This document shows positions 1-38,910 of a stretch of DNA of 38,910 nt, piece after piece. The translations under genes were made by a program, and so were the position numbers. This DNA is from Prevotella sp. (GTDB lineage Bacteria; Bacteroidota; Bacteroidia; Bacteroidales; Bacteroidaceae). Location of the stretch: positions 1-38,910 of the forward strand of contig JAFWSS010000239.1 in the NCBI GenBank assembly GCA_017524385.1, written 5' to 3'. How positions within the stretch are numbered: the stretch's first letter is position 1; the number at the start of each line of letters is the position of its first letter. The notes beneath the pieces were generated by a model. It was not told the origin of the DNA. It did not search any database and saw only the letters and a program-made list of their open reading frames with translations.

Positions 1-1
1 C

Positions 2-664
2 GCCACCATTACTGTGACTGACAAGGAAAGTGGACAGTCCGTGTCGTTTGATGTGACGGTCAAAGATGGAACAGAAACGGGAACAGGAATCCACACTGAC
101 ACTACGCCTGAAGGTCTTGAAGCGGTTGACCTCGGCCTGCCGTCTGGCACACTGTGGGCGAACATGAATGTGGGTGCAACTAAACCCGAAGAATACGGTG
201 GCTACTATGCTTGGGGTGAAACAGAGGAAAAAGACAGGTCTTATGACTTCACCTATTCATATTATACCTATTCATATGTTAAAGAGGGCGAATATATAGA
301 TATTGGCCATGACATCGCTGGCACAGAATACGACGTGGCGCATGTGAAATGGGGGGGCAGCTGGCGCATGCCTTCGTTAGAGCAGATTAAGGAACTGAAA
401 GAATACACAACATGCTTTTGGGGGCTAATTAACGGCGTGAGAGGTATGAGATTTATTGCCACTAACGGTAATAGCATCTTCTTGCCTGCCGCGGGCTACC
501 GGAAAGGCAACCTCCTCGACGATGGCAACGGCGGCGACTACTGGTCGTCTTCGCAGGACCCCAACGGCAGTTGCGCCTACAGCCTCGGCTTCTATCAGGA
601 CCGCATGTACTCGGACAACGACTACCGCTACTACGGTCAGAGCGTTCGTCCCGTCTCCTATTAG
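2..664 (+). CDS. FISUMP-domain surface protein, C-terminal part (5' end outside window)
   Basis: The reading frame is already open at base 2, so this is the 3' part of a longer gene. The first ~20 residues (ATITVTDKESGQSVSF, then DVTV) resemble the last strand of a Big2-type immunoglobulin-like domain. They are followed by one complete FISUMP-type domain (Fibrobacter succinogenes major paralogous domain) with its hallmarks: VDLGLPSGTLWANMNVGA, YYAWGETEEK, WRMPSLEQIKEL, FLPAAGYR, YWSSS and the terminal SVRPVSY. The protein ends there, with no anchor after it. The same Big2-FISUMP order recurs in the 865-residue protein at 1742-4339, so the two are probably paralogs. Such proteins are normally exported; the function of the domain is not known to me. 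The domain call is confident; the role is not. Confidence 0.8.
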   Translation, partial: ATITVTDKESGQSVSFDVTVKDGTETGTGIHTDTTPEGLEAVDLGLPSGTLWANMNVGATKPEEYGGYYAWGETEEKDRSYDFTYSYYTYSYVKEGEYIDIGHDIAGTEYDVAHVKWGGSWRMPSLEQIKELKEYTTCFWGLINGVRGMRFIATNGNSIFLPAAGYRKGNLLDDGNGGDYWSSSQDPNGSCAYSLGFYQDRMYSDNDYRYYGQSVRPVSY

Positions 665-758
665 TGCATCCTTGTCCCACCCAAAGAAACAAATCCAAAT
701 TCAGACATTCCAAAGCCCATGCCTATGAAGGGCTGAGAAACTCCAAAACAATCTTACT

Positions 759-1208
759 ATGCTGTCTGTCATATCCAATTGCATTTTAGCTGTGATGGCT
801 ATCGTGGCCGGCGTCGTCTCATATTATGAGTACAATAGCCACAAGCAGAAAGAAAACAATAAATTGCTATCCCAACTGAACAGGCGGTACCTCAACGACA
901 AGGACATACAAACTGTCGTGAGATACCTGCGTGAGATAGACCCGAGCGATGACGAACCAAAAACCTATCAGACCGAGCTCTTCCTGCGCTTCTTTGAGGA
1001 GTTGGGTGTGTATATGAGGGATGACAACTTACCGAAAGAAGATGTCGCCAACTTTTTCGGCTTCTATCTTGAGCAATTGTACAAAACGGAAAGAGGGAAA
1101 CGATTGTTGGAGCCACTAAATGGAGAAGAGAAGCATTGGCCTTACCTGAATGACTATAAAGACAAAGCAGGGTTTACAAAATCCAAAGAGGGAAATACTG
1201 GATTGTAA
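759..1208 (+). CDS. hypothetical membrane-anchored protein, 149 aa
   Basis: I do not recognise this gene. An N-terminal hydrophobic segment (about residues 2-22, with NCILAVMAIVAGVVSYY) would anchor it in the inner membrane. The rest is charged, predicted helical and probably cytoplasmic (KQKENNKLLSQLNRRYLND, then alternating acidic and aromatic stretches). The architecture resembles small DUF4760-like proteins, but I cannot assign it to them. It lies 94 nt after the preceding FISUMP gene and 63 nt before the next one, with no clear promoter of its own. Start chosen at the first ATG, which places the hydrophobic segment at the N-terminus. Confidence 0.6.
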   Translation: MLSVISNCILAVMAIVAGVVSYYEYNSHKQKENNKLLSQLNRRYLNDKDIQTVVRYLREIDPSDDEPKTYQTELFLRFFEELGVYMRDDNLPKEDVANFFGFYLEQLYKTERGKRLLEPLNGEEKHWPYLNDYKDKAGFTKSKEGNTGL

Positions 1209-1271
1209 TAATTATTAGCGTAATCATAATTAAAATCTTTCTCCTTTATATTTCTAATCAAAATCAAAAAG

Positions 1272-1745
1272 ATGATTATTGTGAAATCCAAGTACATATT
1301 GGCACTGCTGCTCACACTTATACCATCGGTTTTATTCGCTCAGATGAAAGAGACCTTGCATGTGCAAATGACCGATGGCACTGAAACGACATTTTTGCTC
1401 AGCGTGCATCCTGTTGTGACTTTTAACAACAACCAGATGGTCATCACATCCGACCTCCAATCCATCGAAATTCCTTACGACAAGGTGATGAGTTTCAAGT
1501 ATTCAACAGACAATCTTTCGTCTATATCTACTCCGAGTATGTATTTGGAAAGCGATGGAGAGTATGTCGTGTTTCCCGAAGATACGAGTATTGATGACGT
1601 TTCTGTCTATTCCATAGACGGACGTAATCTGTCTGTCCAACTGAAAGGCGATGGACATCGAACCGTTCTCAGTCTCTCGCCATTATCCAAGGGTGTGTAT
1701 ATCGTAAAAGTAAAGAACAAATCCTTCAAAATATCAAGGCCATGA
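1272..1745 (+). CDS. small exported protein with C-terminal sorting-like domain
   Basis: A 157-residue protein with a signal peptide (about residues 1-23, ending LIPSVLFAQ). The N-terminal domain (HVQMTDGTETTFLLSV, then EIPYDKVMSFKY) resembles the short N-terminal module at the head of many Bacteroidales FISUMP proteins, including the next gene. The C-terminal ~75 residues (VSVYSIDGRNL, then LSPLSKGVYIVKVKNKS) resemble a type IX secretion C-terminal sorting domain. The ATG of the next gene overlaps this stop by 4 nt (ATGA), so the two are translationally coupled. It may be a FISUMP protein that lost its middle, or a small independent partner. Export is well supported; type IX targeting is inferred from the motif only. 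Confidence 0.65.
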   Translation: MIIVKSKYILALLLTLIPSVLFAQMKETLHVQMTDGTETTFLLSVHPVVTFNNNQMVITSDLQSIEIPYDKVMSFKYSTDNLSSISTPSMYLESDGEYVVFPEDTSIDDVSVYSIDGRNLSVQLKGDGHRTVLSLSPLSKGVYIVKVKNKSFKISRP

Positions 1746-4339
1746 GTAGAAAGTTATTTCCGTATGCTACGGCGTTCTTTATCACTGCATTGACATCCAT
1801 TCCCTTATCATCGCAGAATAAGATTCTTGTCCACCACTCTAATGGTGAGGACGAGGTTTTCATAAATGTAGATAGCATCACCTATTCTCAATCAAGTGCC
1901 GGAAGAACTTTCCAAAGTGTACATGTTCAAAAGAAGAACTATGAAACGCCAATAGATGAAATTGAAAGCGTCGCATTCGGACACCTAATGCTTTGCCCCG
2001 ATAAGAACCATCCACATATCATCGACCTTGGTCTGCCTTCTGGAACGAGATGGGCCTGTTGCAACATGGGAGCCCAAACACCCGAGGACAACGGGGCTTT
2101 TTATGCTTGGGGGGAGGCTGAAGAGAAGTTGATCTACAACGATGAAACATATATATATGCTAAAAAATCTGGCGGTCATTATAATTATCAAAATCTCGGT
2201 TCTAATATCTGTGGCACAGAATACGATGTGGTTCACACGAATTGGGGCGATGATTGGCAGATTCCATCAATAGAGCAGACTATGGAACTGCTCCATAACT
2301 GCACTTCTCAATGGATTACTATCAATGGTGTGGAAGGCGAATTGTTCACAAGCAGATACAACCACAGCAGCATTTTCATGCCCGCAGCAGGATATCGGTA
2401 TGGTTCTACTCTCCTCGACATTGGTGGCTTCTACTGGACTGGGTCACGGCATCCCGACTTCGATACCTATCCATTCTATCTCTATTTCCATTCAGAAGAT
2501 GCTAACTGGGGAAGTTACGGACTTCGTTCTGTTGGACTTACCTTACGTCCAATTGTATCTGCAGGTCCTGCATGGACAGATCTCTCTTTGTCAAGAACAT
2601 CACCAATTAGAATTAGGGTAGGTACGGAATATACTATAGATATAAGATCTGGCAACGGTTCATATTCTGTGGAAAGTAGTAATCTGAATGTAGCCTCATC
2701 TGAAATCAAAAACAACACGATTGTTATTCATGCTCTAAAAGAAGGAAAATCCACAGTTAGTGTAACTGACAAGCAGAGCGGTCAAAAAGTGACAATTGTT
2801 GTCACGGTATTAAGCGGTTCGCTAACAAGTCACACTCATTGTCCTGATGACAACCACCCCCATCTGATTGACCTTGGTTTACCCTCAGGCACAAAGTGGG
2901 CCTGCTGTAACGTGGGTGCAATAAATCCAGAAGGACACGGCGGATATTATTCTTGGGGAGAAACAGAAGAGAAGTCCGTCTATAATGATTTAACATATCC
3001 ATACTCAACAGGTATAGACATGGATGAAGATGGGTGGTACGACAGTTATTGGATGTTCCAAGACCCCGGAACCAGTATATGCAACAGCGAATACGATGTG
3101 GCAAATTTGAAATGGGGATGTGACTGGCTCATGCCAACGATGGAACAACTTCAAGAACTTATTTGCAACTGCACCCACCGATGGACAACCGTCAATGGTG
3201 TGGAAGGGCTATTGTTTACCAGCAACTATAATGACGGTAGCATCTTCCTTCCTGCGGCTGGTTACAGAAAAGACTCTCGATTCATTGACCTTAATGGTTA
3301 CGGCTATTATTGGACAGGAACACAAGATTTCCATCAAGGCGACAAAGCTTACAGACTTCGCTTCCCTATAGATATAGATATTTGGGATAGTAATATAGAT
3401 TTCTATCATAATGGTAGTGTACAGTTAAGCGAAAGCCGCAGCTATGGACTCTCCGTCCGCCCCGTAGCGTATGAAACAGAAGTTTTACATACAGACAACC
3501 TAAAACCAGATGGTGTTCTTGATGAGAAATCAGGACTCAGGGTTCGGTCGGCCTTTTCATACGACTATGTGTATGGCGAGGATGGAAGATTACGGTCCAT
3601 GCTATATCCCGAAGGAGATCCCCGTCACTATGAATTTTATTATGCCCCCGATAAGATTATACGATATGAAGGAGACGAGAAATTCGAAACCTATTCGGTT
3701 GTATATAATGACATGGGCTTTATCACGTCCTATAGTGTTTCCGAAGTATATGAGGAGGAACAATGGACTCAGAAAGAGAACACAAGTCTATCCTATGATG
3801 TCGATGGGCATCTGATAAAAGTCACCCGAACCTGTAAGGATACTGTATATGATGAAGACACGGAAAGAATTGAGACGTACAACAGCACAACAGACTACAC
3901 GCTTGATTGGAAGGATAATCTGCTGATGGCTATTTCAATGATAGAAATAGGAACGGATGCAGGTGGACAGTATCATCGTGAGGAGAACTACAGATTTGAA
4001 AACACCAATGAGTCATTAGCCAACAACGCTAATAAGTACAAGCAGTTTTGTAACTCTGTAGTACTCTACGGTTTTTTGGAAAGATTGAGTTTTGTCGGTC
4101 TTCTTGGCTATGGACCTGATTACTTGCCGTCAAAGTGCAAGTATGAGGAGCGAGAGGATACGTATGATGAAGAAGGGGTGATGCACAGGCGCGAAGACTC
4201 AGGGACTGTGGACTACTCTTACTCTTTCAATGAGGATGGTTCAATAAATTATGCCGAGGTTAATAAATATGAGACACGCCATTATTATGCCTACGATTAC
4301 AAGCCAACTAATTTTAGCGGTAATCCTTCCGCAAAGTAG
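1742..4339 (+). CDS. large FISUMP/Big2 surface protein with DUF4595-like C-terminus
   Basis: 865 residues. Signal peptide ~1-25 (ending IPLSSQ); N-terminal 'DSITY...ESVAFG' module to ~80; FISUMP domain 1 at ~83-270 (IDLGLPSGTRWACCNMGA, FYAWGEAEEK, FMPAAGYR); Big2-like domain at ~278-356; FISUMP domain 2 at ~366-580 (IDLGLPSGTKWACCNVGA, YYSWGETEEK, FLPAAGYR); then ~285 residues rich in YxYDxxGRL-like beta-hairpins (YDYVYGEDGRLRSMLY, YDVDGHLIKVT) resembling DUF4595/RHS-like repeats. The second FISUMP domain is closer to the first than to unrelated family members, suggesting internal duplication. It is probably displayed on the cell surface. Translation is coupled to the preceding gene by a 4-nt overlap. 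The ligand is unknown. Confidence 0.75.
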   Translation: MSRKLFPYATAFFITALTSIPLSSQNKILVHHSNGEDEVFINVDSITYSQSSAGRTFQSVHVQKKNYETPIDEIESVAFGHLMLCPDKNHPHIIDLGLPSGTRWACCNMGAQTPEDNGAFYAWGEAEEKLIYNDETYIYAKKSGGHYNYQNLGSNICGTEYDVVHTNWGDDWQIPSIEQTMELLHNCTSQWITINGVEGELFTSRYNHSSIFMPAAGYRYGSTLLDIGGFYWTGSRHPDFDTYPFYLYFHSEDANWGSYGLRSVGLTLRPIVSAGPAWTDLSLSRTSPIRIRVGTEYTIDIRSGNGSYSVESSNLNVASSEIKNNTIVIHALKEGKSTVSVTDKQSGQKVTIVVTVLSGSLTSHTHCPDDNHPHLIDLGLPSGTKWACCNVGAINPEGHGGYYSWGETEEKSVYNDLTYPYSTGIDMDEDGWYDSYWMFQDPGTSICNSEYDVANLKWGCDWLMPTMEQLQELICNCTHRWTTVNGVEGLLFTSNYNDGSIFLPAAGYRKDSRFIDLNGYGYYWTGTQDFHQGDKAYRLRFPIDIDIWDSNIDFYHNGSVQLSESRSYGLSVRPVAYETEVLHTDNLKPDGVLDEKSGLRVRSAFSYDYVYGEDGRLRSMLYPEGDPRHYEFYYAPDKIIRYEGDEKFETYSVVYNDMGFITSYSVSEVYEEEQWTQKENTSLSYDVDGHLIKVTRTCKDTVYDEDTERIETYNSTTDYTLDWKDNLLMAISMIEIGTDAGGQYHREENYRFENTNESLANNANKYKQFCNSVVLYGFLERLSFVGLLGYGPDYLPSKCKYEEREDTYDEEGVMHRREDSGTVDYSYSFNEDGSINYAEVNKYETRHYYAYDYKPTNFSGNPSAK

Positions 4340-4381
4340 GCAAGAACGTATTGGTGAAATCACAATAAATACACAAACGAT

Positions 4382-4858
4382 ATTAAAAAGAAATTATTAT
4401 CATTAATCACACTGTTGCTGCTTCCAGTCATGATGATGGCAGAGGAAGTCACAATCAACGGCATCAAATACGATTTGAATAAAGAAGGCGATGGAACTGC
4501 AACAGTCATTGCCAGCGATTATTCAGGTGATGTAGTCATTCCTGAATCTTTCAATTACAACGGAAAAGAGTATTCCGTCACTGCAATAGGGGATGGTGCT
4601 TTCGTCGGGTGCAAATCGCTGAGCTCCATAGCTATCCCCAGCACTGTTTCCCGAATTGGAAAATACGCTTTTGAAGGATGTACAGGTTTAACTTCTGTTC
4701 ATATATCAGATTTAAAGGCATGGTGCAAAATAGATTTTAATGATCATCGATATTATCCATCATGTAATCCCCTTCAATATGCTCACCATCTCTATTTGAA
4801 TGGTGAGGAAATCAAGGACTTGGTTATTCCATCAGGCGTCACGGAAATCTACGGGTAA
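4382..4858 (+). pseudogene. BspA-like leucine-rich-repeat protein, truncated and without ATG
   Basis: From 4382 the frame reads (I/M)KKKLLSLITLLLLPVMMMA, an obvious signal peptide, but its first codon is ATT where ATG is expected. The nearest in-frame alternative starts (TTG 4415, ATG 4430) would cut into or remove the signal peptide. After it come a strand-rich head (VTINGIKYDL) and LRR_5/BspA-type repeats (AIGDGAFVGCKSLSSIAIP, IGKYAFEGCTGL, IKDLVIPSGVTEIYG). Intact BspA proteins carry many more repeats; here the frame stops at 4856-4858, where the sequence changes into the tail of an unrelated nuclease gene. The lost start codon and missing 3' end indicate a decayed gene. Rare ATT initiation cannot be excluded. 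Confidence 0.75.
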
Positions 4859-5102
4859 AGGATTCGCCGACTTGGTGCTTATCCCGCGCAAGAATGTCGA
4901 TAAGCCAGCATTGGTCATCGAATTGAAATACGACAAGGACGCAGTAGCTGCCATCGACCAAATCAAGCACCGTCGGTATCCCGAGAAGGTGGCTCAATAC
5001 ATTGACAACCTGATACTTGTCGGCATCAACTACGACAAGCAACAGAAAACCCACGAATGCCATATAGAGAAATACGAAGGAGACAAAGATCATGCTGTTT
5101 AA
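4854..5102 (+). pseudogene. C-terminal remnant of an AAA-ATPase/PD-(D/E)XK (PDDEXK_9, DUF1703-type) gene
   Basis: From GKGFADLVLIPRKN to the stop at 5100-5102, about 80 residues match the C-terminal nuclease domain of the AAA-ATPase-like/PDDEXK_9 family. The active-site pattern is visible: FADLVLIP supplies the Asp, and ALVIELKYDKD supplies the Glu-x-Lys. The ATPase part is missing; upstream sequence belongs to the BspA-like gene in a different frame. An ATG at 4800 is in frame but would translate LRR-coding DNA out of frame, so expression is unlikely. It is a different subfamily member from the intact minus-strand gene at 6788-8335, so it is not simply that gene's duplicated tail. Repeat copy 1 begins directly after its stop codon. 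Confidence 0.7.
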
Positions 5103-5302
5103 ACATCAGCTAGCGCAATTGCGCCAGAGTCCTATTACTCCCAATAGTCCGTAGAACTAATAATCTTTGGAACCTCCTTTCATCCGCATGGCCAGAATGC
5201 CTTTAGGTGTTCTCTCCTCCCCTCTTGAAAATTGTAAGATTTGATCAGATTTGCAAGATTTCTCGCCGAAAGGCGACTCCTTTGTGAATTCGTCGAATTC
5301 AC
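5103..5302. repeat. structured intergenic repeat R, copy 1 (core only)
   Basis: About 200 bp shared, with a few small indels, with 8571-8750 and in part with 10823-10933. Internal order: a palindrome (CTAGCGCAATTGCGCCAG, 5110-5127); an AGTCC motif repeated every 9 nt; a conserved stretch with CATCCGCATGGCCAGAATGC; TTGATCA flanked by GATT repeats; a small stem (TCGCC/GGCGA); and a perfect inverted repeat GTGAATTC-GTC-GAATTCAC (5284-5302). This copy has a ~19-nt insertion after GTAGAA and lacks the left arm seen in copies 2 and 3. No open frame spans it. It lies between the nuclease remnant and the amidase gene. Confidence 0.8.
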
Positions 5303-5372
5303 GATAAATTAATCATGAATTATTTTTGTCAAATTCAAGTTGTCTGGAACGATTTTGGGTTAATAAACAAGT

Positions 5373-6023
5373 ATGAATGGAAACCGAGTTATGAGAAGTA
5401 AGTTGTTGGTTGTCTTGGCCTTGGTCATTGTATGTGATTGTGTGATTGGCATGGCCTCTTCCTGCGCTCAGCGTCCGAAGACAACTAAAGTGAAACGGAC
5501 GGTAAAGCATTATAAGGAGGTGAGCCATCCCACACCGAACTACAACAAGGAGATAACAAACGATGTGAAGGGAGTGATCCTGCACCACACCGCTGAGCCG
5601 ACGATTGAACGTTCATTGGGCGTACTCACCTCGACAAAGAAAAAGGTCGGAACGCATGTCGTAATCGACACCGACGGCACACGTTATATCATGGCGGCAC
5701 CGACAGTTGTCACCTTCCATGCTGGTTTCTCTTATCTCGACGGGAGGGAGGCCTGCAATGAGTTCACCATTGGAATAGAGTTCCAGGGCAACACATTGGA
5801 GGCGCCTCTCACCCAAGACCAAATCGATAGCGCCATCGAGTACCTCCTGCCCCTCATCTCCAAATACAAGATTCCCGTCAAGAACATCGTGACGCACGAG
5901 ATGGTGCGCAATGCTTATAAGGAGCGTCATCCCAACAAACGCTGCAGCGGAAAGGTGGATATCACCCAGACCGAGTACAAGCGTTTCATGCGATGCCTGA
6001 GAAGCAGACTGAATGAGAAATGA
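5373..6023 (+). CDS. N-acetylmuramoyl-L-alanine amidase-type lipoprotein (Amidase_2)
   Basis: 216 residues of the Amidase_2/AmpD/PGRP fold, which cuts the amide bond between N-acetylmuramic acid and L-alanine in peptidoglycan. N-terminal hydrophobic segment with a lipobox-like A-S-S-C (Cys31) suggests a lipoprotein facing the periplasm. Conserved pieces: GVILHHTA (first zinc ligand His71), THVVIDTDGTRY, FHAGFS, FTIGIEFQGN, then VTHEMV (second His) and KRCSGKVD, whose Cys is the likely third ligand as in T7 lysozyme and PGRPs. Start is either 5373 or the in-frame ATG at 5391, which gives a cleaner MRSK n-region. No clear promoter box was found upstream. Whether it recycles or remodels the wall cannot be told. 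Confidence 0.85.
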   Translation: MNGNRVMRSKLLVVLALVIVCDCVIGMASSCAQRPKTTKVKRTVKHYKEVSHPTPNYNKEITNDVKGVILHHTAEPTIERSLGVLTSTKKKVGTHVVIDTDGTRYIMAAPTVVTFHAGFSYLDGREACNEFTIGIEFQGNTLEAPLTQDQIDSAIEYLLPLISKYKIPVKNIVTHEMVRNAYKERHPNKRCSGKVDITQTEYKRFMRCLRSRLNEK

Positions 6024-6033
6024 GGGTAACGCA

Positions 6034-6089
6034 GGGTACGCAAGCAGCCTGCTTGCGATTCCACCCGCGGGCTGGCAGCCCTCGTACCC
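6034..6089. repeat. 56-nt three-way-junction element, copy a
   Basis: Outer arms GGGTACG and CGTACCC (7 bp) enclose two hairpins: CGCAAGCA-gcc-TGCTTGCG and a second one around GGGCT-ggc-AGCCC. The first 26 nt are identical in copy b at 6164-6219, while the second hairpin differs but stays foldable. It lies 11 nt after the amidase stop. Compatible with a REP-like element or a structured 3' UTR; identity unknown. Confidence 0.7.
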
Positions 6090-6112
6090 AAAGCCGTCGC
6101 CTGCGGAGGCAG

Positions 6113-6140
6113 CCCAAATAGTCCTATAAGTCCGTAGAGG
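6113..6140. repeat. fragment related to repeat R
   Basis: AATAGTCCTATAAGTCCGTAG reproduces, with one 9-nt unit fewer, the AGTCC-periodic part of repeat R (compare 5128-5154, 8596-8622 and 10848-10874). It sits between the two 56-nt elements, so the two repeat families are interleaved here. Confidence 0.5.
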
Positions 6141-6163
6141 TTGTTCCCGAGGACTGAAACGTG

Positions 6164-6219
6164 GGGTACGCAAGCAGCCTGCTTGCGATCATAAACGCGG
6201 ACTGGCAGCCCGCGTACCC
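6164..6219. repeat. 56-nt three-way-junction element, copy b
   Basis: Same length and architecture as copy a: GGGTACG/CGTACCC outer stem, identical first hairpin, and a second hairpin CGCGG-A-CT-ggc-AG-C-CCGCG. The loop GGC is preserved although the stem has diverged, which suggests selection on, or recent spread of, a folded form. Confidence 0.7.
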
Positions 6220-6267
6220 AGCTGCGAAATGAATGGAATGGACACCGCATCATCGGAAGATATTGAA

Positions 6268-6275
6268 TATCTTTG
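6268..6275 (+). promoter_or_regulatory. -7 box TATCTTTG of the small lipoprotein gene
   Basis: Exact Bacteroidota -7 consensus TAnnTTTG, 33 nt before the ATG at 6309. It predicts a start near 6282 and a leader of about 27 nt. No good -33 TTTG is visible. Its position rules out the longer N-terminus that would begin at 6273. Confidence 0.6.
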
Positions 6276-6308
6276 CCTCAAATCAGAAACCACAAAAAAC
6301 AGATAATT

Positions 6309-6731
6309 ATGAGAAAGACAATATTCAGCCTTTTAGGCTTATTCCTCCTGACCTGCATGTTTACGGGTTGTGGTGGCGGTAGCAAGAGCTCCAGTTCCAG
6401 CAGTTCGGCTTACGACGAGGAAACTTACGAGGCTGAGGCATACGATGAGGAGGAAGTGAGTTCGGTGAATTTCCAGTCTGGTCAGCAAGTCTATACCTAT
6501 ATTTTGGGCAAGCGGTTCCGTCAGGGACAGTTCCGTCTGGAAATACGGCAAGAAGGTATTTACATGAACGGACAATGTGTGACTGGTGCACTCCGTGTCG
6601 ATGCTTTCGAGGGCCCTTACGCTCAGATTTCTGCTTCCTATCCTGCCGGCGGTCAGTTCACGGGTGTTCTGGATGCAGATGAAGGCACGCTGACAGACGA
6701 GAACTCCGGCGACGTATATACGCTGGAATGA
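6309..6731 (+). CDS. small lipoprotein, 140 aa, hypothetical
   Basis: Signal peptide MRKTIFSLLGLFLLTCMFTG followed by Cys, a good lipobox (FTGC), so the mature protein should be lipid-anchored. A Gly/Ser linker (GGGSKSSSSSSSA) and an acidic Glu/Tyr-rich stretch lead to a ~75-residue domain that looks all-beta (YILGKRFRQGQFRLEIRQ, then YMNGQCVTGALRV). The Gly-Gly after Cys and the acidic residues resemble a surface-export signal of Bacteroidales lipoproteins, but the match is loose. I do not recognise the domain. It is monocistronic: own -7 box upstream and a strong hairpin immediately after the stop. Confidence 0.7.
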   Translation: MRKTIFSLLGLFLLTCMFTGCGGGSKSSSSSSSAYDEETYEAEAYDEEEVSSVNFQSGQQVYTYILGKRFRQGQFRLEIRQEGIYMNGQCVTGALRVDAFEGPYAQISASYPAGGQFTGVLDADEGTLTDENSGDVYTLE

Positions 6732-6743
6732 GAAAATGAATAT

Positions 6744-6784
6744 AGACGGGCAAAACATTGATTCCACAAGTTTTGCCCGTCTTT
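6744..6784. terminator. bidirectional terminator between convergent genes
   Basis: A perfect 13-bp stem AGACGGGCAAAAC/GTTTTGCCCGTCT (6744-6756 and 6770-6782) with a 13-nt loop. It lies between the lipoprotein stop (6731) and the stop of the minus-strand ATPase gene (6788). The T tracts are short on both sides. Confidence 0.75.
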
Positions 6785-6787
6785 GGA

Positions 6788-8335
6788 TTATTTCTCCGCC
6801 ATCTTCCATTCGGTGATGCGGCGGTGTTGGCTTGAGAAGTTCACGCCGATTTTGAAGAGACGGCGCGAGTCGGTGGCGAAGGGTAGGGCATAACCCTTGT
6901 CTTCAATCTGAAGCAGGGCCTCGTCCGCGCTTCTGTCGAGTTTGAACTCGAAGATGTAGATGTAGTCAGAGGTCTTGACGATGAGATCCATACGACCGTC
7001 GCTGGTGGGACGCTCCACCTCTACATACAGACCAATCAGACGGAACACCACGAATATCACATTCTGGAAATAAAGTTCCGCCTCTCCGGCAATACGGTAG
7101 TCACTGTCGGCGAAGAAGACTTCAAGAAGCGCCATGAATTGTTCCACTTCACCTCGCCGTATCGTGGTCACCAATTTAGATATGTAAGAACCGCTCTTCA
7201 CTGTGCTCACATTGGAATACAAGGGTATGAGGAATCGGGTGAAGCCGTTCTCCACCTCACGGTTGGGAAAACCGAGACGGTAGAGCTGGAACTCCTTGTT
7301 GTAGCCCTTGATGGTGAGGTACCCGCTCTGGTAGATGACCGACACGGGGTTCTCCTGCATGTTGTCGATGCTGTTGATGGTATTGCTTGTAATTTCCTCG
7401 TCAACGAGGTCATTGAGGTTGAATTTGGATTGTTGGAGCAGTTCCGTCAAGAAAGTGGGGGTGCCAGTCTCGAACCAGTATTCGCCGAACACCTTGCTCG
7501 ACAATGTGCTGAGCAGGCTGAAAGGATTATAGATGCCTACTGAGTCCTGACGGAAGTGGTAGCCGTCGTAATAATCCTTGAGTTGGGCATAACACTCCTC
7601 CTTAGTGAGATTGTTGGCAAAGGCCAACTCCTCCACCTCTGAGTCGAGATTGTCGTGAATCTCTTTATCTGTGATGCCGCAAATCTCCACATAACGCGGG
7701 TCCATCGAGATGTCGGTGAAGTTGTTCAAGTCGCTGAAGATGCTCACCTTGCTGAAACGAGTCACACCCGTGATGAAGCCAAGCTTAATGTACTTGTCCT
7801 GTGTCTTCATCACTGAGTAAAAGGCCTTCATCTGGCTGCGGTAGTGTTCCTGCAGTTCGGGATTGCCGATGGAGTTAAGCAGGGGCTTGTCGTACTCGTC
7901 AATCAGGATGACTACTTTTTGCCCCGTCTTTTCATAAGCACGTTGGACGATTCCTGCGAATTTCAGTGAAGGATTGGTCTCGGTAGGCGAACTGCCGTAA
8001 AGCCTTTCCCATTCTGACAATTTGTTATATATAATATCATGAAAACCATCCTTATTCTTGTATTCGCCCGTATTCAGGTCGAGGTGTAAAACGGGATAGA
8101 CAGTCCAGTCCTGCTCCAACTGCCCTAATGCCAGTCCTTTGAACAATTCCTTTTTGCCGAGGAAATATGCCTCCATGGTGCTGATGAGCAGACTCTTGCC
8201 GAAACGGCGAGGTCGGCTGAGAAAAAAGTATCCTATGTCTTTAGCCAATTTATAAACCAACGCTGTCTTGTCGATGTACAGACATCCTTGCTGACGTATC
8301 TTCTCGAAATCCTGTATGCCAATAGGGTAAATCAT
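6788..8335 (-). CDS. AAA-ATPase-like / PD-(D/E)XK nuclease protein (DUF1703 type)
   Basis: 515 residues, full length for the family. The N-terminal AAA-ATPase-like domain (IGIQDFEKIRQQGCLYIDKT) has a P-loop of the family's unusual form, RPRRFGKS at 41-48, and Walker B VVILIDEYDKPLL with Asp147-Glu148. The C-terminal PDDEXK_9 domain shows GRMDLIV (Asp450) and YIFEFKLD (Glu463-x-Lys465), so both active sites look intact. The family is multicopy in Bacteroidales; its biological role is not established to my knowledge, with mobile-element or defence roles suggested. It is convergent with the lipoprotein gene. Its 5' side faces repeat copy 2. A TAACTTGC (complement of 8364-8371) is a weak -7 candidate. 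The remnant at 4854-5102 belongs to the same broad family. Confidence 0.9.
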   Translation of the reverse strand: MIYPIGIQDFEKIRQQGCLYIDKTALVYKLAKDIGYFFLSRPRRFGKSLLISTMEAYFLGKKELFKGLALGQLEQDWTVYPVLHLDLNTGEYKNKDGFHDIIYNKLSEWERLYGSSPTETNPSLKFAGIVQRAYEKTGQKVVILIDEYDKPLLNSIGNPELQEHYRSQMKAFYSVMKTQDKYIKLGFITGVTRFSKVSIFSDLNNFTDISMDPRYVEICGITDKEIHDNLDSEVEELAFANNLTKEECYAQLKDYYDGYHFRQDSVGIYNPFSLLSTLSSKVFGEYWFETGTPTFLTELLQQSKFNLNDLVDEEITSNTINSIDNMQENPVSVIYQSGYLTIKGYNKEFQLYRLGFPNREVENGFTRFLIPLYSNVSTVKSGSYISKLVTTIRRGEVEQFMALLEVFFADSDYRIAGEAELYFQNVIFVVFRLIGLYVEVERPTSDGRMDLIVKTSDYIYIFEFKLDRSADEALLQIEDKGYALPFATDSRRLFKIGVNFSSQHRRITEWKMAEK

Positions 8336-8433
8336 AATTGCTACATGATTTTGTTTTCTGGGTGCAAGTTACAACTTTTAAATCAATCCGACAACATGGA
8401 AACCACGTTTTTTGCCGCATAATGTTTTATAAC

Positions 8434-8750
8434 GTCACGCCCCTATGACTTTTTTGCATATAGCATTGAATAGAAATACGTAACAATCCTCCAAAACCAT
8501 CCCTTAATATGCATAAAAGCACCCGTTATGCATATATATTCTCATTTTAACATTTACTATGGAACATTTGACACCAGCTGGCGCAGTTACGCCAGAGTCC
8601 TATTAGTCCCAATAGTCCGTAGAACCTTTCATCCGCATGGCCAGAATGCCTTTAGGCGTTCTCTCCTCCCCTCTTGAAAATTGTAAGATTTGATCAGATT
8701 TGCAAGATTTCTCGCCGAAGGCGACTCCTTTGTGAATTCATCGAATTCAC
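8434..8750. repeat. structured intergenic repeat R, copy 2 (left arm plus core)
   Basis: The most complete copy. The left arm (8434-8570) matches 10686-10822 and contains an AT-rich hairpin ATATGCATAA-nine nt-TTATGCATAT. The core (8571-8750) matches copy 1: CTGGCG/CGCCAG stem (8578-8595), AGTCC units with 9-nt spacing, TCGCCGAAGGCGA (8712-8724) and GTGAATTCATCGAATTCAC (8732-8750). Four independent inverted repeats in 320 bp without a reading frame suggest a folded RNA or a cruciform-rich DNA element. Confidence 0.85.
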
Positions 8751-8786
8751 GTTAATTTTGAGCGTATCTATGGTTTTGTCGCATTG

Positions 8787-8818
8787 TTTGGTGGTTTGAG
8801 CGAAACGTTGTAACTTTG
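8787..8818 (+). promoter_or_regulatory. orphan consensus promoter (TTTG-N20-TAACTTTG)
   Basis: TTTG at 8787-8790 and TAACTTTG at 8811-8818 are separated by 20 nt, a full match to the Bacteroidota housekeeping promoter. The predicted transcript starts near 8825 and no gene follows for more than 300 nt. The ATPase gene at 9149 has its own -7 box. Confidence 0.6.
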
Positions 8819-9122
8819 TAATTGAATCATCATCAACAGGCCAACAAGGGAACATACATCAAAATAATTATTTTCGCAAAATGTTATTTTTATGTCCTAT
8901 GAACGACGTTTCTTGACTAATAAATAGAATAAAAATACTCATTTGTAAGCACAAAAGTAGTTCCTTAAATATAGTCTTATTGATTTCTTCACTTATGCAC
9001 ATTTCGGTAAAATATAACATTCAACTGAACATAAAATGACATACCGAAGTTGAGTTTCGTTAATAAAACAGCGGAATTTGAATATTTTATCAACTTTCCG
9101 CTTGTTTTCTCCCGAAAAACAT

Positions 9123-9130
9123 TATCTTTG
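9123..9130 (+). promoter_or_regulatory. -7 box TATCTTTG of the DUF234-type ATPase gene
   Basis: TATCTTTG matches TAnnTTTG, and a TTG lies 18 nt upstream (9102-9104). The expected transcript start near 9137 falls inside the longest open frame, so translation should begin at the ATG at 9149 and not at the upstream codon at 9050. Confidence 0.65.
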
Positions 9131-9148
9131 TGGCGTGAATCAAAAGTA

Positions 9149-10579
9149 ATGGATGCCATGCTAATAGGTCGAGAAAAAGAAAAACAGGTATTACAGAATG
9201 CTCTCTACGAAGAGTACTCGCAATTCGTTGTCGTATATGGAAGGCGGCGTGTCGGTAAGACTTTTCTAATCAGAGAAACCTTTGAAAACCGATTCGACTT
9301 CCAATTTACCGGCGCTGCAAATTTGACTGCAAGAAAGCAGTTGGTGCGTTTCCGTCGTGCGCTTAAAGAACATGGGCAGAAAGATACTCCGGAACTAACC
9401 AATTGGGGCGATGCTTTCAGTGAACTCAAACGATTTATTAAAAGTCTGCCTGAAGGCAAAAAGGTTGTTTTCCTTGACGAGCTTCCATGGATGGATGCAC
9501 CACGATCTGGTTTTTTATCAGAGTTGGAATCGTTTTGGAATGGATGGGCATCGGCACGAAAAGATATTGTTTTTGTGGTATGCGGAAGCAGCACTTCATG
9601 GATGGTCAATAAAATTATCAAGAATAAGGGCGGTTTGCACAATCGCTTGAACCATCGTATATCACTTACCCCTTTCCCTTTGGGATTATGCGAGAAGTTA
9701 GCTCAGTCAAGAGGGCTTGTTTTGAACCGCAAACAGATGCTTGAAGCCTATATGATATTTGGCGGTGTACCATATTATTGGAGTCTGTTGCAAAAAGGAA
9801 CTAGCATAACTGCTGAGATTGACAGATTGTTTTTTTCACCTAATGGAGAACTGCATGACGAATTTGAGATGTTATATGCTTCATTGTTCAGAAAACCTGA
9901 ACCATACATTCGCGTAATTGAGTTATTGGCCAAGAAAAAGATGGGTATGACTAGACAAGAGTTGTTGGTGGCAGGACAATTTGAAGACAATGGAGCATTC
10001 TCTGACATTCTGAAAGATTTGGAGTGGTGTGGCTTTATTAGAAGTTATACCATGATGGGGTATCGGACAAAATCGGACATCTTCCAGCTAATAGACCATT
10101 ACACATTATTCTATTACGAATACATAGACGGAGTACGTCAAGGCTCAAACTATTGGCGTTCAATGCTTGGAACCCCCAAATATAATACCTGGTGCGGCTT
10201 GGCATTTGAGCGCACTTGCCTATGGCATGTTGACCAAATCAAAAAGAAACTTGGTATCAGCGGAATACTGACAAATGAATATGCATGGCGCTGCTTGCCG
10301 GATGAAAGCATCGGTAGGCCAGGAGTTCAGATAGACCTACTTATAGACCGTAGCGATGGAATTATTGATGTATGCGAAATGAAATACTCGAAAGCCCCAT
10401 ACACCATCACTTCCGATTATGATGAAGAACTTGCCCGTAAACGAAATGTGTTCCAGTCTGTAACAGGCACCAAAAAAGCCATTCATTCCATCATGGTTAC
10501 CACCGACGGCCTAACTCGGAATGAATACTGGGGGGACATTCAGGCGGAAGTTAAATTGGACGATTTGTACGAACTATAA
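9149..10579 (+). CDS. AAA-type ATPase with DUF234 / PD-(D/E)XK C-terminus
   Basis: 476 residues. It belongs to the archaeal-type ATPase_2 plus DUF234 family and is a different family from the DUF1703-type gene at 6788. P-loop GRRRVGKTFLIRE (Lys37); Walker B KVVFLDELPWMDA; sensor-like VFVVCGSSTSWM; a winged-helix-like middle (MTRQELLVAGQFEDNGAFS). The C-terminal domain has an intact nuclease-like signature: GVQIDLLIDRSDGIIDVCEM followed by Lys. Start set by the -7 box at 9123-9130 and the family-typical N-terminus (LIGREKEKQVL). The gene is alone between copies 2 and 3 of repeat R in direct orientation. Function is unknown; defence, toxin-like and mobile-element roles are all speculation. Confidence 0.88.
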   Translation: MDAMLIGREKEKQVLQNALYEEYSQFVVVYGRRRVGKTFLIRETFENRFDFQFTGAANLTARKQLVRFRRALKEHGQKDTPELTNWGDAFSELKRFIKSLPEGKKVVFLDELPWMDAPRSGFLSELESFWNGWASARKDIVFVVCGSSTSWMVNKIIKNKGGLHNRLNHRISLTPFPLGLCEKLAQSRGLVLNRKQMLEAYMIFGGVPYYWSLLQKGTSITAEIDRLFFSPNGELHDEFEMLYASLFRKPEPYIRVIELLAKKKMGMTRQELLVAGQFEDNGAFSDILKDLEWCGFIRSYTMMGYRTKSDIFQLIDHYTLFYYEYIDGVRQGSNYWRSMLGTPKYNTWCGLAFERTCLWHVDQIKKKLGISGILTNEYAWRCLPDESIGRPGVQIDLLIDRSDGIIDVCEMKYSKAPYTITSDYDEELARKRNVFQSVTGTKKAIHSIMVTTDGLTRNEYWGDIQAEVKLDDLYEL

Positions 10580-10685
10580 AAAGTGATTAATTTGCTATGT
10601 TCGAGATTTTTAAGAAGATACAGATTGAAGGTCAAGGTGGTTACTTTGATTAGGTCAACTGTGCCTCTTTACCATGTTTCATTTT

Positions 10686-10933
10686 GTCACGCCCATAAAA
10701 CATTTTTGCATATAACTTTGCATAGAAATACATTGTAATCCTCCAAAACCGCTCCTTAATATGCATAACAGCACCCGCTATGCATATATATCCTCATTTT
10801 AACATTTACCATGAAACATTTGACACCAGCTGGCGCAGTTGCGCCAGAGTCCTATTAGTCCCAATAGTCCGTAGATCCTTTCATCCGCATGGCCAGAATG
10901 CCTTTAGGTGTTCTCTCCTTCCCTCCTCCCCTC
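10686..10933. repeat. structured intergenic repeat R, copy 3 (left arm plus part of core)
   Basis: Direct-orientation match to 8434-8673, including the ATATGCATA/TATGCATAT hairpin, the 8-bp palindrome CTGGCGCAGTTGCGCCAG (10830-10847), the 9-nt-spaced AGTCC units and the CATCCGCATGGCCAGAATGC stretch. It ends at CTCCCCTC and lacks the TTGATCA, TCGCC/GGCGA and GTGAATTC parts. A TAACTTTG box (10713-10720) is present here but not in copy 2. Confidence 0.85.
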
Positions 10934-10948
10934 AATAACCAATAACTC

Positions 10949-11047
10949 CTTACAATTTCTTAACTCTTAATTCTTAACTCTAGATGGGCAGTTTGGAACA
11001 TGGTAGCTACAATACTTACAATTTCTTAACTCTTAATTCTTAACTCT
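10949..11047. repeat. 33-nt direct repeat pair in low-complexity tract
   Basis: A 33-nt unit beginning CTTACAATTTCTTAACTC occurs identically at 10949-10981 and 11015-11047, 33 nt apart. Degenerate versions continue to ~11085. Only two full copies exist and the spacer is not followed by further units, so this is not a CRISPR. Confidence 0.7.
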
Positions 11048-11491
11048 TAATTAAATAAGACTCTTGACTCTTGACCCTTCAATAACCCATAACCTTTCAA
11101 AAAAGCCCCCTTAGCTTCCCACTTTTTCACCCCATTTCTCAAATTCGCTTTACAATTATTCCCACCTCCATCCTCAATATTCATACCTTTGCATCCAACC
11201 AAAACACATAACCTTTCAAAAAGTCCTGTGTAACCACCAGCAAACTCAATAACCAATAACCATTCAAAGCCCTCAGGCTTATCTTTGTTGTGATTATGTT
11301 GTGAATAGTTGTTTTCAAATAACAGAAACAAAATTTTTATAATTTTTTAATCTCATTTTTTTATAATTTTGAGGCCGCAGGCCGACCCTCCTTCCCTCCT
11401 CAACTCCTTAGCTAAAAAACTAATGATAGGAACACTGCTGTGCGCGGGCCTTCCATGCCCGTTTATCCACCAGCAAAGGAATAGCTAACGC

Positions 11492-12838
11492 CTAAAGCCT
11501 AGAAAAACTCCCCTTTAAATAGGCATTGACGAGCATCTGCTTGAGGATGGTGCTGATCTCAGCGTCGATATAACGCTCGACGGAAAGTGACACTTCCTTG
11601 GACGGGACTTGCCCATCGAACTCATGCTGCAACTTCTGCTGTATAGAGGGAATCTGCTCTCGACACTTCTTCATCGACATCTGCCAGTTGAGCATAACGG
11701 TGGAACCACCATATACCGAGTCACGGAAAGTCTCTACGAATTGAAGGGCGGGGGCGCAAGCGGAGATAATGGATGCGTCTAACTGAGGATTCTTTCCTTC
11801 TGTAGGAGAGACTTTCTTCTGGATCTCTTCTTCCAAGGAACGGATATAGGACGAATTGTTGGCAACAGAGGATTGCTGAACAATAGGCGACTCTTCGACT
11901 TCATGGTTTGGACGAGTCTCCTGGTCGTTAGGCTCATCCAATGGTACTGACGCCCTGATGGTATCGGGTTTGACTGGTGCCTCGGATGATGTTAAGGAAT
12001 CTATAGCACCTGCGGGAGAAGGCATAGAGGAATCTTTGTTGGCCCACCACCATCCGACGACTATTAACGCTACTAAAAACGCAAAAGCCATGATACCCTT
12101 TTTACTCGATTTCTTTGGTGTCAGCGCATCCATCACTTCCTGCGCACTTTGGTACCTGTCGGAGGGACGTTGCGCCAGACATTTGTCCATGACTTTGCGA
12201 TAAAGGGGAGGCAAGGACGTGGTGGCAGAGATGAATTGTAGCACACGCCCGAAGGTATAAAGGTCGGTGGCTGGAGTGAACGACATCTCATCGACTCCTT
12301 CCAGTTGCTCCGGAGCTGCGAATTGTGCGGTATGCCCTGTAGTGAAGGGATTGCTGTCGGTGTAGCAGAAACCAAAATCCACCAAACGTACCTCATGGCC
12401 GATTCTGGTCAAGAGGATGTTGTCGGGCTTGAGATCAAGATGGAGAATCTGGTGGGCATGAAGGTACTGCAGGGCCTGCAGCAGTTGGAGACAGAAGGTG
12501 TGCAGACTTGTCTCTTCTTCGAAGACTTCGGGATGCTCCTCTAAGAAGTCGGTCAGTGAGGTGCCATCAATGAACTCCATGAGGATATAGTCGTGGCCGT
12601 GTTCCATGTAACGGGGCAAGGCGGGGTGGTCGAGGCGGTAGGAGGTCTCAAACTCCTTCTCCATCGCCGCTACATAACGCGGATCGTTGGCGTATTCGGA
12701 CTTGAGGCGTTTGAGGAAATGCCACTTGCCGTAACGTCTCACACGGAAGGCAAGGCATGTCGCCCCCGCGTAAGGCAGTGGCTCCGCGTCAACGAAACGA
12801 TTATCGTCTTGATGGTCAAATTCCGATGGGGTAGTCAT
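11492..12838 (-). CDS. membrane-anchored Ser/Thr protein kinase (Hanks type, non-RD)
   Basis: 448 residues. Cytoplasmic kinase domain ~20-240: catalytic Lys43 (HFLKRLK), HLDLKPDN with Asp135 and Asn140, metal-binding DFG at 154-156, and APEQLEG after the activation segment. The usual HRD is HLD, so it is a non-RD kinase. The glycine-rich loop is degenerate (YAGATCLAF). One membrane segment follows (MAFAFLVALIVVGWWW, ~250-265), then ~180 extracytoplasmic, Ser/Thr/Glu-rich residues with no PASTA repeats. It starts 16 nt after the upstream 189-residue gene, so the two should be one operon. Substrates are unknown; the upstream partner is a natural candidate. Confidence 0.88.
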   Translation of the reverse strand: MTTPSEFDHQDDNRFVDAEPLPYAGATCLAFRVRRYGKWHFLKRLKSEYANDPRYVAAMEKEFETSYRLDHPALPRYMEHGHDYILMEFIDGTSLTDFLEEHPEVFEEETSLHTFCLQLLQALQYLHAHQILHLDLKPDNILLTRIGHEVRLVDFGFCYTDSNPFTTGHTAQFAAPEQLEGVDEMSFTPATDLYTFGRVLQFISATTSLPPLYRKVMDKCLAQRPSDRYQSAQEVMDALTPKKSSKKGIMAFAFLVALIVVGWWWANKDSSMPSPAGAIDSLTSSEAPVKPDTIRASVPLDEPNDQETRPNHEVEESPIVQQSSVANNSSYIRSLEEEIQKKVSPTEGKNPQLDASIISACAPALQFVETFRDSVYGGSTVMLNWQMSMKKCREQIPSIQQKLQHEFDGQVPSKEVSLSVERYIDAEISTILKQMLVNAYLKGSFSRL

Positions 12839-12854
12839 GGCTGATAGCAGTTTT

Positions 12855-13424
12855 TCAGTCCTCGTCTTCCTCCTCTGTGACTAGACGGATGCTCGACAGA
12901 CCTGTCACCTTGCCTGCGGTGTATGCTCCTAATGACACTCCGTCTCTCACAACGTCGCTGACCAACAAGGGGAAATGGAGCACGAAGAGAGGAGCCTCAA
13001 TGACATCCCCTTCGCGAAGGTGGCTGTTCTCGTTATGTACCACTTTGTAGGTGCTGCCCGTGAGGTGGCGTAACCTCACTATTCTGTCGGGCAGATAAGC
13101 GTATTCTACCAGACTGCCCTCGGGGACAGCGAATGAAGCAATGGTTCCCCCATGGTCAAAACTGGAGTTGACACGACGTGTGGCCTCGGTCATCATGTCC
13201 CAGTTCTCGAAACCAAGGTAGTGGGCGATGATGTTGAGGGTGCTGGGGCGTGGATCACGCTCGTCATCAATCTGTCCCATGAGGCGTTTCATTGTGTTCA
13301 GGCCGATGTGCTCATGCTCCTGCTCGGCGATTTTCTCGATGAGTAGGTTGAGTTGCGCGCCGTCGTCCAAGCGCAATCCTGACTTCTGGCGAAGCAGGTA
13401 TTTCACGAATTTGTTGAATACCAT
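12855..13424 (-). CDS. hypothetical protein with DNA-binding-like N-terminus, kinase partner
   Basis: 189 residues, first gene of the kinase operon. The N-terminal ~75 residues are helical and contain GLNTMKRLMGQ and STLNIIAHYLGFENWDMM, a pattern seen in Bacteroidota proteins with a helix-turn-helix-like head ('TLN-IA-yLGFe-W'). The C-terminal ~100 residues look all-beta (YAYLPDRIVRLRHLTGSTY, EGDVIEAPLFVLHFPLLVSD) and could be a ligand- or partner-binding barrel; the tail is acidic (EEEDED). No membrane segment. I cannot name the family. The tight pairing with a Ser/Thr kinase suggests a regulator controlled by, or controlling, the kinase. Confidence 0.65.
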   Translation of the reverse strand: MVFNKFVKYLLRQKSGLRLDDGAQLNLLIEKIAEQEHEHIGLNTMKRLMGQIDDERDPRPSTLNIIAHYLGFENWDMMTEATRRVNSSFDHGGTIASFAVPEGSLVEYAYLPDRIVRLRHLTGSTYKVVHNENSHLREGDVIEAPLFVLHFPLLVSDVVRDGVSLGAYTAGKVTGLSSIRLVTEEEDED

Positions 13425-13517
13425 GATGAATCAGAGGTTGTGGATGAATGAATAACCGCAGCCATCGTGCGTATGTCCAGATTTTCCAATGAATCCGCGG
13501 TTGCGGTATGAAAAGTC

Positions 13518-13542
13518 AAAAAGCCTCTCCAAATGGGGAGGC
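13518..13542 (-). terminator. intrinsic terminator after tRNA-Arg
   Basis: Read on the minus strand: GCCTCCCC, short loop, GGAGAGGC, then TTTTT (complement of 13518-13522). It lies 10 nt past the tRNA 3' end. Confidence 0.8.
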
Positions 13543-13552
13543 TCGACTCGAT

Positions 13553-13627
13553 TGGTACTTCCTCCGAGAATCGAACTCGGATCTAATCTTTAGGAGAGAT
13601 TTGTTCTATCCATTGAACTAAGGAAGC
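13553..13627 (-). tRNA. tRNA-Arg (anticodon CCU)
   Basis: The minus strand folds as a complete cloverleaf: acceptor GCTTCCT/AGGAAGT (the first pair is G-U); D stem GTTC/GAAC; anticodon stem AATCT/AGATT around loop CTCCTAA (anticodon CCT); T stem CCGAG/CTCGG with loop TTCGATT; discriminator A and an encoded CCA end. It reads the rare AGG arginine codon. It has its own promoter upstream and a terminator downstream, so it is a single-gene unit. Confidence 0.95.
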
Positions 13628-13647
13628 GCATTCTCTGTTTTCGGCGG

Positions 13648-13655
13648 CAAAGTTA
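13648..13655 (-). promoter_or_regulatory. -7 box TAACTTTG of tRNA-Arg
   Basis: The complement of CAAAGTTA reads TAACTTTG, a consensus -7 box. The predicted start near 13641 is about 14 nt before the mature tRNA. Confidence 0.65.
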
Positions 13656-13918
13656 CGAATAAATGAGAGAAATGCAAAAGGAAAACTTGTTTTTCTTTTC
13701 ATTTCCGAATGAAAGTAACTTCGGCAAAGCCAGAGTTCACGAAAAGTCGAGCGAAAAAACGATGTATGGAGCAGTGAATGCAGAGGAAAGGCTTACTTAT
13801 CTTTTGTTGAATAACGACGTATTTGGAGTGATTGTCAAATTATGTAGCAGCGATTGTCAATCTTTGTCATAAAAGTTAATTTTCATGAAAAAATTTTCTG
13901 GTTTAGACTTTTATTATT

Positions 13919-13926
13919 TAACTTTG
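13919..13926 (+). promoter_or_regulatory. -7 box TAACTTTG of greA
   Basis: Consensus -7 box, with TTTAG at 13902-13906 as a weak -33. The expected start is near 13933, giving a leader of about 150 nt that contains the hairpin at 13950-13970. The region 13656-13900 upstream holds no credible gene. Confidence 0.65.
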
Positions 13927-13949
13927 CATTGCCAATAAGAGAAGAAGGG

Positions 13950-13978
13950 TTCCAGTGAGAAAAACTGGAATTCTTTTT
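13950..13978 (+). terminator. intrinsic terminator inside the greA leader
   Basis: TTCCAGT-GAGAAAA-ACTGGAA (13950-13970) is a perfect 7-bp hairpin followed by TTCTTTTT. It lies only ~20-45 nt after the predicted start of the greA transcript and ~100 nt before the start codon, which fits premature termination in the leader. Confidence 0.6.
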
Positions 13979-14065
13979 GTTTTATGTAAAACTTGCCGTT
14001 AGCGCAAACAGCGAGAATAAATCACTATAGAAATCATAAAATAAACTTTACATACTTATATTAAC

Positions 14066-14073
14066 AAAGGAGG
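14066..14073 (+). promoter_or_regulatory. strong Shine-Dalgarno of greA
   Basis: AAAGGAGG ends 8 nt before the ATG. A near-perfect anti-SD match is unusual in this window, where most starts are preceded only by A-rich sequence. Confidence 0.8.
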
Positions 14074-14081
14074 AAAAGACT

Positions 14082-14549
14082 ATGGCATATATGTCGCAAG
14101 AAGGCTATGACAAACTGAAAGCCGAAATAAAAGAACTTGAAGAAGTGGAACGCCCAAAGGTGATTCGTCAGATACAGGAGGCACGTGAGAAAGGTGACCT
14201 CTCAGAGAATGCGGAATATGACGCAGCCAAGGAGGCACAGGGCAAACTGGAATCTCTCATCGCACGCAAGAAGATGGATTTGGCCAATGCCAAGATTCTC
14301 GACCAGTCGAAGATCAAGACCGATGTGGTGCAGATACTCTCTAAAGTGGATATCGAGGACCAGGCCACAGGCAAGCAATTCACCTACACCTTGGTGAGCG
14401 ACAGCGAGGTGAACCTTCGTGAGGGCAAGATATCTGTGAACACCCCTATAGCCCAGGGGCTGATTGGCAAGCGAGTAGGCGAGATAGCCGACATTGTGAC
14501 CCCTGTGGGACAGAAAAAGATGAAGATCCTCAACATCTCAGTAGGCTAA
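14082..14549 (+). CDS. greA: transcription elongation factor GreA
   Basis: 155 residues, normal for GreA (~158). It enters the RNA polymerase secondary channel and stimulates cleavage of backtracked RNA. The N-terminal coiled coil carries the acidic tip KGDLSENAEYDAAKEAQG with Asp39 and Glu42, equivalent to the catalytic D41/E44 of E. coli. The C-terminal FKBP-like domain ends with IGKRVGEIADIVTPVG. Very strong SD, own promoter, and a terminator-like hairpin in the leader. The stop codon overlaps the SD of the next gene, so the two are translationally coupled. Confidence 0.97.
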   Translation: MAYMSQEGYDKLKAEIKELEEVERPKVIRQIQEAREKGDLSENAEYDAAKEAQGKLESLIARKKMDLANAKILDQSKIKTDVVQILSKVDIEDQATGKQFTYTLVSDSEVNLREGKISVNTPIAQGLIGKRVGEIADIVTPVGQKKMKILNISVG

Positions 14550-14554
14550 GGAGG
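14548..14554 (+). promoter_or_regulatory. Shine-Dalgarno of the HIT gene overlapping the greA stop
   Basis: AAGGAGG shares its first two bases with the TAA of greA (14547-14549) and lies 8 nt before the ATG at 14563, so terminating ribosomes could re-initiate directly. Confidence 0.75.
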
Positions 14555-14562
14555 ACGGAAAG

Positions 14563-14964
14563 ATGGCAACATTGTTCACTAAGATCGCTTGCGGTGAGAT
14601 TCCGAGCTACAAATGTGCCGAGAACGAAGAGTTCTACGCTTTTCTCGACATCAATCCTTTGGTGAAAGGGCACACTTTGGTCATTCCCCGTCGTGAGGTG
14701 GATTACATTTTTGACATGGAAGACGACGAGATCGGCCGTTTCCAGATTTTCGCCAAGAAGGTGGCTCGCGCCATCAAGGCCGCTTTCCCCTGCATCAAGG
14801 TCGGTGAGGCCGTATTGGGCTTGGAAGTCAATCACGCCCATATCCATCTTGTTCCGATGCAGAGCGAAAAGGACTTGAATTTCTCTAACGAGAAGTTGAG
14901 CCTTCAGCCTTCAGAGATGAAGGAAATCGCGGACAAGATTCTCGCCGAGTTCAAAAAACTCTGA
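14563..14964 (+). CDS. HIT-family nucleotide hydrolase (HinT-like)
   Basis: 133 residues, single HIT domain. Family members hydrolyse nucleoside phosphoramidates and related AMP conjugates in the cytoplasm. Features: N-terminal FTKIACGEIPSYK, AFLDINPLVKGHTLVIPRR, and the active site NHAHIHLVPM with His91, His93 (nucleophile by family alignment) and His95. The usual bacterial length is ~110-130. It is coupled to greA by a 13-nt gap and its own strong SD. A strong terminator follows at 15012-15047, so greA-HIT form a two-gene operon. Confidence 0.93.
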   Translation: MATLFTKIACGEIPSYKCAENEEFYAFLDINPLVKGHTLVIPRREVDYIFDMEDDEIGRFQIFAKKVARAIKAAFPCIKVGEAVLGLEVNHAHIHLVPMQSEKDLNFSNEKLSLQPSEMKEIADKILAEFKKL

Positions 14965-15011
14965 CAGGTCTTTCAGGGTGTGCTGATGCCGCACCTTCAT
15001 TTGTAGATAAA

Positions 15012-15047
15012 AAAACGATTGGATGTCGCCATTCAGTCGTTTTTTTT
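15012..15047 (+). terminator. terminator of the greA-HIT operon
   Basis: A 14-bp stem AAAACGATTGGATG/CATTCAGTCGTTTT with two G-U wobbles and loop TCGC, followed by a run of Ts to 15047. The longest open frame of ruvB begins inside it, a further reason to start ruvB downstream. Confidence 0.88.
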
Positions 15048-15079
15048 CATGAATGAGGTATTGAAAAGAAAAAAATGTG

Positions 15080-15087
15080 TATTTTTG
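15080..15087 (+). promoter_or_regulatory. -7 box TATTTTTG of ruvB
   Basis: Matches TAnnTTTG; TTG at 15061-15063 is a possible -33. It predicts a start near 15094 and supports translation from the ATG at 15124. Confidence 0.6.
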
Positions 15088-15123
15088 CAATTTAGTACAT
15101 ATACAGCAGAAAAGAATACATCA

Positions 15124-16155
15124 ATGAGCTCAGATTTTGACATCAGAGAACAGAAATACGCCTCGAAAGACGATGATATCGAGAAAGCTCTTCGCCCCTT
15201 ACGTTTCGATGACTTCAACGGACAGGAAAAGGTTGTAGGCAATCTCCGTGTCTTTGTCGATGCCGCCAAATACCGTGGGGAGTCGCTCGACCATACCTTG
15301 CTGCACGGTCCTCCGGGCCTGGGCAAGACCACGCTTTCGAACATCATCGCCAATGAGCTTGGAGTAGGGTTCAAGGTGACCTCCGGTCCCGTGCTCGACA
15401 AGCCCGGTGACCTTGCAGGCATCCTCACCTCCTTGGAGAAGAACGACGTGCTGTTCATCGACGAGATCCACCGTCTTTCCCCCGTGGTGGAGGAATACCT
15501 CTATTCCGCCATGGAGGACTACCGCATAGACATCTTGATTGACAAAGGACCTTCCGCCCGCAGCATACAACTGGACCTGAATCCGTTCACGCTGATTGGC
15601 GCCACAACCCGCAGCGGTCTGCTTACGGCGCCTTTACGCGCCCGTTTCGGCATCAACATGCACTTGGAATATTACGATGCGTCGGTGCTGACACGGATTA
15701 TCCTTCGTTCGGCCTCGTTGCTTGATGTGCCTTGCGACCCTTCCGCCGCCAAAGAGATAGCCAGCCGCAGCCGTGGGACTCCACGTATCGCCAACGCCTT
15801 GTTACGTCGTGTTCGTGACTTCGCCCAGGTGAAAGGTTCGGGACGCATCGACATCAACATCGCCAAATATGCCTTGGAGGCACTCAATATCGACACATTC
15901 GGTCTTGACGAGATAGACAACAAGATCCTCACCACCATCATTGACAAGTTCAAGGGTGGTCCAGTTGGCCTGAGCACCATCGCCACCGCTGTTGGTGAGG
16001 ATGCGGGCACCATTGAGGAGGTGTATGAGCCGTTCCTGATCATGGAGGGCTTCATCAAGCGCACGCCCCGTGGTCGCGAGGTGACCGACCTGGCCTATAA
16101 CCATCTGGGCCGCAAACGTTCTGGCAGTGTTTATGCCCCTACGTTATTTGATTAA
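15124..16155 (+). CDS. ruvB: Holliday junction branch-migration ATPase RuvB
   Basis: 343 residues, the usual RuvB length. With RuvA it drives branch migration of Holliday junctions. Walker [11 protein letters not shown] (Lys68), Walker [10 protein letters not shown] (Asp113-Glu114), sensor/arginine-finger region [15 protein letters not shown], and the C-terminal winged helix ([20 protein letters not shown], then [12 protein letters not shown]). The chosen ATG gives the standard start ([17 protein letters not shown]); the frame's upstream 35 codons overlap a terminator and the promoter. It leads a run of plus-strand genes (flippase, S46 peptidase, GT4) with gaps of 28, 30 and 12 nt. Confidence 0.97.
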
Positions 16156-16183
16156 AAACAGGTTTTGATTATCACAAGAGACT

Positions 16184-17632
16184 ATGGCTAATCTGAAATC
16201 ATTGGCTAAAGACACAGCCATTTATGGCTTGAGCAGCATTGTCGGCCGTTTCATCAACTACCTGCTTGTTCCTGTTTACACTTTCTCCTTGCCAGCGGCT
16301 TCCGGTGGATATGGTGTCATCACGAATGTCTATGCGTGGACAGCCCTTGCCATGGTGCTGCTCACTTTCGGTATGGAGACCACTTTCTTCCGTTTCGCCA
16401 ACAAGGACGGGGAAGACCCCAAGAAGGTCTATAGTACCACGCTTATCATGGTCGGGGGACTGTCCGCCTTGTTTGTGGCCTTGGTTTTCGCCTTTATTCA
16501 TCCCATCTCGTCGTTCCTCGGCTATGCCGAGCACCCCTCATGGGTGTGGGCGATGGCGTTGACCGTTGGTGTGGATGCTTTCTCCTGCATCCCCTTCTCT
16601 TTCCTTCGCTACCAGAAAAGGCCCATCAAGTTCGCCACCCTCAAGTTGCTGAACATCCTCATCCTCATCGCGCTCAACATCCTTTATTTTGTGGGTTTCA
16701 AGGGTAAGAACCCAGGTTACACCTTCTACATCAACCTTGTGGCCTCCACTTTGCTCTTGCTGGCGCTGAGTAAGGAGGTGATGGGTATCCGCAGCGGTTT
16801 CGACGGCCAGCTGATGCGTAGGATGTTCTCCTACTCATGGCCCATCCTCGTTCTGGGCATTGCCGGCATCTTGAACCAGACCGCCGACAAAATCATCTTC
16901 CCCTTCGTGTATAGCGGAGAGGACGCCCATGCCCAACTCGGCATCTATGGTGGTGCCAGCAAGATTGCGATGATCATGGCCATGATAACCCAAGCCTTCC
17001 GCTATGCCTACGAGCCCATGGTGTTTGCTGGTGCCAAGGACCGTGATTCCAAGGAGCTCTATGCCAAGGCTATGAAATTCTTCTTGATTTTCACTTTGCT
17101 GGCTTATCTGCTGGTAATCGGTTATATCGGTTTGTTCAAGCACATCATCGCCCGTGATTACTGGGAAGGTCTGAAAGTGGTGCCTATCGTGATGGCGGCT
17201 GAGATCATGATGGGCGTGTATTTCAATCTGAGTTTCTGGTACAAGCTCATCGACAAGACCATCTGGGGTGCTATCTTCTCTGGCGTGGGTTGTCTTGCGT
17301 TGGTTCTGGTGAACGTGATCTTTGTGCCCAAGTATGGCTACATAGCTTGTGCTTGGGGTGGTTTCGCTGGTTATGGTGTAGCCATGCTCCTGTCGTATTT
17401 CGTGGGGCAGAAATACAACCCCGTGAACTATCCACTTCGTGAGATGCTTGCCTATCTGGTTTTGACAGCCGTGCTTTGCGTGCTGATGCATTATGTGAAT
17501 CGCTCGATGGGCGTGGTGTATGCCACCTTGGTCAACACCTTGGTTATCGGTGTGTTTGTGGTGTATATGGTAAAGAAAGACTTCCCGCTCAGCGACTTGC
17601 CTGTGGTGGGCAAATACTTCAAAAAGAAATAG
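16184..17632 (+). CDS. Wzx/PST-type polysaccharide flippase
   Basis: 482 residues with about 12-14 hydrophobic segments; oligosaccharide flippase (MATE/PST superfamily). Such proteins flip lipid-linked glycan units across the inner membrane. The N-terminus LAKDTAIYGLSSIVGRF and the early FSLPAASGGYGVITNVYAW stretch are typical, as is the lack of long soluble loops. It stands beside a GT4 glycosyltransferase and upstream of an envelope acyltransferase cluster on the other strand, which fits surface glycan export. The exact substrate cannot be read. ruvB lies 28 nt upstream, suggesting co-transcription. Confidence 0.88.
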   Translation: MANLKSLAKDTAIYGLSSIVGRFINYLLVPVYTFSLPAASGGYGVITNVYAWTALAMVLLTFGMETTFFRFANKDGEDPKKVYSTTLIMVGGLSALFVALVFAFIHPISSFLGYAEHPSWVWAMALTVGVDAFSCIPFSFLRYQKRPIKFATLKLLNILILIALNILYFVGFKGKNPGYTFYINLVASTLLLLALSKEVMGIRSGFDGQLMRRMFSYSWPILVLGIAGILNQTADKIIFPFVYSGEDAHAQLGIYGGASKIAMIMAMITQAFRYAYEPMVFAGAKDRDSKELYAKAMKFFLIFTLLAYLLVIGYIGLFKHIIARDYWEGLKVVPIVMAAEIMMGVYFNLSFWYKLIDKTIWGAIFSGVGCLALVLVNVIFVPKYGYIACAWGGFAGYGVAMLLSYFVGQKYNPVNYPLREMLAYLVLTAVLCVLMHYVNRSMGVVYATLVNTLVIGVFVVYMVKKDFPLSDLPVVGKYFKKK

Positions 17633-17662
17633 AAACAATTAAAGATAAGATTCGAAACGATT

Positions 17663-19774
17663 ATGAGAAAATTCTTGATGTCCATCGTCATGATGGCTTT
17701 TTTCGGTTTAGCCAAGGCGGATGAGGGTATGTGGATGATCTGCAACATCTCCGCTCGTACCGACAGTGTGTTACAGTCTTTGGGCTTGGAGCTCACCCCC
17801 GAGCAGATTTACAGCGACGGGCAGCCTTCGCTCAACAATGCCATTGTGATGTTTGGCGGTTATTGTTCGGGTGTGGTGGTCAGCCCTAACGGTTTAGTGT
17901 TCACCAACCACCATTGCGGTTACGGCACCATTCAGACTCATTCCACCACCAAGCATGACTACCTGAAGTATGGTTTCTACGCCAAGAAACAGAAGGATGA
18001 GATACCCACCCCCGACCTTTACGTCTCCTTCCACATCCGCACCGTGGATGTCACCGACCGACTGCTGTCGGTTGTCACTGACGATATGGATGAGCGTACT
18101 CGCTCCGCGAAGATAGACGATGAGGCAGACAAGCTCACCGAGGCGTTGAAGGACAGCGTGAACGGCATCTATGCCCAGGTGGTTCCTTATTACCGTGGTT
18201 GCAAGTACTACATGTCGGTCTATCAGCGGTTTGATGACGTCCGTCTGGTTTGCGCTCCACCCGAGAGTTTGGGCAAGTTCGGTGGTGACACCGACAACTG
18301 GGTATGGCCCCGCCAGACCTGCGACTTCAGTGTGTTCCGCATCTATGCCAACCGCAACAACCTTCCTGCCGAGTATTCAGAGGACAACGTGCCTTACCGT
18401 CCGATGAGCTACGCCCATGTATCGACCGAAGGCTACAAGGAAGGCAGTTTTTGCATGACTTTTGGCTATCCGGGCAGCACAAACCGCTATATGAGTTCCT
18501 ACGGCATCGTGAACATGATGGACAATGAGAACACTCCCCGCGCACAGGTTCGTGGCGTGAAGCAGGACATCTGGCGCGAGGCCATGAACGCAGACGATGC
18601 CATCCGCATCAAGTACTCCTCTAAGTACGCCCAGAGTTCCAACTACTGGAAAAACGCCATCGGCATGAACGAGTCCATCGAGCGTTTCGGTGTGCTTGAT
18701 GATAAGCGCGCCTTCGAACGCGAAATCAATGAGTGGATCATGAGCGACACCGTGGCTCATGCCCAGTATATAGGTGTGCTCGATTCCCTGAAAGCAGAAT
18801 ACGCCGCCGCTTCCGAGAGCAACTTGATGATGACCTTGTTTGAGGAGACCTTGACGGGCAGTGACTTGCTGATGCTCTCCTTCCAAGGCCTGATGTCGGT
18901 GTTCAATGGTGGCAAGGTGGAAGACTTCCACAAGCAGGCCAAGGAGACCTACAAGGACATTGACTTCGACCTCGACCGTCGTACGCTTGCCGCCTTGCTC
19001 CGCAACTATAAGGAGAAGGTGCCCAGCGAGGATTACCTGATGTCGTTCTACACCACCATCAATGACCAGTTCGGCGGCGACTACGACGCTTACCTGAAAG
19101 ATGTTTACAGCCGTTCGTCATACACCAAACCCGATGTCATCGCCAAGGTGGAGAAACTGTCAGAGCTTTCTGAAGACCCATTGACACAGCTCTCTTACGG
19201 TGTGCTTGGCACTTTGTTCAAGTTGCGCGGCTCTTTCGACAACAACATCGACGTCTATGAGCGTCGGCTGGAGCAGGCCATGCGTGAGATGAACAAAGAC
19301 AAGGAATACTATCCCGACGCCAATTTCACCCTTCGTATGAGTTACGGCATTGTCGAGGGGTACTCGCCCGTGAAGGACCTTGTCTATAACTACTACACCA
19401 AGTCATCGTCGTTGTTGGAGAAGAATGTGAAGTATCCCGACAACCTTGACTATACCCTGATTCCCTCCGTGAAGAAATGGCTGGCGAAGGAGAAGTTCGG
19501 CAATCGCTATATCGACCGTACCACGGGCGACATGCACCTTTGCTTCCTGACCAACAATGACATCACCGGTGGCAACTCCGGCAGTGGCATGTTCGACGGC
19601 AAGGGCCGTTTGATCGGTCTGGCCTTCGACGGCAATTACGAGGCCCTGAGCAGTGACATCATGTTCAACAACAGCCTCACCCGTTGCATCGGTGTGGACA
19701 TCCGCTATGTGCTGTCAGTGATTGAGAGTTACAGCAAGGGCAAGCGCATTATGAACGAGCTCACAATAGAATAG
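17663..19774 (+). CDS. S46-family dipeptidyl-peptidase (DPP7/DPP11 type)
   Basis: 703 residues, normal for S46 (~700-720). Signal peptide ~1-19 (ending GLAKA), so periplasmic. The chymotrypsin-like triad is complete: His84 in TNHHCGYG, Asp221 in RQTCDFSVFR, Ser641 in GGNSGSGMF. These enzymes release dipeptides from oligopeptides, feeding amino-acid fermentation. Specificity depends on the residue 18 after the catalytic Ser (as I recall, Arg in DPP11 and Gly in DPP7); here it is Tyr659 (FDGNYEA), so neither can be assigned. The residue after Ser641 is Gly where Pro is common. The following GT4 gene starts 12 nt later. Confidence 0.93.
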   Translation: MRKFLMSIVMMAFFGLAKADEGMWMICNISARTDSVLQSLGLELTPEQIYSDGQPSLNNAIVMFGGYCSGVVVSPNGLVFTNHHCGYGTIQTHSTTKHDYLKYGFYAKKQKDEIPTPDLYVSFHIRTVDVTDRLLSVVTDDMDERTRSAKIDDEADKLTEALKDSVNGIYAQVVPYYRGCKYYMSVYQRFDDVRLVCAPPESLGKFGGDTDNWVWPRQTCDFSVFRIYANRNNLPAEYSEDNVPYRPMSYAHVSTEGYKEGSFCMTFGYPGSTNRYMSSYGIVNMMDNENTPRAQVRGVKQDIWREAMNADDAIRIKYSSKYAQSSNYWKNAIGMNESIERFGVLDDKRAFEREINEWIMSDTVAHAQYIGVLDSLKAEYAAASESNLMMTLFEETLTGSDLLMLSFQGLMSVFNGGKVEDFHKQAKETYKDIDFDLDRRTLAALLRNYKEKVPSEDYLMSFYTTINDQFGGDYDAYLKDVYSRSSYTKPDVIAKVEKLSELSEDPLTQLSYGVLGTLFKLRGSFDNNIDVYERRLEQAMREMNKDKEYYPDANFTLRMSYGIVEGYSPVKDLVYNYYTKSSSLLEKNVKYPDNLDYTLIPSVKKWLAKEKFGNRYIDRTTGDMHLCFLTNNDITGGNSGSGMFDGKGRLIGLAFDGNYEALSSDIMFNNSLTRCIGVDIRYVLSVIESYSKGKRIMNELTIE

Positions 19775-19786
19775 CCTATTCCCTTT

Positions 19787-20929
19787 ATGCGCATAGGATA
19801 CGATGCCAAACGGTTGTTTTGCAACTTCACAGGTTTAGGCAACTACAGTCGCAACAATATAGCCGCTCTCAGGGAACTGTTCCCTGGGAACGACTATGTG
19901 TTGTTTACGCCCAAGGTGCGTGTCAACGATGTCACACGTCCGTTCTTGGACATGGAAGGTGTGGAGGTGAAGACCCCCGAGACCTTGGTGAAGGGCGGTT
20001 TTTGGCGCACTTGCATGTTGTCGGGTTTGTTGGCGAAAGAACATATCGATGTCTTTCATGGCCTGAGTCATGAGTTGCCGTTCGGCATCGACCGTTCAGG
20101 TGTGGCTTCAGTGGTGACCATCCACGATGTGGCGTTCAAGACTTTTCCCCAGATGTACCATTGGCACGACCGCCAGATTTATGACCTCAAGATGCGCTAC
20201 GCCTGCCGCCATGCCGACCGTATAGTCGCCATCAGCGAAAGCACCAAACATGATGTGATGCGTTTTTACGGTGTGGAGGAAAGCAAGATAGATGTGGTCT
20301 ATCAACCTGTTCAAGACATTTACTACACCCCCATGAGCCGTGATGAGGCTCAAACCTTGGTGCAGGCTTTTGCACCCGGTCTGCCCCATGAGTTCATGCT
20401 TTATGTGGGTTCGGTGAACAGTCGCAAGAACCTGCTTGGCATTGTCAAGGCGATGGAACGGATACCAGTAGAGTCGCGCTTGCCCCTTGTGATAGTGGGC
20501 AACGGCCGTGAATATAAGCTACAGGTAGAGCAATTTATCGCTGAGCATGGCATGGAAAAGTATTTCTTCTGGTTAAGCAACCTGAAAGACAATCACCAGC
20601 TTCAAGCACTCTACACACTTGCTTTAGTTTTTCTGTACCCTTCCTTTTATGAAGGTTTCGGTCTTCCAGTGGTGGAGGCATTGCTGAGTGGCTGTCCTGT
20701 GGTGACGAGCAATATTTCGTCTTTGCCCGAAGCTGGTGGTGACGCGTCTGCGCTTGTGAATCCAGGCAGTGATGAAGAAATAGCTGATGCCATTAAGGGT
20801 ATGCTTTCGTTAAGTGACGAAGAACGAAAGAGCAAGGTCTCAGCGGGTAGGGATTATGCAGAGCGTATGTTTCGTCCAGATGCCATAGCGCGCCAGTTGA
20901 TGGATGTCTATCAACGGGCAAAACAATAA
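19787..20929 (+). CDS. glycosyltransferase family 4
   Basis: 380 residues, GT-B fold, GT4. N-terminal acceptor domain (MRIGYDAKRLFCNFTGLGNY), then the nucleotide-sugar domain with LYVGSVNSRKNL (~205) and the hallmark YPSFYEGFGLPVVEAL (~285-299), where the E-x7-E pair is intact. It probably adds mannose or another hexose to a surface glycan, consistent with the flippase two genes upstream. Last gene of the ruvB-led run; only a minus-strand terminator follows it. Confidence 0.92.
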   Translation: MRIGYDAKRLFCNFTGLGNYSRNNIAALRELFPGNDYVLFTPKVRVNDVTRPFLDMEGVEVKTPETLVKGGFWRTCMLSGLLAKEHIDVFHGLSHELPFGIDRSGVASVVTIHDVAFKTFPQMYHWHDRQIYDLKMRYACRHADRIVAISESTKHDVMRFYGVEESKIDVVYQPVQDIYYTPMSRDEAQTLVQAFAPGLPHEFMLYVGSVNSRKNLLGIVKAMERIPVESRLPLVIVGNGREYKLQVEQFIAEHGMEKYFFWLSNLKDNHQLQALYTLALVFLYPSFYEGFGLPVVEALLSGCPVVTSNISSLPEAGGDASALVNPGSDEEIADAIKGMLSLSDEERKSKVSAGRDYAERMFRPDAIARQLMDVYQRAKQ

Positions 20930-20930
20930 A

Positions 20931-20953
20931 CCCGCCCATGAAGGGCGGGCATA
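20931..20953 (-). terminator. terminator of the minus-strand envelope operon
   Basis: Stem GCCCGCC-CTTCAT-GGGCGGG (complement of 20931-20950), followed on the minus strand by TTTATTGTTTT. It lies between the convergent GT4 and acyltransferase genes; the plus strand lacks a T run. Confidence 0.7.
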
Positions 20954-20980
20954 CCATATCAACACAAAGCGACGATTATC

Positions 20981-21916
20981 CTAATCGTCTTTATCTTCCT
21001 TATCGTTTTTTGCCTGTTTCTGGCGTTCCTCCCATTCTTCCTTGGTACGTTTCCACCTTTTGTGCGACCAAAGCCAAAGGTGGGGCTCACGTCGGATGTC
21101 CTCTTCCAATAGCTTGCTGTAAATGTCGGTGAGTTGGTAGTCGGGATAGTCTTTGGGGTTGTGTGTGATTTTGATGAGCTCGCAGTTGTAGTACCCTCGT
21201 TTTGGTCTTGACATGCGTCCGTAATAGACGATTCCGTTGAGCTTTTTCGCCATCTGCTCCGTACCGATGAATGTGGCCGTGTCGCGTCCGAGGAACTTGG
21301 TGAAATAGTGTATGCTGTTCCACTTGGGCAACTGATCACTGATGCATCCGATTACCACTTTCTTGAACTCTGTCCTCATCTGGATGCACCGTCTGAGGGT
21401 CTTTTTCATAGCGATGCTTTCCCCTCCGTACTGTTCTCTCAGGTGGAGGAAGATACGGTCGGTCACCTTGTTGTAGAGTGGGTGGTAAATTTGCGAGATA
21501 TGGCGGTCGGGCGACCAGTAGGGCATGGATGCGATCCATTCCCAGTCGCAGTAATGGGCGAGATATAGGAACATGATGACTTTTCCCTCAGCATACCCGG
21601 GGTCAGCCTCTTCGAGATTGGTGAATGTCATCCTTCGCATCATTTCCTCCTTGGACATGGAGAACGTCTTGATGTTCTCCACAATGTAGTCGCAGAAGAA
21701 ATGATAGAACTTGCGTTCAATTTCCTTCAGCTCTTTGTCAGTTTTTTCGGGGAAGGACCCCTTGAGGTTTTCCCTCACGACCTTCTTCCTGTATCCGATC
21801 AAGTGGTAAATCAGGGGGTAGAGAAGGTAGTCGGAAAAGAAATAGTGGACACTCAGGGGCATGAGTGAAACGAGCCAGAAGAAGCCGTAGGTGATTTTAT
21901 AGAGGATATCTTGCAT
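20981..21916 (-). CDS. LpxL/HtrB-like lipid A acyltransferase
   Basis: 311 residues. N-terminal membrane segment (ITYGFFWLVSLMPLSVHYFF) and the LPLAT active-site motif H-x4-E in AHYCDWEW (His121, Glu126). Members of the lysophospholipid acyltransferase superfamily of this size add secondary acyl chains to lipid A at the inner membrane. The C-terminus is very basic then acidic (RWKRTKEEWEERQKQAKND). It is the last gene of a minus-strand operon with GT9 and DUF4254 genes, fitting lipopolysaccharide assembly. The chain length it transfers cannot be inferred. Confidence 0.9.
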   Translation of the reverse strand: MQDILYKITYGFFWLVSLMPLSVHYFFSDYLLYPLIYHLIGYRKKVVRENLKGSFPEKTDKELKEIERKFYHFFCDYIVENIKTFSMSKEEMMRRMTFTNLEEADPGYAEGKVIMFLYLAHYCDWEWIASMPYWSPDRHISQIYHPLYNKVTDRIFLHLREQYGGESIAMKKTLRRCIQMRTEFKKVVIGCISDQLPKWNSIHYFTKFLGRDTATFIGTEQMAKKLNGIVYYGRMSRPKRGYYNCELIKITHNPKDYPDYQLTDIYSKLLEEDIRREPHLWLWSHKRWKRTKEEWEERQKQAKNDKEDKDD

Positions 21917-22010
21917 TGATCCTTTCGAATTGTTTTTTATGTTGATATCTGGCGAAGCCGATTCTGAACATGAGAGATGGCGGTTCAGTCCCTTTGTGTT
22001 TTTTGTCGGT

Positions 22011-23096
22011 TCATTGTCCTTCTGTGTTGAAAATGCGGTCGTCGGCCACAGAGTCAGCCATCAGTTTGTCTTCCATGCCGAGGATGCGGTAGATGTGGCG
22101 CAGGATTTTCTCCTTGGGCATATATGACAGACAACGGTAGTCGCCGAACTTGCACTCCTTCTTCCCGTAGATGGAGCATGGACGGCATCTCAGGTCGAGT
22201 TGCACGATGGATGAGGGTTTCTGTCTCCATCCGAGGAATCCCGCCTTGGGATGCGTTGCTCCCCACACCGAGACGACCGGCACATCAACCATTGACGCGA
22301 GGTGCATGTTGGCCGAGTCCATCGACACCATGCAGTCGAGTTCCGACATCAGCAGGATCTCGTTGTGTAGTCCTCCCATCTTGCCTACCGTGTTCATCAC
22401 GCCCTTGCCTTCCCATTTGGAGAGCGTCTCATTCTCCTTGTCGCCTGCACCGAAAAGGAAAACCCTACACCCGCGTTCAGCAAGTATTTTCGCCACGAGG
22501 CTCATTCTGTCGAGCGGGAAAATCTTTCCCTCGTGTGCCGCGAAAGGCGCGATGCCCACCCATCGCTCGCCCACCGCCTTCTTCCCCACAATGCTGTCGA
22601 TGGCTTGGTAGTCGGTGGTGCTTTTGTCGAATGCGCTGATGAAATCGGGAATGATGTTGAGCCCGAGTTTACGGAACACATCGAGGTAGCGTTCCACAGT
22701 GGGTTGTAGCTGCCGTCCAGTGTTTCCATGTCCGATGAGAGCGTGCTTGCTGCCACGTCCCTTATGAATGACCTTGACTTTGACTCCGGAAAGGCGGAAA
22801 CGCCATGTGAGGTATATGGTTCTCAGCACGTCGTGCAGGTCAGCCACGGCATCGAAATTCAGCGGTTTGAGCTCATTGTAGAGTTTTGCTAACCCTTTCA
22901 CTCCTTTGTAGTCGTTCACGTTGATGCCCTTGACCGAAACGTTGTCAGGCATCCAGTCGAAGAACGTTTTGCATCGTTGTGCTGTGAGCACCGTGATGTT
23001 CAAGTCGGGATACTGTCGTGCCATAGAGTCGATGATAGGCACGGTCATAGCCACGTCGCCTATGGAAGAAAGGCGCATAACGAGCAGTTTGTTCAT
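22011..23096 (-). CDS. glycosyltransferase family 9 (heptosyltransferase-like)
   Basis: 361 residues, GT9 (WaaC/WaaF-like). The N-terminus LLVMRLSSIGDVAMTVP is the family signature; the C-terminal domain has SMDSANMHLASMVDVPVVSVWGATHP, here read as SMDSANMHLAS then PVVSVWGATHP, which binds the ADP-sugar. A Cys-rich tail (LRCRPCSIYGKKECKFGD) precedes the last 40 residues, as in many Bacteroidales GT9 proteins. Probably builds the inner core of lipopolysaccharide. It is 40 nt downstream of the DUF4254 gene and 94 nt upstream of the acyltransferase. Confidence 0.92.
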   Translation of the reverse strand: MNKLLVMRLSSIGDVAMTVPIIDSMARQYPDLNITVLTAQRCKTFFDWMPDNVSVKGINVNDYKGVKGLAKLYNELKPLNFDAVADLHDVLRTIYLTWRFRLSGVKVKVIHKGRGSKHALIGHGNTGRQLQPTVERYLDVFRKLGLNIIPDFISAFDKSTTDYQAIDSIVGKKAVGERWVGIAPFAAHEGKIFPLDRMSLVAKILAERGCRVFLFGAGDKENETLSKWEGKGVMNTVGKMGGLHNEILLMSELDCMVSMDSANMHLASMVDVPVVSVWGATHPKAGFLGWRQKPSSIVQLDLRCRPCSIYGKKECKFGDYRCLSYMPKEKILRHIYRILGMEDKLMADSVADDRIFNTEGQ

Positions 23097-23136
23097 AACG
23101 GAGTGCTGGGTTGAATGGGTTTGTGGGTCGAGATGT

Positions 23137-23742
23137 TTACTTCTTACCGTAGAGCACGGGATTGGTACTTGGGTCGTTGTACATCTTCATCTGCTTATAG
23201 ACTTTCATGTACTTACGTCCGTTCTCGATGTCGGCAAGCAGTTGGTCGATGGCGGTGGATAGATCGACTTGTTGCTCCAGGAGCACGTTGAGCTTGGCCT
23301 GGCATTTTGCCCGGTGTTCTTCGGTAGCCTCGGGTCTTTCCACTTGCTCCTTCATGTGGTAGATCTTGAGTGCGAGAATGCTCAGTCGGTCGATAGCCCA
23401 TGCCGGACTCTCAGTATTGATGGTGGCATCGTTCAGTGGAGTGACATCTTTGTACTTGGTGAGGAAATAGCTGTCGATCATCTCAACGAGGTCGGTTCTG
23501 TCCTGGTTGCTCTTGTCGATGCGTCGCTTGATGGCGAGTGCTTCCACGGGAGCAATCTCCGGGTCGCGTATGATGTCCTCAAGGTGCCATTGCACGGTGT
23601 CGATCCAGTTTTTCAGATACAGGTAGTTCTCGATGCTTTCCTGTGGGTATGGGTTGTTGATAGGAGTGTCAACATCATTATCGACATGGTAGTCGTTGAC
23701 CGACTTGTCGAAAATCTCCCTGCAGAGCTCTGTAAATTTCAT
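23137..23742 (-). CDS. DUF4254-family protein
   Basis: 201 residues when started at the ATG at 23742 (MKFTELCREIFDKSVNDYH). It is soluble and almost entirely helical, with conserved-looking stretches NWIDTVQWHLEDIIRDPEI, INTESPAWAIDRLSILALK and IYHMKEQ. This is DUF4254, which in Bacteroidota is often found beside GT9 genes, as here. Its role is unknown; the association suggests lipopolysaccharide core synthesis. The 22 extra upstream codons are rejected because the -7 box overlaps them. First gene of the envelope operon. Confidence 0.85.
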   Translation of the reverse strand: MKFTELCREIFDKSVNDYHVDNDVDTPINNPYPQESIENYLYLKNWIDTVQWHLEDIIRDPEIAPVEALAIKRRIDKSNQDRTDLVEMIDSYFLTKYKDVTPLNDATINTESPAWAIDRLSILALKIYHMKEQVERPEATEEHRAKCQAKLNVLLEQQVDLSTAIDQLLADIENGRKYMKVYKQMKMYNDPSTNPVLYGKK

Positions 23743-23805
23743 CTTGCTTACTTTTTTGATGGTTTGAAAGTTGTCAATCAGTCGTAATATACGTTGCTGA
23801 AAATG

Positions 23806-23813
23806 CAAATATA
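23806..23813 (-). promoter_or_regulatory. -7 box TATATTTG of the envelope operon
   Basis: The complement of CAAATATA reads TATATTTG, a consensus match. The predicted start near 23799 gives a 57-nt leader before the ATG at 23742. Confidence 0.65.
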
Positions 23814-23886
23814 TGGAATCTTCTTCAAATCTCCAACTTTTCTAACGAAAAATGTCTGAAAGATACCTACTTTGCGAATAATTTCG

Positions 23887-23894
23887 TAACTTTG
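23887..23894 (+). promoter_or_regulatory. -7 box TAACTTTG of the LOG-family gene
   Basis: Consensus -7 box divergent from the envelope operon promoter about 75 bp away. It predicts a start near 23901 and a ~78-nt GC-rich leader. No -33 TTTG at the proper spacing. Confidence 0.6.
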
Positions 23895-23900
23895 CACTTT

Positions 23901-23978
23901 AATTCCAAGGTGGTGAAAGCCTATGTGGGCCAAGGCCGTTGCATGGGGCGAGTAGCGTGAGACAATCAGCAATCAATT
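23901..23978 (+). other. GC-rich structured leader of the LOG-family gene, with possible leader peptide
   Basis: Between the predicted start and the ATG lie several short dyads (GCC/GGC around TATGTG, and GGCCAAGGCC at 23928-23937). Two tiny frames are present: ATG 23923 to TAG 23955 (MWAKAVAWGE) and GTG 23913 to TGA 23960 (15 codons). It does not match a riboswitch consensus I know. Confidence 0.35.
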
Positions 23979-24563
23979 ATGGACAACCTTCACACAATGA
24001 CAGCACAAGAGGCCGAAACGGGGAAAATGGAACGCATCGGTGTGTTCTGCGCCTCGTCGAGCCAGATGTCCCCAATGTATTATGACGCTGCCCGTCAGCT
24101 TGGTCTTTGGCTGGGCTCTCATGGCAAGACCCTTGTCTATGGCGGCAGTCGATGTGGAATGATGGAGGTTTTGGCCCAGGCTGTGAAAGAGTCTGGCGGC
24201 AGGGTTTTTGGTGTGGTTCCTCAGAAAGTGCTGAAGAGCGGCATGGCAAGCGACCAGATCGACATCACCTTTTATGCCGACGGCCTGAGTGACCGTAAGG
24301 ACTGGCTCATTGGTGAGTCAGACATCATGTTGGTGCTTCCAGGCAGTGTCGGCACCCTTGACGAGGCATTTACCGCCATGGCATCTCATACTTTTGGCGA
24401 GCACCAAAAGCGCATCGTCTTCTACAACATCAACGGTTTCTGGGACGACTTGTTTGTGATGCTTGACAACTTGGAAAAGAAGGGGGTAGTGAACAAGCCT
24501 TTCAGCCTTTTCGTTTCTCGTGTCTCCACTTTGGATGAACTTACATCGCTGATAGAAGGGTAA
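23979..24563 (+). CDS. LOG-family (TIGR00730) Rossmann-fold protein
   Basis: 194 residues. The family contains cytokinin riboside 5'-monophosphate phosphoribohydrolases, which release the base from modified AMP. Features: IGVFCASSSQMSPMYYDAA, TLVYGGSRCGMMEVLA, Arg106-Lys107 in SDRKDWL, and the loop PGSVGTLDEA at 121-130. The usual loop is PGGxGTxxE, so the second Gly is Ser here, while the catalytic Glu is kept. Start could also be Met17 (24027), which gives the more typical N-terminus. A PfkB-family kinase follows 85 nt downstream. Confidence 0.88.
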   Translation: MDNLHTMTAQEAETGKMERIGVFCASSSQMSPMYYDAARQLGLWLGSHGKTLVYGGSRCGMMEVLAQAVKESGGRVFGVVPQKVLKSGMASDQIDITFYADGLSDRKDWLIGESDIMLVLPGSVGTLDEAFTAMASHTFGEHQKRIVFYNINGFWDDLFVMLDNLEKKGVVNKPFSLFVSRVSTLDELTSLIEG

Positions 24564-24648
24564 GCTATTGATTTTTCAATAGGCTGAAAGGTTCGGATGC
24601 TATTCGTTAAGCTAAAAAGAACCATATTTTTAAGGATAAAAAGATAAA

Positions 24649-25566
24649 ATGCGTAAGATTGTAGGAATAGGCGAGACTATACTCGACATTATTTTCAAGA
24701 ATGGTCAGCCTCGTGCGGCAGTACCAGGAGGCAGTGTGTTCAACGGCATTGTGTCGCTTGGTCGCATGGGTGAAAACGTAGCCATGATTACAGAGACAGG
24801 AAACGACAAGGTAGGCGATATCATCGTGGATTTCATGAAAGCCAATCATGTGAGCACAGAGGCCGTGTGCCGTTTCAACAACGGACGGTCTGCCCTTTCT
24901 CTGGCATGGCTCGACGACAACAACGATGCCGACTATCAGTTCTATAAAGACTATCCCAAGGCCCGCCTTGAGGTGGAGTGGCCAGTGATTGATGCCGACG
25001 ACATCGTGATGATGGGTTCATACTTCGTGCTTAATCCCGTGTTGCGTGACAAGGTGCTGGAGTTCCTCACCTATGCCCAGGAGCGTGGGGCCATCATCTA
25101 CTACGACTTCAATTTCCGCAAGTCGCACAAGGACGATGCCTTGAAACTCTATGCTGGCATCCTTGAGAACATGGAGTTTGCCGATATCGTTCGTGGTTCT
25201 GAGGAAGACTTCGACAACATGTTCGGCAAGACCGATCCCGACAAGATTTACAAGTCTGAGGTGGAGTTCTATTGCAAGAACATGCTCTGCACCTCGGGCG
25301 GCGGCAATGTCAGGTTGATCACGAAGAACTTCAACAAGTCTTATGATGTAGAGAAGATAGAGACTGTCAGCACCATTGGCGCAGGCGACAATTTCAATGC
25401 CGGCGTGGTATTCGGCTTGATTCATCAGGGTGTTCTCAAGTCGGACCTCGACAATCTCGATGAGGCTACCTGGGACAAGATTGTCCGTTGCGGCATAGAC
25501 TTCGCCGCCGAGGTGTGCACGAGTTTTAACAACTCAGTGTCGATGGATTTCGCATCGAAGTATTGA
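24649..25566 (+). CDS. PfkB-family carbohydrate kinase
   Basis: 305 residues, ribokinase/PfkB fold, fructokinase-like. The N-terminal GIGETILDIIF and PGGSVFNGIVSLGRMG carry the sugar-binding Gly-Gly; the C-terminal signature STIGAGDNFNAG (~242-253) holds the catalytic Asp and the anion hole. Cytoplasmic and soluble. The substrate cannot be read; fructose is a common one for close relatives, and a nucleoside is possible given the LOG gene upstream. A 7-bp inverted repeat (CTATTGA/TCAATAG, 24565-24582) lies in the gap to the LOG gene without a T run. Confidence 0.9.
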   Translation: MRKIVGIGETILDIIFKNGQPRAAVPGGSVFNGIVSLGRMGENVAMITETGNDKVGDIIVDFMKANHVSTEAVCRFNNGRSALSLAWLDDNNDADYQFYKDYPKARLEVEWPVIDADDIVMMGSYFVLNPVLRDKVLEFLTYAQERGAIIYYDFNFRKSHKDDALKLYAGILENMEFADIVRGSEEDFDNMFGKTDPDKIYKSEVEFYCKNMLCTSGGGNVRLITKNFNKSYDVEKIETVSTIGAGDNFNAGVVFGLIHQGVLKSDLDNLDEATWDKIVRCGIDFAAEVCTSFNNSVSMDFASKY

Positions 25567-25616
25567 TCAATAGTGCGTGAGCACAACATATTATTCACAT
25601 TAAAAACAACACTAAT

Positions 25617-27524
25617 TTGAAAACATTTGAAGAACTTGGCGTGTCGTCAGAGATCCTCCAAGCGATAAAGGAAATGGGATATGTGGAGCCGATGCCGGTG
25701 CAAGAGGCTGTGATACCATATCTCCTGGGTAACAACAACGATGTGATAGCCCTTGCGCAGACAGGCACAGGCAAGACCGCCGCATACGGCCTGCCTCTTT
25801 TGCAGAAAATCAATGTGGAGGACAATACCGTGCAGGCATTGGTGCTTTCTCCCACCCGTGAGCTCTGCCTGCAGATTGCCGATGACCTGAAAGACTATTC
25901 CAAGTACATTGACCACCTTCACGTTCTGGCCGTTTATGGCGGTTCCTCGATTGAGACCCAGATCCGTGCCTTGAAGAAAGGCGTGCATATCATCGTTGCC
26001 ACCCCTGGCCGTCTGGTCGATTTGATGGAGCGTGGTGTGGCTCAGCTTGACAAGGTGGAGAACGTGGTGCTCGACGAGGCCGACGAGATGCTCGACATGG
26101 GATTCTCCGAGAGTATCGACGCCATCCTTGCCGGTGTTCCCGCAGAGCGCAACACCCTTCTCTTCTCTGCCACCATGAGCAAGGAGATTGAGCGCATAGC
26201 CAAGAACTACCTCCGTGAGTATAAGGAGATTGTTGTCGGTTCGCGTAATGAGGGAGCCGAGAATGTCAACCATATCTACTACTTGGTGTCGGCTAAGGAC
26301 CGTTACCGTGCTTTGAAGCGTGTGGCCGACTATCACCCCAGCATTTATGCCATCATCTTCTGCCGTACCAAGGTGGAGACTCAGGAAGTGGCCGACAAAC
26401 TGATTCAGGACGGCTACAACGCAGAGGCTTTGCATGGCGACTTGTCTCAGATGCAGCGTGACCTGACCATGCAGAAGTTCCGCCAGCGCAGGGTTCAGTT
26501 CCTTGTCGCCACCGATGTGGCCGCACGTGGCCTTGATGTGGACGACCTGACCCATGTCATCAACTACGGTTTGCCCGACGATATCGAGAGCTACACTCAC
26601 CGCAGTGGACGTACTGGTCGCGCGGGCAAGCAAGGTACCAGCATCAGCATCATTCATAGTCGTGAGAAGAACAAAGTCAAGGCCATCGAGAAGCAGATAG
26701 GCAAGGAGTTCGTGGCCTCCACCCTTCCCACAGGCGAGCAGATTTGCGAGAAGCAGCTTTACAAACTGATTGACGACATCGAGAAGGTAGAGGTCAACGA
26801 AGCAGAAATAGCCCCTTATTTGCCTACCATCTTCCGTAAGTTCGACTTGATGGAAAAAGAGGACATCATCAAGAAAATGGTGTCGATGGAATTCAACACC
26901 TTCCTCGATTACTACCGCAACGAACCGGAAATAGAGGTTCCTACCGAGCGTGGCAAGCGCAGGGAGGGCGAAAGTCGCCGTGACAACGATGGCAGTGGCC
27001 GACGGAAAGAAGGACATGGCCGTGTGGCTGAAGAGGGCTTCTCACGCTTGTTCATCAACCTGGGCAAAATGGACGGCATGGGTCCTCGTCAGTTGATGGG
27101 ATTGGTGAACCGTTGCCTTCGTGGCAAGCATGTGGAAATGGGCCGTATCGACCTGATGCGCACCTTCTCATTTTTCGAGGTGCCAGTAGGCCAGGCTCAG
27201 CTGGTGCTTTCCGCCCTCAATGGTGCAGAATACGATGGCAGGAAGGTGAATGTGGAACTCTCCGACACAGAGCCAGATGGTGGTCAGGCAGCACAGCGCC
27301 CAAGCAGGGGTGATGACGGCTACACTGGTCGCCAGGGGCGTGGTGGTAGGAACCGTGGTCGCGGTGGGCGTGGTGACGATCGCAGGCCGGAAGAAAGAGG
27401 AGGTCGTCGTCGCCGTGAAGAGGAGAAAATCAAAGCATCGCGCAAACGCGCTGGTGGTCTTCCTGAATGGGTGAAGTTCTTTGAGCAGCCTTTGGAAGGC
27501 AAGAAGAAAAAAGGCAAGAAATGA
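25617..27524 (+). CDS. DEAD-box RNA helicase (DeaD/CsdA-like)
   Basis: 635 residues. All core motifs: Q-motif region FEELGVSSEIL, AQTGTGKT (~44-51), PTREL, TPGRL, DEAD (~152-155), SAT, FCRTK, ATDVAARGLDV and HRSGRTGRAG (~328-337). A DbpA-type RNA-binding domain lies at ~474-551 (SRLFINLGKMDGMGPRQLM). The tail is RG-rich and basic (GRGGRNRGRGGRGDDR, ending KKKKGKK). It remodels structured RNA, probably in ribosome assembly or cold adaptation. The start codon is TTG: no in-frame ATG lies upstream, and the next ATG (25674) would remove the Q-motif phenylalanine. Confidence 0.95.
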   Translation: MKTFEELGVSSEILQAIKEMGYVEPMPVQEAVIPYLLGNNNDVIALAQTGTGKTAAYGLPLLQKINVEDNTVQALVLSPTRELCLQIADDLKDYSKYIDHLHVLAVYGGSSIETQIRALKKGVHIIVATPGRLVDLMERGVAQLDKVENVVLDEADEMLDMGFSESIDAILAGVPAERNTLLFSATMSKEIERIAKNYLREYKEIVVGSRNEGAENVNHIYYLVSAKDRYRALKRVADYHPSIYAIIFCRTKVETQEVADKLIQDGYNAEALHGDLSQMQRDLTMQKFRQRRVQFLVATDVAARGLDVDDLTHVINYGLPDDIESYTHRSGRTGRAGKQGTSISIIHSREKNKVKAIEKQIGKEFVASTLPTGEQICEKQLYKLIDDIEKVEVNEAEIAPYLPTIFRKFDLMEKEDIIKKMVSMEFNTFLDYYRNEPEIEVPTERGKRREGESRRDNDGSGRRKEGHGRVAEEGFSRLFINLGKMDGMGPRQLMGLVNRCLRGKHVEMGRIDLMRTFSFFEVPVGQAQLVLSALNGAEYDGRKVNVELSDTEPDGGQAAQRPSRGDDGYTGRQGRGGRNRGRGGRGDDRRPEERGGRRRREEEKIKASRKRAGGLPEWVKFFEQPLEGKKKKGKK

Positions 27525-27548
27525 CAAACACAGAATAAAACAAAGGAT

Positions 27549-28511
27549 ATGAGAGTTTTTCAGCATGTAGATGACATAGGCGACCTCAGTCAGGCACTGA
27601 AAGAAGCCTTTGAGATCAAGAACGACAGGTTCAAATACCAGAGTCTTGGTAAGAACAAGACATGTATGTTGATCTTCTTCAACAACAGTCTCCGTACCCG
27701 TCTGAGCACACAGAAAGCAGCCATGAATCTTGGCATGAACGTGATTGTGCTCGACGTGAACCAAGGTGCTTGGAAACTGGAAACCGAACGTGGTGTCATC
27801 ATGGACGGCGACAAGAGCGAGCACCTTCTTGAGGCTATTCCCGTGATGGGTTGCTACTGCGACATCATCGGTGTGAGGAGCTTTGCTCGCTTTGAGAACC
27901 GCGCCGACGATTACGAGGAGAAGATCCTGAACCAGTTCATCAAGTATTCAGGCCGCCCGGTGTTCTTTATGGAGAGTGCGACGGTACATCCCTTGCAGAG
28001 TTTCGCCGACCTCATCACCATCGAGGAGTACAAGCGGAATGAGCGCCCTAAGGTGGTGCTTAGTTGGGCTCCCCATCCCAAGGCTCTGCCACAGGCTGTA
28101 CCCAACTCGTTCGCACAGTGGATGAATGCCGCCGATGTGGATTTCGTGGTGACCCATCCCGAAGGTTATGAACTCGATCCGCAGTTCGTAGGCAATGCCC
28201 GTGTGGAGTATGACCAGATGAAGGCCTTTGAGGGTGCCGACTTCATTTACGCCAAGAATTGGAGTTGCCCAGGTGTGACCCGTCCTGAGGATTACGGCAA
28301 GGTGCTCAGCAAGGACATGTCGTGGACTGTTGACTCCAAACACATGGCAGTCACCAACGACGCTTTCTTCATGCACTGCCTGCCCGTACGCCGCAATATG
28401 ATTGTCACCGACGATGTCATCGAGGCACCGACCAGCCTGGTCATCCCCGAGGCCGCCAACCGTGAGATTTCGGCGACAGTGGTGCTGAAGCGCATGCTTG
28501 AGAGCTTGTGA
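27549..28511 (+). CDS. argF': N-succinylornithine-type carbamoyltransferase (ArgF')
   Basis: 320 residues. Aspartate/ornithine carbamoyltransferase family, closest by motif to the Bacteroides enzyme that uses N-succinyl-L-ornithine in arginine synthesis. Carbamoyl-phosphate site NNSLRT (Ser47-Thr50) and HPLQSFAD (His146); HCLPVRR (His275-Pro278); Lys236 in AKNW. The residue reported to set acyl specificity (Pro90 in the succinyl enzyme, Glu in the acetyl enzyme, from memory) is Ser90 here (GDKSEHLLEA). The acetyl-type Glu is absent, so succinyl use remains more likely. It lies 24 nt after the helicase gene and no terminator is visible between them. Confidence 0.9.
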   Translation: MRVFQHVDDIGDLSQALKEAFEIKNDRFKYQSLGKNKTCMLIFFNNSLRTRLSTQKAAMNLGMNVIVLDVNQGAWKLETERGVIMDGDKSEHLLEAIPVMGCYCDIIGVRSFARFENRADDYEEKILNQFIKYSGRPVFFMESATVHPLQSFADLITIEEYKRNERPKVVLSWAPHPKALPQAVPNSFAQWMNAADVDFVVTHPEGYELDPQFVGNARVEYDQMKAFEGADFIYAKNWSCPGVTRPEDYGKVLSKDMSWTVDSKHMAVTNDAFFMHCLPVRRNMIVTDDVIEAPTSLVIPEAANREISATVVLKRMLESL

Positions 28512-28581
28512 ATTGAAAATGTATAATTATTGACGTTTTTATACTAAAAGCGCCAATTTTATACCATTTTTCTTTATAAAA

Positions 28582-28612
28582 TTGCATAATTAAGAAAAAA
28601 TATGTAATTTTG
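28582..28612 (+). promoter_or_regulatory. promoter of korAB (TTG-N20-TAATTTTG)
   Basis: TTG at 28582-28584 and TAATTTTG at 28605-28612, 20 nt apart. Predicted leader ~114 nt, beginning with a small hairpin around CGTC-GATTTT-GACG (28615-28628). Confidence 0.65.
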
Positions 28613-28732
28613 CCGTCGATTTTGACGACAAAAAGTCATTTAGGTTATCAATAAGACCATTCAAACGATGTGTTCCGCAAGGCAAATAGTGAAAAAGCGG
28701 TTCACAAGTAGATAGAAAAATATACAAAAATT

Positions 28733-30583
28733 ATGGGAGAAAAATTGGAAGTGAAGGAACTGGACCAGGTTGCGGTTCGTTTCTCTGGTGATTCCGGTGA
28801 TGGAATGCAGTTGGCGGGCAACATCTTCTCTACGATTTCCGCTACTGTAGGCAACAGTATCAGTACGTTTCCCGACTATCCAGCCGATATCCGCGCCCCG
28901 CAGGGCTCATTGACTGGTGTGTCAGGTTTTCAGGTTCACATCGGTGCAAACGAGGTGTTCACTCCTGGTGACAAATGCGATGTGCTTGTCGCCATGAACG
29001 CTGCCGCCTTGAAGACCCAATACAAATATGCCAAGGCCGATGCCGCTATCATCATAGATACGGACGCATTCCAGCAGAAAGACCTTGAGAAGGCCGCGTT
29101 TCAGACCGATGACCCCATCGCTGAGATGGGTATCGACCCAGACCGTGTGATAGCCTGTCCGATTACTCAGATGGTGAAAGACTGTCTGGCCGACTCGGGT
29201 ATGGATTTGAAATCAATACTGAAATGCCGCAATATGTTCGCCCTGGGTCTCGTGTGCTGGTTGTTCAGCCGTGACCTCGACGTGGCGTTCAATTTCCTCC
29301 GTGAGAAATTCGCCAAGAAGCCAGGTGTGGCAGAAGCCAACATCAAGGTCATCCAGGCTGGTTACGATTACGGTCACAACACCCACAGCAGTGTGAACAA
29401 CGTCTATAGGGTTGAGACCAAGACGAAGGTTCCCGGACGCTATATGGACATCACTGGTAACAAGGCCACTGCATACGGTCTCATCGCCGCAGCAGAGAAG
29501 GCGGGTCTGCGCCTTTATCTTGGGTCTTACCCCATCACTCCAGCCACCGACATCCTGCATGAGTTGTCGAAGCACAAGTCGCTGGGCGTCACAACCGTTC
29601 AGTGTGAGGACGAGATAGCTGGATGCTCATCGGCTGTCGGTGCCTCGTTTGCCGGTGCTCTTGCCGCCACCTCCACCTCAGGCCCTGGCATCTGTCTGAA
29701 GTCAGAAGCAATGAACTTGGCCGTGATTCTGGAATTGCCCCTTGTGGTGCTCGACGTGCAACGCGGTGGTCCAGCCACAGGTCTTCCCACCAAGTCAGAG
29801 CAGACCGACCTGCTTCAAGTGCTCTTCGGACGTAATGGTGAGTCGCCCATGCCAGTGCTTGCCGCCATTTCGCCTACCGATTGCTTCGATACCGCCTACA
29901 TGGCATCGAAGATAGCCTTGGAGCACATGACACCAGTGGTGGTGCTCACCGACGCGTTTGTGGCCAATGGCTCAGCGGCTTTCCGTCTGCCCGACCTCAA
30001 CGCCTATCCTGACATCAAACCACCTTATGTGACTCCCGACATGCAGGGAACATGGACTCCCTACCAGCGTAATCCAGAGACAGGTGTACGTTATTGGGCA
30101 GTGCCAGGTACAGAGGGATTCCAGCATATTCTTGGCGGTTTGGAGAAGGACAACAAGACCGGTGCTATCTCCACCAACCCAGAGAACCACGACCTCATGA
30201 CCCATCTGCGTCAGGAGAAGATCAACAAGATACAAGTTCCCGATGTGGAAGTGCTCGGCGACAAAGATGATGCTGAGTTGCTGATTGTCGGTTTCGGTGG
30301 CACCTATGGCCATCTTCATGCCGCCATGGACGAGATGAGGGCTGCTGGAAAGAAAGTGGCGCTTGCTCATTTCAAGTATATCAACCCGCTGCCCAAGAAT
30401 ACCTCTGAGGTGCTGAAAAAATACCCCAAGGTGGTAGTGGCAGAGCAGAACCTCGGACAATTCGCAGCCTATCTGCGCATGAAGGTGGACGGATTTGTTC
30501 CCTATCAGTTCAACCAGGTGAAAGGTCAACCTTTCGTGGTCGAGGAGTTAGTCAACGCTTTCATTAATTTAGTTAAGAGTTAA
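28733..30583 (+). CDS. korA: 2-oxoglutarate:ferredoxin oxidoreductase, fused gamma-alpha subunit
   Basis: 616 residues: N-terminal gamma domain (RFSGDSGDGMQLAGNIFST; ~1-190) fused to the pyrimidine-binding alpha domain (~210-616; GSYPITPATDILHELSKHK, TSTSGPGICLKSEAMNLAV). The length and the fusion are typical of KorA in Bacteroidota. With KorB it interconverts 2-oxoglutarate plus CoA and succinyl-CoA with ferredoxin as electron carrier. There is no CxxC ferredoxin domain in either subunit, as expected for this two-subunit type. Other 2-oxoacids cannot be excluded. korB starts 5 nt after the stop. Own promoter upstream with a long leader. Confidence 0.92.
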   Translation: MGEKLEVKELDQVAVRFSGDSGDGMQLAGNIFSTISATVGNSISTFPDYPADIRAPQGSLTGVSGFQVHIGANEVFTPGDKCDVLVAMNAAALKTQYKYAKADAAIIIDTDAFQQKDLEKAAFQTDDPIAEMGIDPDRVIACPITQMVKDCLADSGMDLKSILKCRNMFALGLVCWLFSRDLDVAFNFLREKFAKKPGVAEANIKVIQAGYDYGHNTHSSVNNVYRVETKTKVPGRYMDITGNKATAYGLIAAAEKAGLRLYLGSYPITPATDILHELSKHKSLGVTTVQCEDEIAGCSSAVGASFAGALAATSTSGPGICLKSEAMNLAVILELPLVVLDVQRGGPATGLPTKSEQTDLLQVLFGRNGESPMPVLAAISPTDCFDTAYMASKIALEHMTPVVVLTDAFVANGSAAFRLPDLNAYPDIKPPYVTPDMQGTWTPYQRNPETGVRYWAVPGTEGFQHILGGLEKDNKTGAISTNPENHDLMTHLRQEKINKIQVPDVEVLGDKDDAELLIVGFGGTYGHLHAAMDEMRAAGKKVALAHFKYINPLPKNTSEVLKKYPKVVVAEQNLGQFAAYLRMKVDGFVPYQFNQVKGQPFVVEELVNAFINLVKS

Positions 30584-30588
30584 GAGTT

Positions 30589-31593
30589 ATGAGTACTTTT
30601 ACAGCGAAAGATTTCAAGAAAGGACAACCACGTTGGTGTCCAGGATGTGGCGACCACTCCTTTTTGGCCGCTTTGCATAAGGCAATGGCAGAGATAGGTG
30701 TGCCACCTTATCAGACTGCAGTAATCTCTGGTATCGGCTGCTCCAGCCGTCTGCCCCATTATATGAACACCTACGGCATGAACACCATCCATGGTCGTGC
30801 AGCCGCCATAGCCACTGGTTGCAAAGTGGTGAACCCTGACCTTACAGTTTGGCAGGTCAGTGGTGACGGAGATGGTCTGGCCATCGGAGGCAACCATTTC
30901 ATCCATGCCAACCGCCGTAATGTGAACTTGAAGATGATTCTGCTTAACAACCGCATCTATGGCTTGACCAAGGGACAATACTCACCCACCAGTCCTCGTG
31001 GCTTCGTCAGCAAGTCAAGTCCTTATGGAACAGTGGAGGACCCATTCCGTCCTGCCGAGCTCTGTTTTGGTGCCCGTGGACATTTCTTTGCCCGCGCAGT
31101 GGCCACCGACTTGCAGGGTACTGTTGATATTCTGAAGGCGGCCTATAACCATAAGGGTGCCGCAGTGTGCGAGATCATGCAGAACTGCGTTATCTTCAAC
31201 AATGGTGCCCACGAAGCCATCTACACCAACGAAGGCCGCAAGAAGAACGCCATTTACTTGCGTGATGGCGAGCCGATGGTTTTTGGTGAGAACAACGAGT
31301 ACGGTCTGATGCAGGAAGGTTTCGGTATCAAAGTGGTGAAGATTGGTGAGAACGGCGTGACGATTGACGACATCCTCGTCCACGACTCCCATTGCGAAGA
31401 CAACACGCTCCATCTGAAACTGGCGATGATGGAAGGCCCTGACTTCCCAGTGGCACTCGGTGTGATACGCGATGTCGATGCACCCACTTACGATGATGCT
31501 GTCAATGCCCAGATAGCAGAAATCAAGGCCAAGAAGCCTTACCACAACTTCGCAGAATTGCTCGAGACAAACGACATCTGGGAGGTGAAATAG
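30589..31593 (+). CDS. korB: 2-oxoglutarate:ferredoxin oxidoreductase, beta subunit
   Basis: 334 residues. Thiamine-diphosphate-binding subunit: WCPGCGDHSFL and SGIGCSSRLPHYM supply cysteines for the [4Fe-4S] cluster; VSGDGDGLAIGGNH and LLNNRIYGLTKGQYSPTS form the ThDP-Mg site (GDG...N...NN). Complete, with the usual C-terminal extension. Coupled to korA with a 5-nt gap and followed by a good terminator at 31624-31660, so korAB is a two-gene operon. Confidence 0.94.
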   Translation: MSTFTAKDFKKGQPRWCPGCGDHSFLAALHKAMAEIGVPPYQTAVISGIGCSSRLPHYMNTYGMNTIHGRAAAIATGCKVVNPDLTVWQVSGDGDGLAIGGNHFIHANRRNVNLKMILLNNRIYGLTKGQYSPTSPRGFVSKSSPYGTVEDPFRPAELCFGARGHFFARAVATDLQGTVDILKAAYNHKGAAVCEIMQNCVIFNNGAHEAIYTNEGRKKNAIYLRDGEPMVFGENNEYGLMQEGFGIKVVKIGENGVTIDDILVHDSHCEDNTLHLKLAMMEGPDFPVALGVIRDVDAPTYDDAVNAQIAEIKAKKPYHNFAELLETNDIWEVK

Positions 31594-31623
31594 GAAAAAG
31601 AATTGTTTTTTACCATAGTAGCT

Positions 31624-31661
31624 GAGACCCGAGGATTTTCTTCCATCCTTGGGTCTCTTTT
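31624..31661 (+). terminator. terminator of korAB
   Basis: GAGACCC (31624-31630) and GGGTCTC (31651-31657) pair, with an inner AGGA/TCCT extension, followed by TTTTC. It lies 30 nt after the korB stop. Confidence 0.82.
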
Positions 31662-31674
31662 CATAAAAAATATT

Positions 31675-31682
31675 TATATTTG
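31675..31682 (+). promoter_or_regulatory. -7 box TATATTTG of the ion-channel gene
   Basis: Consensus -7 box just after the korAB terminator, 25 nt before the ATG at 31708. It excludes the longer N-terminus that would begin at 31603. Confidence 0.65.
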
Positions 31683-31707
31683 CAGTTCCAATTTTAATAG
31701 TCATGGT

Positions 31708-32580
31708 ATGAAAAAGCGTAAAAGTGTCATTAGCAGGACTTTTCGGATTATCAGTTACAAGTTAAGACACGACTTGAAGCAGAACCTATATATCATCATC
31801 TTCGGCACCGACACCTTTTTGGGCAAAGCGTTCGATGTCTTTCTGATGATAGCCATTCTGTTGAGCATCCTTATCACCATCTTCGATTCGATGGTCAACT
31901 CTATACCATGGTTGCAGACTACATGTTATATTCTCGAGGGGTTCTTTACGCTTTTTTTCACTGCTGAATACATAGCCCGTCTGTATTGCTCACCGGAACC
32001 AAAGAAATATGCTTTAAGTTTCTTCGGCATCATAGACTTACTCGCCATACTGCCGCCCTACCTGAGTTTCTTCTTCATCAACGCCCGCTACATGATGATT
32101 ATCCGTATGTTCCGACTCATCAGGGTGTTCCGTGTGTTCAAACTCTTCAACTTCATGAGTGAGGGTAATATGCTGTTGCGTTCACTGCAGATGAGCATGA
32201 AGAAGATTTTGGTGTTCTTCCTTTTCGTGGTGATTCTGATTGTCACACTTGGTACGGTGATGTTCGTTTTCGAGAGCAATGTGCCCGACTCGAAGTTCTC
32301 GAGTATTCCCCAAAGCATCTACTGGGCAGCTGTGACGATGACCACCGTAGGTTATGGCGATATGACTCCTGTGACCGATGCGGGTCGTTTCTTCGCCACT
32401 GTCGTGATGGTCCTTGGTTATACCATCATCGCTGTTCCCACAGGTATTGTCTCTTCTGAGATGATTAAGGAAATGCATCGATTCAATGGAAAGGATGTGG
32501 TGTGTCCACATTGCCACCGTCAAGGTCATGACGGAGATGCCAACTACTGTAAATATTGCGGACATGAACTATACAACTAA
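31708..32580 (+). CDS. voltage-gated-type potassium channel with C-terminal zinc ribbon
   Basis: 290 residues. Six-segment ion channel: S1 ~43-60, S4 with regularly spaced arginines (MFRLIRVFRVFKLF, ~134-147), pore helix and K+ filter TVGYGD (213-218), S6 to ~250. A cytoplasmic tail ends in two CxxC pairs (Cys266/Cys269 in CPHC and Cys281/Cys284 in CKYC), a zinc ribbon in place of the RCK domain usual for bacterial K+ channels. Start at 31708 follows from the -7 box 25 nt upstream. Selectivity for K+ is clear from the filter; the gating signal is unknown. Confidence 0.92.
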   Translation: MKKRKSVISRTFRIISYKLRHDLKQNLYIIIFGTDTFLGKAFDVFLMIAILLSILITIFDSMVNSIPWLQTTCYILEGFFTLFFTAEYIARLYCSPEPKKYALSFFGIIDLLAILPPYLSFFFINARYMMIIRMFRLIRVFRVFKLFNFMSEGNMLLRSLQMSMKKILVFFLFVVILIVTLGTVMFVFESNVPDSKFSSIPQSIYWAAVTMTTVGYGDMTPVTDAGRFFATVVMVLGYTIIAVPTGIVSSEMIKEMHRFNGKDVVCPHCHRQGHDGDANYCKYCGHELYN

Positions 32581-32629
32581 ACCTGCTACCACAGATTCTC
32601 AATCATGTAAAAAGTATTGATTTTAGGTT

Positions 32630-33403
32630 ATGACAGTGATTTATCCTTCTCCCATTTTCGGGCCTGTGCATAGTCGCCGACTCGGAGTTTCATTGGGAAT
32701 CAACCTCTTGCCCGAGGATGGCAAGTGCTGCACGTTCGATTGCATCTATTGTGAGTGCGGATTCAACAAACAACATCCCTCCCACCATAAACTGCCAACA
32801 GTCGATGAAGTAGTTTGTGCATTGGAGGACAGACTCAAAGACATGAAAGCCAATGGCCCTATACCCGATGTCTTCACTTTTGCGGGGAATGGAGAACCCA
32901 CATTGCATCCCCATTTTCCCGAAATCATTGACGAAACCATCCGGCTTCGCGATGAATATTTCCCGCAAGCCAAAGTCAGTGTGTTGAGCAACAGTACCTT
33001 TATCGTTCGACCAGGGGTGTTTGAGGCATTGAAAAAAGTAGATAACAACATCCTCAAACTCGACACCATCAACATGGACTACATACGCCTGGTGGACCGT
33101 CCGGTAGGCCACTTCAACTTGGATGACATCATAGAGACGATGAAGGCTTTTGAAGGACACTGCATCATCCAGACCATGTTTATGAAAGGGGAGTATGCAG
33201 GCCAAAGTGTGGACAATACTACCGACCGCTATGTCCTGCCCTGGATAGAGAAGGTGGAGTATATCGATCCCTCATGCGTGATGATTTACACCATCGACCG
33301 AGAGACACCCGCACACCAGCTCAAGAAAGCCAAACCTGAGGAACTTGACCGAATCGCAGAGTTGCTCAGGGCCCGAGGCATCGAAACGTCAGTCTCTTAT
33401 TGA
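32630..33403 (+). CDS. radical SAM protein (COG0731-like)
   Basis: 257 residues. The radical SAM cluster motif CX3CX2C is at Cys34, Cys38 and Cys41 (CTFDCIYC), with the SAM-binding GNGEPTLHP. The N-terminus SRRLGVSLGINLLP is typical of COG0731 Fe-S oxidoreductases, related to the wyosine synthase TYW1. Extra cysteines (Cys33, Cys43) flank the motif. The archaeal TYW1 role in tRNA modification is not expected in a bacterium, so the substrate is unknown. It lies 49 nt after the channel gene and 8 nt before the LolA-like gene. Confidence 0.88.
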   Translation: MTVIYPSPIFGPVHSRRLGVSLGINLLPEDGKCCTFDCIYCECGFNKQHPSHHKLPTVDEVVCALEDRLKDMKANGPIPDVFTFAGNGEPTLHPHFPEIIDETIRLRDEYFPQAKVSVLSNSTFIVRPGVFEALKKVDNNILKLDTINMDYIRLVDRPVGHFNLDDIIETMKAFEGHCIIQTMFMKGEYAGQSVDNTTDRYVLPWIEKVEYIDPSCVMIYTIDRETPAHQLKKAKPEELDRIAELLRARGIETSVSY

Positions 33404-33411
33404 AATAGTAT

Positions 33412-34083
33412 ATGAATAAAATAACGTCTATAGAAATGATTAAGCAAACCACTACGACGAGGACGCGCTCTCTTATGCTGATGTTAGTCGCATTTATTCT
33501 TTTCCCAACCGCCATTGTGGCGCAGACACCCAATGAACAACAAGCACGTCGTTTTTTCGACCAGACCTACAACATGGTTTTCGGCAAACAGGGTTCCTCA
33601 CTGCACTATGATGTGAATCTTATAGGTGTTTTCAAGACCAGTGGCGACATTTGGTATAAGGACAATAAGAGCAAGTTTGTTGATGAGCGTTATAATGTGT
33701 GGAACGACGGCAAAACCTACTACAGAGTGGAGCGGAAGAAGAAGACCGTCACTCTCTACGATGCCAATTCTGAAAAAAAGGACAAATATGCCAACGATTT
33801 CAAGTTCTCACCCGAAGACTATACCTACCATATTGCCGACGACCCCAAGGGCTATCTGATTACTTTGAAGCTGAAGCCAGGATGCAAGGGAATGAAACTG
33901 GTCAAGATTTTGCTTGACAAGAAAACCCGTGCGCCCATCAACTTGCGCATCAAGGTGGCTTTCTTCTGGGCTCATGTCAACATCAGCAAGTTCAAGAGCG
34001 GAGACATCAGCGACGATATATTTGTTTTCCCGCTCAAGACCTACGCGGATTACGATTGTATCGACAAGAGAGGGGAAGGGTAG
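33412..34083 (+). CDS. LolA-like periplasmic protein
   Basis: 223 residues (215 if started at the ATG at 33436, which gives the more compact signal peptide MIKQTTTTRTRSLMLML). The signal peptide ends near AIVAQ. The mature part is a mixed-beta protein with GDIWYKDNKSKFVDERYNV, TYYRVERKKKTVTLYD and INLRIKVAFFWAHVNISKF, resembling the LolA-like fold of lipoprotein carriers in Bacteroidota. The similarity is by pattern, so a lipoprotein-carrier role is inferred. The gap to the radical SAM gene is only 8 nt. Confidence 0.65.
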   Translation: MNKITSIEMIKQTTTTRTRSLMLMLVAFILFPTAIVAQTPNEQQARRFFDQTYNMVFGKQGSSLHYDVNLIGVFKTSGDIWYKDNKSKFVDERYNVWNDGKTYYRVERKKKTVTLYDANSEKKDKYANDFKFSPEDYTYHIADDPKGYLITLKLKPGCKGMKLVKILLDKKTRAPINLRIKVAFFWAHVNISKFKSGDISDDIFVFPLKTYADYDCIDKRGEG

Positions 34084-34115
34084 GCTTAATAGCGCATATT
34101 ATCATCAAGAGTGAT

Positions 34116-34164
34116 AAGTGTCCATTTCCGAACATGAAGAGTGTCCGAAAATGGACACTTTTTT
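34116..34164 (+). terminator. possible terminator after the LolA-like gene (overlaps dyad sites)
   Basis: AAGTGTCCATTT (34116-34127) pairs perfectly with AAATGGACACTT (34149-34160), and Ts continue to 34164. The same bases form two GTGTCC dyads that fit activator sites, so either or both functions are possible. Confidence 0.5.
34118..34158 (+). promoter_or_regulatory. two dyad sites upstream of the sigma-54 promoter (candidate activator sites)
   Basis: Site 2 (34141-34158) is a perfect GTGTCC-N6-GGACAC dyad. Site 1 (34118-34135) is GTGTCC-N6-GAACAT, four of six bases matching in its right half. Their centres are 23 bp apart and about 76-99 bp upstream of the predicted start at ~34225, the normal place for NtrC-family enhancer sites. 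Confidence 0.55.
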
Positions 34165-34198
34165 ATTTGCCTATACTCATTATCAGCGAGTTATGAGT

Positions 34199-34215
34199 TT
34201 GGCACGGTTCTTGCC
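34199..34215 (+). promoter_or_regulatory. sigma-54 (-24/-12) promoter of the permease operon
   Basis: TTGGCACGGTTCTTGCC matches the sigma-54 consensus TGGCACG-N4-TTGC at every position. GG (34201-34202) and GC (34213-34214) are 12 bp apart as required. It predicts transcription from ~34225, about 72 nt before the first permease ATG. Confidence 0.75.
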
Positions 34216-34241
34216 AATGAAAAAGAAGGATTTTCGTTATT

Positions 34242-34261
34242 TCGTTATAACGTTATAACGA
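34242..34261 (+). promoter_or_regulatory. perfect 20-bp palindrome in the permease leader
   Basis: TCGTTATAACGTTATAACGA is its own reverse complement and lies 17-36 nt after the predicted sigma-54 start. The flanks repeat ACGAGAAAACGA twice (34259-34285). It could be an operator or a leader hairpin, or part of a simple-sequence tract. Confidence 0.45.
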
Positions 34262-34296
34262 GAAAACGAATAAACGAGAAAACGAAAAAAAAGAAT

Positions 34297-35646
34297 ATGA
34301 CAACCCATTTTCGACAAGCCCTCGCCTTGTTGCGCGAGGAACGACTATTCTCCGGCATCTACATCGCTGGCACGGCATTGGCCATAGCCTTTACGATGGT
34401 GATGGCCGTGGTGTATTACATCAAGCTTGCCCCCATCTACCCTGAGCCGAATCGCGCACGGACCGTCTATTTCGAAGGCATCCGAATCGAGGCCGAGAAC
34501 GGTGGAATGGGACAGACCGGTTTCAGTGCCAAAGCATACGAGGACTGGTTCAAGTCCAGCCCGAATATCGAGTACTGCTCGCCCACGCTGTTGGCGGCTG
34601 GAACGGGCAAGACAATAGGCCGTTGCCACACCAGTGTGGTGCGTGGCAAGGATGACTACTTGGATGTGGTCCGCAACGAGGTCAGTACCGATTTCTTCCG
34701 CATCTATGAATACGAATTCTTGAGCGGACATCCCTTTACCCAAAAGGAAGTGGAGGGGAAAGAAGCCGTCTGCGTCATCAGCGATGCTTTGGCCGAACGG
34801 CTGTACGGCAAAGGCGTGGATGCCTTGGGAAAGACAGTGGAGATGGAGAGTGACCTCAATCTGAGGGTGGTAGGCGTGGTACGCGGTGGCAGTCAACTGA
34901 CCCCCGACAGTTATGCCGACATCATCATGCCATACTCTATGTTGGATGTGAAATTCGGTAGCGACTATCAAGGTGTCTATTCCATTGTGGCCACCGTGCG
35001 CGATGACGAGCACCTGCAGGCCTTGAAGCAGGAACTGGACGACGTGGCTACACGCTGCTGGCAGTCTCATCGCGATCAACTGCCCCAATTCGGTTTCGGT
35101 GAGGGCGTGAAGATGAAACTGGTGCTGACCAGGAATTTGGAAACCCATCCCATGCACGTGCTGCAAACTGAGAACCGCGACGGCATGTTTGGCAGACTGA
35201 CGAACTGGCAACTCATCAAGCATTATGCCGGCATCTTGTTCGTCCTGCTCTTTGTGCCTGCCCTCAACCTTTGCGGCATCGTGGGAGGACGCATGGAACG
35301 GCGGTCGGCGGAGATGGCCGTTCGCAAGACCTTCGGCGCACGGCGCAGCACGCTCCTGAACCAGGTGGTGGGAGAGAACCTTGTGCTGACATCTATCGGC
35401 GGTGTCATCGGTCTTTTGCTGTCCTGGCTCGCCATTTACGGGTTGCGCACGCAAATTCTCGGCATGTTCTTCGACAACAGCAACCTGTCCACGGCTCCGA
35501 TTGTAGAAGGTGAGATGCTCTTCGCCCCGACGCTGTTTGTCGGTGCCTTTTTCGCTATCCTGCTGCTCAACCTCCTGGCAGCCGTTGTACCAGCCTGGTG
35601 GAGCCTGAGAAAACCTATTGTGGAATCAATGATGGAAAAGAGATGA
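34297..35646 (+). CDS. ABC transporter permease, FtsX/MacB type (A)
   Basis: 449 residues. One N-terminal membrane segment (IYIAGTALAIAFTMVMAVVY), a periplasmic MacB-like core domain (~50-300), then three C-terminal segments. The FtsX signature is FGARRSTLLNQVVGENLVL, after MAVRKT; the end SLRKPIVESMMEKR is typical. Start at 34297: the longer frame would begin inside the dyad/terminator region, upstream of the promoter. The next gene overlaps the stop by 4 nt (ATGA). No ATPase lies in this window. The role is probably MacB-like export or mechanotransmission at the inner membrane; substrate unknown. Confidence 0.9.
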   Translation: MTTHFRQALALLREERLFSGIYIAGTALAIAFTMVMAVVYYIKLAPIYPEPNRARTVYFEGIRIEAENGGMGQTGFSAKAYEDWFKSSPNIEYCSPTLLAAGTGKTIGRCHTSVVRGKDDYLDVVRNEVSTDFFRIYEYEFLSGHPFTQKEVEGKEAVCVISDALAERLYGKGVDALGKTVEMESDLNLRVVGVVRGGSQLTPDSYADIIMPYSMLDVKFGSDYQGVYSIVATVRDDEHLQALKQELDDVATRCWQSHRDQLPQFGFGEGVKMKLVLTRNLETHPMHVLQTENRDGMFGRLTNWQLIKHYAGILFVLLFVPALNLCGIVGGRMERRSAEMAVRKTFGARRSTLLNQVVGENLVLTSIGGVIGLLLSWLAIYGLRTQILGMFFDNSNLSTAPIVEGEMLFAPTLFVGAFFAILLLNLLAAVVPAWWSLRKPIVESMMEKR

Positions 35647-36950
35647 AAACAAGACTGCACAATATCCTGAATGCCAATACTTGGCTGTTTATCGAATTGG
35701 TCATCATCACCGTCGTGGCATGGGCGGTATTCGACCCCGCTATCGTCAACCTGTATTACCGTAGCCTGCCTCTCGGCTACGACAGCGAACAACTGCTCTA
35801 TGCTCAAACAGTGGGAGGCGGTGAATGGACTGTTGACGAAAACGGTACACCGCAAGACCCTTATCGCATGACAGAGGCGCGCCGCCTCCAGATGTTACGA
35901 CAACTCACATCCGTGGAGGGGGTGTCCTCGGCATATTTTTACAACAATTCATACGGTGACATCGGATACACGAATGGGTCCTACACGGAATGTTGGAATG
36001 GTAGCGATACACTCTATTTGGCTACTGTCAACTTCGTTTCTGATTGCCATTTCTTCGAGACTTACGGTTTGCGTTCCCTTCCTGGCAGTCCGTCGGTAGA
36101 GGAACTCTCCCAAATCAAACAGCAAGACAGTCAGGTCGTGCTGACTCGTTCTGGTGCTATCGCGTTGTTCGGCACAACCGATGTGGTGGGCCGTCAGCTC
36201 ACGATCTGCTATAACCCGCCTTTCGTGGTGAGGGTGGCAGGTGTTGTGGAGGATTTCCGCAAAATGATGCCCAACAACCTGCGTTCGCTTATCTTCGTTG
36301 CCCAAGAAAATATCCAAACAGATTGTCAATGCGTCATCCGTCTGAAAAATGGCATCGACGCGCAGCGGTTCGTGGAGGAACATGGACAGGAACTGATTCG
36401 CAACGGAAAGACGGATTTCAACCGCATCAGTCGTCTCATGACCTACGATGACTGGTTGCGCCAACTGGAACTCGACGACGGACGCACGCAAGAAGTGAAC
36501 CGCAGTCTGGCACTGGCTTTCTTCTTCCTCGTCAACCTGATGCTGGCCGTCATCGGCACGGTATGGCTTCATGCCAAGCGGCGCACGGAAGAATGCGGTG
36601 TGCGACGTGCTTTCGGAGCCACTCGCTGGCGTATGCTTGGCGATTTCCTATGGCGGAATGCCCTGTTGGCCACCATTGCTGTAGTCATCGGCTGCATCAT
36701 CTACTTGAACTATGTCTACAGCGGCATCACCGAGTACAATGGAAACATGTACAGTGAAGCGCTCTACAATACGGGGGTGATGGTGGATTTGGCTACCGAT
36801 AGGTCCTGGCCCGACCTTTTCTGGTCTCATTTCCTTGTGGTCAGCGTCATCGTCTATCTTGTTCTTCTGTTCACCGTCCTCATCGGCACCGCCATTCCCG
36901 CTGTGAAGATTATCAGGACCAAGATTACCAATGCACTGAGGGACGAGTGA
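35643..36950 (+). CDS. ABC transporter permease, FtsX/MacB type (B)
   Basis: 435 residues. Membrane segment at ~16-34 (IELVIITVVAWAVFDPAIV), a large periplasmic domain, and the C-terminal FtsX block RTEECGVRRAFGATRWRML plus two further segments. It differs from A: it has a short basic head (MKTRLHNILNANTW) and a FDPAIVNLYYRSLPLGYD linker, shared with the fourth gene. The start ATG overlaps the stop of gene A. The upstream codons in this frame (35598-35642) lie inside gene A and are not used. Confidence 0.9.
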   Translation: MKTRLHNILNANTWLFIELVIITVVAWAVFDPAIVNLYYRSLPLGYDSEQLLYAQTVGGGEWTVDENGTPQDPYRMTEARRLQMLRQLTSVEGVSSAYFYNNSYGDIGYTNGSYTECWNGSDTLYLATVNFVSDCHFFETYGLRSLPGSPSVEELSQIKQQDSQVVLTRSGAIALFGTTDVVGRQLTICYNPPFVVRVAGVVEDFRKMMPNNLRSLIFVAQENIQTDCQCVIRLKNGIDAQRFVEEHGQELIRNGKTDFNRISRLMTYDDWLRQLELDDGRTQEVNRSLALAFFFLVNLMLAVIGTVWLHAKRRTEECGVRRAFGATRWRMLGDFLWRNALLATIAVVIGCIIYLNYVYSGITEYNGNMYSEALYNTGVMVDLATDRSWPDLFWSHFLVVSVIVYLVLLFTVLIGTAIPAVKIIRTKITNALRDE

Positions 36951-36991
36951 TTCCGCCAATGTCTGTCTGATAAAACGTCAAATAGAAAAAT

Positions 36992-38272
36992 ATGAAAATG
37001 ATACGACAAGTACTCGCCCTGATGCGCGAGGAGAAACTCTACTCAGCCATGTACATCGCAGGCACTGCATTAGCCATTGCCTTCACGATGCTCATTGCCG
37101 AGGTGTATTACGTGAAGGTGGCCGACATTGCGCCAGAGGTGCGGCGCAGCACGACGTACTATCTGTATGGATACGGTATGAAAAATGAACCTTCACGTTT
37201 AGGGAACATTGTACACGATGACTTCCGTGACCTGTTCCAAAAGATGAAGACGCCAGAGTGCATAACAGCCGTCACGAATTTCTGGGACTATAACTTGTTC
37301 TCCATGAAACTCGCCGACGGCCTGCACGACCGTAACGTAAAGGTGAAGATGACCGAGCCGGGATTCTTCCACTTCTATCAGTACCGTTTCATCGAGGGAG
37401 CGCCTTTCACGCAGGATGACTTCGACAACGGGCGGCAGCAGGTGGTCGTGACCGAGGAAATTGCAAAACTGGTAGCCAAAGGCAATGCTGTCGGCTCTAC
37501 CATCAACATCAATAATTTCGACTTCCGCATCTGCGGCGTGGTCGAGACGCCAAGCGAGCTGACGGAACGTTGCGTGGCCGACGTGTGGTGGCCGTACACC
37601 GCCAAGGGATGGTTAGACTACCAAAACGAAAACTACCACGAAATACCAGTAATGGTCTATTTCAGCGTGCCAGCCGACCGTCGCGATGCCTTCAGGCAAG
37701 AGCTGAAGGAGGTGGAGGTGCGCTATAACTCCCTGCATAAAGACAATCCTGTTGACATGTTCGCGCAGCTCTACACGCACTATGCCTGGATAGGCAGGGA
37801 ACTCAACGACCTGTTCAATGGCTGGGACAGCAACCCGCTTTGGTACATCGTGCCCTCCGTCCTGTTTCTGCTGTTTGTGCCTGCAGTAAACCTGAGCGGC
37901 ATGGTGGCCAGCCGTATGGAGCACCGTCTGCCCGAAATGGCTGTGCGCAAGGCGTTTGGTGCCAAGCGGCGCACACTGCTGTGGCAGGTCGTCGTGGAGA
38001 ACCTTTTGCTGACGCTCATCGGTGGCATCGTGGGGCTTTGCATTGCATGGATGGCACTTTACGCGTGGCGTGATTGGGTGTTCGTCATCTTCGCCTACGG
38101 AGCCACGACATATAACGCTGTGCCTATCCTTAAAGGCGAAATGTTCTTTGGCCCCGCCATCTTCGCCATCGCCCTGCTCGTCTGCTGCGTGCTTAACGTC
38201 TTGGCGGCGACGCTTCCCGCATGGCTCAGCCTCAGAAAACCAATCGTGGAATCAATGATGTTACGCAAATGA
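36992..38272 (+). CDS. ABC transporter permease, FtsX/MacB type (A')
   Basis: 426 residues, paralog of gene A: the N-terminus VLALMREEKLYSAMYIAGTA parallels ALALLREERLFSGIYIAGTA, and the FtsX block (MAVRKAFGAKRRTLLWQVV) and the end SLRKPIVESMM are shared. The periplasmic domain has diverged strongly. It begins 41 nt after gene B and its stop overlaps the ATG of the next gene by 4 nt, exactly like the A-B junction. Confidence 0.9.
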   Translation: MKMIRQVLALMREEKLYSAMYIAGTALAIAFTMLIAEVYYVKVADIAPEVRRSTTYYLYGYGMKNEPSRLGNIVHDDFRDLFQKMKTPECITAVTNFWDYNLFSMKLADGLHDRNVKVKMTEPGFFHFYQYRFIEGAPFTQDDFDNGRQQVVVTEEIAKLVAKGNAVGSTININNFDFRICGVVETPSELTERCVADVWWPYTAKGWLDYQNENYHEIPVMVYFSVPADRRDAFRQELKEVEVRYNSLHKDNPVDMFAQLYTHYAWIGRELNDLFNGWDSNPLWYIVPSVLFLLFVPAVNLSGMVASRMEHRLPEMAVRKAFGAKRRTLLWQVVVENLLLTLIGGIVGLCIAWMALYAWRDWVFVIFAYGATTYNAVPILKGEMFFGPAIFAIALLVCCVLNVLAATLPAWLSLRKPIVESMMLRK

Positions 38273-38910
38273 AACAATTGAAAGACATATTCCGCCGGAA
38301 ATCGTCCATCTGGCTTGCCATCGAACTCGTGCTCGTCACCTTTGCTTGCTGGTGGGCATTTGACCCTGTCATTGTCGCAACCTACGTCGCCGGAATGCCG
38401 ATGGGCTACGATGCCGACCGCATCGTGAAGTTCGAAGTGGCCAGTTCCAGTAATCTTAAAGAACAGAAATGGGAAGATATTGTCGACGAGGAGAGTGTCT
38501 TGCTTCAGAAGGTGCAGGATATGGACGGTGTGGAGATGGCCTACGCGGCGAGTTCAACACCCATAGGATTCGGCACCGCGTCGATGCCCAAGTACTTCTA
38601 CCATGACGGCGACTCCGTTCAATGCTTTTGTTTTGGCTATAACAAGGACTCGCGGATGTTCGAGGTCTATGGCATTCAGTCGCTGACACCCGGTGTGCCG
38701 ACAAGTGAACTGTCACACGACTGCGAAGAGTACAATACCATCATCCTGACGCGCTCTGTGGCGATGAAGCTCTTCGGCACCATCGACGTGGCTGGACGGA
38801 AGTTGCTTGCAAGCCAACTGAACTTTGACGGCGACGAGCCGGAATGGGTAAAAGACAAATACTACTCCATCCGCGCCGTTGTAGAGGATGTGCGCTCTTT
38901 CGGGTACGAC
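38269..38910 (+). CDS. ABC transporter permease, FtsX/MacB type (B'), 5' part
   Basis: 214 codons without a stop, running off the window end. It begins MKQLKDIFRRKSSIWLAIEL, then VLVTFACWWAFDPVIV and MPMGYDADRIV, paralogous to the head of gene B (SLPLGYD). The rest is the N-terminal half of the periplasmic MacB-like domain (ILTRSVAMKLFGTIDVAGRK, YYSIRAVVEDVRSF); the C-terminal membrane block lies outside the window. Overlaps the previous stop by 4 nt. Confidence 0.85.
   Translation, partial: MKQLKDIFRRKSSIWLAIELVLVTFACWWAFDPVIVATYVAGMPMGYDADRIVKFEVASSSNLKEQKWEDIVDEESVLLQKVQDMDGVEMAYAASSTPIGFGTASMPKYFYHDGDSVQCFCFGYNKDSRMFEVYGIQSLTPGVPTSELSHDCEEYNTIILTRSVAMKLFGTIDVAGRKLLASQLNFDGDEPEWVKDKYYSIRAVVEDVRSFGYD

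Follow-up and report, generated by a model that had tools for sequence, protein, structure and literature searches.

A putative sigma-54 promoter, two upstream candidate sites for an NtrC-family regulator and an IHF-like, possibly DNA-bending site lying between them and the promoter very probably form the switch of an efflux operon at the end of the stretch of DNA analysed here (the window, 38,910 nt from a gut bacterium of the Bacteroidota, filed under Prevotella sp.). The same parts recur, in the same arrangement, before predicted efflux operons of this family. The features of the region are:

33412 to 34083, plus strand: LolA-like gene (below the Pfam cut-off), upstream of the operon, co-directional with it and outside it
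34116 to 34166, plus strand: hairpin formed by both dyads plus a T-rich tract, a possible terminator or insulator behind the upstream gene, a secondary function at most
34118 to 34135, plus strand: candidate activator site 1 (dyad 1), GTGTCCATTTCCGAACAT, 10/12 match, centred at about -99 from the inferred start
34141 to 34158, plus strand: candidate activator site 2 (dyad 2), perfect GTGTCC-N6-GGACAC, centred at about -76
34181 to 34193, plus strand: IHF-like sequence TATCAGCGAGTTA, of the form WATCAR-N4-TTR, downstream of the dyads and upstream of the box
34199 to 34214, plus strand: sigma-54 -24/-12 promoter TTGGCACGGTTCTTGC, whose distance to the dyads is kept in relatives
34231 to 34290, plus strand: AT-rich leader with inverted repeats and 16-bp tandem repeats, not conserved in relatives
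34297 to 35646, plus strand: permease w1 (MacB_PCD and FtsX, Pfam), first gene of the operon
35643 to 36950, plus strand: permease w2 (FtsX, Pfam)
36992 to 38272, plus strand: permease w3 (MacB_PCD and FtsX, Pfam)
38269 to 38910, plus strand: permease w4, truncated by the contig end, a fragment without Pfam match that is 92-94% identical to the gene after w3 in genomes G290, G312 and G073

Putative promoter, activator sites and bending site in the window

The sequence-only reading of this DNA had claimed a full match to the -24/-12 consensus, and indeed TTGGCACGGTTCTTGC is exact at 34199-34214, with TGGCAC-N5-TTGC at 34200-34214 and GG and GC ten apart, as is characteristic of sigma-54 (RpoN) promoters. 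Counted from the -12 GC at 34213-34214, transcription would start near 34226, giving a leader of 71 nt up to the ATG at 34297. The rpoN gene, for which a check had been proposed, was found in the own genome (G000) and in 15/15 further genomes (G440 and 14 others), i.e. in 16/16 of the group in total. Taken alone the box is weak evidence, since about one such site is expected per window by chance when one mismatch is allowed (mean 0.97, 100 shuffles). The exact form TGGCACN5TTGC occurs 23 times in G000 (12 times for the reversed pattern), and 13 of these 23 boxes fall within long ORFs. Another sigma-54 box of this genome (locus L037, G000:C268:6613) is preceded by two different dyads, TTGACA-N3-TGTCAA and GTGACA-N3-TGTCAC, 21 bp apart, a candidate site of a different activator. 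The operon leader at 34231-34290 also carries palindromic repeats, and the copy of the region in G460 diverges just past the promoter.

Two GTGTCC dyads 23 bp apart had likewise been described upstream of the box. The start-to-start distance of 23 bp holds, and the second dyad, GTGTCCGAAAATGGACAC at 34141-34158, is a perfect GTGTCC-N6-GGACAC; the first, GTGTCCATTTCCGAACAT at 34118-34135, turned out to be imperfect (10/12). With up to one mismatch such a dyad is expected 0.09 times on average, and 8 of 100 shuffled sequences hold one. A search of G000 found the exact dyad twice, in the window and at C60:16513, each time preceding a MacB-type operon. The C60:16513 copy has a second site 23 bp upstream (10/12), an equal distance of 59 bp to its box TTGGTATGGAAATTGT and the same TTATCA, and precedes genes for an ATPase, two MacB/FtsX permeases and a TolC-type protein.

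In IHF-assisted sigma-54 promoters an IHF site of the consensus WATCAANNNNTTR lies between enhancer and promoter. At 34181-34193 we found the IHF-like sequence TATCAGCGAGTTA, which the sequence-only reading had not reported and which has G instead of the last A of this consensus. We also considered TTATCA as a general sigma-54 feature and rejected it, as it is absent from this place in 22 other exact boxes of G000.

Recurrence of the module before efflux operons

Neither the box nor the dyads are decisive alone; it is the comparison between genomes that decides, and by this measure the whole element lies far beyond chance. A promoter-inclusive pattern (TGTCC-N6-GGACA, TTATCA, TTGGYA and TTGC at fixed spacing taken from three examples, up to three mismatches) occurs at 37 places in 29 of 398 genomes of the same genus, and the reversed control gave none; an earlier, strict pattern was too narrow and occurred in only 2 of 150 genomes including the own one. 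At 28 of 31 loci (window and C60 copy included) the first downstream gene encodes a homologue of this system's permeases or ATPase, the exceptions being G096 and two loci close to a contig end (G373 and G114). Tandem dyads sought without the promoter, with two mismatches, were found at 21 places in 19 of 399 family genomes, representing 8 of 30 genera, and in 2 genomes with the reversed pattern. Within about 96 positions, 14 of 19 of these loci read carry a sigma-54 box on one strand at either +69/70 (seven genomes of group g3) or +81/82, the 14 including the window and its identical copy in G440. The two distance classes differ by about one helical turn. One further locus (G413:C116) is cut inside the box by the contig end and four have no box.

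A scan of named genomes with eight aligned first permeases yielded 79 loci, mostly from rumen Prevotella and Bacteroidaceae MAGs, with Phocaeicola and Bacteroides represented too; because these records overlap the genus-genome set, they do not form an independent count. The module scores at least 22/31 in 51 of the 79, and the maximum among 79 reversed loci is 20. Thus the motif pair, the presence of which in orthologous loci the sequence-only reading had made decisive, does recur there. It is found at 48 of 53 loci with at least 50% identity (L182 and L198 are too near the contig edge; L188, L192 and L229 are without it) and at 3 of 26 loci with 41% identity or less. Bacteroides caecigallinarum (L232) carries a form of the promoter with a single dyad.

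We further compiled 93 distinct elements (dyad 2 at least 9/10, dyad 1 at least 7/10; 21-24 bp from site to site; 45-47 or 56-59 bp from site 2 to box). The site-to-site distance is 23 bp in 57 elements, 22 bp in 32, and 24 and 21 bp in 2 each, a narrow distribution that is partly built in because only certain spacings were permitted. Downstream of the elements lies a gene for a permease (63), a TolC-type protein (13), an ATPase (6) or an HlyD protein (5), another gene (2) or none before the contig end (4). Hence 87 of the 93 lead into an efflux-system gene, which starts within 300 bp in 83 cases and at 1.3-1.6 kb in four.

Of 47 elements with spacing 57, 41 have dyad 1 at the same offset as in the window. 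In 41 aligned elements the dyads and the -24 box are nearly constant with 1.8-1.9 bits per column (means of 1.85 bits for the half-sites of dyad 1 and 1.81 bits for dyad 2), followed by the IHF-like site (1.5 bits), the -12 region (1.3), the spacers (1.1-1.3), the leader (mean 0.52) and the flank (0.38). Two paired upstream dyadic sites of conserved position are typical of NtrC-family enhancers, and the predicted sites conform to this. WATCAR-N4-TTR stands at a fixed place in 69/86 long-spacer elements (in the strict WATCAA form in 31/86); the short-form elements have no IHF-like sequence at the corresponding place.

Candidate regulator and alternative explanations

The window is the whole contig C255 of G000 (5.05 Mb, 272 contigs). 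As it stops at 38910, before reaching any activator gene, and as contig G440:C16 stops in the same permease array, the genes past w4 were taken from G413, G588 and other relatives. It had been predicted that an NtrC-family regulator is encoded beyond the window together with an ATPase, a membrane-fusion protein and a histidine kinase, and this arrangement is what we find in relatives. In G588 a single contig holds the element, w1, w2, ATPase, MacBa, MacBb, TolC-type, HlyD, regulator and kinase genes. G413 has an unbroken run of w1-w4, ATPase, MacBa, MacBb, TolC-type, HlyD, NtrC-type regulator and kinase genes, its permeases being 96% (first), 98% (second), 64% (third) and 51% (fourth) identical to those of the window; the contig of this run begins past the promoter, and a different G413 contig ends in the element. 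ATPase, adaptor, regulator and kinase genes also follow the permeases in G440:C47, G080, G250 and G367. In each of the last three, a single contig carries element and regulator on the same strand, separated by TlpA-like genes and, in G080, by HipA-like genes too. In G504 and G624 the regulator-kinase pair is immediately upstream of the element. The order in g3 is element, TolC-type, regulator, kinase in the three genomes read, and in the other four the coordinates place element and regulator about 2 kb apart. Element and regulator thus share a contig in G588, G080, G250, G367, G504, G624 and seven g3 genomes. With the permeases of the window and the ATPase, HlyD and TolC genes of G413, G588 and G440:C47 the MacAB-TolC-type set is complete.

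The linked regulator consists of a receiver, a sigma-54 AAA+ domain with the motif GESGTGKE and a Fis-type HTH (Pfam); the kinase is of the PAS/HATPase type. A G(A/S)FTDA loop is present in 14/14 full-length regulators aligned, two of which are identical copies from G440. The accessible text of PMC4641369 has GAFTDA among the loop variants that would keep activation and does not list GSFTDA. The recognition helix is almost constant in the closer members. Sister regulators with another recognition helix (G129, G079) are accompanied by tandem GTGCG/CGCAC dyads before a TolC-type gene (L060 11391 and L061 about 3430-3455), a possible specificity code. In the G080 regulator (L053 9803-11287) both inter-domain linkers contain nearly the same peptide, PLTPS-KGEGEAC ... 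WRGVGGEA, which looks like an interspersed repeat inserted twice in frame.

Across the 398 genus genomes, 13 contain element and regulator, 16 the element only, 8 the regulator only and 361 neither (Fisher p ~1e-11, relatedness between genomes ignored). The regulator was counted at ≥70% identity, with three candidates per genome scored at E 1e-60, and some assignments are fragments (G373, 116 residues). At this threshold it was not found in 16 of the 29 element-bearing genomes, and the element was not detected in 8 of 21 regulator-bearing ones. Sorted by completeness, a close regulator is present in 7/7 element-bearing genomes that are at least 95% complete, in 1/8 at 90-94% and in 5/14 of lower completeness. 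At family level a regulator of at least 63% identity occurs in 17 of the 19 tandem-dyad genomes (18 rescanned, G000 taken from an earlier scan). Four of the 19 have no promoter linked at the distances searched, and three of these four are among the 17, so that presence of the regulator does not discriminate at this level; one of the three, G760, holds elements at another spacing. An element of the form sought is missing from G024 (L056) and Phocaeicola plebeius (L235), which do possess the operon, the regulator and the kinase, and in G124 (L057) site 1 and box are accompanied by a weak, hardly recognisable site 2.

Since no close receiver-type regulator was detected in 16 of the genomes that bear the element, there is some room for a different activator, e.g. 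a PspF-like EBP on C207, acting on the dyads of a promoter that would still be sigma-54 dependent. Sigma-54 activators are common, with an EBP match in 145/150 genomes; yet the element is confined to 29/398, and the receiver-type regulator is encoded in or beside the operon in many genomes, co-occurs with the element and is present in all of the most complete element-bearing genomes. We therefore regard another activator as improbable.

The contig itself probably stems from another genus. The whole of contig G440:C16 (23,879 bp; genus g17) matches the window at 99.95-99.99%, and G460 (g17) is 94.8% identical over a 5.2-kb stretch. In tetranucleotide composition, three of four g17 loci correlate with the window at 0.93-0.94 and the remaining one, a short locus, at 0.88; eight g1 loci give values of 0.85-0.91. 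No intact counterpart of window 1742-9742 turned up in G440. We consider misbinning the most likely explanation and recent transfer the alternative; G000 is then probably not the true source, and the filing assembly (contamination 6.56%) is probably mixed. Given the likely misbinning, the C144 regulator is probably not what drives this promoter. The own regulators of G440 are 87% and 79% identical to that of G080. A direct repeat of 252 bp (window 8422-8673 and 10674-10925, 89% identical) has parts in several G440 contigs, and no other G000 contig is among the matches listed.

Leaving aside which protein binds them, the dyads might merely be the intrinsic terminator of the LolA-like gene, the sigma-54 box being coincidental. 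We weighed this because a hairpin and a T run sit directly behind that co-directional gene, which stops at 34083. The dyads fold together into a single extended hairpin of -21.1 kcal/mol (z -5.9, equalled by 0/200 shuffles) followed by T6, which the sequence-only reading had not mentioned, so that the stable hairpin and T run typical of an intrinsic terminator are found behind a gene in the window; a simple scan for terminators gave a terminator-like site on the minus strand alone. Five or six of the 6 centre pairs are kept in 73/93 elements and at least 6 T in 10 in 75/93, and a strong hairpin also occurs, without T run, in g3 (L144, -33.6 kcal/mol, z -5.85). However, 12/93 elements have at most 3/6 centre pairs and 15/93 at most 4 T in 10, and as these features are not kept in all relatives, termination is not the conserved function. 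Among the 90 elements with a readable upstream gene, 31 have the nearest one pointing away, and these are about as rich in T: the mean for long forms is 6.4 vs 6.5 and 7.0, and no clear dependence on gene direction was seen. Moreover, dyads and box persist in g3 without the T run and in G096, where site 2 is reversed and none of the centre positions pairs, and tandem dyads found blind to the promoter carry the box at the two narrow distance classes in 14 of 19 loci. Since the box distance is maintained where hairpin centre or T tract is lost, we reject termination as the main function and consider a terminator alone very unlikely. A second element of G250 (L106 13286), inside the operon before a TolC-type gene, pairs at 3/6 centre positions and has 2 T in 10, which fits a location where termination would be harmful.

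Hardly credible, finally, is that the module was kept by recent copying as a mobile or recombining repeat and not through regulation: several copies per genome, contigs ending inside permease arrays, near-identical stretches common to genomes and, in the close set of 41, spacers about as conserved as the -12 region would fit this, but flank and leader vary around near-constant dyads and -24 box, and the architecture recurs with diverged sequence in g3 and Parabacteroides distasonis.

Proposed mechanism and relation to known systems

With these alternatives set aside, the interpretation of the sequence-only reading, a regulated sigma-54 promoter in front of a permease operon, is largely borne out, its function being predicted from sequence. 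In the switch that we propose, the kinase would sense envelope stress or a transported compound and phosphorylate the regulator. Regulator dimers would bind both TGTCC-N6-GGACA sites on the same face of the DNA (22-23 bp, about two turns) and then assemble, an IHF/HU-type protein would bend the DNA, and the AAA+ domain would open the sigma-54 polymerase complex for transcription of the operon. Where the operon carries the regulator and kinase genes it would activate itself, and such autoregulation is probable for regulator-bearing operons. Further copies of the module may bring extra permease cassettes, and sometimes a TolC gene, under the same switch.

NtrC/sigma-54 promoters with an IHF site are known from the glnA, nif and psp type. 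The present system resembles them in its -24/-12 box, its paired upstream dyads, a possible bending site between dyads and box, and a probable activator of the receiver-AAA+-Fis HTH type with a histidine kinase. It differs in its dyad, in the G(A/S)FTDA loop in place of GAFTGA, in its targets (MacB/FtsX-type efflux operons) and in the position of the regulator gene inside or beside the target operon. Compared with MacAB-TolC tripartite efflux, MacB_PCD and FtsX permeases, an HlyD adaptor, a TolC-family channel and an ABC ATPase are shared, whereas several permease genes (six in G413 and G312) accompany one separate ATPase gene. A locus of Parabacteroides distasonis (NZ_OY725812.1) with the g3-like order TolC, sigma-54 regulator, ATP-binding protein encodes a regulator 56% identical and has TGTTC-type dyads and TTATCA 19 bp before a TTGGCAT-N5-TTGC box. 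It differs in belonging to the Tannerellaceae, in its half-site (TGTTC/GAACA) and in its dyads, which are closer together, the first being degenerate.

The link between sigma-54 and these permeases is already in print as a prediction. According to its accessible text, PMC12316311 (2025) predicts that COG0577/FtsX-like permeases of Bacteroidia are under sigma-54 control and styles this as first evidence. It shares with our analysis a sigma-54 promoter before the same permease class in the same class of bacteria; it works at the level of COG enrichment, and in the text accessible neither an activator nor its site nor an operon is named for this class, and the term IHF does not occur. In our literature search, which covered mostly papers outside subscription, we did not find the binding site, activator, IHF-like site or autoregulation of this system, nor any experiment on it. 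Little was found in print on sigma-54 regulons of Bacteroidota, despite the presence of rpoN in every genome tested.

Promoter, two activator sites, probable activator and kinase, and target genes are now tied together. Activator sites that double as a terminator hairpin would, if confirmed, be a compact design. Tentatively, the system may represent a widespread regulon of the Bacteroidota, in which one self-activating two-component sigma-54 switch would govern an expandable set of permease cassettes with a common ATPase and a common TolC, the paired sites mostly doubling as a terminator that would shield the promoter from upstream transcription. Because promoter, sites, probable activator and kinase, and targets are linked, the regulon should be predictable by pattern and testable in culturable species.
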